Below are positions 1 to 64,000 of a stretch of DNA of 64,000 nt, piece by piece. Source of the DNA: Eutreptiella sp. 'Long Island Sound 2002' (lineage: Eukaryota > Euglenozoa > Euglenophyceae > Eutreptiales > Eutreptiaceae); the NCBI GenBank assembly GCA_964036045.1, contig OZ038401.1:32540397-32604396 (forward strand), written 5' to 3'. Every line of letters begins with the position of its first letter. Position 1 is the stretch's first letter. Below the pieces are notes generated by a model that was not told the DNA's origin, did not search any database, and saw only the letters and a program-made list of their open reading frames with translations. The translations under genes and the position numbers were made by a program.

Positions 1-150
1 CCTTCCGTCGCGCCGCGACACCAAGGGTGGGCGGGGGGCGGGGGTGGCCGGCGAAACTGGTCCTTGAACCATAACCCCCTTGCTTAACCCGTTGCACAGT
101 GTCCAGGACTTTAATCGGCCTTTGCCCTCGTTAATAGTACACCCCTTTTA
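1..150. repeat. GC-rich direct repeat, copy 1
   Basis: This segment recurs almost unchanged at 3120-3265. Both copies begin CCTTCYGTCGCGCCGCGACA, pass through a G-rich stretch, and end in the same 'gtccaggactttaatcgg ... gttaatagtac' block. The spacing of about 3.1 kb suggests a tandemly arranged or duplicated dispersed element, but the sequence after each copy diverges quickly. Its function is unknown. Confidence 0.75.
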
Positions 151-255
151 TGCGTTGCTTGTCGTGCTGAGGGGCTTACCCACCGAAGACGCATTCTGGT
201 GGTCCCATTGGCTGGCGGCTACCCACAGCCCTTAGCCGCGCTTTGAGGGGCCCCC

Positions 256-588
256 ATGCCTCTGCCCCCGCCCGTTGCGGCGGGACGCGCTCCGCCAGCG
301 CCGGCAGCCCGCGCCGAATGCGGGTTGGATGTACAAGCGCTTGTGGCCACCGTCGAGGCCGCCGCCGCCGCCGTGGCCAACATCCTCAACAACAGCGCCC
401 CCGATGATGGTGGCGGCGCTTTCAGCACATGGGGCAAACCTTCAGTCAATTGCAGCAACCACCCTCATCGACATGGTGGTCAACGTCGTCCGCAGCAGGG
501 CGGTGCTCAACGAGGCGGGAGACCTAGAGGTGGCCCTTGTGGCAGCCATCATGGGGCAGCACCATATGCTGCTGGCGGCCATTCGTGA
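256..588 (+). CDS. Possible small Ala/Pro-rich ORF, hypothetical
   Basis: An open frame of 110 codons starts at ATG 256, rich in Ala, Pro and Gly. Around residues 34-45 it has an Ala-rich stretch followed by ANILNN. This resembles the AAAMAQVLNN stretch of the ORF that starts at 3710, downstream of the second direct-repeat copy, and the shared layout is the only support. The segment is GC-rich and open in several frames, so chance is a serious alternative. No family is recognised. Confidence 0.2.
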   Translation: MPLPPPVAAGRAPPAPAARAECGLDVQALVATVEAAAAAVANILNNSAPDDGGGAFSTWGKPSVNCSNHPHRHGGQRRPQQGGAQRGGRPRGGPCGSHHGAAPYAAGGHS

Positions 589-944
589 GGCGGCTTAGGC
601 ACCTGTGGGGACCACGGAGCCCACGCTGGCCGCAGTGCTGCCGATGGCATCGCCCCCATGTGCGGCCCTGCCCGAAGGGGACACGGGCGGCGACGCGCTG
701 TATGTTAGCCGGCCCGTGGCAGGGGCAGCAGCCAGCATGGCCATGGAGGATTGCGACGACATTGAGGAGTGGCCGGAGCTCCCACGAGCGTTGGCCGCGG
801 CGCTGCCAACGCAGCCGCAGTAGCGAATGCCGGGACGGAGGCAACAGGCGAAGGCCCGCAAGAGGCTGCGGCAGGCGGCAGTAGCCGGAGTCGCAGGAGT
901 CTCAGGGGCAACCGCAGTGGTCGGAGAGCTATACTGTCCAGGCC

Positions 945-1285
945 TCAGCGAGCGGGAGGCTGAGGTATCGAGGTATGGCTGCCTTTAGCCCTGGGGGGGG
1001 ATTCACTGTGGCTTTGGGGACCGGTGGGCCAATGGGCGGATGAGCCCCGTGGTCTGTTGAGCGAGCGGGAGGCCGAATTAGCGAGGTATGGCTGCCTTCA
1101 GCCCTCGGGGGGGATCCACTGGGGCTTTGGGGACCGGTGGGCCAGTGGGCGGATGAGCCCCGTGGTCTGTTGAGCGAGCGGGAGGCCGAATTATCGAGGT
1201 ATGGCTGCCTTCAGCCCTCGGGGGGGATCCACTGGGGCTTTGGGGACCGGTGGGCCAATGGGCGGATGAGCCCTGTGGTCTGCTA
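945..1285. repeat. 113-bp tandem repeat, three copies
   Basis: Three head-to-tail units begin near 945, 1059 and 1172, each starting with a variant of GAGCGAGCGGGAGGC. Units two and three are nearly identical. Unit one is more diverged, and unit three loses similarity near 1285. In one frame each unit reads as a short peptide ending in a stop, so the array is probably not coding as a whole. Confidence 0.8.
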
Positions 1286-1876
1286 GACCCAAAAGGGGTG
1301 CGGAGTGTTGGTGGGAACACATCCCCTAGCGCTCAAGCGGAACTAGCAGCAGTGGACATGGCAACTGCAGACATGGCAACCGCAGAATTGGCAGCTGCGA
1401 GCATAGCAGCTGCGGCGGAGGCAGGAGCAGACGGAGTAGCTGCAAAAGCGGCAGCTGCAGACATTGCAGCTGCAGAATTGGTAGTTGCTGCGATTGCAGT
1501 TGAAGAATTGGCCGCTGCAGACATGGCAACTGCAGAATTAGTAGCTGCAGACATAGCAACTGCAGAAATGGCAGCTGTCGACATGGCAGTTGCGGCGGAG
1601 GCAGCTGCAGACGTGGTAGCTGCAGAATTGGCAGCTGCAGACATTGCAGCTGCAACGTTGGCAGCTGCAGCCATTGCGTCTGCAAAATTGGCTGCAGACA
1701 TTGCAGCTACAAAGGCGGTAGCTGCAGACGTGGCAGCAGCGGCAGAAGTAGCTGCAGCCAAGGCGGCTGCAAGACAAGCCGCTGCAGAGCTAGCAGCTGC
1801 AAGTATGGTAGCTGCAGGCACGGTGGCTGCGGCGGAAGCGGATGCAGGCAAGGCGGCTGCAAGCAATGGCTGCTGA
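1250..1876 (+). CDS. Ala-rich repeat ORF, 208 codons, doubtful
   Basis: The frame is open from ATG 1250. From about residue 25 it is almost wholly a degenerate five-residue repeat of the type A-A-(D/E)-(I/M/L)-A, which would form an Ala-rich helix. It sits on the 15-bp minisatellite listed separately. Because that repeat lacks stop codons in several frames (long minus-strand frames exist over the same bases), openness is weak evidence of coding. No domain or family is recognised. Confidence 0.2.
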   Translation: MGQWADEPCGLLDPKGVRSVGGNTSPSAQAELAAVDMATADMATAELAAASIAAAAEAGADGVAAKAAAADIAAAELVVAAIAVEELAAADMATAELVAADIATAEMAAVDMAVAAEAAADVVAAELAAADIAAATLAAAAIASAKLAADIAATKAVAADVAAAAEVAAAKAAARQAAAELAAASMVAAGTVAAAEADAGKAAASNGC

Positions 1877-1975
1877 GAACATTGCAGCTGCAGACGTGAC
1901 GGTTGCGGCAGAAGCAGCTGTAGCCAAGGTGGCTGCAAAACTGGCGGATGCAAGGCCGGCAGCCGCAAACATTGA
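1330..1975. repeat. Degenerate 15-bp minisatellite (GCAGCTGCAGACATT-like)
   Basis: About 40 imperfect copies of a 15-bp unit built on GCAGCTGCAGAC/GAATTGGCA are seen, with many CTGCAG and CAGCTG palindromes. Differences between units fall mainly at positions that would change the fourth residue of the Ala repeat. The array is seen directly; whether it is translated is unknown. Confidence 0.85.
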
Positions 1976-1989
1976 ATTCCGGGAGGGGG

Positions 1990-3100
1990 GACGACGGCAC
2001 TCAGCCCCCCCCCTCCCTGGTTGCAGCCGCGTGGCCCTTTTTTCAGCAAGCGGGGCGGGGTATGGTGCTCCATACCCCCCCCCCCCCCCTCCCCGACACG
2101 GGGTGTCCTTCGGAAGGGATGGAGGGGTAGTGCCCCCTGGCTCCACCGCTCTGGTGGAGGCCCCCATCCCCCTGAGCAACCAGGGGAGCCGAGGGACGGT
2201 GGGGGGCGTTCATACGTCCGCGGCCCTGGTAGGCCCAGCCTGCCCTCCGGCCCCCTTGGATGCCCTGGAGGAAGAGGAGACATGCACCCGTAGGTGCATT
2301 GCTAAGCTACACGCAGCAGTGCTAGAGTTGCTGCTGCAAGATTTCCGGGAGGGGGGGGAGTTGCTAATTGCCCCCCCCTCCCCGTGCTGTGCTTGAGGAG
2401 GAATGGAGACGGGGACGCTCAGCCGTCCCCCTGTCAATTTATGCGCTAACCCTCCCCCAGGTCGCCTGCCCTGTGCGGCGCCCTGTGGGACAGTTTCCCT
2501 CTATTTTGGCAAGGGGTGGGGCTTAACCCCTCCCTTCCGCTACCCTGACCCTAGCCCTCTGACCACCCAGAGCACAGGGACAAGGGAGGGGGGGCGTGGC
2601 GGCGCCACCGCCTTCGTTGAGGGGGCCTTTGGCCCAGCCCGCCGCTGGTGGGAATGGAGGGGCCTTGTTGGCAGCCAACACTGCCGGCCTACCCACGCAG
2701 TGTGGGGCTCAGCCGGCTACTGCAGCCGCCAGCCCAATTTTTTCACAGGCAGGGGAATCCCCGCGCGAGGTGCTCTTGTGGGGGGAGGGGGACCACAATC
2801 ACCCCCCCTCCCCGCACAGAATTCGGGCTCCCTACCGGCGGTGTCATGGGGTGAGGGGGATCACAATCACCCCCTCCCCACTCAGGCGGCCGCCGGCCAT
2901 GAGGGGGATGTGATAGGGAAGGGTGAGCCAAGCAGCCCCTTACCCTCCGAGCAGCCGCGGGCGGCGGCACCGGAGGGACCCCAGGGTCCACCGGGGGGGA
3001 TTACGTCTCCCACATGAGGGACGAGGGCGCCGGCTCCGGCGCACCACGGGGGCAGCAAGGCTCCGATCTTGGCGCATGGTAGGGCCAGCCATGAGGTCAC
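1990..3100. other. GC-rich, poly-C/poly-G segment without a supported gene
   Basis: The segment has repeated short blocks of the form 'ggagggggaccacaatcacccccctcccc' type, in which G-run and C-run arms face each other, for example near 2776-2815 and 2850-2882. Several short overlapping frames are open because of composition. I see no convincing coding region. Confidence 0.5.
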
Positions 3101-3119
3101 CTAACCCCGGACGCCCAGT

Positions 3120-3265
3120 CCTTCTGTCGCGCCGCGACACCAGGGGTGGGTGGGGGGCGGGGGGGGCCGGCGCAGCTAGTCCCTAACCCGTAACCCCCTC
3201 GTCTAACCCGTCGCACAGCGTCCAGGACTTTAATCGGCCCTTGCCCTCGTTAATAGTACAAACCT
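3120..3265. repeat. GC-rich direct repeat, copy 2
   Basis: This is the second copy of the 1-150 repeat. Here its last 60 bases or so are partly duplicated again in tandem (about 3205-3262 and 3263-3330), each ending 'cgttaatagtac' or 'cgttgatagtac'. Confidence 0.75.
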
Positions 3266-3709
3266 CTAACCCTCCCGTCGCAATAGCGGCCAGGACATTA
3301 AAAGCCTTGAACCTCGTTGATAGTACACCTGCTTTGTTTGGCCCCCGCCACGTGGTAGCAGGGCAACCCCACTGAGAGCCAAGCTCCTGTGGTTCCACGC
3401 GCGGGGACCAGGGCTACCCACGCCCTACCCCATACTCTCGCGTCAGCGCGCGGCACACGCAGTGCTCGCTCGTCGTCGTGTGCCGCCCCGTCCCCACACG
3501 GCTGTGCGCACGCGCGTCTCTGCGCCGCACCCCGACTGCCAGCGCGGTCCTGCTGACTGTCCATTTCTGGGCGAGCCTAGGGCTACCCATTGCCCGGGGC
3601 TCGCAACTCCTCTCCTTCGTTCGCGTTTTAGTGCGCGCCAGAGCCGTGCGCTCCGCGGCCGTGCGCCTGCGTTTCCGCAACTGTGCGCTGACGTACTTCA
3701 ATTGCCGAC

Positions 3710-4600
3710 ATGCACATGGACGACAACATGGTGAAGGCTATGGGAGCCGCGATCGCGGCTGCCATGGCCCAGGTTCTGAACAACGCTAACAACGACAACA
3801 ACAACAACCAAGGCGCCCCGCAGGCGCCAGCCCGTGGCGCCCACGACGCCGTCGCAGCAGCAGACGGCGCCCAGCCGCCGCAGCCGGTCCGCGGCGCACG
3901 GGCGGCGTCCCGTGGACGCGGTGTTGCCGCACAGCCGCCAGCCCGGCTGTCGCCAGAGGCGCAACTCATTGCCCAACTGCAGCGGCAGGTGGCGGCTCTA
4001 CAAGCGGAGCTCCAGGGTCTACGGGAGGAGAATCTCGCGCAGCGGCAGCAGCCACAGGGGGCAGCCCCCGCCTAGCCACGGGGCGGCAGACGCATGGGGG
4101 GGGGCGCCGCGGCGCCGCCATTGTCCCTGCCGTCGGCGATGGCACCTGCCGTATCGCATGCAGCGAGCCCCGCATCCGCCCCGGCTGCGAACCACGGCTG
4201 CCGCTGGATGTCGTGGACCAACAACCACGACGAGACGGTGCACAGGTATGTTCATACGCTGCCCTGCACCTGCGGGGGGAATATCTCCAAGGGGCCGCCG
4301 AACCCCTACCGCAAGGGGCTGCCGTGGGACCCCAGCGTGGTTGCCGCCTCCGACACGCGGCAGCGCCCCTGCTACTGGACGCAAGACACGTACGGGGTTG
4401 CGTGGATCCACGCTGGCCTTTGCCGGGGGCGAGACTACTGCGAGACCAGCCGCCCGACGCCACCCCGGAGTCTCCCACCTCCCATGTACACTCAGGAGGT
4501 GTGGGACGCGATCCCACATGGGGACCGCGCGTTGGTGGCCACGGCGGCGCGGTGGTCCTTGGGCTTGGAGGACGAGTCTCCCATTTTGATGTGGGCATGA
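3710..4600 (+). CDS. Hypothetical ORF pair in one frame, split by UAG
   Basis: ATG 3710 opens 121 codons ending at TAG 4073-4075. The same frame continues without another stop to TGA 4598-4600, with an ATG at 4094. The first part has an Ala-rich start, a run of Asn near residues 24-32, and a Leu/Gln/Glu-rich tail (about residues 83-112) that looks like a short coiled coil. The second part (169 codons) has Cys and His residues near HRYVHTLPCTCGG and Trp-rich stretches, and reads more like a folded protein. This could be one gene with a nonsense change, a readthrough arrangement, or two ORFs of a repeated element. No family is recognised. Confidence 0.35.
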
Positions 4601-4619
4601 GGTTGAAGTTCTGACATTC

Positions 4620-7600
4620 CATTAACTTACAGTGTGCAATCACGAATCACTGCAGCTCAAGCTATCAGGCAAGTAAAGGAGGCTATGGGCCAATCATTTG
4701 CTTCGCAACGGGGGGAGGGGGCCTCTCTTCAGACCCACCCACCCTAGAACCCACAAAAATTTTCCTCGAGGGAAAAATGGAATTTTGAATGGAGAGCGAA
4801 AATGAAAGGTCCATTTTAGGTTCATAAACGCTTGTTTGCCCTCATACCCACCCACCCAACCCCCCCCCCCCCCGCAGGGTAGACCCCACCTTAAGCAAAT
4901 GGCCGCTTTGGGCTCTGTGACCACAGGATGTTTTCATGTAGCTCCAAATGGGGATGATGTGTTTCATGGGTGTTCAAGGAGGGGGGGCAACCCCTCCCCA
5001 AAGGAAATGGTCACTGCGCTGGCTGGACCACACGGCATTCACTGCAAAAAGCTGAAATCCCACAAACAAGAAAGCACTGTAGAACACCAATAGTGTGTTG
5101 AGCCTTTGCAGAATCCGCCATCAGGAAAAGCCTTGTGCATTGCTTCCTGTGCGGCAGCTCTGTTGGGTACTGTCGTGGTTGCTATGGCTGCTGCTGTCGT
5201 GGGTGCTACCACTGTTGCCAGTGTGCATTAGCATTTATGGTTGTTTCCGCGATTGTTGCCACCAACGCCGTTGTTGCTGTGACCACTGCACCTTGCTAAA
5301 TGAAGAGCTTGGTCTCTTGGGGGGGGGATTGAGGTATTAAGAGGGCTTGCAGACTTGGAGACTGGTTGTCCACAGGTATGTACACAGCCCAAAGAGACTA
5401 GGTCCTCTTCATAGGCCCATATCTGACTGAGAGACGGGTCTGCATGTGGCTGCTGCTACTACTGCCTTTGTGGCTGTAATGGTTGCTCCTAGGGATGGTG
5501 TTGCACAAAACTTGTTGCTACAGTGGCATGGTGCGCCCTTGCTTTCGTTGCTGCCACTGCTGTGGTTGTTGTAGCCATTGCACCTGGTGCTGCTGTAGCA
5601 GCAAATATTGCGGTCTAAATTGCTGCTTTCGTGGCTGGTGTCTATTGTCTGCAGCAAAGTGAGGAACGGCCCCTCACAAAAAAACCATTCCAAGGCCTAG
5701 GGGGACGGACAGGACATTGATGATTGGTGACATTGAGAGTGGAAAAAAAAATCTGAAATACAAATATATTTCAATGCAGGATAGTGATACAGGGCAAACA
5801 ACGGTAACAGGAGGTGATAGTGAGACAAGTCGCTGCTTGCATGATACCCATGGCATGACAAACGAGGGATCTACGAGAAACCTGCCCAAACCTCACCCAG
5901 ACCAACATCCTCACAAGAGTGCACCACCAGAGGGCACAATGTGCAGGCGAAATTCGGCATGTTCTTGATGCCTCACCGGTCATGAGAGCATCAGGGGCTG
6001 CAAATAGAGGCCATTTTCAACCCTGCACCTTGTCTTGATAATAGTGGCAGGCACATGTTCACCAGTGGACTGGATGTAAGCCATGACAGGAATAGAAACA
6101 TTCGCCATGGCTGAAATGCATTGAAATAAACAGCATTGGGTTGCAGTGTCAAACAGAATGCTGGTATGAGCGGAAACAATTGTCGTAGACCCATCCCATC
6201 TCTCCGCTCCTATTTCCCTTTGCAATTGGCACACAACCACGTCAGCTTACATTTGTGACGGCAAAAACCACGTCAGAAGAATAATAATGTGGGGACACGG
6301 TGCTTGGATAAGATCATGCCAGCGCAAGGTTTGTGGGAAATTTTCCAGGCAGGTATGGTGAAAGTGGGTCACAGGGGAAACGTAGACCATAGTGTAATTA
6401 AAAATGAGGTGAATGTAAATGGTGGCTTGACTGAACAATTTGCAATTACTTCCATTTCTTTACCCTATGCTTTCCCTCACATTGCTCGGTTGTGTGCAGA
6501 GTTCTACAACCAATTGTTCAAAACAGCAGGCCATTTGAAGGCTCCAAAGTGGGCAGTGGAAAGAATTACATTGGCAAACCGTTCGCTATTTATCGGAAAG
6601 CGGCCCAGGAAAAGTGTACAAGGATGAAGTACACATGGAAAGGAAACAACCCAGTGCTCACTGCATGATGAGAGGTTCGATGTGCGGTCTACTACAAAGC
6701 CCAAAAGGATTATGAATGGCGCACTGACTGTCCAAGGCCGCATAAAGAAACCACAGATGGACTACATGTCACACAGGGGGGTGACATGCCAAACCACCCA
6801 CCCTACAGCAAAACCAGTATCATGGTTACACTGTGTTGCACCATTTGCAATGCTTGTGGGGCAAAACGTGTTTGCCAGGCATGTGTAGGGGCCCATAATG
6901 TGGGCATGAGATCCTAAGATAAATGAGAAATTGACCGCAATGTCATTGCAATACAAATTGCTCTTGCATCCTGGAGTGAAATGCTTTATGCTTGAGGCAA
7001 TACAACCCGCATGTGAGTCAGTTACTGAGGCCGTGGCCACTATTTTCGGATTCTTTTGTTGAGTCACCTTTGGTATATACTACATTTGTATCATCTACTA
7101 GCCGGCCCAACAGCATCATCCATGGCCATTGAGCCATAGCCATTTGTCTGATTTGGCATGCGGTTGTAGATGGTCCCCTTCCTACGGACACCTCATGCAA
7201 TATACCTCATGTCTATTTTCTAACTCCAAGGACAGAGGCGGCGTTGTGGCGGCGTTGTAAGCCCTCACCTCTAATATCGGGTGACATGCAACTACGTAGC
7301 ATCTGACTTGGTGTTTGTTGCATGACACATGAAGGAAAGGGAAGGGATTCGAGAGAGAAGATTGATGCTCCCACTCAGCAGTGTAGTACACATAGTGTAG
7401 ATGGGGTGCCCCCTAGCACAATGTGCGCGCAGTGCAACTATTTGGGCATCCGGCCGTACTAGAAACCCATACTTTGTCTAGAAACCCATACTTTGTGATA
7501 CCAGGGGCATCATTGTTGTTTGAGAACAGCTTTTTGATGCTTCTTCCGCATTTGGGGTATGGCATATTTGGAGTTTTACCCGATTTCACCTATTTTCACA

Positions 7601-9040
7601 TTTTTTTACGTATGTTTTTGCTCGTTTTCACCGCATGTTCTCTTTTCTAGGTCGAGCGGCCTTCTTGCATATCTCAGGTAAGCATCTCTCTTGCCTTAGT
7701 ACACCAGCCCATGAGAGTCATGTGATATGCATGCCTGGCCATGGCCTGAGAAATGGACCCCAATGGAGTAGGGGCCCATCACACAGCATGCACCTTCCTG
7801 CAGATGTTTCAACTGCATCCTTGCTGATTGGAGGGAGGATTCCTGGGATCCAAAACCATAGAACGCCATGCGATGGTCCAATCACGCCATCTTACCTCCT
7901 CCAACCATTTATGGCCTTTTCCATTTTGTATGATGTCTTATGGGAAGGGAAGGCAGCTTGCAACTGTCTTGAGCTAAGGTAGTCTGGGTGGCCTAACTTT
8001 GATGCTGTTTGGGAGGGGTATCTAGGGCTCTTTTGGGGGGATTAGTCTAACAGTAGCGCGCAGTGCCAAGGTTCCCCCTATGATTTGAGTCACCGACATC
8101 AGAAGAAGACCGCATATGAAGGTATGAATAAAACACTATGAATGTACAAACTATATCATGCATGAGCTTGAATTAGCGAGAACATGTTGAACATTGAGCT
8201 GCGCATTTAGTTTTGTCATACGGCGGACAGTGGTGGACGTTTGTCTGTTATTGAAAACCAGCTTTGCAGTCTGAGTTGGTGCACATCCCCCATCCCAGTT
8301 CCTCAAGTGTTGGTTTCTGCCATTTTACAGCCACCACCTGATAACGCTGATGCAGCAAAGCCTCTGGGGTGACGCGGGGAACTCACAGATGGTCCCCTCC
8401 TCATGACCAGAGGATGAGGAGGAATAGACACGTGCCCTCTGCTCCCCAGTCTTCACGACATCCACAACAACCCGGTAGTACTTCTCGCAAGTAATGCACT
8501 TGCCCATACCAAGCATCAATGTGGAAGCAGGACTTTGGTATGAAGCATTCTTTCTGTGCTTCAAGTGGTAGGTCGGTCCTAGTCCATGCCGATACAGGGA
8601 CACTGTGCCTGCATCCCATTCTGCTGTTGCAGAGCTTGTCCCACCATGGTACAGAACCCTGCCACATTGCTCCATCACATGGGGGCCCTCCCGCAATTCG
8701 AGCTCATGGCCGATGGTAAATTGTGTGATATCTACGAGAAAAGTCAAGTGGCGGAGGCCTTCGATACGACCTTCGGAGATAAATATGGCCTCAAGCCCCT
8801 TGACATAGGGGTTTGTGAAGGGTTACAGAGGGCTGTTGAGGGTTTCTGTGGGCTCAGAGGACCACAGAGGGCTGCGCAGGGGCGTTCGGAAACATTGTGG
8901 ATTGTCGAGAATCGTTAAGTGGTTGCCGAACGCCATTGAATGCTTCCTGTGTCGTGCAGTATTGAAAAAAGTTGAAGCGGCTGTGAAGACTGTCGGAGGG
9001 CTCTTGAGGGCTGGAGAGGAAGACACCCTGGCCCGTTACC
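4620..9040. other. No supported gene; low-complexity patches
   Basis: Frames are short and codon use is unconvincing. Notable patches are a poly-C run near 4860-4874, a G-run at about 5319-5328, and a degenerate GCTGTTGYTGC-rich patch at about 5160-5620 that reads as Ala/Val/Leu in different frames. Nothing else is recognised. Confidence 0.5.
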
Positions 9041-9048
9041 ATTACGTC

Positions 9049-9640
9049 TCAGGTGCACCCGGATGACACTGTCGACGTTCTCCACGGCATGCTCAAGGCG
9101 TGGCAGTCGCAGCGCCTGGTAGTCCTTGGGACAAGGCACATTGCGAAATACTGCAAAGCACTGCGGATGGTGGTCCGTGTTTCCAAACAGAAAATTAGGC
9201 AGCGGGCACAGCAGATCGCCAGCGTCGTGGATTACTGGGACGAGCACGAGGCGTCGCAGCGCGCCCTTCTGCGGGCTCCGCACAGGCCGAAGCTCTGCGC
9301 ACGCGCGCGAATTGCGCGCGATTTGTCGTGGTTTCTGCTGCCGACAGATTTGAAGCACGACATCGTGCGGAAGCTCTACTGGGCCGAGAACCGGAATTTC
9401 AACCGCCTGTGGTATGCATGGTTCGCAAAGGTCAACGGCATCCGAGCGCAGTGTGATAAGATGCGGTTGAAGTGCAAGAAGTTACGGGCCTTGGGGGGTT
9501 TTAACCTTGCCGATGCCGAGGTGGAGCATCAGCGGCTGATTTTGGCGCTGTTTCTGGCAAAGGTTGTGTGCCGTTGTTGTGCCGGCGTGACTTTGCTGTG
9601 GAAATCTTGGATGCCACTGATAGAGGCAATGCTCTGCTGA
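9049..9640 (+). CDS. Hypothetical protein, probable internal exon(s)
   Basis: The open frame begins directly after a good 3' splice site (TACGTCTCAG|GTGCACCC), and an ATG at 9053 is open in the frame of the 195-codon ORF to TGA 9638-9640. It is more GC-rich and coding-like than its surroundings, with basic and aromatic stretches such as VDYWDEHEAS, DLSWFLLPTDLKHD and NRLWYAWFAKVNG. A GT at 9562 after LILALFLAK could be a 5' splice site, in which case the last 26 codons are intronic. It is probably part of a larger split gene. I do not recognise the family. Confidence 0.45.
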
Positions 9641-10499
9641 CAGCCCGCCACCCCATATTTCGGGAACCAATCCCCAAGCAAGTGCTGATTGCTTCCAGTA
9701 CCCAGTACCCAGTCCTTGTTTTGCAGCCCCTCCGAGGCTGGTGGGCTTCTTTGTGCTTTTTCGGTGTTGCCCAGGTTGGGCAGAATGGTAGAAACCATGG
9801 TTCAATGGTACCTGGAATGACTGGTATTTTTCATTGGACCCGAACGTTGCCACTGCGAGTACTGCGAGTACTGCTAGTACTGCTGGTGGTGGTCATTGTG
9901 GTTGTTGTTGTTGTTGGCGGCGGCGGCAGTGGTGCTCCTGCTACTCTAGTACTGTTGTAGCTGCACAGCCACAAACATATGCTGGGCTCAGGTCACACCA
10001 GACACATTGCAGGGTCTTGTCGTCCACATTTTCAGCTTCAATGATGTCGAAAGACGCAAACGACGCAATACTGGAACTTATAAATCTCTGCCACACACCC
10101 CACATTATCTGAGGCGAGTGTCAAAATCGGAATCACAAGGAGCACACGTGGTCCCCCCAAGGACCAAGAGCCCACTCTGTTTTTTTTTGTTTGCTGTGAC
10201 CCTGGGAAAAAAAAACCAGAAAATGATGTACACATGAGAATGACAATTTTATGTTACATTTCTGTTGGTCACCCAGGGTAAAGGAAAAAAGTTTACCCAC
10301 GTTAAAGCAAAAAAAAATATTGAGGTTGGTTGTTTTTCCCACATGGGGTTAGCACAGGGGAAAACAAAGGACTTGGTTACATTTGATATCGAGAACGAAG
10401 CGGGACCCGGTTACTTTCATTTGCTATCACCCAAGCAAAGCTGTTTTGATGCAACCCTGAGGAGCATTGACGGCACAAGAAAGATGGCCACAATGGACC

Positions 10500-10970
10500 A
10501 CATTTTGGCGGTGTGGCCCCCATATAGTCAGTCATATGTATGCATGATCTGCGTGCTTTTGTGGGGTGAAGCCCTGATACAGCAGGGGACATGTAGCCAC
10601 AATCTGCGCTCTTTTTTGGATGTGCAGGGGAGAGAAAGCCACTATCCACGGTCTCTGTGTTGTGTGGCCCCATGTGACAAGGAAGCCACCATCCATTCTC
10701 TTTTTCAATATGGCAGGGAATGTGTGGCCAGAAACCATGTACCTTTTTTCTGTGTGGCCCCAATATGGAATGGGATACACAGCCAAATTGACGCATTTTG
10801 TGTTGGGGTGTCGCTGCGGCATAGCAGGGAATGTGCACCTGCAAACTACGCTCGCTCTGGATGTGCGGCCCTGACACGGTAGAGAATACAAAGGTGCAAT
10901 CCACACTCTCTCATGGGGTGTGGCCCCAAAACAGTACGTGATATGCAGCCACAATCCACATTCTTTCTTG
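10500..10970. repeat. Degenerate tandem array, about 65-bp units
   Basis: Imperfect units recur around a 'GTGTGGCCCC...' block followed by 'cagccac(a/c)atccac...tct'. About seven units can be followed by eye, each strongly diverged. The overlapping frames on both strands are products of the repeat, and I do not annotate them as genes. Confidence 0.6.
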
Positions 10971-11189
10971 GTGCACGATTTGAGTGCAGCTGACCGACGC
11001 CATCAGCGACTTTGGCACGAGCTGACCCTGCGCCAAAGGGTGCGCCAGCCACATACGCCCACAGCCGCGAAGGCCTTGCTTCGCCATCCTGACAGGCACT
11101 GGCCCTTGGCTTCTCACAATCAAGGAGGAGCCCTTGACCAATGCCCTGCAAGGGCATTGATCTTTCGTTTGACCAACATGCGCGTCACA

Positions 11190-11318
11190 TAAAAAACAAA
11201 ATACTGGACACCTGGTGTATCCCACGGTCACCAACCAGCCCAGGGGTGAGGTTAACCTGGAGATTAAGCTGATAAGAACAGATACTACACTTAGTCTTAG
11301 CGAAAATGGCGAAAGGCC
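11190..11318 (-). ncRNA. U2 snRNA-like locus (5' domain clear, 3' part unusual)
   Basis: On the minus strand, starting near 11318, the sequence reads GGCCTTTCGCC, then CGCTAAGACTAAGTGTAGTA, then TCTGTTCTTATCAGCTTAAT. This is the hallmark 5' domain of U2 snRNA, including the GUAGUA element that pairs with intron branch points and the start of stem IIa. After that it departs from the usual U2: I see no clear partner strand for stem IIa and no clear Sm site, although CCAGG...CCTGG and CTGGT...ACCAG pairs are present downstream. It may be a divergent functional U2, a truncated pseudogene, or a U2-headed retroposon. The 3' end given is approximate. Confidence 0.6.
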
Positions 11319-11329
11319 AACCAAACCAC

Positions 11330-14300
11330 AATCCAAACCACAATCTCAATCTGATTGAAAAAGGGAATACCCAAGTGCCAGAACATAAGTTTGTGTACCA
11401 GCGGTCGTTCACTTCACCTCCTTTGGTTGGGGGTTCCCACCTACCGCGGGCCGTTCGATCCCACCCTCGTCCGGGGTGGCTGTCTAGGGCTTGCAGGGCT
11501 ACCCTGTCATCGGTCCAGAGTGGTGGGGTGAATGATGTCTGCGGGAGCCGGGTGCCTCCACCCATCCAGCTGTGGTGGGATGAGGGATGATGGACGGTGA
11601 AGTTCTTTTTGCCATCGTCTGCATGGTGACTGGTGACTGGTGCAACAGTGTCGACTTATACTTTCTAATTGTTATGCTTCCGATACCTCAGAACCTCCGG
11701 AGCCGTTTCACTTGCTTGAGCGTAATTGACACAACTCGCGGACGAACAAGTCTCGGACGAGAAACTCGTGGACGAAAATATCGCCGACGAAACAGTCGCG
11801 GATGAAAATATTGCGGACGGAAAAGTGAGGACACGGAGGGGAAAAAAGACCCCATCCGGTTAACTATTGGCTTCACTTCAACACACCCTTTTCTTGGGTT
11901 TGCAATGTCCTGTTCAGAATGGTTGGTCCACCAAAGCTGCCCCATAGAAAATCTTAACAATTCAGCATCCAATATACACCAATTGTTGTATACGGAATCA
12001 AACATATTATAAACCACAGCAAGTGCACCAGACTAGCCAAAAACACATGAAAATCAAAGCGCTTTCAATGTGCTGGCTCCTGTGACTTTAAAAGTGTGCG
12101 GTGCACGCTCACACAAAAGAGCGACCGTACATTTTTCAGTGTTCTCAAAATTGCATATAAATTCATATGCTGCATAAAACCCGTCTTTTCAGCACGTGCG
12201 TGGTGTGGGCCCAGGCAAGAGGCATGGTGCTATGATGTTCTACACGAAGGAGATCAAAACTATACAAGCAATCCTGGCACACCGATTGTGGGATACCCAA
12301 AGAGGGCCGTAGAAGCGCTACTGATTCATTGGGATGAGAAAGAAAAGTAGTTGTGTGTCCAAAACAGAAAAATGGGCCCAGAAAGTGACCAACCATCATT
12401 ATCCCACGTGGAGCGCCGCCGAGATGAGCAATTGAGGTCATGATTTCAATGCACTCTACACACGCATCACCTGGAGCCACAATGTCAGCATGTCTGTATG
12501 GTGGCGACTGGTTATTTGTTTTGAGCGATGAGACGTTGAGTATGTTGTCACCATTTGAGAAGGACTTGATGCAATTTGTGTTTACATCAATTGATTCTGA
12601 TGGGGAGGTGTTGTTGAGCAATAAATTGCCAAATTTGGCGGCCCAAAACGATTTGTGTGGGGGTCTATGGATGCTGAATTTCACATACCACCATTCCATT
12701 TTTCTGAACCCAGGCATAGCCATTTATGGGCACAAGGTATGCTGTAGTAGATTGCTGGGGGCCCTGGCATGGCGCAGCAGCAAGCATGGGGAATTAGGCA
12801 CCCCCACATACCAAGCAGGCATTAAAGACGTGCACATTGGGGGGGGGGAAACGATGACAGCATGCAGTACACATGAAGGTCCACACCCGACCAACCCCCA
12901 TAAAACATCCTCAATCACACGCGGGCAGCTGCACTTGGGCGCCATGCACACAACAATCCCAATTCTGCATGCGTGGCGGTGTAAACTACATCCTCATCAG
13001 CGAAAAATAGACACTCAGAAAGTGCCAATCGTTGTATTTCAACACAAGCAATGCTTGACCGAGTGGCACACTAAACAACCCCTTGCGTGACACTATGTCT
13101 GCTGAGGGTGGGGAGCAGCGGGAGCAAAGACAGCTTCAAGTTTTGGGAGGAGAATGCTTGACAGACAATTTCTCAAAATAGTTTGAGGCTGGTATCCTGC
13201 TGTCCTTCTGGAAGTGCTCGTTTTTTCTGATGGTGCTGTTGTTGTCCTTCTGGAGGGTTGGTGCTGGGGGAATTCTCTGTGTCCCACGAGCGATACCACT
13301 GACTGCACCCCAACCCTGCGACACTTCAGCCGCAGATGTGAAAGCCCGACTTAGGAGACCACCTGCAACAAAGCAGACCAGACCTCCCTCTGCCACCCCC
13401 TGCCCTCATGGTCCTCTTTCTCTGCAGTCCTCTGTCCCCTTTCCCCTGTTGCCCTCCAGAGCGAACGGCCTGTCTTTAAGTTCGACCCCAGTGTCTTCAG
13501 TATCACTGAGCTGCAGTCGTTTGCGGAGATGACATGCAGTGTAGAACCTCCACAGAACGGGCAGGACCAGCAGCACAAGGAGGGGGAAGAGACTGCAAAG
13601 GATGCTGGTGGGGCTGACAAGTGCACTTTCCCTAAGGAGTTCGGGCTTTCTGTCAAAGGTATGCCGCCAGTAGTATCCGAAACAATCAAATGGCAACAGC
13701 TAGTATGTTATGTGCATGAAGGTGTCAGAGTTTGATTCGCATTGTATGCCTTTCAAGGCTTAAGGGTGAACATGATTTTCGAGGAGCAGCAGCAGTCAGG
13801 GGCTTACTCATGTTTGGTGCCTCGACCCTCAAGAGTGTGTAGATTCAGGGGCACGGTCGGAGAGGGTTATTGCAACCTTCCTCAACCCTCTCATACTGGA
13901 CAACCTCAGCAATCTCCAGCAACCCTCAGACCTTTGCAAAGCAGCCTTACAACCTTCGACTACTTGCAGTCCATACAAATCATCATTTGTGGCAAGAAAT
14001 CGGCTTGCACACTTGTGGGCGCTAGCAGGCATCGTTTTGGTTCCGGAGGTGTTGCAGCCGAAATCAACATTTTATGACGCTGTCACATCAATATAGGCCT
14101 CGAGTGTTTCATCTGTTTAACAATGCAGCCACTCCAGTCCGGCATTGGGGTTGTTTCTCGAAAATTGGAGGCCAATTCAACCATATTTCGCAAGCGTGTT
14201 GCACGAAATATGTTCATTTTGATCGATGAATGACACATTGGAATGTTTTTCAGGCTATTGGACACCATTTACAATTCCACACAACCTTTTGCAGCCTGGA

Positions 14301-14410
14301 ATGGCTTGATGTCATGAGCATGATAATGACCTACAACATCGCAAATGTGATATTTGAGCACGAAACAAGGGGACCATTCCATACTGTTGCTCACAGAATC
14401 AACCAAAAGT
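11330..14410. other. No supported gene
   Basis: Only short frames occur. A run of related 'cgaactcgcggacgaa' type words at 11730-11830 forms a small degenerate direct repeat (cggacgaaac/aact/aata). Nothing else is recognised. Confidence 0.45.
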
Positions 14411-14419
14411 AATTTAAAA

Positions 14420-14880
14420 TTTAGACAAAGGGACAACTGGTGTGGTGTATAATAGGTATGTATTTTTGTTTCTGGATGTAAGATGTGGGTCAAGTGGTGT
14501 GGTGTTTGTTTGGTATGGATTTTTCTTTCTGGGTGTAAGGTATGGGTCAGTGGGTTTGAGGTGTGATGCATTGGGTGTGGGTCATTGGGTGCAAAGTATG
14601 AGTTATTTTGGGTGAAGTAAGGGCCCTTCGGTGTAAGCTATGCGTCAATGGATGTGAGGTATTGGTCATTGGAAGCGAGCTAGGGGCTATGGGGTGTGAG
14701 ATTAATGGGTGTGATGTGTTGTGCGTGTAAGGTAAGGGGTGTCCTGGGTGTACGGTATGGGTTACTGCGTGGTCACTGTTTGTGAAGGAGGGTGTTTGCT
14801 GTGAGGTATGGGTTATTGGGTGTGAGATTGCGGTTAGTACCTGTGATGTATGGTTTGTTGGGCGTGAAGTATGCGTCCAT
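14420..14880. repeat. Degenerate GT-rich tandem repeat
   Basis: Loose copies of a unit of about 30 bp, 'gggtgtaaggtatgggtcatt' in type, run through this interval. The unit is degenerate. It gives spurious His/Thr/Pro frames on the minus strand (motif THTLHP), which I do not treat as a gene. Confidence 0.6.
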
Positions 14881-15500
14881 CCCTCTTCAACCAGTTGCCC
14901 AGTGTCGTCTAAATCACCTCGAAGAGGGTTGTTAGATAGGTGCGTACGCCATATACCCCCCATTTTTGGGGTCATTCGCGTACGATACCCCAAGGTATGG
15001 TACCGGATGTCCAACCCCTTGTAAAGTCATCATTTTAGGAGAGAAAATGATCCCCCAATGAATTTTTCGGTTTTGACCCCTTTAGCCCCCCGTACCCAGG
15101 TACCCCTTTTTGGGGGGGTGGGGGTGGGGGGGTGTCGGGGGGGGGATCAAAACTTCTTTGCGTATTCTGGGTGCTGTGTGTGGATTTGGACCCAGGTTCA
15201 GGGCACCTTTTTTCTTGTACATGGACCCCCTAACCCATGGCGCGGGTCCCGGGTCCGAACTCCAGGTACCCCCGGTCGCCCCCTCCCTATGGGCCCTTGC
15301 TAGTGAGGACTTAACCGTTTTCGCGCCGGATAAGGCTGTTTAGTGACACCTGCAAGATTTCCAAAATTTGACTTTTTCGGAAACCCTTCTGTCGCCCCTG
15401 GGATGAGTTTGGGTGATGATTTAGTGACAATACGGGTACTTGAGCACCCATGGGTACCCACGTAGTGGCTGCCAGGCCCATATAGCCCGAGCCATGGGCC

Positions 15501-15700
15501 NNNNNNNNNNNNNNNNNNNNNNNNNNNNNNNNNNNNNNNNNNNNNNNNNNNNNNNNNNNNNNNNNNNNNNNNNNNNNNNNNNNNNNNNNNNNNNNNNNNN
15601 NNNNNNNNNNNNNNNNNNNNNNNNNNNNNNNNNNNNNNNNNNNNNNNNNNNNNNNNNNNNNNNNNNNNNNNNNNNNNNNNNNNNNNNNNNNNNNNNNNNN
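15501..15700. other. Assembly gap (200 N)
   Basis: There are two hundred N characters inside the satellite domain. The flanks (15340-15500, and 15701 onward) match segments found again at 17395-17480 and 18855-19200. The gap therefore probably hides more of the same repeats. Confidence 0.99.
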
Positions 15701-18700
15701 TCCGGGTCCCGACTCCATAGGGTTTGTATGGGGCGGAGTGGGACGAGCGCTCGTGCAGTTTATGCACTTTTCCAGCCATTTTTGCTATGTTGGCGGTTTG
15801 GGCGACCTCGGTGAACCCGTGGTACCCACTTTGAGGGGTGCGAGTGGGGATGTTGTGACAGTATCTGCCTCCTAGTATACGGAAGGACGTTTTTTGCAGT
15901 CTCTAGCCTTGCTTAGGGCCGTTCACAACCCGTGCCAAAAACGCAAAATGGCTCTTTCCACCAATAATGGCCTAGTGAATGGGATGGTACACAACCTGCT
16001 TATGCAGTTTTTCACCCCGGGCAGCTCAAAAATCGAAGTTTTCGAAACTTCTTTTTTTGATATTGTGACCACCCAAAATGACCATCCAAGGTATGTAAAG
16101 CCTGTTTTAGGCCGTATTTACGTGTTTTTCACCCGATTTGGGTATTAGGTCCGGGGGGGGGGGGCTTCCAAGGGATTGGTACACAACCTGCTTATGCACT
16201 TTTTCACTATGGGCAGCTCAAAAATCGAAGTTTTCGAAACTTGTTTTTTTGATGTTGTGACCACTTAAAATGACCATCCAAGCTATGCAAAGCATGTTTT
16301 AGGCCGTATTTGCGTGTTTTTCACCCTATTTGGGTGTTAGGTCCGGGGGGGGGGGGTCTCCCAAGGGATTGGTACACAACCTGCTTATGCAGTTTTTCAA
16401 CCCGGACAGCTCAAAAATGGAAGTTTTTGAAACTTTTTTTTTTTGATATTGTGACCACCCAAAGTGACATTTCAAGCTATGCAAAGCATATTTTAGGCCG
16501 TATTTACGTGTTTTTTACCCTATTGGGCCGTTGGGTCCGGGGGGGGGGTGTCTCCCAAGGGACGGGTACACAACCTGCTTATGTAGTTTTTCAACCCGGA
16601 CAGCTCAAAAATGGAAGTTTTCGAAACTTGTTTTTTTGATATTGTGACCGCCTAAAATGACCATCCAAGCTATGGAAAGCATGTTTTAGGCCGTATTTAC
16701 GTGTTTTTCACCCTTTTTGGGTGTTAGGTCGGGGGGGGGGGGGGTCTCCCAAGGGACGGGTGCACAACCTGCTTATGCAGTTTTTCACCCCGGACAGCTC
16801 AAAAATGGAAGTTTTCGAAACATATTTTTTTGATATTGTGACCACCCAAAATGACCATCCAAGGTATGTAAAGCATGTTTTAGGCCGTATTTACGTGTTT
16901 TTCACCCTATTTGGGTATCAGGTCGGGGGGGGGGGTCTCCCAAGGGACGGGTGCACAACCTGCTTATGCAGTTTTTCACCCCGGACAGCTCAAAAATGGA
17001 AGTTTTTGAAACTTGTTTTTGTGATATTGTGATCACCTAAAATGACCAACCAAGGTATGTAAAGCATGTTTTAGGCCGTGTTTACGTGTTTTTCACCCGA
17101 TTTGGGTATTAGGTCCAAGGGGGGGGGGGGGTCTCCCAAGGGATTGGTACACAACCTGCTGATGCAGTTTTTCAACCCGGACAGCCCAAAAATCGAAGTT
17201 TTCGAAACTTGTTTTTTTGATACCGTGATCACCTAAAATGATCATCCAAGGTATGTAAAGCATGTTTTAGCCGGTATTTATGTAGTTTCCACCCTATTTT
17301 GGGTGTGTGTTGCTCGCGGTAGATTCTCTGCGAGGTGGACTTGCCGAAAGCAATAGAATCTTTTGGTTTTTTTCGATTTTGAGCCGAAAAAGTTTTTCCG
17401 GCTCCTGACTCTATGGGGTTTGTATGGGGCGGAGTGAGACGAGCGCTTGTGCAGTTTATGCACTTTTCAGCCATTTTTGCTATGTTCGTCGACCTCGGTG
17501 ACCCTGCGGTACCTACTGTGAGGGGTGCAAGTGGGGATGTTGTGACAGTATATGCCTAGTAGGATACGGAAGGACGTTTTTTGCAGTCTCTAGCCTTGCC
17601 TGGGGCCGTCCACAACCCGTGCCAAAGACGCGAAATGACTGTTTCCACCAATAATGGCGTAGTGATTGGGCCAGTACACAACCTGCTTATGCAGTTTTTC
17701 ACCCCAGGCAGCTCAAAAATCGAAGTTTTCGAAACTTGTTTTTTTGATATTGTGACCACCCAAAATGACATTTCAAGCTATTGAAAGCATGTTTTAGGCC
17801 GTATTTACGTGTTTTTCACCCTATTTGGGTGTTAGGTCGGGGGGGGGGGGGGGGGGGCTCCCAAGGGATTGGTACACAACCTGCTTATGCAGTTTTTCAC
17901 CCCGGACAGCTCAAAAATCGAAGTTTCCGAAACTTGTTTTTTTGATATTGTGACCACACAATATGACCATCCAAGGTATGTAAAGCATGTTTTAGGCCGT
18001 ATTTACGTGTTTTTCACCCGATATGGGTATTAGGTCGGGGGGGGGGGGGGTCTCCCAAGGGATTGGTACACAACCTGCTTATGCAGTTTTTCACCCCGGA
18101 CAGCTCAAAAATCGAAGTTTCCGAAACTTCTTTTTTTGATATTGTGACCACACAATATGACCATCCAAGGTATGTAAAGCATGTTTTAGGCCGTATTTAC
18201 GTGTTTTTCACCCGATTTGGGAATCAGGTCCGGGGGGGGGGGGGGGCTCCCAAGGGTTTGGTACACAATCTGCTTATGCAGTTTTTCACCCCGGGCAGCT
18301 CAAAAATCGAAGTTTTCGAAACTTGTTTGTTTGATATTGTGACCACCTAAAATGACCATCCAAGGTACGTAAAGCATGTTTTAGGCCGTATTTACATGTT
18401 TTTCACCCTATTTGGGTATTGGGTTAGGGGGGGGGGGGTCTCCCAAGGGATTGGTACACAACCTGCTTATGCAGTTTTTCAACCCGGACAGCCCAAAAAT
18501 CGAAGTTTTCGAAACTTGTTTTTTTGATATTGTCATCACCCAAAATGACCATTCAAGCAATGTAAAGCATGTTTTAGGCTTTATTTACGTGTTTGTAACC
18601 TTATTTGGGTATTGGGTCGGGGGGGGGGGTCTCCTAGGGGATTGGTACACAACCTGCTTGTGCAGTTTTTCACCCTGGGCACCTCAAAAATTGAAGTTTT

Positions 18701-19744
18701 CGAAACTCGTTTTTTTGATACCGTGATCACCTAAAATGAACATCCAAGGTATGTAAAGCATGTTTTAGGCCATATTTATGTAGTTTCCACCCTATTTTGG
18801 GTGTGTGTTGCTCGCGGTAGATTCTCTGCGAGGTGGACTTGCCGAAGGCAATAGAATTTGCCTTTTTCCGAAACCCTTCTGTCGCCCCCGGTATGGGTTT
18901 GGGTGATGATTTAGTGACAATACGGGTACTTGAGCACCCATGGGTACCCACGTAGTGGCTGCCAAGCCCATATAGCCCGAGCCATGGGCCCCCCAAAAGC
19001 CCCGAAATTGCCGTTGTGTAGACTGTTTAGTGACACCTGCAAGATTTCCAAAATTTGCCTTTTTCCGAAACCCTTCTGTCGCCCCTGGGATGGGTTTGGG
19101 TGATGATTTAGTGACAATACGGGTACTTGAGCACCCATGGGTACCCACGTAGTGGCCACTAGGCCCATGTAGCCCGAGCCATGGGCCCCCCAAAAGCTTC
19201 AAAATTGCTGTTTGTAGGTGGTTCAATGGCATTTGGTGTGTGCACGATCTGCCTACACAGTTTTCCACCCTCTGCAGCTCAAAAATGGAAAAATTTGCAA
19301 AACATTTTTTCGATATTGTGACCACTTACAATGATGAAATATGCTATGTAAAGCATGTTTTAGCCCCTCTTTGTGTGTTTTTCACCCTATTTGGGTGTTT
19401 GGGGGGGGGGGGGGGTTGCCAAGGGGTCTAGGGCACACTACCTGCTGATGCAGCTTTCCAGCCTCGGCAGCTCAAAAATGGAAATTTCCGAACCTGATTT
19501 TTTTGATACTTTGACCATCCAAAATGATCAAATATCCTATGTAAAGCATGTTTTAGCCCCTCTTTATGTGTTTTTCATACTATTTGGGTGTTGGGTGGGG
19601 GGGGCTCCCAAAGGGGGTAGGGCACATCCTTCTTATGCAATCCTCCAGCCTTGGCACCTCAAAAATGGAAATTTCTGAAACTGATTTTTTTGATACTCTG
19701 ACCATCCAAAATGATCAAATATCCTATGTAAAGCATGTTTTAGC

Positions 19745-19764
19745 CCCTCTTGATGTGTTTTTCA
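19745..19764. repeat. 20-bp target-site duplication, left copy
   Basis: This is identical to 22119-22138. Both copies carry the variant 'cttgatg', whereas the neighbouring satellite units have 'ctttatg' or 'ctttgtg' here. That supports a true duplication at insertion over two independent satellite units. Confidence 0.75.
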
Positions 19765-22118
19765 GGCTTCTTGTTGTGAGCCTGCTCGAGGCGAAGCTGC
19801 ACTAGCCGAGCCGCAACCATGTTTCTGTCGAGGGGGGCCTCCCAGGCTGCGGGGAGGGCTCCCCTTGGCGCTCTTGCTCCCCGGGAGCTATCCGAGAGGC
19901 ACTGGCCCTCTCTGCCGCTAGCGGCGACGGCCGCGCCTGCCGCCCCGCCCTCACGCCGAGGCCGACAGCGCCGGAGCGAAGACCGGAGGAGACCGCTAGC
20001 GGGGGGCACAACGCGTCCCCTCGCAGCAGCGGTCGCAACAGCCATCGCGGCGACGGCTGTGGCGGCGAGCTCGTCGTCGATGCGTCCAGATTCGGGCGCA
20101 AGCGTGGAGCCGAGCGCGGCCCAGGTGGCGGCATGGGCAGCGGCAGCGGCAGTAGCGCCGGCGGCTCTGCCTGCCCGCGGCGCCTTTTACGACGAGTACG
20201 TTGACTTCTTCTACGCCGAGGACAACGAGGTGTGCCCGTTTTGCTGTGGGCAGCTGGGCAGCGGCTACTGCCACGCGGAGCCTCTCGAGGAGGACATTAC
20301 CGTGGGGCAGTTTCTGGAGCGGTACGTTACTGCTCCTGCAGTGCGGGCCGCCTCTGTGGCTGCCGTGGCCGCGGGTGTTGTCGCTGGCAGCCAGCCCGCT
20401 GCCTTGGCCTTGGACGCTGCTGACGGTCCAGTGGAGCAGATCGCCGAGAAGGCTGTACAGACCCCCGTGGAGCGCGTGATCGAGAAGGTCGTGCAGGCCC
20501 AGTCAGTGCAGAAGATCGTCGAGCGCCGTGTCGACGTCCCTTTCGAGGTTAAGGTCCGCCCGGAGGTCCGCGTCCCGCACCCTGTCCAGAAGGTTGTGGA
20601 GCGCCCTGAGCCATACCCGGTTGACAAGGTCGCTGAGGTTCCTCAGCCATACCCTGTCCAGAAAGTCGTCGAGCGCCCTATGGCTGCTCCCGGTACGGCC
20701 ATCGCTGGCTCCCAGGCCTCTGCCTTGGCCTTGGACGCCGCTGAGAGCCGCATTGACGGCAAGTACTTTGGTGCTCAACCTGTGGCCCCTGCTGATTGGG
20801 CCACACTGCAGGCCGACCCCCTGCAGCTGTGGGGGCCACCGGAGGCATCTTGGGCAGCTGCAGTCAGCGCGCTGCCAGCTAACCCCCTTGCCCTGACCCA
20901 ACCATGTGGATTCCCTAGGGGGAGGGGGGTGGAGGAGGTCCTAACCAGCCCCCCCTCCCCCCCTAAGGATGATTTCCCGCCTTTTTCACTGCCGGACCTC
21001 GTGGGGGCAGTGGTACAGGCGGAGGCGGAGGTCCGCTTTTTAATACAGCAGCACAGGGCTGCGTGGCTGGAGCTGGAGTCTTCAAAACTCCAATGCTGCC
21101 TGGAGGCGACGCCCCGGGGTCCGCCGAAGCCGCGAAGGGCCCCTGCCGCCCCCCTGCAGCCACCAGCGCTGCCATTGCTGCAGGGCACCGCAAGTTCATT
21201 GCTGGCAGGCCCCGTCGCCTACCTGCAGGATGTGGCGCTCAACGGCGGGGCGCTGCCCCAAGGAGATGCGGGCCCTCCGCAGAAGGGGCCCTCAGGCCTG
21301 CCTCCTCACCCTACCCCTAACCTTATCTCAGGGCAGGGCAGGGCAGAGAGTTGGGAGGGGGCAGGGTTTGGGAACCCCCCTCCCTCCCCTCCCCTCAAGA
21401 AGACGGCGGGGGCTGGTTTTAACGGCTCCCTGCCGGCTGCAGGGTGCCCCAATGGCGGGGCGTCCCGTTGGCTGCCCCCCCCCCCTATGGCGGCGGTGGG
21501 GGAAGACCACAACTTCCCCGTGCCGGATAGGCAGGCGCGTGCAGCGGCGCAGTGCTGGGAGCCCAGGGCCTCCACAGGGCTGCCACAGGGGGCCAGCAGG
21601 TCGAGGCGGGGCAGGGCCAGGGCCAGGGCACCGGGCGACAGCGATGGGGGCCCACGGGGCTTCACGGGAAGCAAAGGCGATGGGGGGTCCTGTCACAGGC
21701 TCCCACTGACGGGAGCGCCCCCCGGGGCGATGGGAACCCCACCCCACAGGTGGTCAGGGATCCAGCGGGTCAGGGCAGGGCATGGCTCGGGACAGGGCTC
21801 AGAAGGCAGGTGGAGGGGGCCCGTGGGGCTGCCCAGGGAGCAGAGGAGGAGGGGGTATGGCGGCGACCCCCCACTGACGGGAGCGTCCTCCGGGGCGCCG
21901 GGTAACCCGTCCCGTAAGGGCCCAGCACCGCCCCGGCGGCTGCACGGACGGGCGAGCTGGGAAGTGACTTAGTCATGACCAGCTCGTCCCTCTGTTCCGC
22001 CGTGCACCACAGGCGGGGGGCATTCAGCCCGGGGGGAGGGCGCAGAACTCTGAGATCGGCCCTTCCCCCTAGCCCCTCGACCTCTGTACATAGGCTCATG
22101 GACAGTAAAAGCGCAATA
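19765..22118 (+). mobile_element. 2.35-kb insertion in satellite, retroposition-like
   Basis: A GC-rich segment interrupts the satellite and is flanked by a 20-bp direct repeat. The satellite resumes exactly after it. Long target-site duplications of this size are typical of target-primed reverse transcription, as in LINEs and retroposed RNAs. No poly-A tail, reverse transcriptase or terminal inverted repeats are visible; the 3' end is 'gtaaaagcgcaata'. It carries one long ORF. Confidence 0.65.
19819..21972 (+). CDS. Protein with alveolin/articulin-like VPV repeats, 717 codons
   Basis: The ORF runs from ATG 19819 to TAG 21970-21972. In order it has a basic Ala-rich N-terminus (1-120); a small Cys-rich patch, C139, C142, C143, C151 and H152, that could bind zinc; and Val/Glu/Lys/Pro repeats at about 204-288 such as VERVIEKVV, VQKVVERPEPYPVDK and VPQPYPVQKVVERP. 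These are followed by a possible helix near VVQAEAEVRFLIQQHR and a long Pro/Gly-rich tail. The Val-Pro-Val type repeats resemble those of alveolins and articulins (cortical cytoskeleton proteins of alveolates, euglenids and others), but the match is to repeat style only. The last half is compositionally simple and may not be coding. It sits entirely inside the insertion, so it is likely a transposed or retroposed copy. Confidence 0.5.
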   Translation: MFLSRGASQAAGRAPLGALAPRELSERHWPSLPLAATAAPAAPPSRRGRQRRSEDRRRPLAGGTTRPLAAAVATAIAATAVAASSSSMRPDSGASVEPSAAQVAAWAAAAAVAPAALPARGAFYDEYVDFFYAEDNEVCPFCCGQLGSGYCHAEPLEEDITVGQFLERYVTAPAVRAASVAAVAAGVVAGSQPAALALDAADGPVEQIAEKAVQTPVERVIEKVVQAQSVQKIVERRVDVPFEVKVRPEVRVPHPVQKVVERPEPYPVDKVAEVPQPYPVQKVVERPMAAPGTAIAGSQASALALDAAESRIDGKYFGAQPVAPADWATLQADPLQLWGPPEASWAAAVSALPANPLALTQPCGFPRGRGVEEVLTSPPSPPKDDFPPFSLPDLVGAVVQAEAEVRFLIQQHRAAWLELESSKLQCCLEATPRGPPKPRRAPAAPLQPPALPLLQGTASSLLAGPVAYLQDVALNGGALPQGDAGPPQKGPSGLPPHPTPNLISGQGRAESWEGAGFGNPPPSPPLKKTAGAGFNGSLPAAGCPNGGASRWLPPPPMAAVGEDHNFPVPDRQARAAAQCWEPRASTGLPQGASRSRRGRARARAPGDSDGGPRGFTGSKGDGGSCHRLPLTGAPPGAMGTPPHRWSGIQRVRAGHGSGQGSEGRWRGPVGLPREQRRRGYGGDPPLTGASSGAPGNPSRKGPAPPRRLHGRASWEVT

Positions 22119-22290
22119 CCCTCTTGATGTGTTTTTCACCCTATTTGGGTGTGGGGGGGGGGGGGGGCTCCCAAGGAGGCTAGGGCATGACCTGCTAATG
22201 CAGTTTTCCAGCCTCGGCAGCTCAAGAATGGTCGTCCCTCCCCCCTCTTCGAGGTGCCTTGCCGAAGGCAATAGAATTTCCGCAGGCAGC
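22119..22290. repeat. Satellite continues after the insertion
   Basis: From the right-hand 20-bp duplication the satellite resumes ('caccctatttgggtgt', then G-run, then 'tgacctgctaatgcag') and reaches 'ttgccgaaggcaatagaatt', which also occurs at 18840. It ends near 22290. Confidence 0.8.
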
Positions 22291-22499
22291 CTTTCAATGC
22301 CCCCTGTGGTCCCAGCCACAGCCACAGCCACAGGCCCAGCTCCCGCCACAACTCCAGCCCCAGCCCTTGCCCCTGCCCTCGTCACAGAAATGTGCCCGGA
22401 AACCAGCCCTCCCGGAAGCCCATTTCGGCAGCGCAGTGCATTTGGTCGCCGTCATTTACCGTGCCCCGCAGCCCCTAGCGATTGTGCCCCCCCTCTGGT

Positions 22500-23066
22500 T
22501 CACTCCATGATGGTCCCCCCTGCACAACCCTTCGGAGCCCCAGACACAGCCCCATGCACCCACAGCCCCCCACGATCCAGCGGGTCCTGTACCCCTGACC
22601 CCAGGGGTCCGGGACGCCGTACCTTAGACCCAGTCTGGCTGGTGTCAGACACAGGGCGCTTCACCACGGATTCGCCGCTTCCCCCCAAACATTGTGGCTC
22701 GCTCATGGATATGCCTGTGGGGCCTGGGAGGTCGGAATCCCTCCGCCTCGACCCCGTCGGTGCTGCTTCACCGCCGGCCCCCCTGCGCAAAGGGACACGC
22801 CACCGAAGTGCATCTACAAGGTGTGCGAAATCCTCCAGTGACCAGTCATTAGGGCAATCTTCCTCAGTGGTTATGTAAGCGGCCATTATTCGGGAAGACG
22901 TAGTTGGGCGCACCTCAATAAGTTGGGACTCCATGGGAATTTGATGCACATGCCATGGCACTGGGTCTGTCTCTTTGTAGGCATAGCCCAATGTAAGTAT
23001 AAATTTCAGCCATTCGGCCATTTGGCATATTCGGCCAAACTGGTCGATCCATGACTGATTCGACAT
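22500..23066 (-). CDS. Hypothetical protein, 188 codons, doubtful
   Basis: A minus-strand frame is open from ATG 23066. The first 80 residues have natural composition (for example FGRICQMAEWLKFILTLGYA, then EEDCPNDWSLEDFAHLVDAL). The last 100 are Gly/Ser/Pro-rich. A plus-strand frame overlaps part of it, so strand choice is uncertain. No family is recognised. Confidence 0.3.
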   Translation of the reverse strand: MSNQSWIDQFGRICQMAEWLKFILTLGYAYKETDPVPWHVHQIPMESQLIEVRPTTSSRIMAAYITTEEDCPNDWSLEDFAHLVDALRWRVPLRRGAGGEAAPTGSRRRDSDLPGPTGISMSEPQCLGGSGESVVKRPVSDTSQTGSKVRRPGPLGSGVQDPLDRGGLWVHGAVSGAPKGCAGGTIME

Positions 23067-23069
23067 ATG

Positions 23070-24840
23070 GATTTTGAATCCGTAACTTGCATATGTGTGC
23101 GCATGGGCTCTTGTTCTGCATCTACGGCATTCAGCTCCTTGGACCTTGGCAACCTGTTGGTGTCACCTACCACAAGTGCCTAAAATGTGCCGCTTATTTT
23201 TTGGAAATGGTTATCTTGGCCCATGAGTACGCCGAGCCAGCAAAATCCATGTATTTGCATGTCCAATATGACTTCCTAAGATCTTGAATACCTCATGCGT
23301 GGATCAGAGTCAACATGGTGCCTGGACCAGAACTTTGCCATTCGAATGTAAATGCTCGTGGATAACTATAGCTATCTGGATAACTATAACCATAGCATTG
23401 TGTAGATCGAGTTGGCTCAAGTGCTTCTGCACAAAGGTTGAGGACACATTTTGATGGAGAGTTTGAATCTTCAGCCGAATGGGCTCTCTGTTTCCTTCTG
23501 TCCCGGTAGCAATGCATGAACGACACATGTAGTACAAATAATCCAAAATACATGTCCAACCCATTTGCATTTCGCGTTGTGTTGATGCATGTTCCTTGGA
23601 TGTAGGAGTCCTAGATCTACCTCAGGTATTGCCCATTTCGAAATCAGGCATGCCCTACCAGTAGGTCTCATTTTGATGGGACCGCGAGCTGACATTGGAG
23701 GTTGTGCACTAGTGGCTACGTTCCTTGTGGGATAGACTGGTTTGGGACAACAATTTTCTCTTGGCTGTGGGTATTCCCTGTGGCCCGTTTGTCACGCCAC
23801 AATTGTGGCGCCGCAAATTGTGCACGGCGCATAACCCGCTTGGTATGAAGTTTCATGATGTTTTCCTCAAGTACCGGTTGAGAGTGTGTGGGGCGGTGTA
23901 GTTTGACGCTCACTGTATAGGGGGGGCATCTGTTGTGTGTCTATGTGTTAGTTGTGATGGTGCGGCCCCTAGAGGGGTTTAGGAGCCCTGCATCCTAATG
24001 ATTGCTTAGGCTGCTATCGCTCCAGTTTCCGTGGCATGGGGCTGAGCTAGGGGTCAAGGACTCCTTTGTGCTCCCCACTAGGTGGGACCACTTTTTTTTT
24101 TCCCCTTGTGGTCTTGCCAAACGCAGGTGCCCAAGGCCACACTCGTGTTGCACCTGGTATGGGAGTGGTAGGGTTGTGGCAAAGATTTTTTGGGCTTGTT
24201 ACATAGTTCTGATTTCTTTTGTATTGTGTACCCCTCTGGTTTCTTTACCGGGGAAGGGCTGGGGGTGCAAACTGCTTGCAGTGGTCGCGTTCTGCATGAG
24301 TGAACCCTAGGGATGTGTGGCACGCTAAGGTGATTTGTACATGCTGCAGCCTACGTGCTTGTTATGTATTGTTAGCCAGCCCGAGGGGAATGGTGTAGCT
24401 ATAGTTTTGCATTGGTGGCCATTGTGTGCTGTATCCATTTATGTTGTTTGTATGCATCTTGCCCTTGTAGGATTTTTTCTGAATTTTGGTGCTCACCCAT
24501 GTACAGCGCATAGATAGCGGGCATCGTTGTGTCTTTGGAACGCTTCTGTTGCCTGATGTGGGCGGCATGCAGAGGATGATTTGTGCACCTTGCAGCCTAC
24601 GTGCCTGCCGTGTATTGCATGATTGGGTGCTTTTAAGCAAAAAGCAATTTTAGGCTTGGACAAACGGTCTCCACACTTTTTGTGAGATTGGGCACCAATT
24701 TGCAATTTTGTAGGGACATGTTCTTAGGCGGCCCAACTAGGACACCCCAAAATTCCCTTAGATGGCCCTATTAGGGGGGCACTCGGAACCCTTCGTGGGG
24801 AGGGTCAAATATGGGTACCATGGACACCATTCAACCTCCC
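23070..24840. other. No supported gene
   Basis: There are only short frames with no motif I recognise, and no repeat structure was noticed beyond short homopolymer runs. Confidence 0.45.
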
Positions 24841-24847
24841 CTTGCAG

Positions 24848-25106
24848 GTCCCATCGCATAGACCCCATCCCGTCGGTGGCAAAGCGCCCATGCTCTGACA
24901 GCACTCCAGATTTGTTGGAGCGCATGGCCGTTGAAAATCTGCCGGGTCGAATTATGGAGGATGACTTTGCTAGCCCCCTGTTGTCAGTGCCAGCGGTGGT
25001 CCCGCAGGGTGTCAGCCCGCATCGGCTGCGGGCCTGCAGGTCTGCCAGCCCCTGTTCACCCTATTCCAGAGACTTCAAGCGGATTCGCGGAGGCGCGTTG
25101 TGCTGA
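24848..25106 (+). CDS. Possible exon, hypothetical
   Basis: The frame follows a pyrimidine-rich acceptor (CCTCCCCTTGCAG|GTCCC) and runs to TGA 25104-25106. The peptide includes KRPCSDSTPDLLERMAVENL and EDDFASPLLSVPAVVPQ, Ser/Pro-rich with a basic end. It could be the last exon of a split gene whose other exons I cannot find. Confidence is low. Confidence 0.25.
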
Positions 25107-25109
25107 GGT

Positions 25110-28100
25110 GCGGGAGTCTGGACATCGCTGTGTGGGGCCTGAGTCTGGCTAAGTGCACCCATGACATGCGGAAACGTCATTTCTGGCATGATTTAATTTT
25201 CTTTGAGGTGTTGACAGAATGTGTTCCGCAATTCTTAGGGTTTGCGGGTTGTTATTTTTTTGGGTGGAAAGTATGAAAAAGGGTGGAAAGACAGTTGTAG
25301 TGTTTGATTGGCTTTGAAGGCTTTGGGGGAGAGGCTTGAAGGGAAATCCCAGTTTGCGAAGCTGATGCCGCAGCAGCAGCACGTAGCAGAAGTGGCGGTT
25401 TGCAGTCTGCGGACGAGATGGAATAGCGGAGGGCGTGTGGACAGGGGCAATGCATCCACAGAGGGAATCTCTGGTGTCTGCAACCACCTCTGCCAGCCAA
25501 TGTGACATGGACAAGTCTCCTAATCTCAGTGCCCCTCCTCTTGGACATCTATTCGGCCTTTATGGCAACCCCTCCTTCCCAGCCCTATGATCGTGATCTT
25601 TGTCTCATCATCTTGTGCCAGCCCCCAGCCTGCTTCAACCCCCCCCCCCCCCCCTCTATCTTGGGAAAGACTTTGTGTGAAGCATGCCAGCGCCAACATC
25701 GGAGGGACGCCAAGGCAGAAGCAGCACTTGTGAGCTGAGGGGTGACTGTCCTACTCTCACCTAGTAAAAGTACTTTCCCTGCTGGCTTGGAATCAGCATA
25801 GTAGAAAAGTATTTCCAAAAGTAGTGCGTGCACTCGGAACAACCAACTGGACACTTACAGAAGAGGAAACACACGCGCCATGCATGCGGTGCTATGCACT
25901 ATGCATGTGTTTTCGACGTCTGCGGATGACAAGAGGGCTCCTCATAATTGATAATGTGAACATCGACACGCGAAAAGGTATGATACTGTTGCACCATGAG
26001 AAAGGGCGCCCCATCGAACAACGTTGAGAAACGCGGCAGGAGTGCCCCACTAAATTTTGCACACCGAAATGCAAAACGTCCGAATCGGCCTCACAGGCTT
26101 GGGCACCCTGTGGGGCACAGGGCTCTTCTGAGCGGCCGTACCTGATAATTCTCTTTCTCCTTCCTCTTCCTACGGCCCTCCCATGGCATTGGGTGTGGGC
26201 AGCTACAACCATCATTGGGGAGGTATAGTGGAGGCATCCGTTGTTGTATGCTACCGTGCCCCTGCCACCCTGAAAATACGCAAAAAATACAGAGATGGGC
26301 TGGTAAAAACGCACACGCAGTGCGCGCGGTGCATGTGTTTCCCACTGAGCCTTCATGGCAACCCCCATCTTCCCACAAGCCCCATCCCTCCAAGGCCACC
26401 TCCCTTCTGAACCCCACTCCAGGCACTGAGTGCTCTTGTGGCGAGTCTCCCTCAGAGACCTTTTTTCAGGGTCTTGCCTGAGGTACAGGGATGGCTACCC
26501 TTTACTCGGCACTGAACCGCACGGTGAACCAAGCGGGACCGTGATGGTCAGCAGAACAGCGAATGACACGTGCACAGATGTGCAGACAGCATTCATCAGG
26601 GCGTAGGGTCAGGGTTGCGGGTGCGGCGTCGCCAATGAATACCACTGCATGGTGATGCAGCCTAAACATTATTGAAAATTCCCTCAAAGTCCCTCAAAAT
26701 TGTTGCAGAGCTCCATGTCCATTCGAGAGTCCATGCGCCCCGCTGGTTTGCATCTCCGGTGCCTTGCACCGGAACAAGACACAATTTGGGAGTCAGGGAG
26801 TACTGTCCGCCATGTCAATGTGCTGATCCGATGGTGTATGGTTGCTTGTCCTCAGGCAGCAGCAGCAGCAGCAGCAGCAGGGGGCAGGGGACAAGGGTGG
26901 TTGCAGAAGGAAGCACATTGCTGTCATGTCGGTCCATGTCGGCACTCATCCGTTTCATTCAACAGGCCGCTATTACGTGCCTCGTTATGACAGAAATGAA
27001 GCAGTGGTGTTTGATTACGAGCCTCTTCTCTGCCTTATGTGCTACTGACGCATGCTTGCGCACTGCCATAAGGCGGACTTTTCTTCGGGGTCTCCAAGGA
27101 TGTAAACACATGTGCACAGATGTGCCATGGACGAACCGGCAAACGGGGTTGGTTTTGCAGAGCCTGAGAGCGGGGGGGGGCGATATGGGGGCTGAGGGGT
27201 GGGGGGCTGTGGAACACGGGACAGCCGGCGTGGTTGTGCGCTTGCGCTGTCCCTCTGCGACATCGGTGACGTTTGCCAGTGCCGTCCCGGTCAAACCCTC
27301 GCTGCCACAATCTGATGACCCGTGGGCCGTTGCTCGGGTGGTCTCCGGGGTCATATGATGCATGTGCCCTGCCGATCAGCTGCTTCTGGCCCATTGGCCC
27401 ATTGGTCCTTGTCCAAAATACAGTCCTTTGATTGGATCACACCCCAGTTGTCTGCAGAATACACGGAGGGATGTGTCACCCTTGGTACATAGGAACAGTA
27501 AAGATAGTCCCCATTGATCGCCCTCGTTGCTGGTTCCTAGGGCACATGTGCGAGTGATCATCATGGCCTGGACCCCGGGCTGTATCAAGGATTGGGCTCT
27601 TTGGAGACGGGGGCGGAGGGGCAAAATTTGTGGACAAAGTCTGCGGCAGTCGCCTCGTTGGCAAACAGTCATACCCCAGAGAGGCAAACAGCGGCACCTC
27701 ATTCCAAAAGCCATTTTGTACAATACCCCATGCATCAAAGGCATAAGGGGTGCGTCATTTCACTGTGACTCTACGGGGAAGCCACCAAGCACCTCTGTGG
27801 AGTTCAATCCTGTGATGAGTGTCGGTTATGCCATTGCATGACCTTCTTCGGTACATTTTGCACCATGTCAGCATCTGCTAGCAAAACGGGGCATGCACCA
27901 CGTTCCCTGAATTTCGCTACTTATCTTGAAACTGCGAACGCCAGCACCTTCTTTCATTAGCCATATCAAAGGACAAACCCAACGCACCAGGCAGCCATAA
28001 AAGGCTTGATTCATGCTGGGATGTAGTAGTGACTTAATTTCATCTACCCCACAGTGAGATGTGTGGTGGTTCTTTAGAATGTGGTGATGCCTGCCAGCCC

Positions 28101-29760
28101 GTCACGTCCGAGCGCTGCAGTGAAGTGGTGCAATATGACTGCGCATCAGTGGGCTGTGCATGCTGTACATGCTTTCCCCAACACATTGCCCTAGGGTTCC
28201 TCATCAAATGGGCACACAGGATAGCACCAGTTATGCAGCACGTGCAGTTTCATGCAGCAGCTCCATCTCATGCTATTCAATGCACGCGCTCCTGTGTTCT
28301 TGTGTTTGTGTTTGTGTTTGTGTTTGTGATAAGAGCAGGGCGCGAATCCTGATTTTCTTTGGACTGACCTGCACCATTGATGGCAGCAGGGCAGCACTGA
28401 ATGTCATGTCCTCCTTGTCACGCCCAGTATGTTTGTGTGTTTTGGTTGTTTTTCATTAGCGGATTATTGAATCCTTCAGAATCAATCTACTATCTTTACC
28501 TTTACTGTTCCTGTCCTGTGCCTCTCCTTCTGCTCCCCCCCCCCCCCTGTGGCAGTGCTACTGTAGTAGACCAACAGCCACAGCATGCATTTTCCTAATT
28601 CTGAGCCCCATGTAGGGCTCCTCTTCCTCTGACTTCAGTCAGTCTGATCTATGTTTTCATTTCTGCTCTTCCCCCTTCTACATGGACGAGCAATGTGTGT
28701 TCGAGCCGGTTTTTTTTCTGATGCAAAGCTGGAGGCTGCAACATTTGAGACTGAGAGATCAACAACAACAACAACAACAACTACTACAATAATCGTAACC
28801 AGTTTGTGCTATGCATAGGGCTAGGGCTAGAGTACCACCCCAGGGATGACCCTTAAATGCGACCACAAACATACAGGTTACCTACCATTGCCTGACCTTA
28901 CTGTTCAGAAGGCTGAGAGATTGGGTGCATGAAGGGCTGCTGTGATGTCTGTACAATTCTGGATGTCTGATTAAGCTGTGAGGCACCAGCGCTCCTCAAC
29001 TGTTGGGGCCTTTAGATGGATTCTCTGCTTGCACACAGGCCTGGGGGGGTGCTGTACGCGTGTGCACTGTGAACTCATTGATCTGCCCATGGTGCCGTGT
29101 CTGCCCCCATGCTCCTGTCACAGAATACCTGGATACCAATCCACACATATACATTTGCTTCCAGTTCACCTGGGGACTGCAAACACGACGATTCTGTGAC
29201 ACTGGACTGTTCATGACACTGCTGAGGAAATGCAGTGCTGACCAGCGTTTGTCTGCCCTGTGTGAGAGCCCACCAGCAAACACCAGTTTGTAAGCACCCC
29301 CTGGACAGTGGGGATGCACAGCGCAAAAAGGCAGAGACTGGTGGCACAAGAAACATATCTTCTTGCATTGTAGATACCAAATCCGCTCTTGTGTCTTTTG
29401 AGACGCCATAACCTGCACATGCCGTCGTGCATTTTGCCATGGTTGGGGACGCCCGCTTTGGACCCACGCCTGCGCCCCCATGACTATCCCTGGTCTAATT
29501 TTCCTTCTCCTTTTTTACCTACAATACCCCCAGCCACACTCCGTCAAGTTTGGTGACATGCTTGTGGGCATAAATTCAGTGGAACGCAACCAAAAGGTTG
29601 TACCTCAGACACGACCACACGGGAATCGATATGACTGGACGCGTCATTACTCTTGGTTTTAGTTGGTTTGCCGATCAGTGGGCCGTGGGTGTAAAGGGCC
29701 TGCAGGACTCATCGCTTTACTAGGAGCTGTGCGAGTGGCTGTGCCCCCTGTGTCAAACCT
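25110..29760. other. No supported gene; microsatellites
   Basis: Simple repeats include CAG triplets at about 26860-26880, GTGTTT at about 28302-28328 and CAA triplets at about 28764-28782. Several C or G homopolymers of 10 or more are present. A 68-codon frame from 26842 contains poly-Gln followed by a natural-looking stretch (RYYVPRYDRNEAVVFDYEP) and might be an exon, but it has no second line of support. Confidence 0.4.
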
Positions 29761-29768
29761 CACAGCCG

Positions 29769-30065
29769 TTGGATTTTTTTCCTTCGGTCGCTATGTGCTT
29801 GGAGTTCGATGCATATTGTACGCAGATGGTGGATGCCTGGGGTCCAGCCCTTGCGTCCACGGTGCACACCTGGATCTCAGGACCTTGCACCAAGAGTCAG
29901 CTTAGAAATTTCGCTCGCATGCTGGTGCCCCTGTCTCTTTATGAAGCGATGGTCCCCGATCGCGATTCCAAACGCATTGTGATGGACGCCCTTCCCGGCA
30001 GACGCAAAGCCCTGAGTCGGATAGTCAAGGATGTGTGCACCTTCCACCAGAACCACCCTCCCTAA
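29769..30065 (+). CDS. Hypothetical ORF/exon, 98 codons
   Basis: The frame ends at TAA 30063-30065. Residues from about 12 on have balanced composition (FDAYCTQMVDAWGPAL, QLRNFARMLVPLSLYEAM, RRKALSRIVKDVC), which is unusual for this AT/GC-mixed non-coding stretch. The upstream bases are pyrimidine-rich, so the 5' end may be an exon boundary and not the ATG. No family is recognised. Confidence 0.35.
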   Translation: MDFFPSVAMCLEFDAYCTQMVDAWGPALASTVHTWISGPCTKSQLRNFARMLVPLSLYEAMVPDRDSKRIVMDALPGRRKALSRIVKDVCTFHQNHPP

Positions 30066-30069
30066 CTAG

Positions 30070-31270
30070 TAACACCTGTTTTCAATGCCATGGCCCCTAT
30101 CACTTCTTACAGACCAGCAGCGGAAACGACACACACGTACAGACCGCCACCCCCCATCCTGGCGAAGGTCAGTCTGCGCCACAGCCCCGACAGAGGAGAG
30201 GCGAAACGCCCCCGTGATCGCTGTGATTGGTAACCTGGGAAGAAGCATTCGGGCTCCGCCTCTGCCCTCGGCCGAGTAACACCCCCCAAAGAAAAGCGAC
30301 AACAGATGTCAATCACCAGCTTTCTTTGTCCCTGCTAGCTTATACTGAGCCTCCGACGCACCTTTCTCTCTGTTTCTCAGCCTCCCTGTCCATGAACGGT
30401 GGGCTTCGTTTAAAGCATCACTTCGTCAACTAAGCTAATCGCGTTGATGCCGTCATGGCATTCTGCATTCACTCAGGCCTCAGTTCTTCCTTACTTTGGG
30501 CTGCAAGTCGCAAGTCCATTCCCACAGCAGCGAATACCTCCTTGACTTGCGCCTTGCGGCTCGGGATGACCAATATCCCTACCACCTCCTTTTTTTGCCA
30601 GTTTTCACGCTCCTTTGCTTTCCCGTTGGTTCTGCACTCTGGAACTTAGGGAGGAGTGACAGCATCGATGTCCTTTTGGGCGGCGACGCTGTGCATGCTT
30701 CGGACACAGTCACTATCGGTAATTAGGGCAAGACATATCTGTGCGGTAGACCGGGTTCAGCGCGAGTGTGGCCTCAAGTCTCCCCTAGCGGGCAGTATAG
30801 GCCACGAGCCCTCTGCTGGCGGGTCGTGTCCTTTACCCGCAAAGCGGCCACAGGTAGGCCACAGGACTGGTGTCCCCCCCCCCCCCCCACCCCCTTGTAT
30901 AAGCCAAGCCCTTGTCCAAGCTACAGTAGGCGTAGAGACCGTGATAATTGTGTGCGTAATTTGATTACGTACACAATGTAGTGCAGCCACATTAGACATG
31001 GGTTTGCTGTCACATTTGCCAATTACATAGAGTCATGGGCACATTTGTTGTGAGTCTTTGCCCACTTGAACCCACATGGCTCTGATTTTGGGGATATTTG
31101 TGCTTTATATTCGCCTTCCTTGCACCAGCTCACCATGCAATCTTCTCTTTTTAAACTTGGGCGTACAGTTATTTGCACATGTTCCTAACTGGATGAAGTT
31201 TTTTTTTTTGCACATCATCACACATTTGAGTCCGGCTCAAATTGAGGGTTCATATCATAAGAAAAAGAGG
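30070..31270. other. No supported gene
   Basis: Only short frames occur. A poly-C run lies near 30877-30891. The string 'aagccacgcccttgtccaagctac' type at 31799-31822 resembles 30902-30926, so a short dispersed repeat links this segment to the next. Confidence 0.4.
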
Positions 31271-31272
31271 AT

Positions 31273-31656
31273 TTGAAGTATTTTGCCAATTCTGATTCTG
31301 ATTCACGTTCTGATTCTGATTCTGATTCTGGGACGGATACCGATGACGATGGTCCCATTTCTGAGTCTTCCTCAAGTGATGATTGTAGTGACTCCAATGA
31401 TGAACCCACTGAAGTTGTTTGGGCTAAGGCTGCCCGAGGCATCTGGGGAATGGCCCGTGTCTTTGATGGGAAGTTGTATTTTACAAGGGACCACATCCAA
31501 GGCAATGTCATTCCCAAGAATTTGAAGTTGCCTGAGCCCCAACCAGCCCCTAAGCCTTGGGCAAAGGCATTTTCAAGTGTTGAGCATGTGCAATTGTTCG
31601 CAAGAAGGGTTTCCAAGCCCAACATTTGTAGGCTTTGCATCCTTCATCGCTTGTGA
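31273..31656 (+). CDS. Acidic Ser/Asp-repeat ORF with PWWP-like stretch
   Basis: The 127-codon frame starts with Ser-Asp dipeptide repeats (microsatellite 'gattct') up to about residue 44. A stretch EVVWAKAARGIWGMARVFDG follows at about 47-66. The order V-V-W-A-K...G-x-W...A-R-V is reminiscent of the first strand of PWWP domains, which bind methylated histones and DNA, but the rest of such a domain is not visible. A downstream GT could be a splice donor. This may be a gene fragment. Confidence 0.3.
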   Translation: MKYFANSDSDSRSDSDSDSGTDTDDDGPISESSSSDDCSDSNDEPTEVVWAKAARGIWGMARVFDGKLYFTRDHIQGNVIPKNLKLPEPQPAPKPWAKAFSSVEHVQLFARRVSKPNICRLCILHRL

Positions 31657-31659
31657 CAA

Positions 31660-33690
31660 CATGGGTGTGAACCTGAAAATTTCATGTTCCCAAGGCTTTC
31701 TTGTGTTTGCATGCTCTTGGAAATGTGGGTGGAGGTCAAGGTGCATGCATACCATGGCTGCGCGCACGTGTGTGTTGGCAGTTGTATGTGTTGCGCGCAA
31801 GCCACGCCCTTGTCCAAGCTACAAGAGGCGTAAGGACTGTAATAATTGTGTACATTGACGTAGCTTATACAAGGGGGGACGGTGCATAGTCTTCCTACTT
31901 GTCCATATGATTCTGCACAAACACCGAATGGGACCTGAAGATGTTGACACGTTTTAAAAATTAATGCTGGGTTCAGATGCAGCTGAACACTATCACCAAA
32001 GACAAGGTGAACAGCACCACTCAAACAAGGTTGAGGCCTCGAGACGGACAGTCTTGCCTTTTTTGATACCATTCAGCAACACAATCGAAATCTCGGCAAA
32101 ATGGCAGTGGCAAATAATTAGCCAATTTGCCTGCAGGCAACAATTCCCACAGGACCAAAAAAAAACGACTATTAATCAAAGCATGTTAATTGAAGTAGCA
32201 GGAAGACACAAACATATACACAAACATACACCAACATATACAAACATATTACTGTGGGCAATTATGCTGCCGTGGGAGTGCATTTGGCAAAGCCATCCGC
32301 CGGTTCATTACCCGGAAACCCTACATGGGATTTAAGCAAGCCCAGGCCAACATTGAGGGAGCATTGCTAGAGTACGTTTTTTACTATTTGTTGCCACGTG
32401 CTTTGGGTGGATTGAGAATCAAGGAGAAGGGGGTTTTGGGCAGACGCCAATCAACACAATCGACAATTTTACTGTCAATGCACTTGGAAAATTTGCTCTG
32501 AAAAGCAACTGATGGGACGTATTTGTTGGACTGTAGGGCAACTCAGCATCTTTGCCCTATCATATTTGCACGGTATGGCCAACACGGGGATCGCACTATT
32601 TGGCGATAGAAAAACTGTTGCGGACCTGCAAAATGTGTTGTCCATGACCTTTGATGAATACCCACTCCAATTTTGTTACTTAATATGCCCTAGCATAGCT
32701 ACCACACTCATAAAGCGCTAGGACTCCCCAGTAAAAAAACCATTTCTAGGCCCGGCAAAGTTTTGGCACGGCTCACTGGAACTGGCAACAGGCTTTTGAA
32801 GGCTTGGTACTGAGAGCTAAGCATGGCTATTAGGGCCGTCTTCAAGGATGGAGACGGAATACCTTTTTGACAGTGACACAATCAACAGACTAAAAGGAGC
32901 CAATTGGCACTGCCTACTTCTAGAATGTCGCTGCTTGTTGGTATCTGTCCAGCCTAGAAAAAGCGGAGGGGGCTATACAAGAAAAAGCAACAGTCAAATT
33001 GGGGTGAGATTGAACCTTTTGAAGAGAATTGACGTAGCAACGGACTGAGATTGCATGTTGTCCCCCGATGGACCGTATATTTATTAAGAGCTGCAATGAA
33101 CATGTTTAGAGAAGTGGGTCAAGTGCAAGGGTTTTAAGAAGTGAGGGTCAGGTGAATGCATTGCGCTTTGTCCGCCTTTTGTTGTTGTGGTGCCAAGCAC
33201 CATGAAAAGAACAGCTTTGGTACCTTGAAACAATTGTTGCCATTTTTTGCGCAATGTCTACATAACACATTGGGGCTCGTAAGCAGAGGAATGAGTTTTT
33301 TTTTTAATAAAAAACAATGCAAATGCTTGCTCCAATGCTTTGTATACGGTCCATTGTAACAAAAGACAGTTTCTTAGGTGGCTCAAGTTGCATGGTGAAA
33401 ATGTGCCCAAAACTGCCTCTCTACGGCATTGCGAAAAAATAGTCCTTTTGGGGGGGACGTAAAACACAAGAACCAAAAATCCCGTGAAAAGCAATTAACT
33501 GGTCCATTTTCCTTTATTTTAAACAAAACCGACTGCCCGGGAAAATGATTTATTTCCAGAAAAATGAAGTTCTTTTTGGGAAAATCACGACTTTTTGTTT
33601 CCTATACCACTTATGCTTTGCAATAAAAACACCCATGAGCTTTCAATCTTTTGGAAAACCAGTTTTCGAAAACCATGTTCCACGCTGCAC
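31660..33690. other. No supported gene
   Basis: AT-richer sequence with only short frames. A (CAYATATACAAA)-type microsatellite lies at about 32212-32248. Near 33375-33450 there is weak resemblance to the outer end of the transposon at 47338-54195 (CTTAG...CAA..TGCA, then AAAAAATAGT), which might be the eroded end of the decayed copy that follows. Confidence 0.4.
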
Positions 33691-33718
33691 GACAAGAAGC
33701 TTTTTTTAGTACCTCTTC

Positions 33719-33740
33719 TTTGCGCGAGGCCTCGCGCAAA
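33719..33740. repeat. Palindrome, copy 1, downstream of gene B
   Basis: A perfect 22-bp palindrome with core TTGCGCGAGGCCTCGCGCAA. It lies in the 3' spacer of copy 1. Confidence 0.9.
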
Positions 33741-33829
33741 CACCAACACAACAGCGCAAAAAATTGCATCACAGAGAAAAATGTGCCGCACAAGGTGACA
33801 GCATAAAGGTCGTCGAAGAGGAATGCATA

Positions 33830-33845
33830 GCGCGAGCCCTCGCGC
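33830..33845. repeat. Palindrome, degenerate, copy 1
   Basis: GCGCGAGCCCTCGCGC, with one mismatch at the centre, just past the gene B stop codon. Position matches the first downstream palindrome of copy 2 (53672-53693). Confidence 0.8.
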
Positions 33846-34701
33846 ATAATATATCAGAACAAGCAAAGAAATTACTTTTTCTTCGGAACAGTTTGCATCT
33901 TAGAACCCAATGCCTTAGCAACGGACGTCCTACCCTTAGGCGGTGGCTTTGCGGGCTCGCTTCTTGGTTGGGACTGACGGGCTGGCTGCTTGAATGGAGC
34001 TCGGGCCCCGGTTTCCTCGGACCTCGGCTTCGCTATCACTTTCTTCGCTGCCTTGCCCTCGGAGACCTGCGCTTCCTCCTCCTCTTCTTCCTCGCTCTCC
34101 TCCTCTTCATCCCCATCGCTCTCGTCTGACTCTGCACCGGTAACCGACTTCGCTGCCTGAGGCTTGGAGGCAGTCTTCTTCTTCTTGGGGGCTGGTTCCC
34201 CACCAGTAGACTTCCGCTTTGCAGCGGTCAGTGCTTCTGCAGCTTGACCTTTCTCAACAGTTTCTTCCTCCTTCAGTGACAACGCATCAGAACCCACCTT
34301 GTCATCGCGAACCCAAAGGGGAATACCACAGTTTGACCAGTTGGCCTGCTGGTCCCAATCACCAGACGCGTCCAGTTTCGACCCTTGTGTCAATACGTGG
34401 TTCAACTGAGTATGCACTCTGTTGACCCAATCGGAGAGATTGTCGGAGGTAACACCAAGAAGGTACATGCGAGAATCCGGCTCGATGGCCGCGATCTTGC
34501 ACACCAGATCCGGCTGATGATCAATGAACACAAACGCAGGCTTGAAGCTCTTATCCTGCTTCAAGTAAAAGAGGTGAGTGTCGAAATACCACATAACCGT
34601 CGTTATCGGAAGGTGACCGCCAAATTCAACAGGATCCATCTCCTCTACTTGAGTAGGTCCAAACGTCAGATAATTCGGAATGTGCAATGAGGGAGAAATT
34701 A

Positions 34702-34721
34702 TTGCGCGAGGCCTCGCGCAA
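34702..34721. repeat. Palindrome in intron 4 of copy 1 gene B
   Basis: Perfect TTGCGCGAGGCCTCGCGCAA. The homologous intron of copy 2 has the 52627-52648 palindrome. Confidence 0.9.
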
Positions 34722-35471
34722 AGAGCGGACGTAATGAGGGAAATATACCTTTCTCGACCAGCTATCCGGTGACGAAATCAGCAACCAGCGAACGTCAAAC
34801 GTTGTAGGATCCCCTGCAGGCTTCGGTTTGACTGGCCAACTGAAGATGGGAATAAGGAACATGTTGCCAATGCGCGGCGCGTTGAAATCATCGTTGAGAC
34901 GCCTCTCTGTTTCCATTTCCAGCGTGTTGAACATGTTGTCACCAACAGTTTTAGAGCCGCACATAAGGGTATCAGCACGCGCCATCTCTTCATACAGCCA
35001 GGCTGGGCACATCATCTCAGGAGCTAGAAGTTCAAATATGTCGCCGTTGATGACAATCAGGTTCTTGTCAATCTCAATAAACCGCCTCGGGGGATCGCGG
35101 GTAAACGCTGCAATTCGGGTCGCCTTAACTGTGATAGTTTGACTTGACAGTAATGGATCCTGCTGTTCCACTGTCTTGAAGTCACCAGTAACGCCAGCAG
35201 GTGGGGGGACCACACGGCTCCTGGTAGGCTCTTGACCCAGGAGTTTTTGGACGTTGAGGATTTTCAGGGAGGCGGGTTTGCCTTTCTCTGCCACCTGCCA
35301 CAGTGGTGCGCGAATCATGGATTTCCATGCCGGCCATGGACCGCGACTTTTGCCTTCAGGTTCCCGCCAATAGCCCCATGTACCAAGAGTCACCTTCAGG
35401 GCAGGCCTTCCAAGTGCAGCAACCTCTTTGCGGGTCCGCATGTCTTTGGCTAAAGAACAGAAATGGAGAAA

Positions 35472-35482
35472 GTGCGGCGCAC
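35472..35482. repeat. Shortened palindrome in intron 3 of copy 1 gene B
   Basis: GTGCGGCGCAC, five-base arms around one base. It keeps only the outer arms of the motif and sits in the intron homologous to the one that holds 51845-51866 in copy 2. It may be an eroded site. Confidence 0.4.
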
Positions 35483-35838
35483 CGATGCAGAAACGGAACC
35501 CACGTCTCGTCGGTGGTACACACCTTTCTCAGGTCGAACGTACTGGCCGTTGTGCGTGTGGTCCAGATGCATTGAGACCCACTGCTCAAGGATGATGTCG
35601 TCAAACGAATTCTGCAAGGATTTAAGGGTTGTTTTTTCTTCCTGCATCACGTCTGCCACTTTGTTGTAGAACTCCGGCAACAGGATCCCGTCCATTTTCT
35701 TCAGCGCGTTCTTCGTGACATCTCCCCTTGGTCGTGGAACTTCTGCAGACCTTTCACAGCTTCCAGACCAGCATAGTAGGCAAACGTCATAAAATCTTTC
35801 CACAATTTATACGTTTTGTCCTGAAAGTGACAACGTTA

Positions 35839-35856
35839 TGCGCGAGGCCTCACGCA
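35839..35856. repeat. Palindrome in intron 2 of copy 1 gene B
   Basis: TGCGCGAGGCCTCACGCA, one mismatch. The homologous intron in copy 2 has 51472-51493. Confidence 0.85.
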
Positions 35857-36275
35857 ACGAAGAGCAACGAAACAACGATTAATGAACATACGAATTGACC
35901 AGGTTGCTTCAGTTCAGCGGTTGGAACCAGGGCACTCATCTGCACAGCATCCACAATGGCAATCTTGAGATTGCTGTACGTGTCAGCCAGGCCTCGCCGC
36001 CGCTGATCTTCAACACATCGAATGAGGTTATCTGCTGCCTCATACAGCGGAATTGGCTCAACGTCTTGTGCGCTTCCTTGTGCTTGTCCCGCCAGCTTTG
36101 CACCGAAGGCCTACGGTGTCGTAGGCTTCAGAATATCGGCGATGCATACAATATGCCACTGCTGCAGATCCAGACACGCTGTACGTCGCTTCCCCCGAAT
36201 CTTCGCAATCGCTTCCACGCTGTGCTGTCCAGATACACACCGATAATCGCCATCTGCAAATATGAGACACTCCTA

Positions 36276-36293
36276 TGCCCGAGGGCTCGCGCA
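36276..36293. repeat. Palindrome, degenerate, intron 1 of copy 1 gene B
   Basis: TGCCCGAGGGCTCGCGCA, two mismatched pairs. Copy 2 intron 1 instead has an unrelated short palindrome, TTCGATCGAA. Confidence 0.75.
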
Positions 36294-36817
36294 ACGAGAA
36301 GAGCGAAAAGTCGGTTGGCAACATACTATTATCTTCCCAGAGAACGAGGTGTAATGGGCCTGTTGGCGGTGCTGCTTCGAGTGACTCAATACGCTTCTGC
36401 AGTAACTTCGTATCTTTCCGTCTAATCTGCCCCTTTGTCTTCTCCTGGTCGATTCTCAAATTGTCCAGCTCAACCTCCACCTGCCTCCCATCCGGCTTCA
36501 GGTGGTCCTCGATGTCAGTGCCCAAGGTTAAGCCAGGATCTGGTGTTTCCTTCTTCTTACGCCCCTTCTTTGGTGTTGCAGCCTCCGATCCCGAGGTCCC
36601 AGGTTCATAGTCGGTATTTTCTCGTTTCTCGGCTGTTTTTTTGGCGGGGCTTCCCATTCTGCGATAAGAAGAAAGCCTGTATTGAAGGAAACATAACATT
36701 GAAAATGGTTAAAATCCTCGTCGATAATGCATATGTGGGGCGCTTTTAGCGAATACGAGTACAGTATGGTTGAGAATGCAAAACTGAAGGGGCTCGGCAC
36801 TGTTTTTGACTGTTAAC

Positions 36818-36839
36818 CTTGCGCGAGGCCTCGCGCAAG
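36818..36839. repeat. Palindrome between genes A and B, copy 1
   Basis: A perfect 22-bp palindrome with core TTGCGCGAGGCCTCGCGCAA. It pairs in position with 50493-50514 of copy 2. Confidence 0.9.
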
Positions 36840-36874
36840 AGAGGGGGTGTACTAACCTGTTGTTTCATGCTGTT

Positions 36875-36892
36875 TGCGCGAGGCCTCGCGCA
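36875..36892. repeat. Palindrome abutting gene A stop, copy 1
   Basis: TGCGCGAGGCCTCGCGCA, directly next to the gene A stop codon (36893-36895). It pairs in position with 50437-50458 of copy 2. Confidence 0.9.
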
Positions 36893-38876
36893 TTACTGCA
36901 TGTTCTTCAATCTTCTTCGAACGTTTCGCAGCGTGTCGGCCTCTCTCTGTTCCTCCAACACACTGCGTTGGGGGATCAGCTCCGACAGTTTTCGCTTGAA
37001 ACCAGCCTTAAGTGGCCTCTGCTGCGTTAGCACCAACAACACAGACACAAGGACTTGTTTGTAGTGGTTAGAACCCTTTGGAATTAGAAGAGACGGTGGA
37101 AAGTTAGGTACACCCCTGCGTGGCCAATGCGCCTGAATTGTACAAGTAGGCTCAGCACACCACCTAACCCAAGGCACATATACACGCTCTGCGTTCAAGT
37201 GAGCAGTTAACCGCTGACGCACGGAATTGACAAAGGAATTGGGGATTTTACAGACGTTCACCCTGTGACCTTCTTTGCGGAAAGTGATGAGCTGATACAG
37301 ATCGTCAACATCTTCAATGATTACTGCACCTCTGTTTTCGCCCTTCTTTGTCACAAGGCTGGAAAGCAGACTTTCACAAAATTCCTGGGCAAAAGCCTGT
37401 CCAGGCATGGCTGTGTGCCATGCAGTGTGGCACAATAGCGCAGCTGCAACAGTGCGTTCGTATTTTAAAAGTGTTTCCCCCATGTTCAAACGGTCTAACA
37501 GACACATAACAATCTGCAATCCCTCAGAAGCAAAAACACCCGTGTTGGCCGTCTCCCCAGCCCACTTGCACTGCCTAACGAGGTGTCCTAGGTATAGTAA
37601 CATGGGACAGTATTGTGTCAACAGAACCTGCATGGCCTTACACACAGCGTAACGGAGGCGACTTCGCCGATTCGCAGGACGTGCCAGCTCAAGGGAATGA
37701 CATTTTTGGTTAAGGCGCCGTATGTGGGGGCCCATACCCAACAGCAGTGCACCAACAGTTATCTCCATTGTGATCAGCTTGGGAAAACAGGGGACTGTGT
37801 CACCGCTGCGCAACAAACCCTTACGGAAAAAAGTCACAATCGGCCAAAATGAGCGAAATGTTTGTGTAACGCAAAATTTGTACGCGTGCCAGAAACCATA
37901 TAATATGGGGTGTGAACGCAAAAAAAGCCGGACGTTCCAACCCGTTGTTTTTTCACCGTACATCATCTTACAAATGCGGTAATGGATGTTCTCATCACAT
38001 AAAACAGGGACAACTGGTCGGGTGTGCTGTGCCAAGTCCCTAGTAAATTCCAGTAGGTTAAGAAGCGATACGTTGCCGCTTACCTTTTCTTTGCTTAGAC
38101 AAAGGGGTCGCCAATGTGGTCTCTTGGCAGGCACGGGGCGAATAATGTCAAGCGGTGCCCTAATGTTTCGCAACAGGTCCCGTGCTTGCAAATCCTAGAT
38201 CGTGCAGGATACGTGCAACCGTTCCCTCGGTGTTTCCCAGCATGCGTGCAACAACAGGAACACGCCGTTCAAGCTCTTCCAGGCTAGGATGACCAAGCCA
38301 GTAGCGCGGTGCATCCTTCAGTAGCAACACAGCCAACGCTGTTGCGTTCAGGCTTTTGTCGTTCTTGTCAGGAATTGTGGTAAACTGTTTGTTGTACCCG
38401 TTGTCCATCCACAACACAGCCCACTGTTGGTGTATTCTGTTCCATGTAGTCTGTAACCTGACTGCGGCCCTCTCCTTCAGCGAAGGTGCGCTGTATCGCG
38501 CCAGACCCGACCTTGCTAAAATGCGACGCTGCGCCCTACTCCCCTCTACCGCAACAACTGACTTTGGTTTTCCCTGGTATGGAACTGCGTGGTGGCGCAT
38601 CAGCAAATAAAGGCGCCAGGCCTTCTCTATCAAAACACCAACCCATCTCTTGCCTTCTGCCGCAATCGCCTTTTCAACGCTGCAACGCGTCCGTTCATTT
38701 TTGCGCAGACGCAGAAAAAACATGAACAACAATCACGCGCCCTCGTCCCCCTGTTTTAGTCCTTCCCACAGTTCTTCTGCCGTGTGGTACGGCGGTTCCT
38801 CTGAGCAGACATCGCGGAAAACTCCGGATGCTGCGGCCACTGTCTTCTCAAGGTCCACCTCTTTTCGCAGTGGCAT
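36893..38876 (-). pseudogene. Gene A of copy 1, disrupted
   Basis: By homology to copy 2 it starts at ATG 38876 (peptide MPLRKEVDLEKTVAAASG). It hits an in-frame TGA at 38733-38735, continues in the same frame, and shifts frame between about 38190 and 38165, after ARILHDLGFA. The remaining 430 codons run to the stop at 36893. Residues shared with copy 2 include the DN motif (VLWMDNGY), DENIHYR, YGFWHAYKF and a later QEF..S. It is a relic of the candidate transposase. Confidence 0.8.
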
Positions 38877-39199
38877 TGTTGCTGTGAAGAATAAATGCGT
38901 ACCTGTATCTATGTAAAAATCGCTGTTTGAAAAACTTTCTTGATTTCAAACATCAACCTGTCACACAGTTTTCGCGCGACCAATTATTCTGTGATTCGCA
39001 TGTCGCATGCACCATTTTTGGTTACCTGTAACTGTCTGGTGATCCCACATTTGACTAGTTAATCCTGATTGCGGTAGCCAGTTGCGGCGCGCTACCATCG
39101 CTGTTGGGCAGTGAAGCCAGCGGTGACCACAGTATGAAAACCGGAGATGCCGGCGGGACCTGTATGGGCGCCCATGCAGCAGCGCCGCATCAAGGGAAC

Positions 39200-39625
39200 G
39201 AGTAAGAAAAAGTCACTGCCATGTCTTTCTTGGAGGGCTTGACCCGAGCCAAGCCCCCCTTAAAACCCTTTTGTTGATGCTAAGACAAACCTAAGTGTTT
39301 TTATCTCTCTTTGGATGCCTAAAGTACACTTTCTCAAAGTAACTAGGGTTGTAACCCTAGCCCCCCATGAAGTTCACCCCTACCACTCAACTGAGCGGAG
39401 GTACCTTCCTTCATGGAGGATATACCGAAATAAAATGGGCATTTCATGCTTTAGGCCTTGGAGGTTAAGCCTAGTGGTCTCCCACCCCAAGATCCCTATA
39501 CTCAATTGTTTCTACCACTTATTGTGGTCCTACTTTGTAACTGTTTCTGAATTCAGTTGCTTGGCCAAGTCATTTTCTGTGTTGGCCTGACATCTATGCC
39601 CCACATTCCTAACCAGCACCATTTC
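39200..39625 (+). repeat. Inverted repeat, left arm
   Basis: Begins GAGTAAGAAAAAGTCACTGC and matches the reverse complement of 41758-42240 nearly base for base. The arms are separated by about 2.1 kb. This could be the long inverted terminus of a foldback-type element, or two opposed copies of one dispersed repeat. Confidence 0.85.
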
Positions 39626-40066
39626 AACCAGAAACGTTTATAGTGATTTCAACACTGTGTTTGTGCCTCTCCTGCTGCTTGCTGCTGGTGTAGGGTTTCC
39701 TGCTGCTTGTTCTTGAAGATGAAAAGCTTTTGTTTGCTGAAATACAATCAATCCAGGATAGCCCAAGCCAGAGGTATGCAAGTAGAAGAGAATCAGGATC
39801 AAAGCATGAAGGGCTGCAGTGTAAACAGTGAAAGATGAAAGGATATTCACAGAAACTGCAACTCAGGTCAAATCGGTTTGCATATTCACAAAGATAGCTG
39901 AATTGTTTTGGAAAAAGAGTTGGAAAACTGCCCCATGGTCACTCAATCTCCATAGTTCCATCTCAGGAGATGTGCACTCTTTGTTTTGGGTCCCATATGT
40001 GCTGAGGTGGCAGGGCATGTGGCGATGAAGTCACTGCCATGTCACATGGGATCTTCCTACTTAGCT

Positions 40067-40144
40067 AGGCTGACCGGGAATTGAACCCAGGACCTCTCAA
40101 AAAGAGGTGCCCAGCCCCCTAGGGTACATACCACTAGGACAGCT
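40067..40144 (-). repeat. tRNA-Lys-like SINE head
   Basis: On the minus strand a tRNA-like fold is visible. A D-arm-like box A (CCTAGTGGTATG) is followed by a 5-bp anticodon stem ACCTC/GAGGT with loop TTTTTGA (anticodon UUU, Lys) and a T arm CTGGG-TTCAATT-CCCGG (box B). The acceptor stem is poor and there are extra bases after the D arm. That fits a tRNA-derived SINE promoter or a tRNA pseudogene, not a working tRNA. Confidence 0.5.
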
Positions 40145-40403
40145 AAGAATTCATGGAAAAACATAGATAAATTCATAGGCTCTGCCCTGGATATGTCAGT
40201 TCTCAGTCAACCCAGGAAAAGATGATTTGCCTCACATTGATAGGGGATTAAGGGGTCCACTCCATATCCTGATTGGGTGTTTGGTTCCATAGGTCAAAAT
40301 GTGTTATCACCACTTTTGGTGGGGCCAATACTAAGATAGAAATGCCTGGATGCTCAGTGCATCTCTAATACAACTAGAGTATGCCTCAAGGCATTGAAAA
40401 AGC

Positions 40404-40417
40404 ACTTTTTCTTACTC
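40404..40417. repeat. Third copy of the inverted-repeat terminus
   Basis: The sequence ACTTTTTCTTACTC and the following C run match the outer end of the right arm (near 42227-42246) in the same orientation. With the left arm it would bound a 1.2-kb unit (39200-40417). Confidence 0.6.
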
Positions 40418-40419
40418 CC

Positions 40420-41757
40420 CCCTTGTGCTGTGGTGGCCACCACTGTCGCATTTTCAGGAAAAAGGGATTTTTTCTTGGCCTTTCCTTGGTTCCCACACCT
40501 ACTTTAAAATACCTATAGTTTCCCTCACACAGAAAAATGGGCGCTCATCATGGCTGGCCTTCTTTTGCTGCTCTGTTTGTAACATTTCCTACAGGAAGCT
40601 CAGCGCTCATGGCGCTGCCGGGGTTCCTGTGGCTTGGCTGGGTTAGTTTGGCAGCATGCCATAAATATGTGCATGTGCATCCCTCCCTCCAAGACGCAGC
40701 GCGACATAAACCCAACGCAAGACACAATATACACACTCGCATGGGTTCTCGTAAACCTGCTGGCGACCTGTGACCTGTCTTAGGGCGAAGGGAGTCGTTG
40801 AAAAAAGTTAAATTGCCCCTTGGTGGGGTCTTGGGTTCTGCTCAGTCTCCTGGCGGCTGCTTTTCGGCCCGAACACGGGCTACTCAGCGTCACTTTCGCG
40901 AGGATATCTGCAGAGGCAGGAATGGGAGAATTATGGACGAATCCACGCAAACGCGAAGCGACAACACCTAAATCCGTCAAATGACGGCCTAGAATTTTTG
41001 TAAGACAACACACCTGAGCAGAATCCAATTGTGCATCAGAAGCACATTTTTATAAAAATTATAGTCATCTCTAGATTTTTTAAATCAAGAAATTCCTTCG
41101 CATAAAAAGGCGGCGCGCAGGAGCGGCTCCTAGCGAAGCGCCGGAAAATGCAGAAAGAATGGAATCATAAACGTATGTCTCACGTAACTCGGAAAATGAC
41201 GAGACACACATTAATAGATAAACATACAGATTCCACCCACACTGACAGAAGGGTCAAAAATCCAAGAATTCGCAAATCAACAAAAAGACTTCAATGAATC
41301 AGGTATAAACTACAGGTGTGCTCGTCTCGTATGCAGCATACACATTGCTCGTCTCGTGTCTCCGTGAACGAGTCTTGTAGCAGCGCTAACAACCATTGAA
41401 CACGATAGAGGGATTGATTAGAAAGATTGCAGATGATAAGAGGTCAGATCAGGGTGATTAGACATACACACAAGAGAAAGATGTCCTTCATTTATGCCCT
41501 AGATATTTTCATGAAATCCTGCAGGTTTAGTAGTTGAAAACCCAAACCAAAGCAGCAAGTAGAGCAAGAACAGGATGTGGATCGAATCAATGATTGGTTT
41601 TGGAATCCAGTGTAACACAGAAGGGCTGCAGATAGACAAAGCAGGTTTATACACAACATTTCAATCACAAAAGGATAATACAAAGGATTTTATATGAAAA
41701 CTAGTCTGACTCTTGCCTCAGAGATAGCATTAGGCACTTCATGTGCACTCTTTTGGG
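40420..41757. other. No supported gene
   Basis: Only short frames occur. The segment lies between the inverted arms and shows no motif I recognise. Confidence 0.4.
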
Positions 41758-42240
41758 TGAAATGGTGCTGGTTAGGAATGTGGGGCATAGATGTCAGGAC
41801 CACACAGAAAATGACTTGGCCAAGCAACTGAATTCAGAAACAGTTACAAAGTAGGACCACAATAAGTGGTAGAAACAATTGAGTATAGGGGTCTTGGGGT
41901 GGGAGACCACTAGGCTTAACCTCCAAGGCCTTTCCCTAGCACCCCGGGGATTGAGGGGATGCACAGTGCAAAAACCTCCAAGGCCTAAAGCATGAAATGC
42001 CCATTTTATTTCGGTATATCCTCCATGAAGGAAGGTACCTCCGCTCAGTTGAGTGGTAGGGGTGAACTTCATGGGGGGCTAGGGTCACAACCCTAGTTAC
42101 TTTGAGAAAGTGTACTTTAGGCATCCAAAAAGAGATAAAAACACTTAGGTTTGTCTTAGCATCAACAAAAGGGTTTTAAGGGGGGCTTGGCTTGGATCAA
42201 GCCCTCCAAGAAAGACATGGCAGTGACTTTTTCTTACTCC
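41758..42240 (-). repeat. Inverted repeat, right arm with 57-bp insert
   Basis: Reverse complement of 39200-39625, ending ACTTTTTCTTACTC at 42240. It is about 57 bp longer because of an extra segment near 41930-41987 ('agcaccccggggattgagg' to 'cagtgcaaaaacctccaagg'). That segment is bounded by a short duplication of CTCCAAGGCC, so it looks like a small insertion. Confidence 0.85.
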
Positions 42241-42474
42241 CCCCTGGAGTACTAGTTAGCTAAGCTAGTAGGACCAAGGAAAAAGGCTCAAATATTCCCA
42301 AAATTACCTCAGAAAATGCATTAAACTTACCAAAAATAGCCTCATCAGTTCATAGAAGCCTATCACACTGTAGGTACCCTTGAAAAACAGTGTAATGTAC
42401 CGTGAATGATGTCCCTTCGATGGGGCATTCCTCAAAAGTCGCTGGCGTGCGACGAAAACCTTTGGAAAAAGTTT

Positions 42475-42546
42475 TGGGGGTAGTGGGGTTTGAACCCAGG
42501 ACTCCCTCCCCAGAGCACACATGCTTGCCCACTAGGGTACAGTCGA
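42475..42546 (-). repeat. Second tRNA-like SINE head
   Basis: On the minus strand TACCCTAGTGGGCAAGCA (box A-like) is followed about 35 bases later by GTCCTGGGTTCAAACCCCAC (box B-like T arm). The other arms are imperfect. The box B half resembles the one at 40067-40144, so both may head related short interspersed elements. Confidence 0.4.
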
Positions 42547-42599
42547 ACGCTCTAATGCAGACGGCTATCGCTGTATAAACAGCATTTTAGTAGACGTCC

Positions 42600-44900
42600 T
42601 GACCAAGGGCCAGGGCGGAGCAATACTCCGTATGGAGGACACAAACCTCCAGGAGCTGGAAACAATAGAAAATGTAACCGACAGGGAGTGATTCCTGCGG
42701 TTTAGCGGCAGGGGTTACGATTTAGCAAGTGAAACCGTTAAAAATCGACAAAACCACGCGGGAAATCGTCAATTTTACACATAACTCAAAGTCGCAGACA
42801 AGCGCAAAGGAAGCGGACTCAAAGAAAAGGGTTGCGCAAGCGTAAACGGCTTTTGAAAAACAAGGTACGAGCCGTAGTTTTTAAAGTTCTAAAGGAAATT
42901 TCTGCACAGTTGCATCAAAATTTTTATAAACTTCAGAGAAAAGTATTCAAATTCAACCCACACCACAGAGCAAGTCAACAACCCACCTCTCAGGTATGTC
43001 AGTGTCATCTCACACGCACGCATTGCGTTCGTGTTGGTTGTTTCGTCAAAACGTTAGGGTTGTCAACGCTGTGCTCGTTGGGGGGTCGGGTGTTCCTCTC
43101 TCGTGCTCTGCACAGGTCAAAAAAGGAATGAAAGGTATGCGATGCGAATGGAGCGCGCAGCGCGCACGTAGGGTTAGAATATGCGCTGTGCTTGCGATGC
43201 ATGTGCCTAATCGAGGCATTCACACGCTGTGACGCTTTCCCTGTACCCCAATTCACCCTTGTTTTCTCTTCACAGGTAAGTAAAGAAAGTGTTTGTTCGT
43301 GTGTAGCCGTGGCGTCAAAGTAGGGTTGCTTAAAACGCTTAGGCTTGTTTTGTGTTCCTTTCGTTTCGGCATTCACACGATGCATGGTGAGTAAGGTAGG
43401 TTAGCCCAGGAGGAGCTCACCTCCTGGTTGAGTCAGTGAGCAAACGGTTCTGCCTCCCTTCCCTGCGTGCACATGATGCATTAAAGGGTAGGCCACGCGA
43501 ATTGCGCACGGTAAACCTTGTTTAGGTTACCCAGGGGCTCCTCGGTACGTTCTTTAAGAGAACGTGAGGAGTCTCTTAACGCTTGCCTGCTTGACAGGGG
43601 AGCTGATCACAAATCAGCGTGTTTGCGGACAGTGTATTATAGGTCACACTGAGAAGCGTATAATACGCGGAGCGTGGCTTGGTTCCTCCGCCGCAAACAC
43701 CCCTTCATTTGCCTCTGTTGTACAGGTGGGAGAGGTTCAGGATGATTGGTGCATGCAGCAGCTGCCTTCGGCGGCTATCCCATTTTTCTGCCCCAGCAAA
43801 ACAGGGGCGCTGATCACAAATCAATTGACTGTGCCTCAGCCAGGAGTGGCGAGGGCAGTTCGACTTCATCGACATCCGCGCTGTGCACACAACAAGAGCA
43901 CCCCTTCCCTCCAAGCCCTAGCAGGGGAAACGCGTTGTGGCGTCCCCTGTTAGGCCACAGTTGCTTAGCAGGGCTGTGTTCTCTTGTCTTCTTCACAGGA
44001 GGGTCATTAGGGCCCGAGACATCTTCGACAGCAGCACCCAGTAGCGTGTGTAGGGGTTAGGGTCAGCAGGCCTGGCAGGAGTTGAGTGCAAGTGATGAGT
44101 GCTCACCCTGCCTTCGAAGGCCGGTGCTGGCGTTAGTGAGTGTAGTGTAGTGGTGTCTCCTGTCCTGCGTGCTTTTCCTCGTGGGCAGGGGAGTGCGTTA
44201 GCTTTTGGCCTGTAGCAAAAATGGGCGTTTTGTATGCCCTTAGCACACTTGGCCACCCCTCCCCTCTAGTAGGTAGGGCTTTTGCCGTCTTCCCCCAAGG
44301 ATAGGCGCCAGCACAGAAATTGGGCGCCATAGGAGTGGTAATAGTACCTGATTAGGACCTTCGGTCCGACGTCAGCGAAGCCCGGTCTCCGGGAGCCACG
44401 CTGGGGAGAGAAGTGAGACACACACAGACATACGTAGCACACATAGGGGTATGGTAAACCCTGTAAGGAAGGGTAGAACCCCATGGGTCTGGACCAGTTA
44501 GGGGTCCTAACTGTGGGCTCGCTTGTCCCCAAGGAGGGAAGACACACCTTGCCTCATAACACCTTGCTTGTCATTCCCCCCTGGTGTAGTAAGCCACCGT
44601 TCTTCGTTGGCTCCCCGAGGTCAATACATAAGGGCAGTTCCCATGCAACACATGGTCAACAAGGCATACACTCGCTGGGTGGCTGCAATTCTGATAAGCG
44701 GCCACCTGGCCCACGCTGGAAACCATAGGCATGGGTCTGCAGGGCACAGACAGGGTCAGTGCAGTGCTCAGTAAGCAGTAGTCTGTGAAAAAACCAATGG
44801 CCTTTGGCCAGGGAGTGGTTGTCACGGGGGGCTAACGGTCCTGTCCTGCGATGCAATGCGGGGCAACTGTGACAACTGCTCTTACACCCCTACACAGGCA
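42600..44900. other. No firmly supported gene; several splice-like sites
   Basis: A short basic frame at 42832-42990 (KRKRLLKNKVRAVVFKVLK) ends at CTCTCAG|GTATGTC, a good donor, and could be one exon. CAG|GT junctions recur downstream (for example near 43115, 43275 and 43724). The string GCTGATCACAAATCA occurs at 43603-43617 and 43811-43825. A single split or non-coding RNA gene is possible but not shown. Confidence 0.3.
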
Positions 44901-44901
44901 C

Positions 44902-44905
44902 GTCT
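44902..44905. repeat. Possible retrotransposon target duplication, left (GTCT)
   Basis: GTCT precedes nine primer-site-like bases and then the left LTR. GTCT also follows the right LTR directly (62552-62555). Four bases is short, so this is tentative. Confidence 0.45.
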
Positions 44906-44914
44906 CTGCTACCA
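44906..44914 (-). other. Primer-binding-site remnant outside the 3' LTR
   Basis: CTGCTACCA on the plus strand is identical to the first nine bases of the element's own PBS (62011-62019). It lies beyond the outer end of the 3' LTR, where a normal insertion would have host DNA. Confidence 0.6.
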
Positions 44915-45446
44915 TGAAAGTGCTGCCCTGGGTCGTTGATGGTGCCGGAGGGCTCGGGGCCGGCAAGACCAGTGGGGCAGGCACGCGAGGAGTCGACCTG
45001 AACGCTGCTATTGGGGGTAGAACCGGAGACTCGAACACCAACGGAGGCGAGAGCAGCAACAACAGAAGCAAGATCCATGTTGAGTGTTATCCGGCAGAAA
45101 ATCCCAGTCTATGAAGAAAATTGATGCGGATTATTCTATGCACATCTGAGTGTCCATATCTGTCTGAAAAGATTTAAATGAATCCAATTGTGAAAAATAT
45201 TTGGCCGATCTGGCCCGCGAGCGCGCGTCAGCGGCAAATGGCAATTCCAGCTAAATGATCGGAACGCGGCGGATTTACGGGGAATGGACCGCGGAATCAG
45301 ATCCGGCATCTCAGAAATATATAGGTCTGATCCTGAGACTGAGCTGCGAGGCGGCGATTCCGCCGAAGCAAAGAAAATGACCAAAATGTAGCCAATCTGG
45401 ACAGAATGTCTGAAAATCTGAGCAGATGGGGCTAGCCGCACTTACA
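44915..45446 (-). repeat. 3' LTR of the chromovirus
   Basis: 532 bp, the same length as 62020-62551, with about five base differences seen by eye (for example near 45163, 45247 and 45280). It begins TGTAAGTGCGG and ends CTTTCA on the element strand, so it has TG...CA ends. It repeats the LTR-encoded start of gag. The polypurine tract lies immediately inside. Confidence 0.9.
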
Positions 45447-45456
45447 CTCCCCCTCC
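45447..45456 (-). other. Polypurine tract of the retrotransposon
   Basis: GGAGGGGGAG on the element strand, directly before the 3' LTR. This is the standard position for the plus-strand primer of reverse transcription, and it fixes the orientation of the element. Confidence 0.85.
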
Positions 45457-47052
45457 AAAAACACACTGGGGTGTGTCGCTACGTCAACGAAGAATGTAGT
45501 GCGGGTAAGTCCCAGAAAAAAATAGAAATGTAGCCTCCATGGGGCGAAATCTGCTTGATCTGACCTGATTTGGGCTGAATTGGCACTGAATCAGGATGGA
45601 TGAACCTGAAATGAGACAGAATGAGGAGTGACGAACAGTCTTCCGTGCAGTAAAACATTAGGTTAAGGGCTAAAAAGCATGTAAACGTATCGAGAATCGA
45701 TACCAAACCATGCATTGGTTGAGAATGAGGTAGATTATTGGTGGATTCAGTGGGGGGATCAAGAAATGGAGTGACATCTCAGCGCTCTGGCACAGTTTCG
45801 CTGTCGCGGGCACGCTACGGTGTCCTCGCCGAACTCTACATCGTGTTACTCCCGCTTTTCTCGTTCTGAAAAGTGCAGCATGTGCTTCAGATTTGGCGCA
45901 TCTGGTGGATGATCACAAGATTCAGCAAGATTGAGAGTCAATTTGAGCAGAGATGAAGGAGATTAAACACTCACAGAGAGGGATAACAAATACAAATGTA
46001 GTCTACAGACCCTAAGTGCACACAAAATCATAAGCGTCAACGAAGGTAGGCAAAGCCGTCGACAGATCTTCGAGGAATGAGAGGAGATGACAAGGAAATC
46101 AACCTAAATTGTCCTAACATGTGCAAATTCCCTAAGATGAAGGTGAAATGAAGCGGAATGTTTAGAACTAAAACTACTAACACTTTCGTTTAGACTAAAG
46201 TTAATATATATTGTCGTTTATTCAGCTCAATTGTGCTTTCCGGCACGTTGGTTCGCGAGCATCTAACAGATTCTATGAAAATGTGGATCATGTGATGATG
46301 CATCATGATGGGACATGCTGGCCCTGGATCCTTGGCATGTAACGCGCCGAAGGTTCGCTGAAGGCGCTTTACTGACAGTATATAACTGAGAGACACCGAA
46401 TTTACAGTGGCGGTGGTGTCAATCGACTTGGACAAGGCCAATCTTTAGATGGAGTCCCACAAGACACTTGGATTCACCATTTTCGACAGTTTCAGGTCGG
46501 ATTGAGCTCACATTGGCGTGTGCCAAAAATACAACGAAGCTTACGGACTTCAGAGGTTGCTGTTAGAAGTCCCTAGAGCTCCTATCTGAAGGTTGTCTGA
46601 ACAATTGACGTCTGGGTTTCGTGCAACAGTGGCAGAATGATGGACAAACCTGAGGATTTCAAGGTAAATCCAAGGAATCCGGATCTGAATCTGGACTTTG
46701 GCTTCAGCATCACGGCAAATGAAGGTAAGATCTGAGTTCCTGGCGTCGCAACTGGTGCAGCCAGTACTACAGGGGGTGCCTGTAGGGGTGAATGTCACCG
46801 GCCGGTGTTTTTACTATGTACATTTGCTTCCATCTGCACGAGTAGCCAAATTCCAAAAATGCACAGACCAACAGAGACAAGATTACCCCGAATCTGCCTG
46901 AATTAAGCCTGAGTTTGGTTTTTTCTGAACACGGCAGCACACTCCGTGGCTTTCGGCAGCGTATCTACGCCTTGTCTGCCGAACGGAGACCAAAGAAAAG
47001 TTGATTGACGTCAAATTATCAAACATTTGCAGTTCTCCACATCAGTTCGAAA
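45457..47052 (-). other. 3' untranslated region of the retrotransposon
   Basis: About 1.6 kb between the end of pol and the polypurine tract. Frames are short and I see no gene. The position and the absence of other insert boundaries assign it to the retrotransposon. Confidence 0.6.
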
Positions 47053-47337
47053 TCAGGAAGAAGGAACAGTGGATTGAGCAGAATGTGGTTGGGGCGAGGC
47101 TGAAGTCGGCCAGGCACGAATACATGTGACCACCAACCTGTCTGGTCGGGCCCTCGTACGGCTTGGGCGCTGCAAATCAGCGGCCGAACTTGAAGCTTGG
47201 TCTTCATTTGGCTCCTGGGCTGGCCTGACCGCAGGAGGGGGGATCGACGGATCAGCCCTGGAATGTGGCTGCTGAGGGCCGTAAAAGGCTGGATCTCGAT
47301 TCACCACAGGTCGTTTTCCGTCGCTCTCCACTTGTCT
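47053..47337 (-). CDS. C-terminal tail of pol beyond the nested transposon
   Basis: This frame joins in phase with the pol frame that stops being retroviral at 54196, once the transposon and one TGTCT copy are discounted. It adds about 93 residues rich in Pro, Ser, Arg and Gln and ends at TGA 47053-47055. It has no recognised domain and is probably a flexible tail after the chromodomain. Confidence 0.75.
   Translation of the reverse strand, partial: RQVESDGKRPVVNRDPAFYGPQQPHSRADPSIPPPAVRPAQEPNEDQASSSAADLQRPSRTRARPDRLVVTCIRAWPTSASPQPHSAQSTVPSS
47333..47337. repeat. Target-site duplication TGTCT, left
   Basis: Directly outside the left terminal inverted repeat. The same five bases follow the right terminal repeat (54196-54200). 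Confidence 0.85.
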
Positions 47338-47360
47338 CTTAGCCCACGCAAACTGCACCC
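47338..47360 (+). repeat. Terminal inverted repeat, left
   Basis: Starts CTTAGCCCACGCAAACTGCA and continues CCC. It is the exact reverse complement of 54173-54195 over 23 bases. Confidence 0.92.
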
Positions 47361-47362
47361 TG

Positions 47363-47385
47363 TTTTGCGCGCCGAACGCGCAAAA
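47363..47385. repeat. Subterminal hairpin of the transposon
   Basis: TTTTGCGCG, five bases, CGCGCAAAA: nine-base arms just inside the left terminal repeat. The right end has no equivalent, so the ends are not symmetrical here. Confidence 0.7.
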
Positions 47386-47456
47386 AAGGACCGGTTCGCA
47401 ACAGGGCAAAAAAACTATTTTTTTGGATGTTTCATGAACGTGATTTTAGACGTAGT

Positions 47457-47474
47457 GAAATAAATTGCTTTTTT
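47457..47474. repeat. Inner inverted motif, left
   Basis: GAAATAAATTGCTTTTTT, the exact complement of 53862-53879. It may be a second terminase/transposase contact site. Confidence 0.8.
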
Positions 47475-47531
47475 CGTGTTGTGCAACTCCGTGTTCCTCA
47501 ATGTGACGTTTTTTACATTTCTCTGGCGTTC

Positions 47532-47557
47532 TGAGTGCGCGAGGCCTCGCGCACTCA
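47532..47557. repeat. Palindrome 1, upstream of gene A
   Basis: A perfect 26-bp palindrome with core GTGCGCGAGGCCTCGCGCAC. Confidence 0.95.
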
Positions 47558-47754
47558 AGATAGCGAAAGCAGAGTTTATCACGAAACGTAACAACCCGTA
47601 AGGACTGGCTTTTGCGGAAATACGCAGCTCCCACACGGTATTAAAATTAGGATTGTGTTGACCAGGGAGCATTGGAAGTGTATGGCTGTCGGACTTCCCA
47701 TGTTAGGGGAAACACATGTACTGTAAAGTGAAAATAAAATACAAATTTAAGCAA

Positions 47755-47784
47755 CCTGAGTGCGCGAGGCCTCGCGCACTCAGG
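47755..47784. repeat. Palindrome 2, upstream of gene A
   Basis: A perfect 30-bp palindrome, the longest of the set; the core GTGCGCGAGGCCTCGCGCAC is extended on both sides by CCTGA/TCAGG. Confidence 0.95.
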
Positions 47785-47942
47785 TCACGTTATGTATTGA
47801 ATTTTCAGACTGGATGTGACGCGTACAATTGCAGGTACAGTACGAGACGGACAAACACGTTTGATTTTTCCGGTGTATATGTGTAGACACCATGTTGATC
47901 AGATTCAACACGGTATAGAACATTGTTTCCCCGGAAACAATC

Positions 47943-47964
47943 AGTGCGCGAGGCCTCGCGCACT
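47943..47964. repeat. Palindrome 3, upstream of gene A
   Basis: A perfect 22-bp palindrome with the same core, about 465 bp before the gene A start. Confidence 0.95.
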
Positions 47965-48427
47965 TAAATGACAGAAGAAAATGAAAAAGCGATCAAGCTA
48001 GGCTACGCCGGTATTTACATTCCCCTTCACGTCTACCACCTGTGACAGTCGATTATACATCGGTAACCTTCGTCATATTTTTCAGGGGATCAGGGGAATG
48101 ATTTGCTTTTTTCCAACAGCCACTCGATGGTAGACGTGTCCGGTTTTAATAGCGGCGTAGCCTTCGTTGACCGATAGACATGGTTTTTTTTTCCAACTGG
48201 GTTTAAAGACGGACGCAGAACAGGAAATTGTGGTTGCGAAAACAGTTTGCGGTTACTGGGAACGGAGCGCACGCAGACACCAAATCCAATTTGCGGCGAC
48301 AGTACACGCACCAGAATGACGACAGGAAAAGGCCAGATGTTTTCTAATACATTTTTTTTAAAGGTCGCTGTGCGAAACGATAACCAACATATGTGCGCAA
48401 ATATAATTCCACAGAGAAAGACGCAAA

Positions 48428-50425
48428 ATGCCACTTCGAGCCAGAAAATCCGTAGAGCAACGCATGATTGCAGAAGTAAGCAAAGGAGCAGCAGCACTAC
48501 GAGAGGCATGCGCGGCAGAACCAGCATACCAAACAGCAGGTGACCTATGGAAAGGACTGAAACGGAACGACCTGGCGGCGCAACTGGTGTTAACATTTGC
48601 ACAGCGACTCAGGTTCAACAAAAGAACGCGCCACAGTTTACCAGCAGCTAAACGACAGGAGGACAAGCGCTGGGTGCGCATTTTGCAACAGGAGGGCTGG
48701 AACCTGTACCTGTTGATGCGTCAACGGGCAGTACCAAACAGGAAAAAACCGGGAAACACAACAGGGTACCTGACGCAAACAGAAAGACGAACAAAAGTAC
48801 GACTCGGGCAAGCAGACGCTGCCGCAGACACAGTGGACGAACAGGCAGCAGCAGCACTTAAAGCAACTTGGTCACTGGTGCTTTCGTCGTGTTGCGTGCT
48901 GTGGATAGACAACTGGTACCGGGCACAATACACGACACACCCAGACGAAAGTGACCGGTCGCAAAACTGTACTGCAATGGCAGTACTTCAACTGAAACAG
49001 AGGCCCACGTATTGGGCAGGACATCCAGCCATTGAGGAACTGGCAGCACGGATAACGACAGTCGCAAGGGCTCTGCAACAGCGTGAACGGAGAATCCACC
49101 AGACATTGCGTGACATGGGGTATGCAGATGGGTGTACACCAGACGCTGGAAACGTGAGAGCGCCGTTGGATGTGAGGAGGGATGCAAGGACTGTACAGGC
49201 ACCGGTGTGGCGCCCGTTTGCCCTGTCCAAAGAGAAGGTAACTTGTGGTGTTGGTCTGTTAAACTTGTTACACTTTGCAAGGGACGTAGCACAACAGACA
49301 AACAGAGTTCTACCGCTGTTGGTTGACGAAAACATACACTACAGGGTACTAAAGTTGTTGTACGGTGCCAAGAACCAACGATGGAACATGCGTGCATACC
49401 TGCGTTACGTGCCTGTAGTTTACGGTGTCTGGCATGCCTACAAGTTCGTTGTTACTCATACTTTTCGGGTGTTCTGGCCTATTCTAACCTACCTACGGAA
49501 AGGTCTGCTACGACCTGGTTCCACCATACTATCATACCCCAAACTGATAGTTATGGAAAAAACTATTGCTGCGCTGATGCTTGCCACACCCCGAATACTA
49601 CGCCCGTATCGGCGCAAGGCACAAGCTGCAACCGCGATCAGTGGTCGTGACACTACGCATGCCAACAGGGCAGCAGTGGCAAACGCAGTCTTGCATTTGT
49701 TGTCGGATTGGTGCCCGTTGTTGTTGTACTTGGGTCACCTGGTACGGGAGTGCAATTGGTCGGGGGAAAACAACGCTACAGGGACACGAGCTCAGGAGGT
49801 GTTGCAGTTGAGTTTGTGTCTGTTGCGGAGGCTGCGTCGAGGACCGTGTGACACCATACTGAAGTACGAGCGCACAATCATGTGCACATTGTTGTACAAC
49901 AGCAAGTGGCACCAGGACCTGCCCGGTCAGGCACACTCAGAGGAGTTTGGAGAAGGGATGTTGAGCAAGCTGGTGCGGGACAAGGCGAGAAACACGGGTT
50001 CTGTTACTGTTCAGGAGGTGGAAAACCATTACTTGTTGCTAAAGGTTGGTCCTGGTGGAAAACGCGTGGGGGTGCAAAACGTTCCCAAGAACCTGGTACA
50101 CAGCATGCGACAACGACTGACCAGATTTTTGGCGACAGACCGGATATGCATGGCCTATGTGGAATGGGAGTCGGACAGAGTAAGCACGGTTGCACCTTCT
50201 TGGCCGCGGAGGTTACCGAGATTTCCGCCCTCACCTACACAACCCCTCGGTTACGACCACTACCGGCTACTTGGTCACAGCGTACTAGATGCCCTCATTG
50301 ACCAGAAAACAAATCCCACCAACCAACTGAAACGGAAACTGGATGCTGTTGTGGGACAGAGAACAGATATGGATGCCGACAGACAGGAAGCAGCAACACG
50401 CAACGTGCGGCAACGCTTGCGGTAA
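48428..50425 (+). CDS. Gene A: candidate transposase, 665 aa
   Basis: ATG 48428 is supported by the homologous start in copy 1 (MPLR in both). TAA ends it at 50423-50425, with no intron needed. Segments conserved between copies include VLWIDNWY (D161), the block NCTAMAVL, a GHP motif (198-200), LVDENIHYR (D300), YGVWHAYKF (H336), a hydrophobic helix to about 375, and AHSEEFGEG (E506, E509). An Asp...Asp...Glu series with a Trp-His element between could form an RNase H-fold DDE catalytic core, as in many cut-and-paste transposases, but this is inference from spacing and placement. The Arg/Lys-rich termini could bind DNA. An alternative is a tyrosine or other recombinase, but no R-H-R-Y pattern was found. 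Confidence 0.7.
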   Translation: MPLRARKSVEQRMIAEVSKGAAALREACAAEPAYQTAGDLWKGLKRNDLAAQLVLTFAQRLRFNKRTRHSLPAAKRQEDKRWVRILQQEGWNLYLLMRQRAVPNRKKPGNTTGYLTQTERRTKVRLGQADAAADTVDEQAAAALKATWSLVLSSCCVLWIDNWYRAQYTTHPDESDRSQNCTAMAVLQLKQRPTYWAGHPAIEELAARITTVARALQQRERRIHQTLRDMGYADGCTPDAGNVRAPLDVRRDARTVQAPVWRPFALSKEKVTCGVGLLNLLHFARDVAQQTNRVLPLLVDENIHYRVLKLLYGAKNQRWNMRAYLRYVPVVYGVWHAYKFVVTHTFRVFWPILTYLRKGLLRPGSTILSYPKLIVMEKTIAALMLATPRILRPYRRKAQAATAISGRDTTHANRAAVANAVLHLLSDWCPLLLYLGHLVRECNWSGENNATGTRAQEVLQLSLCLLRRLRRGPCDTILKYERTIMCTLLYNSKWHQDLPGQAHSEEFGEGMLSKLVRDKARNTGSVTVQEVENHYLLLKVGPGGKRVGVQNVPKNLVHSMRQRLTRFLATDRICMAYVEWESDRVSTVAPSWPRRLPRFPPSPTQPLGYDHYRLLGHSVLDALIDQKTNPTNQLKRKLDAVVGQRTDMDADRQEAATRNVRQRLR

Positions 50426-50436
50426 CTGACACCCGC

Positions 50437-50458
50437 AGTGCGCGAGGCCTCGTGCACT
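50437..50458. repeat. Palindrome 4, after gene A
   Basis: 22 bp with one mismatch (CGTG instead of CGCG in the right arm), eleven bases after the gene A stop. Confidence 0.9.
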
Positions 50459-50492
50459 AAACGTTATGAAAACAGGTATGTAATGCGATGTG

Positions 50493-50514
50493 AGTGCGCG
50501 AGGCCTCGCGCACT
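50493..50514. repeat. Palindrome 5, between genes A and B
   Basis: A perfect 22-bp palindrome with the same core, about 160 bp before the gene B start. Confidence 0.95.
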
Positions 50515-50673
50515 GAGTACTTCGCTAAGTGCCGTGGATTAAGTCACAACAAAGACGTTTGTGGAACAGATTTCCGAAAACGACCTGCAAAATACCGTTT
50601 CGACTGATTTCAGAGTTCAAATGACCGTGTTTCATGTCATGCCATTTGCCCTTTTCAGGTATTGTTTGGCATC

Positions 50674-53629
50674 ATGAGTGAACCAGGGTCGCCAGAACGT
50701 CCAGTAACAGACGCAGAGGCCATGGAGTCGTCACCAGGGACCGACCACGGGGACACGCCGAAGAAAGGACGCAAGAAGAAGGGTGAGAAGAAAGCAATAC
50801 CGGAGATGAAGCTCACAGTCGAAGTGGCACAGTGGCTGCGGCAGGAGAATGGTAAAGCCGTGAAGGTAAAGATTGCTGATTTGAAAATTGACAAGACCAA
50901 GGAGCGCGGACAGATCCGATCCATCAACTATGACGACGTTGCCAGAAAAGTGGCAGGATACCAAGCACTGCCACCAGCTGGACCGTTGCGCATAACGGCG
51001 TGGGAGGATGGTGGTATGACTCGCTTCGCTTTCGATCGAAGACGGTTCTTCTTTTTGCTTCGGTACATGATTTGCTTTGCAGATGGCTCCCTTTACGTTC
51101 TGAATGGTCAACATGGCACAGAAACATGCAGAAAGATTCAGCAACAGCGTCTCGAAGAAGGCAAAGAATTGGAGGATTGGCAGGAGTTTTGCTACGTTGA
51201 CATTCTGAAGTACGAAACGCCTTGGAGGATCCGTGCCAAGGTTGCAGGTTTGCAACAAGCTGGCAGCCAGTCTGTGACGTGGATTTTGCTGTCCGAGGCG
51301 CTGGACAACATGTTGTTGTACATTGAGGATCAGAAGCGGGAAAAAGAGCCACAAGATTTCGAGAGGTTCAAGATTGCTGTTGTCCAAGCTGCCGTCAACT
51401 CTGCGTTTCTTGCACCCGAGGCTTTGGAGGAAGCAGGACATACAGTATGTATTCGTGTATCGCACGGTTACAGTGCGCGAGGCCTCGCGCACTCCATGAC
51501 ACTGTCTCCCCCCGCAGGACTCGACATTCAAGAATTGGAGGGACATCTTCTCCCTGGCGTATTACTGCGGCCGTGAGGCGGTTACTGGTATGAGGAACCT
51601 CGAGAGTAAGAGCAAGAAAGAGGACGTTACAAGGAATGCCTTCAAGAGGCTGGAGGGGCTGCATCTACCGAGCCTATTGCAGAAAGTCTGTGCGCACATG
51701 AACCTGAAGGACTCGACCTTGAAGACCACCCAGAACTACATTGACGCGCAGATTACGGAACAATGGGTTATTTTCCATCTTGACCATCCGGACAATACGC
51801 AGCATGTCAACCAGACCGCAGGTATGCGTCAGTGTCGCAGCTGCAGTGCGCGAGGGCTCGCGCACTTCACCACGTTTGTCACATCCGTACAGCTGCCGAT
51901 GCGAAGATCCGAGCAGAAGTCGCAGCACTGGGCACGCCGCAATTGAAAATTGGGCTTGGAAATTGGGGTTATTGGGTGGACGCAAAAAGTACGAAGTTTC
52001 GGTCGCCCTGGCCAAAATGGAAGACGTTGCTCACTGCACCTCTGTGGCGCACTGGGGACAAGGGCGCACCTCCATTACCACAGACGTTGGCCGTGCGGAA
52101 ACAACTGCAAAGGAAGGTTGAGGCACCATCATCGGCACCTTCACAGACACAGCTCAGTAATGGCGATGTGATCAATGTCTCCAAGTCGGACGAGCAAGGG
52201 ATCAAATACGCTTTGACAGCGTGCCGTATTGAGAATATTGAAGAGACACCGCCAGGCCGTTTCCGGGATCTGCAGTACCCGTTGTGGATCATCAACGCTG
52301 ACCTTTTCATTGAATACGACTCTCCAGGATTTGTTCCGAAGTGGCTGTTCGATGTGATGATGCTGGGGAAAGACGTCATTTTCTATGGCGAGGCTGATGT
52401 TGTGCACCGTATTGGCCGCGAAATGCAGAGGCTCTGGCGTATGGAGAAGGACAAGGATCCAACCACAGTGCCATTCTACCATGTTCGGTTGCCGGTGTAC
52501 TCTTGGTTATCGGGTCCCGTGACCAGCAGTACGTATCAGTTCGACGAGCACTGTATGTGGATCGGAACAACGAGTCGCTGGGATAAGCAGGTATATCTGC
52601 TTCTTTCGATTGTTACGATGCCGTTGTGTGCGCGAGGCCTCGCGCACTGCTGCCTCCGTTATTCGTCTATATTCATCACATTTACAGTTGCCGAACTATG
52701 TGTCGTATTCCGCTGGACATTTCGAAGAGATGCAAGAGAAGAACCTCGGCGGTTTCATGCCTCTGATTCACGTGCTGTGGTACCTGGACAGATACGTTTT
52801 GTGCAGTGGGCTTCCTGATGCAGTGGTTGTTGTGGACGACACGCCTGCCATGGCCGCAAAGATTGCGATGTCTGACCTCAAAACTAAAGTGGCGTTTCTG
52901 GCTGTGTCAACGATCAAGCAAAAGGACCTAGGGAATGCCGTTGGAGGTGCTCTGCAGCATGCAATCGTGATGCGGTACATGCTGGAGGCCGATCAGACGG
53001 AGCAGGGAGCAACAGCTGCAACTTGGGATACTCAAGAAGAGTGGCTCCAGCGTGGCATTCCACTGTGGGTTTTGGACAGCAAACGAGGGCATGAAGGGCA
53101 CCAGCAGGTGCATGCTGCAGAAGCCGTCCAGCAAGATGTCGTGACTGAGGCCCCCGCTGAAGACACTGAGCCTGGTGCGCCTGCACCTACCTTGCCAATG
53201 CAAGCCAAGATGAAGAAGACTGCCAAAGTTGTACCAACTCAGGGTACTGCAGCCGGAAAAGGAACACCCTCGAGTACCAAGAAGCAAGCAAAAGGGAAAG
53301 AGAAGGAATCGGACAAGCCCGCGGAATCAGACGACGACGATACTGACGAGGAGTCAGAAGAAGACGATCTGGAGCAAGTACTGGAGACCCAGCAGAAGCG
53401 CAAGCGGGCATCCGCCTCTCACTTCGATGCAAGCAGCCCCGACTCTGGTAAGGAACAGTCCAAGAAGAAAGCGAAGACTGCTGCCAGTGCTACTGCAGAG
53501 TTCAAGCCGCCCTCGCGTTCTGGTACCCTGCCGTCTCGAGGTACCGTTGCCTCTCCAAGTGGGACAAGTACAACAGCAAGAAGCCTGGGTTCCAGGTTGG
53601 CTAAGGTTGCTGGACCGAAGAAGAAGTAA
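50674..53629 (+). CDS. Gene B: five-exon element protein, 881 aa, unknown
   Basis: Exons: 50674-51013, 51083-51444, 51518-51821, 51893-52590, 52688-53629. Every intron is 69-97 bp, has GT...AG ends and keeps the frame; copy 1 has its introns at the same places. In order, the protein has a Lys-rich nuclear-localisation-like stretch near 28-40 (TPKKGRKKKGEKK), a conserved block to WEDG, an exon 2 block ending KIAVVQAAVNSAF, and an exon 3 block with EQWVIFHLDHPDN. A long exon 4 block contains GRFRDLQYPLWIINADLF and GKDVIFYGEADVVHRIG. The C-terminal third is acidic, then Ser/Lys-rich, and ends PKKK. It could be a DNA-binding or regulatory partner of gene A. I do not recognise the family. The first intron is 69 bp with no stop, so retention would keep the frame. 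Confidence 0.75.
51029..51046. repeat. Short palindrome in intron 1
   Basis: TTCGATCGAA inside the first intron of gene B. It is the one intron of this copy without the long GC palindrome. Confidence 0.4.
51472..51493. repeat. Palindrome 6, intron 2
   Basis: A perfect 22-bp palindrome, inside a 73-bp intron (51445-51517). It takes up almost a third of the intron. Confidence 0.95.
51845..51866. repeat. Palindrome 7, intron 3
   Basis: 22 bp with GGGC at the centre in place of GGCC, inside the 71-bp intron 51822-51892. Confidence 0.92.
52627..52648. repeat. Palindrome 8, intron 4
   Basis: The inner 20 bases are perfect GTGCGCGAGGCCTCGCGCAC, inside the 97-bp intron 52591-52687. Confidence 0.95.
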
Positions 53630-53671
53630 GTCACCATTAACCCAAGTGTTACGCCTCTTTTTGCAGTCATG

Positions 53672-53693
53672 AGTGCGCGAGGGCTCGCGCACT
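53672..53693. repeat. Palindrome 9, after gene B
   Basis: 22 bp with GGGC centre, 43 bp past the gene B stop. Confidence 0.92.
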
Positions 53694-53828
53694 CGCCTTC
53701 GACGCGAATGCAATTATATGTCCTTAAAGGGTTGTACATTTTTGCCAAGCTTTTATCTCAGTGTTTGTACGTTGTGCACTTCGTGTCCTGTTTTTGTTGC
53801 CCTCTGTACACAATTGTTTCCATGACCT

Positions 53829-53854
53829 TGAGTGCGCGAGGCCTCGCGCACTCA
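53829..53854. repeat. Palindrome 10, right end region
   Basis: A perfect 26-bp palindrome next to the inner inverted motif. Its distance to that motif is shorter than on the left end. Confidence 0.95.
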
Positions 53855-53861
53855 GGTACAC

Positions 53862-53879
53862 AAAAAAGCAATTTATTTC
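53862..53879. repeat. Inner inverted motif, right
   Basis: Exact complement of 47457-47474. Confidence 0.8.
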
Positions 53880-54149
53880 GCAGGACAAACATAGGTGCAA
53901 CTGGAGACCCGCAGAATGTCATATTTTGAAAATGAGCTCCCGAACAGGCACGCACCAGTTGGCTTTTGAAATACAAAAACGACAAGATTGGTAAAACACA
54001 CCCCTCAAATCAGACAAAATAATAGTTTATTTTGATAAGCAAAAAGTGGAAAAAAGCAGCAAATTGGGTAAAATTGTATTTTTTCGGTGGCATCTGGGCC
54101 ATGTGTGTTGCAAATGTCCAAAAAAAATAGTTATTTGGGCGGTCATTTT

Positions 54150-57100
54150 TTAGGTCCTTCTCTTCCAAAAGGGGGTGCAGTTTGCGTGGGCTAAGTGTCT
54201 GTCTGGTTTCGACAGACAGTCTGTCAGGAGTACGCCAATTTCGGGGTGCTTCTTGAGGAAGTCGATGAACCCCTTGGTGTACCCATGGACAAAAGATTGG
54301 GCTGGTTCCCAGTTGTTGTGACTGGAATCAAAGCCCCTCCACTCACATAGAAATTCCCATTCGCCCTTGGCGTCACGTCTTGCTTCTAAAATCCTCTTGA
54401 GTTCGTACTTCCCCCCTTCGATGACCCGATCGGACAAAATTTTCGAAGTCCACAAAGGGGGTTTAACCCGATCCTTGGGGGAGGGGATCTCTCTCTTGAG
54501 GCGATCGCCCGAAACGTCAATCTCCCTGCTGACATCCACACGAATCCTCCACCTGTTCTCACCAAGACGCGCTGTAACAGCGAATGGCCCCTCCCACAAG
54601 GGAAGAAGCTTATCGTCTCCGTCCAGGGTGGTTTCGGATTTTCGAAGCCAAACTCGATCATCGACTTCAAAATTGTGGGGGTTTTTTCGACCTAGATTCT
54701 GAACCCAAAGCCAGTCAGCTTGATGCTTATCGATTAATTTCGAGACAGTTTTATCTGCTCGTTGGACGTCGTCCAAAAACAACGAAGCATCTTTACAGGG
54801 GCGAGGATTATTCAACGGCATGTTCCACCAACACTTCTTTCGTCCAAAGACAATTTCATTTGGAGAAAGGCCATGGTACAAAGGCGTGTTGTGGTAACGG
54901 CGAAGCAATGCGAAGAGAACTTCCATCCAATGGAAATCTTTTTCACTCGCGAGCTCCTTACGAAGCATATTTATAATTGAGCGGCCGGCTCTTTCGCCAG
55001 GCAGCGCTCGATGCGAGTGGATTTCACATCGGAGGTGGTGGATTCCAAGGCGAGCACATAATTCTCTCCACCATTCGGAGGTGTACTCTTTGCCTGAATC
55101 CGTCACCACCTCGGATGGGACGTCCCAGCCTCCCATCCAGGTCTGCGCGCACCATTTGGCGGCAGCCTTGCCAGTCATCGACTCAATGTTGCAAGGCAAC
55201 ACTTGAATGTAGCCGGAATGACGGCACTGAATAAGGAGCACACCATTGACCTTTTTATTGGTCCAATGGCACTCTTCGTCATCGAGTTCACCGAGATAGA
55301 AAAAATCACTGGTGACTCTGTTAAAGAGGCGCTCCGGAATAGGATGAGGCCTCAGATGGCCGTGCTTCTTCGCGCTGGGGGGCGTCGAGACAGCACATTG
55401 GGCACATCCGGCGGCTACTTTCATGCAGTGAGTATATAGCCGTGAGCCAAACAACCTATGTTTAATCATCGACCACAGTCGACGGCCATGTGCGTGGGGG
55501 GACTCCCATTTATGCCACCAGTTTAACACTCGGGGGGCCAGGGCGTCTGGTACGCACAATTTACCCTCCATCCACAGTTTCCCCCCATCCAACGAATACT
55601 CAGAAAAAATCCCATCCTTGTGAGCATCTTTGGATTTGAGATTTCCAAAGACCTCTTTAAACATGGGATCCTGCAGATAATCGGACGTCCAGTCACGGAT
55701 GATAAGGGAATCTTTCGGCAGGGGTGGAGTTTTGGCCGGATCTCGACGCTTAATGCCCTGGATCAACCGAAATCGACTTACTCGTCGGGTATAGTCAAAC
55801 CGTTTCACACTCCCTGAGGAGGGATCGGTGACTTTCTCCACGACTTTCAGTGTTTTGGTGCAGATCTCATGAGCATGCGCCGGATCTGAGATGGCCGTGA
55901 TGTCATGGCACGGTAATGCGTGCTGTTTAACAGCGCATTGCATGCGTGCACGTCGAATGAGTTTCTTTTCTTCTTGATCCCATTCGATTATTACATGGCG
56001 GTCCTGCTCCGTACCATGGATGTTGGTACTTTGCAGCCCCTCTGAAGCGGGGTAAGCCCATCGGCTCAGAGCATCCGCTACCGTGTTGTGTTTTCCAGGC
56101 AAATACGACACATGGAGGTCAAACAGACTGAGAAATTCGTGCCATCTGGCCCGTCGACCAGCTGGGCTCGCGACAGTATCAATGTGTTCGGTGGCCCAAT
56201 ACTCCAGAGATCGATGATCCGTCAGGACCTCGACTCGATTGGTGCCAACCCACGATTGGTACTTTTTTAAAGCACAGATTATGGCGTAGGTTTCTTGCTC
56301 ACGCGGCGACCATTGCATTTGGCGTGGAGCTAGCTTCCGCGACCAAAATGCAAGAGGGTAATTATCACCTGTGGCTTCATCAACCTGTTCAAGGACAGCT
56401 CCGATCGCGTACCTAGAAGCGTCGGTTCTAATGTAGAAGGGTCGGTCGAATTGGGGCACATGCAACGTGGCGACTTCACAGAGGGCCGCCTTCAAGTGAT
56501 GGAAGGCCTCCTCGCACTCGTCAGTCCACTTGACACGAACCTTTGAACCTGCCTTGCCTGCATCTCTCCCTACCTTCAATAATTCAGTGAGGGGGGCAGC
56601 AAATTTGGCATAATTCGGCACAAAAGTGTGGTAAAAATTGCAACAACCCAGGAATCCTCTCAATTCCGTGATCGTCACAGGGCGCTTCCACTTCTGAATA
56701 GCGACGAGCTTCCCTGGACTGGGTCGTCGGGTGCCATTCTCAAGGAGAGAACCACAAAATTCGACTGATTTTAAAAATAGTTTTCCCTTCTTTGGCCCAC
56801 AAATCAGCTGATTGGCGTCAAGAATGTCCAAAACTTGGTTCAGCTGCTTCTCATGTAGGGCCACCAGCTCGGCTTCGGTCAGTCCCTCCCCCTCCGTCGC
56901 GATGATTATGTCATCTATGTACACACTCACAAAGGCACGAAGCTCAGGATGGGCTGTAAAAAGCACATCCTCCATCATTCTTTGAAAAAACGAAGGGGCG
57001 TTCTTCAGGCCCATGGGCATGACTGTCCACTGGACTGGGCCACATGGCGTGCACATACAAGTGAGAGGTCGGCTGTCCTTCCTCAACGGCATTTGGTGAA

Positions 57101-59018
57101 AGCCGTGACGGAGATCCAGCACAGAAAACAAACGACCTCTTGCCCTCTTGGCGATTTCCTCCTCAATGAGGGGCAGGGGGTGCGAATCCGCCTTGGTTTC
57201 GGCGTTGAGATTGCGAAAATCAACCACCATTCGCCAACCATCAATGGTGTTCTGGTCTGCAGGCGGCGGCTTCGGGACTGTGAAGGGTGCACAGCACCAT
57301 TCGCTGGTCATACAACCCTCAAGCCAACCAAATTCCCTGAGATTTCTCTCGATGACTTTTCTGAGGATCTCATGTTTATGTCCATGGTTCTCATAAGGAC
57401 GCTGTTTCTTCGCCTTGTAACCTTCACGAAGCTTGATGAAGGCTTCACCGAACTGCCCACGGACAGGGGGGTCTTTGATCAACTTCCCCGAAAGGGTTGT
57501 GTCCTTCCGTTCCTCAAAAATCTTTTCTCTTGCCTTGGAACACAATTCAGTGTCAACCTGATCGCCAGGAATTACTGTCGAAAAAACTTTGGCGACGTCT
57601 TCGGCCTTGGCAGGAAGAATCTTCTTACGGATGTCCCTAAAGAGGTCCGTATCAACTGCCTCTTGAAGATAGGTGGGTCGAGTGTCGACATTCCAGAGAT
57701 TATCTTCGTGATCCAGCTCCTCGAAAGGATCTATGAAAGCTTCCACAGGGGGTTTTTCATAAAAAACTCTGAATTTGCAGCGCGATTTAAGATTTTTCTT
57801 CGCCCGTGCACTGAAGATTCTTTTCGATGTCGATCGTATTGGGGAAGAGGGAGACGAGGCGGATCCATTTGACGTTGGATCACCTTGGGTATCTGACGGA
57901 CAAAAATCAGAAAAAATAGATTCATCATCAGTACCACGCTCAACCTCAGATTCAGACCCAACACAGGAATCTGTACTAGAATCAGCATAATTAGAGTCAG
58001 AAAGCTTTCCATCCACCAGGAATGCAAGCGAACTCCAGGACCGCTGTGGCAGGGGACCTGTGTCGTCCCTGGCATACAGCTTAATCTTCCTGGGAAGTTC
58101 GATGTAATCTACACAAATGTCTTGTAATTCCTGAAACCAAGGCTTGTCGTCCCACAAGGGCACAACTAAAATTGCCTGGGTTTTATCTTGCTTGATTTTG
58201 TGGATGACCTGCTGGATTAAGTGAAACGGAGGATTAATCCACAACTTCTTGTCCCATTTATGGGTCCAAGCGTCGCTAAAGTGCTTGTCAAAGCGCTTGT
58301 TCTTACGGTTAGCAAAGGCATCATACTGTGGCCAAAAGGAATGGTGTTCATGAAAATATTCACAAATTGCATCGCGCCATTTGTCGACAACTCTGTAGGA
58401 TGAAGAGTGCCAGCGCGAAGGGCGTCGTGGCTGGGAGTCCCTACGAAGACATTCTAACTCTCGGGAGTAATCGGCACTCCCATTCACCTCTGCAATGGTG
58501 ACATCTTCGCCAAATTTTGGTGTAACTTTTTGCTTCAAAAATTCTTCTGCACTTTTAAACCCTGCGTGCAAAAAACGAAATTCAGGACGCTCCAGGGGAC
58601 CCCACTTCAGCAAAAAACAACGCCGATGACCTACGGGCGCCACCCTGTTCTTGCGAAGCCAAGGATGGCCCAAGTAAAGGTCATACTTTATGTCGGCACG
58701 ATAGAAGTAGTCATCCTTAAGGACAACTTCCTCCACATTACCTTCTTCCCAAAGGTCTTGAGCGACCAAATGAGTTGATATATAACAACCGCGTTGCCCA
58801 CCTGCGAGAGAATGTCCAGAAACTCCCTCGAGGGTAACAGGATGAGGCGACTCAAACACGCAGTCGTCGGGTAAGAACGAATTGGATTGGAGATTTACCT
58901 CTGATCCATTGTCACACAAACAAGTGGCGAGGTGGAAATTTCCCTTGCAATCAGAGACCCACAGCTTTGTGACAAACTGACGGGCCCTGTGCTTGGACTG
59001 TACACCAACCTCGTCCAC
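54150..59018 (-). CDS. pol: Pol polyprotein of the chromovirus (main part)
   Basis: In frame with gag after a UAG. Residues counted from 59018: retropepsin-like protease with CDNGS (D36); a domain at about 225-345 with WINPPF (262-265), a VVPLW segment and a K/W-rich core, resembling DNA N6-adenine methyltransferases; an acidic linker; reverse transcriptase at about 555-800 with YIDD at 700-703; RNase H with D866, E907, D933 and D981; and integrase with a zinc-binding H..H..C..C near 1174-1207 and catalytic D1237, D1306, E1341. A chromodomain lies at about 1536-1580 and may direct insertion to modified chromatin. The last 14 or so codons are encoded by the inserted transposon's terminal repeat, ending in TAA. 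True pol resumes at 47337. Confidence 0.93.
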   Translation of the reverse strand: MDEVGVQSKHRARQFVTKLWVSDCKGNFHLATCLCDNGSEVNLQSNSFLPDDCVFESPHPVTLEGVSGHSLAGGQRGCYISTHLVAQDLWEEGNVEEVVLKDDYFYRADIKYDLYLGHPWLRKNRVAPVGHRRCFLLKWGPLERPEFRFLHAGFKSAEEFLKQKVTPKFGEDVTIAEVNGSADYSRELECLRRDSQPRRPSRWHSSSYRVVDKWRDAICEYFHEHHSFWPQYDAFANRKNKRFDKHFSDAWTHKWDKKLWINPPFHLIQQVIHKIKQDKTQAILVVPLWDDKPWFQELQDICVDYIELPRKIKLYARDDTGPLPQRSWSSLAFLVDGKLSDSNYADSSTDSCVGSESEVERGTDDESIFSDFCPSDTQGDPTSNGSASSPSSPIRSTSKRIFSARAKKNLKSRCKFRVFYEKPPVEAFIDPFEELDHEDNLWNVDTRPTYLQEAVDTDLFRDIRKKILPAKAEDVAKVFSTVIPGDQVDTELCSKAREKIFEERKDTTLSGKLIKDPPVRGQFGEAFIKLREGYKAKKQRPYENHGHKHEILRKVIERNLREFGWLEGCMTSEWCCAPFTVPKPPPADQNTIDGWRMVVDFRNLNAETKADSHPLPLIEEEIAKRARGRLFSVLDLRHGFHQMPLRKDSRPLTCMCTPCGPVQWTVMPMGLKNAPSFFQRMMEDVLFTAHPELRAFVSVYIDDIIIATEGEGLTEAELVALHEKQLNQVLDILDANQLICGPKKGKLFLKSVEFCGSLLENGTRRPSPGKLVAIQKWKRPVTITELRGFLGCCNFYHTFVPNYAKFAAPLTELLKVGRDAGKAGSKVRVKWTDECEEAFHHLKAALCEVATLHVPQFDRPFYIRTDASRYAIGAVLEQVDEATGDNYPLAFWSRKLAPRQMQWSPREQETYAIICALKKYQSWVGTNRVEVLTDHRSLEYWATEHIDTVASPAGRRARWHEFLSLFDLHVSYLPGKHNTVADALSRWAYPASEGLQSTNIHGTEQDRHVIIEWDQEEKKLIRRARMQCAVKQHALPCHDITAISDPAHAHEICTKTLKVVEKVTDPSSGSVKRFDYTRRVSRFRLIQGIKRRDPAKTPPLPKDSLIIRDWTSDYLQDPMFKEVFGNLKSKDAHKDGIFSEYSLDGGKLWMEGKLCVPDALAPRVLNWWHKWESPHAHGRRLWSMIKHRLFGSRLYTHCMKVAAGCAQCAVSTPPSAKKHGHLRPHPIPERLFNRVTSDFFYLGELDDEECHWTNKKVNGVLLIQCRHSGYIQVLPCNIESMTGKAAAKWCAQTWMGGWDVPSEVVTDSGKEYTSEWWRELCARLGIHHLRCEIHSHRALPGERAGRSIINMLRKELASEKDFHWMEVLFALLRRYHNTPLYHGLSPNEIVFGRKKCWWNMPLNNPRPCKDASLFLDDVQRADKTVSKLIDKHQADWLWVQNLGRKNPHNFEVDDRVWLRKSETTLDGDDKLLPLWEGPFAVTARLGENRWRIRVDVSREIDVSGDRLKREIPSPKDRVKPPLWTSKILSDRVIEGGKYELKRILEARRDAKGEWEFLCEWRGFDSSHNNWEPAQSFVHGYTKGFIDFLKKHPEIGVLLTDCLSKPDRHLAHANCTPFWKRRT
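54173..54195 (-). repeat. Terminal inverted repeat, right
   Basis: Exact complement of 47338-47360. It is translated as the false C-terminus of the interrupted pol frame. Confidence 0.92.
54196..54200. repeat. Target-site duplication TGTCT, right
   Basis: Matches 47333-47337. Confidence 0.85.
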
Positions 59019-59147
59019 TACAACAGAAGGATCCGCTGCCGGATCCAGGGGAGAGGAGACAAGCGACCCTACATCAAGTAATGGTCGATCAGGAATCTGG
59101 GGATCATGCCTGAAATCGCCTGGGGAGGGGCGATTTTCGTGGCTCCC

Positions 59148-59150
59148 CTA
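59148..59150 (-). promoter_or_regulatory. In-frame UAG between gag and pol
   Basis: Gag ends TAG followed by GGG AGC, and 43 open codons then lead to the first annotated pol codon in the same frame. This fits termination readthrough as the way to make a small amount of Gag-Pol. The alternative is a nonsense mutation in a single fused ORF. Confidence 0.65.
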
Positions 59151-62100
59151 GGCGCTTTGACCTCCAGTGGCTGCGTTAACATTGTGAACACACCCTGATT
59201 CGTCGACCCACTCATCCTGGAACGGATCATCTGCTGGATTCAAGGCATTTTCAACGTAATCTCGATCCGCATCGGACACCTGATCTGCACCTGAGACCTG
59301 ATCCACACGATGGTTGCCCTTTCCACGTCCACGGCCACGGCCGCCGGATGATGGACCACCACCGTCGCCACGCCCTCTGCCCTTACCAGAGAAAGGGGTT
59401 CCTGAAGGATTTCCCTTACCTTTACCCTGTGATCCTGGAGCATTTCCTTTGTTTGTACCGGATTGAGGGGTTTGGCCTGGATTTCGATTTCCGCCTCCGG
59501 CGTTGCCATTGGGATTTTTCTGGCCGTTCGGCTGCCCACCGGAGCCGGATGGAGTCCGATTTCCTGTGCCTTGGGACCCGCCAGGGCCTCCAGTATTTTT
59601 GTTTCCACCGGAGGGGGTCGGATTCCCTTTTCCCCCCTTTCCACCATGCACCTGTCTGTCATTCCTGTCTGAATTCTGCGGATTACTGATATTTTCACCA
59701 ATCACCTTGTGATCGTAAGGAGACCATCGGTGATTACCAGTAGAATGCGACTTAGCTCGGTTCGTAGAACCTAAAAGAAGGCAGATGCTACAGTGATCCT
59801 GAACATTCCGGGTGTCATTCACCTTTTTGTTGCCCTTTTGGGCCCCATTTTGGGTGTTTTGCTGGATATTCTTGTTTCTCCCAAGACCCTCATGGAAATT
59901 TTGATTGGCGGCGTCGGCGAGCCGCTCAACCTCTTCCCACAATTCCTTCGGGGTGAACGAAAACACCCAGTTCCTGGCCTTCAGGCGATGGCCATGGAAG
60001 CTTACTCCCTTGTTGAGGACTTGGACAAACAAGTCCCGATCCTCGTGTTCATTAAATTTGATTTTCCACGTGTTTTCAGTGATTTTCACCTTGGAAAACG
60101 ACGTGGGGGAGCACTTTTGAAGTGCCTCCCTGACCGTAAACCTGTTGGCCGAGGCATCAAAGCCTTCGACCTCCGCCCACCACGTCTTGACCTTTTCTTC
60201 GGACTGTTTATTCCGAAGGATGGCAGCAGTTTCGGAGGGGATCTTGTCAAAAATCAGATTTTTCAGCTCGGCACTAGAAAATTTTTCGCCTGAATGTTCA
60301 GATTCTTCCACTAAGTTCCAGAAGCGCTGTCTCTTGTCTTGCACTTCGTGAAAGATTAATCGCGAGAATGAAGGAAAATTCTTCAACATCTGGTGGTAAT
60401 GGTCATCTGGCAGCCGGGATCCACGTACCTCCAACTGTTCCCACACCTCATCAAAGGTAAGGGGGGAACTTGAATCTTCACGATCACTCCAGGTCCTGAG
60501 CCAAGTGTTGGCCGGCGCTCCCTCAAGGCAGTCCAAGAGGGCCATCAGGAACTGATCATCTTGAAGTTTTTGAGTCTTAACCCACAGTTTAAATTCCCGT
60601 TGGAACTGAGGCCAACGTCTGGGGTTTCCATTATACTTCGGTTGCTTGGCAACCTGACGAAGTCGCAATGAAGTAGGATTAAGAAGCGAATCCAGCCCAA
60701 CACCGGCCGTAATGGCAGACACCTTTGCGGCATCATTCGCCACACCAGCTCCGGCGAGGGTCTGGGCGAGCAACAGCTGGGCTAATGCATTGGAATCAGC
60801 AGCAGGAGGGACAGTACGGGAGGCAGTTCGCTTGGCATTCTGAGCCTCAGTCCTAGCCTTCGCCGTCCTACTCCGAGATCGAGAGATTGTAACCCTTTCC
60901 TTTAGCTTGGTCCTGCTGATCCTTGCATCGGTGGTCTTGGAGTCCACCGAAGGAGCAATTGAAAAAATTTCTGTCGCCTCCTCCGACGGTTCTGTTGTTT
61001 GTTCCACCGATGATGCGCCCTCAGATCGCATGTGCGTCTTGAAAAGATCTTTTATTCCCAGCGTTTTAATGATGAGTTGCATTTGATCTTTGAGCAATTG
61101 GAGCTCAGAGTCTCGCTGGAATCTGCAAGAGCAGTCGGCAGGACAGTACATACCGTGTCCTGAAGGGCCTGAGCAGGCTGTCGGACCGCTAATCTCAGTG
61201 GTCCGCAGCCAGGAGTCCACTTGGGGAGCTCCTTCGGCCCTAATTTCCAGGCTTGCCTGCCTGGCTGCCTCTAAAATTCCTTCCTCAACCGCGGCGGCTA
61301 GATCGTCGCGGATGGAAACAGGGGGATGAGGGGCGGAGGGCCCGGCAACAGGTGCCTTGGTCTTCTCCTTCGGGAAGGGGCTTGCCTCCCAGATCTGCAA
61401 AAAAATGGCAAAAGAGTCATCTTCTTGAGAACGCCACCACATCCTGGTATTAATTTCTTCCTGAAGTAGGAAAAAATATTCCATTAAAAAATCAGAGGCG
61501 ATTCTTTCTTGTCCTATCAGGTTAGACGTGGCTAATAGACAAAGGGCCTCAAGCGCCTCAAGGTTACGGGTCACTTCTGAAGACAAATGGTTGTCCCATT
61601 GTGCCCAAGAGGCTAGTCGATTATAGGTAGGTACCTCACCTGGACCACCCATCTCAATGTCGTCAATGTCAGCGTCGATGGTCTCAAAATGTGGACATTG
61701 GTAGGGAGTATTGGTACCTGCCAGGTCCGTAAGCTCCACCGGAGCGTTGCCATCGGCGTAGGCTGGCAGATTCCAGCTACTTGATGGCCAATTTCGACTG
61801 GGATCTTGATGGTAATCTGGGCCTCCACAGCTGCTGATTTGTGCCCTTCTTGGGCAGCTTGGGCTTGCGCAAGGCATTCCTCTCAAGGGCTCGTTCGCAC
61901 AGCACCAGGGCAACGTAATCGTTACTTCTCCAGGAGCGGCGGAGTCTACGGGGCCGTACTGGGGAGCTAGCTGTGGTTGGGACACCAAAGGAACAACATT
62001 CAGGTAGCCTCTGCTACCATGAAAGTGCTGCCCTGGGTCGTTGATGGTGCCGGAGGGCTCGGGGCCGGCAAGACCAGTGGGGCAGGCACGCGAGGAGTCG

Positions 62101-62183
62101 ACCTGAACGCTGCTATTGGGGGTAGAACCGGAGACTCGAACACCAACGGAGGCGAGAGCAGCAACAACAGAAGCAAGATCCAT
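59148..62183 (-). CDS. gag: Gag polyprotein of the chromovirus
   Basis: 1,011 codons ending at TAG 59148-59150. The first 55 or so residues are encoded by the 5' LTR, and the frame then reads straight through the PBS. A retroviral-type capsid region lies in the middle (PKYNGNPRRWPQFQREFKLW, then a DCLEGAPANTWLRTW stretch). A single C-x2-C...H cluster follows (CSICLLLG...HSTGNH) in place of a standard CCHC knuckle. The C-terminus is Gly/Gln/Asn-rich with RGRGRGKG, likely RNA-binding. The next ATG inside the frame is about 100 codons in, so initiation there cannot be ruled out. Confidence 0.88.
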   Translation of the reverse strand: MDLASVVAALASVGVRVSGSTPNSSVQVDSSRACPTGLAGPEPSGTINDPGQHFHGSRGYLNVVPLVSQPQLAPQYGPVDSAAPGEVTITLPWCCANEPLRGMPCASPSCPRRAQISSCGGPDYHQDPSRNWPSSSWNLPAYADGNAPVELTDLAGTNTPYQCPHFETIDADIDDIEMGGPGEVPTYNRLASWAQWDNHLSSEVTRNLEALEALCLLATSNLIGQERIASDFLMEYFFLLQEEINTRMWWRSQEDDSFAIFLQIWEASPFPKEKTKAPVAGPSAPHPPVSIRDDLAAAVEEGILEAARQASLEIRAEGAPQVDSWLRTTEISGPTACSGPSGHGMYCPADCSCRFQRDSELQLLKDQMQLIIKTLGIKDLFKTHMRSEGASSVEQTTEPSEEATEIFSIAPSVDSKTTDARISRTKLKERVTISRSRSRTAKARTEAQNAKRTASRTVPPAADSNALAQLLLAQTLAGAGVANDAAKVSAITAGVGLDSLLNPTSLRLRQVAKQPKYNGNPRRWPQFQREFKLWVKTQKLQDDQFLMALLDCLEGAPANTWLRTWSDREDSSSPLTFDEVWEQLEVRGSRLPDDHYHQMLKNFPSFSRLIFHEVQDKRQRFWNLVEESEHSGEKFSSAELKNLIFDKIPSETAAILRNKQSEEKVKTWWAEVEGFDASANRFTVREALQKCSPTSFSKVKITENTWKIKFNEHEDRDLFVQVLNKGVSFHGHRLKARNWVFSFTPKELWEEVERLADAANQNFHEGLGRNKNIQQNTQNGAQKGNKKVNDTRNVQDHCSICLLLGSTNRAKSHSTGNHRWSPYDHKVIGENISNPQNSDRNDRQVHGGKGGKGNPTPSGGNKNTGGPGGSQGTGNRTPSGSGGQPNGQKNPNGNAGGGNRNPGQTPQSGTNKGNAPGSQGKGKGNPSGTPFSGKGRGRGDGGGPSSGGRGRGRGKGNHRVDQVSGADQVSDADRDYVENALNPADDPFQDEWVDESGCVHNVNAATGGQSA
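62008..62019 (-). other. Primer binding site, initiator tRNA-Met
   Basis: TGGTAGCAGAGG on the element strand, directly after the 5' LTR. It is the complement of CCUCUGCUACCA, the 3' end known for animal-type initiator tRNA-Met, so the host probably has that tRNA end. Confidence 0.85.
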
Positions 62184-62551
62184 GTTGAGTGTTATCCGGC
62201 AGAAAATCCCAGTCTATGAAGAAAATTGATGCGGATTATTCTATGCACATCTGAGTGTCCATATCTGTCTGAAAAGATTTAAATAAATCCAATTGTGAAA
62301 AATATTTGGCCGATCTGGCCCGCGAGCGCGCGTCAGCGGCAAATGGCGATTCCAGCTAAATGATCGGAACGCGGCGGATTTACGGCGAATGGACCGCGGA
62401 ATCAGATCCGGTATCTCAGAAATATATAGGTCTGATCCTGAGACTGAGCTGCGAGGCGGCGATTCCGCCGAAGCAAAGAAAATGACCAAAATGTAGCCAA
62501 TCTGGACAGAATGTCTGAAAATCTGAGCAAATGGGGCTAGCCGCACTTACA
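62020..62551 (-). repeat. 5' LTR of the chromovirus
   Basis: 532 bp with TG...CA ends, about 99% identical by eye to 44915-45446. It contains a TATA-like box and the gag start. Confidence 0.92.
62421..62428 (-). promoter_or_regulatory. TATA-like box in the LTR
   Basis: CTATATATTT on the element strand, about 240 bases before the gag ATG. It is also present in the 3' LTR. Confidence 0.55.
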
Positions 62552-62601
62552 GTCTGCAGAAGAGTGCTCACTGCACCTGTCAGTAGACTGACACAGGGAA
62601 A

Positions 62602-63120
62602 TTAGTTTCGCTTCTTACGCTGGGACATAGTCTCAGCACGGGTTAGTAGCTGCCCCTCGTTTTTCTCAACGAGGTAAGTGCGGAAGATGGGGTTGATACT
62701 CCCATCTGGTTGTATGAAGGCTGACATAGGTTCCCAGGTCGCCTCAGATAACCCATAGCCATCCCGCAGGGTTAGGAATTTCCACCCCTGTTTATACTCG
62801 TGGCGAGCAATACCTGCAACCACGTAGTAACCATCGACTGCCATCTCATCGGCAGTCATCTTTTTGAGTTCGTCTGCCTCCTCTGGACTGGCAGCGTTCT
62901 CTAGGTCTATACGCTCAACCTCACTGTCGCTGAGGCGCCACTCATCTCAAGACAAGTTGTCAGGGGAGTGATAGTGCCTCAACTGCTTAGGTGCACACAG
63001 CAGTTCACCACCTAGACGTGGACTGCACCTGACATGGATCCTGGATCCATCTATCCTGATGATACGATAGGGTCCAAAGTAAGGGTCCTGTAGGCAGTTA
63101 CGTGGCCTAGGGATGCAGAT
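62602..63120 (-). pseudogene. Fragment of an older chromovirus pol (integrase end and chromodomain)
   Basis: A minus-strand frame encodes DPYFGPYRIIRIDGSRIHV, typical of the segment after the integrase core, then HYHSPDNLS. An in-frame TGA at 62947-62949 follows, then an acidic linker and a chromodomain (YYVVAGIARHEYKQGWKFL through SEATWEPMSAF). It ends near 62602. The sequence differs from the 54150-59018 element, so it is a separate, inactive remnant. Confidence 0.7.
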
Positions 63121-63247
63121 TCGCAGCGAAATGAATTTGAATTCGCCGAATTCGCTGCGAATTCGTTCGCAGCACGAATTCGCTGCGAATTCGGCCTGAA
63201 ATTCACAGTACTGCGAATTCGGGGCGAATTCGCTCTGCGAATTCGCA
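63114..63247. repeat. GAATTCG-rich cluster
   Basis: Eight GAATTC hexamers lie within about 105 bases, many as GCGAATTCGC, mixed with TTCGCAGCGAA words. The cluster can fold on itself in many registers. It adjoins the old chromovirus fragment. Confidence 0.8.
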
Positions 63248-63271
63248 GGCGACAGCAAAATGACCACGCGT

Positions 63272-64000
63272 GCGCCGTCTTTTCTCCAGATGAAAACCTA
63301 ACTTTGAATTGTGCCCTGCAATAATTTTTTTGACTTTATACAATTAAAACCATGATCATTGTGCTTTGATTAACCCATTCAGTTGCTTGTGCGGTGCCTG
63401 CGTACTCGGTCTCGAGAAAAGAGCTTGTTTTTGACTTTTGAACGCACCGCTGTCTCCGCCTCGTTGCAGTGAACACGACGGTGCATTCTGTTCCTCCCAA
63501 AACCGCACCAGTTCGGAGAAAAACGCGTCGCGAACTTTTAATTTTCGAACTTTTTTTTTCGACTTTGGACAGTCAAAACGTGTTTCCCCTTGCCTAACCT
63601 TCATTTTGGTACACTCCTTGCCCTCGTCGGCTCCGTGCACGCAGAGGAATCCTTGTTACGAGGTTCGAAAAAGTCCAGATTTGACAGTGTACTGTAACGG
63701 TCACATAGTGATGATTATTGAGCATCATGACAATAATAATGTTAATTGAATGCCCATTGCTAGTTTGCTTTATGTTTCCCTTGTATATATATATACCTAC
63801 CTACCTACCTGGCCACGTCGTGGCCAGGTAGGTAGGTAGGTATCTTCGGGAGCTCGGGATGCCTCCTTTGACATTGCAGGAAGAAGGTCTTACCAAGGGG
63901 ACGTCCTGTCCCTCCCACTGCCCTATGTCAGGTGCCTCTTGAGCCGCTCCCGCATGTGCTTGGGAAGGCATTGTCGCGGCCACCCGGTCCATGTGTCTTA
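63272..64000. other. No supported gene
   Basis: Apart from the hairpin at 63793-63843, only short frames occur. Confidence 0.45.
63793..63843. repeat. Perfect 25-bp inverted repeat (hairpin)
   Basis: Arms ATACCTACC...GGCCACG and its exact complement surround one base (T63818). The outer part is four tandem CTAC units, and a short TA run precedes it. It could extrude as a cruciform or act as an RNA hairpin. Confidence 0.9.

Follow-up and report, generated by a model that had tools for sequence, protein, structure and literature searches.

En/Spm (CACTA) elements have CACTA ends, a 3-bp target duplication and TNPA-binding subterminal repeats; subterminal repeats usually cluster at element ends. 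The target duplication of VANDAL (Mutator-like) elements is 9 bp. In bacteria, ParB binds CTP and spreads outward from parS, and ParB/parS systems have a palindrome, similar in length to the one described below, repeated in one replicon. VANC anti-silencing proteins belong to the VANDAL elements of Arabidopsis. VANC21 is found on the non-coding parts of VANDAL21 (introns, intergenic DNA and termini), where it binds a short motif; VANC motifs are 8–9 bases long, in one orientation and arrayed in tandem repeats (PMC5735166). In introners of Amoebophrya and other algae, inverted repeats bring the two ends of the intron, 5' and 3', into pairing, and the introners spread like mobile elements (PMC7789003).

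The element E1, which carries a dispersed palindrome, was analysed together with its sister element E2 in one 64-kb window (the whole stretch of DNA under analysis); the features are collected in Table 1.

Table 1: Features of E1 and E2 (positions in the window).
Feature	Position	Strand	Remarks
DNA transposon E1	47338..54195	+	6,858 bp; terminal inverted repeats and 5-bp target duplication
Target duplication TGTCT, left copy	47333..47337
Left terminal inverted repeat CTTAGCCCACGCAAACTGCACCC	47338..47360	+	23 bp
Variant palindrome TGCGCG-CCGAA-CGCGCA	47366..47382		near left end; related arms, other centre; outside the count of ten
Palindrome U1	47532..47557		perfect, 26 bp; upstream of gene A
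Palindrome U2	47754..47785		perfect, 32 bp; upstream of gene A
Palindrome U3	47943..47964		perfect, 22 bp; upstream of gene A
Gene A	48428..50425	+	665 aa, single exon; from ORF
Palindrome AB1	50438..50457		between genes A and B; single change leaves a G·T pair
Palindrome AB2	50493..50514		between the genes; 56 bp past AB1 (sister: 55 bp)
Gene B	50674..53629	+	881 aa, five exons; splice model in one open frame, predicted from DNA alone
Intron a	51014..51082	+	69 bp, without palindrome in E1; E2 counterpart holds a decayed one
Intron b	51445..51517	+	73 bp; palindrome 51472–51493, present in E2 also
Intron c	51822..51892	+	71 bp; palindrome 51846–51865, centre GGGC; absent from E2 intron c
Intron d	52591..52687	+	97 bp; palindrome 52628–52647, present in E2 also
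Palindrome D1	53673..53692		after gene B; centre GGGC
Palindrome D2	53829..53854		perfect, 26 bp; after gene B
Right terminal inverted repeat	54173..54195	-	perfect across 23 bp
Target duplication TGTCT, right copy	54196..54200
Sister element E2	33720..38876	-	decayed; sites 33720, 33828, 34702, 35838, 36275, 36819, 36874

Element E1 and gene A

E1 sits inside a gypsy-type retroelement ORF; when the flanks are joined, this ORF continues for 94 aa. Gene A has 65 database relatives and its product is probably a transposase-like protein. Gene A and 20 aligned members gave no Pfam match above cut-off, the Mutator-type transposase domain included; a very remote kinship with Mutator-type transposases may exist. 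The protein may resemble the DUF6589 family; DUF6589 gave no match among the 20 gene A family members scanned, and no paper joining DUF6589 with transposition was found in the literature searched. The gene A profile matched no solved structure. Searches with the gene A alignment turned up 17 pattern stretches in viral_contigs and 34 in genome_contigs, none of which was confirmed as a locus.

Copies and symmetry of the palindrome

Search of the window with GTGCGCGAGGCCTCGCGCAC (≤3 mismatches) gave 15 matches; shuffled windows: 0 in any of 100. E1 holds ten copies of the 20-bp palindrome (starts: 47535, 47760, 47944, 50438, 50494, 51473, 51846, 52628, 53673, 53832), seven exact and three with one mismatch (50438, 51846, 53673). 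The original prediction had put ten copies in the element, three upstream of gene A, two intergenic, three intronic and two past gene B, and had noticed none elsewhere in the window except in the sister element; number, split and restriction were all reproduced. In E2, seven sites were counted, five from the mismatch search and two further decayed ones from the palindrome listing of the window. The same listing contained a weak match at 9244, unrelated to the palindrome family. All 11 perfect palindromes of at least 18 bp in the window are E1 or E2 sites. The exact 20-base palindrome had 0 matches in viral_contigs, and the 16-base core, taken as a letter string, had no match in the literature searched.

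Each arm of the palindrome contains the half-site TGCGCGAG, with a two-base centre between; the 18-bp core TGCGCGAGGCCTCGCGCA is exact in 7 of the 10 E1 sites and 4 of the 7 E2 sites. The outermost pair is G/C in all ten E1 sites; in E2 it is T/A in 3/7 and A/A or T/T in 4/7. This difference fits better with a partner that co-evolves with the element than with a recruited site for a factor of the host, be it an activator, an insulator or a methylation reader. Such a host site would suit the CpG content and the non-coding placement, but is very unlikely, the more so as the rest of the window has no copy.

Twelve non-Watson-Crick pairs were found in the 17 sites (centre 4, outermost pair 4, elsewhere in the arms 4), a spread compatible with a pair of half-sites around a free spacer. 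The alternative is an RNA hairpin with a stem of 8–9 pairs and a GGCC-type loop, which would shorten the intron, aid splicing or affect RNA stability. In introns b, c and d the palindrome is predicted to fold this way (energies for the whole intron: −25.8, −24.2 and −19.5 kcal/mol, respectively, with no shuffle baseline), the arm changes at 50438 and 35838 leave G·U pairs in the sense strand of the element, and the central bases vary. The hairpin is nevertheless unlikely: the arm changes at 36275 and 33828 abolish pairing, the centre is self-complementary in 13 of 17 sites, for which a loop has no need, and five sites are placed where transcription is putative, three of them ca. 460–890 bp before gene A and the other two past gene B.

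The longest arms are those of U1, U2 and D2, and U1 and D2 are inverted repeats of each other. These long palindromes near the ends, together with the variant just inside the left terminal repeat, would agree with a role in transposition only, in which the gene A protein binds the palindromes as internal and subterminal repeats to bring about synapsis and cutting and expression is not involved; five of the ten sites are, however, intronic or intergenic and lie far from the ends instead of clustering there, and we regard this explanation as improbable.

Non-coding placement

As predicted, no palindrome of E1 is exonic (0/10). The non-coding part of E1 is 32.3%, and the chance of 10/10 non-coding sites is P = 1.2e-5; selection against coding insertion could by itself also be the cause. 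In E1 and E2 taken together, 17 of 17 18-bp cores are non-coding; the E2 20-mer at 36874 overlaps the stop codon of gene A by one base. Within the non-coding DNA of E1, the sites show no significant preference for introns (3/10, P = 0.155), and the idea of such a preference was dropped on this ground. The predicted intron lengths of 71–97 bp are right for the three palindrome-bearing introns (Table 1). The remaining gene B intron, which is palindrome-free, was absent from the prediction.

Sister element E2

No convincing terminal repeat was found at the ends of E2 (search with the E1 repeat, ≤7 mismatches; 12-mer inverted repeats around E2). Identity between E1 and E2 is 46% for gene A (425 aligned residues) and 30% for gene B in the compared stretch. 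All four gene B intron positions are the same in both elements, and a reading of the introns as young palindrome-bearing insertions was rejected because of these common positions.

Six of the seven E2 palindromes are at non-coding places that match E1: a pair directly behind gene A, one each in introns b and d, and a pair beyond gene B. Presence of the palindrome differs at introns a and c. Since intron a of E1 and intron c of E2 persist without it, the part of the original prediction that sees the palindrome as one reason for the existence of the introns is unsupported, and the same two introns stand against the hairpin. The other part, a dispersed site kept by the family, agrees with the matching places in E2, the shared 18-bp core and the slow change in intron d (below). 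Among the matches listed, 59 E2-type database proteins were found, 17 of which begin in or before intron c; the palindrome peptide was seen at intron c in 0/17, only 6/17 extending at least 15 codons into the intron.

Conservation within introns c and d

Database ORFs reading through the introns served to assess conservation (120 of 379 profile matches examined). In these copies, fetched with a profile that contains the palindrome peptide and so may favour copies keeping the palindrome, the rate of change of the intron d palindrome is 1.9–3.3 times lower than that of the intron on either side (13 inferred changes/191 weighted cells; flanks 77/343 and 51/394; P = 2.3e-4). The slow change is seen despite four CpG in this palindrome. 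Among the matches listed, and counting copies that read at least 20 aa beyond exon 4, the intron d read-through peptide is intact in 33/47 E1-type and 6/10 E2-type copies and the palindrome is changed in 14/47 and 4/10, respectively; changed copies are expected of dead copies and equally of weak constraint. P0183, an E2-type copy removed by the 20-aa filter, has a changed intron d palindrome too.

At intron c of E1-type copies, no clear slowing of the palindrome relative to its flanks was seen (14 changes/94 cells; flanks 11/73 and 26/136; unweighted). The centre codon of this palindrome is Ala in 14/16 E1-type rows, so a site-specific GGGC-type centre persists at intron c; continual homogenisation of all sites was rejected because this intron keeps its own centre. 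The persistent centre bears likewise on a selfish mini-palindrome inserting itself into the element. Mobile palindromic repeats reportedly occur in some organelle genomes, and the many near-identical copies and the unequal occupancy of introns a and c would agree with one here; this origin is very improbable in view of that centre, the six places common to E1 and E2 across deep divergence, the want of any copy elsewhere in the 64 kb and the lack of target duplications flanking the sites (by eye).

Proposed function

What is observed is a repeated, symmetric sequence that in the window is confined to non-coding DNA of E1 and E2, lies at matching places in the two and changes slowly in intron d. 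Retention of the palindrome at largely the same places in a distant sister suggests that it is probably where a protein working for the element docks. With about even confidence we favour, on sequence grounds, a two-fold symmetric binding site for an element protein, which would occupy some ten places as a dimer; the binding itself, the binder (more likely the gene B product, possibly the gene A product) and the purpose we infer. The likeliest purpose, in the manner of VANC proteins on VANDAL elements, would be that the bound protein marks and coats the non-coding DNA of its own element and keeps the element active, by protection from silencing or by control of its promoters; bound palindromes would perhaps also help to draw the element ends together. 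That introns hold sites would follow from the lack of room elsewhere in the transcribed part, where few other spots can take a site and leave the protein unchanged.

Profile searches recognised no DNA-binding domain in the gene A or gene B product, and gene B had no Pfam match above cut-off. The N-terminal stretch of gene B gave one match to solved structures (E 1.3; query unspliced, intron a included). The gene B stretch NGQHGTETC (E2: SGQHSVEAI) resembles the ParB/sulfiredoxin motif by eye; the N-terminal parts of gene B had no ParB match among Pfam or NCBIfam profiles. That gene B is a putative ParB-fold protein, loading at parS-like palindromes and coating a whole two-gene transposon without recognised relatives, is a long shot. 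With sites across introns, spacers and ends, such a coat would keep the element transcribable, or would pair and move it; if true, a eukaryotic mobile element would run a partition-complex-like system on itself.

The exactness of the palindrome would make a binding assay on the favoured site simple, and sites and proteins could be swapped between the two families. If true, the favoured reading would explain a strongly kept 18-bp word in the short introns of such elements, and E1, which fails the Mutator features tested, would be a protist counterpart to the dispersed self-recognition of non-coding transposon DNA in plant Mutator-like elements.

Comparison with known systems

ParB/parS: E1 shares the repeated palindrome of similar length and, by eye, the gene B motif; it differs as a eukaryotic transposon without a ParB profile match or a recognised partition ATPase gene.

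En/Spm: Both are two-gene elements with a short repeated motif and, putatively in E1, binding by an own protein. The E1 ends are CTTAGCCC, without a CACTA terminus or a 3-bp duplication, and the E1 sites are dispersed and palindromic.

Introners: Inverted repeats and hairpins within protist introns are common to both (PMC7789003). The E1 palindrome, unlike theirs, is internal and also extra-intronic; repeats at the intron ends, direct repeats at the boundaries and new places were not seen, 4/4 intron places being common to E1 and E2.

VANDAL: In VANDAL21 and VANDAL6, as in E1, a family-specific motif is enriched in the element, mainly in its non-coding DNA (introns, intergenic stretches and termini), a placement found in E1 and E2 alike; the VANC motif has 8–9 bases and is not called palindromic in that source, whereas E1 has a dispersed palindrome of 18–20 bp (PMC5735166). 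Action of the VANC kind would further mean that a protein of the element binds the motif and clears silent marks. By its 5-bp target duplication, TGTCT, and with no Mutator-type domain found, E1 does not belong to the VANDAL elements. The best reading is that the E1 palindromes would work like dispersed VANDAL motifs, E1 itself being no VANDAL.

Palindrome sites in the window

The palindrome (a recurrent 20-bp mirror word with an 18-bp core) was matched 15 times in the window with up to 3 mismatches and never in 100 shuffles; a search with the inner 16 bases (up to 4 mismatches) gave two further decayed sites in E2, the sister element on the minus strand, and one weak match at 9244 that is unrelated to the palindrome family. 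The ten copies first noted in the DNA transposon E1 were confirmed, seven of them exact; E2 has 7 sites, and all 11 perfect palindromes of at least 18 bp in the window are among the E1 and E2 sites. Seven of the 10 E1 sites and 4 of the 7 in E2 carry the 18-base core TGCGCGAGGCCTCGCGCA unchanged; the base pair outside it is G/C at 10/10 E1 sites, and in E2 T/A at three sites and A/A or T/T at four. Non-Watson-Crick pairs total 12 among the sites, 8 of them at the centre or the outermost pair. At 15300-15779 an ORF translation contained a long X run; window bases are therefore unresolved or masked there.

E1 structure and insertion

Positions of E1 and associated features in the window
Feature	Position	Size or strand	Remarks
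E1	47338-54195	6,858 bp	23-bp perfect terminal inverted repeats
Retroelement, chromodomain gypsy-type	54201-62183 + ~47050-47337	minus	interrupted by E1 near the end of the pol ORF
Exact inverted repeat GAAATAAATTGCTTTTTT	47457-47474 / 53862-53879	18 bp	close to the outermost palindromes; lies well inward of the terminal repeats
Variant palindrome TGCGCG-CCGAA-CGCGCA	47366-47382		just inside the left terminal repeat; T and A runs flank both sides

E1 was inserted inside a reading frame of the retroelement; the interrupted ORF passes the cut-off for the reverse transcriptase, RNase H and chromo models and falls just short of it for integrase. A 5-bp target duplication, TGTCT, was called from the identity of both 5-bp flanks; with the flanks joined minus one TGTCT copy, the frame runs on for 94 aa to a stop, and joins with equal remainder modulo three likewise preserve it. 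The ORF at 59148-62183, upstream in the retroelement, is gag-like by eye, with no Pfam match. The outermost palindromes, U1 and D2, form an inverted match between the two sides of E1, as do the copies of the 18-bp inverted repeat, so that the subterminal regions are partly symmetric. By eye, no counterpart of the variant palindrome was found at the right end.

Genes A and B

Gene A: 665 aa, single exon; scoring of 8,000 database candidates gave 65 relatives, in clusters of up to 277 members, the most distant (P0061-P0065) being 30-36% identical. D300 is invariant, and D248, E301 and E377 are nearly so. The protein is putatively transposase-like, given its several retained acidic residues and the conservation of its gene in an inverted-repeat element of high copy number; against Pfam, the best matches of gene A and gene B were far below curated cut-offs. 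Two gene A ORFs extending beyond the usual end, P0022 and P0028, contain the palindrome that follows the gene.

Gene B: 881 aa; four introns, a to d (69, 73, 71 and 97 bp), with splice sites deduced from reading frame and comparison. Such short introns of GT-AG type, together with the retroelement and with database relatives on ENA contigs as long as 6.5 Mb, would suit a protist or algal host. Intron a (51014-51082) has no in-frame stop, so retention would add 23 aa and leave the protein unbroken. The N-terminal part (50674-51441) has by eye a likeness to a ParB/sulfiredoxin motif (NGQHGTETC; SGQHSVEAI in E2), for which profile support was absent.

Comparison of E1 and E2

Both genes of E2 (about 33.7-38.9 kb) are decayed: gene A by one stop and one frame change (an intact E2-type gene A, P0036, is in the database, 95% identical over 429 residues), gene B by a stop in exon 2 and a frame change in exon 3, its last intron ending in CAC. 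Identity between E1 and E2 is 46% for gene A (425 aligned residues) and 30% for the gene B ORF compared. Two palindromes lie directly after gene A in both elements (spacing 56 bp in E1, 55 bp in E2), as do two after gene B; introns b and d carry one in both, intron a in E2 only and intron c in E1 only. E2 intron c contains GTGCGCCGCAC, which might, at a guess, be a collapsed palindrome remnant. Upstream of gene A, E1 has three sites and E2, which may be truncated there, has none in the window; the three are thus without comparison.

All four intron places of gene B are common to E1 and E2. That the introns exist partly to hold the palindrome, as first proposed, is not supported: their places stay the same with or without it, and the preference for introns over other non-coding DNA was not significant (P = 0.155).

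Conservation in other copies

Conservation was judged from database ORFs that read through introns. A profile of two exon 4 ORFs matched 379 proteins, the best 120 of which were used (61 E1-type, 59 E2-type). Among these best 120 of 379, 47/61 E1-type and 10/59 E2-type copies stay open for 20 aa or more beyond the end of exon 4; the palindrome peptide was intact in 33/47 and 6/10 of them, the profile query having included this peptide, which may favour copies retaining the palindrome.

Intron d: on a tree that joined the window to 61 database proteins (62 E1-type rows for exon 4), the six palindrome codons, covered by 48-50 rows, showed 13 changes in 191 weighted cells, the flanks 77/343 and 51/394 (P = 2.3e-4). 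A tree-free count of commonest-residue agreement in 44 copies points the same way (palindrome 0.93, flanks 0.79 and 0.86; last 100 codons of exon 4, 0.89).

Intron c: the palindrome (14-17 rows per codon) was not clearly slower, with 14 changes in 94 cells against 11/73 and 26/136 in the flanks; these counts speak against strong constraint there. The palindrome peptide was present in 0/17 E2-type ORFs starting in or before intron c, 6 of which extend at least 15 codons into the intron; one of these 6, P0167, may have an unrelated upstream part.

Candidate function and known systems

A dimeric DNA-binding protein on the palindrome would fit its symmetry, its dispersed placement inside and on both sides of the genes, and its pairing changes, most of them central or in the outermost pair. 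An RNA hairpin would account for the intron sites, with no obvious account of those far upstream and downstream.

Among the papers listed from one open-access library, judged by title or abstract opening, none describes E1 or its palindrome. E1 did not show the membership features tested for VANDAL, CACTA or introner elements. VANC proteins on VANDAL elements bind introns, intergenic and terminal non-coding DNA, where binding counteracts silencing (PMC5735166; PMC10398659); this is the closest described behaviour to that suggested by the E1 palindromes. Since the membership features fail, E1 may at most work like VANDAL.
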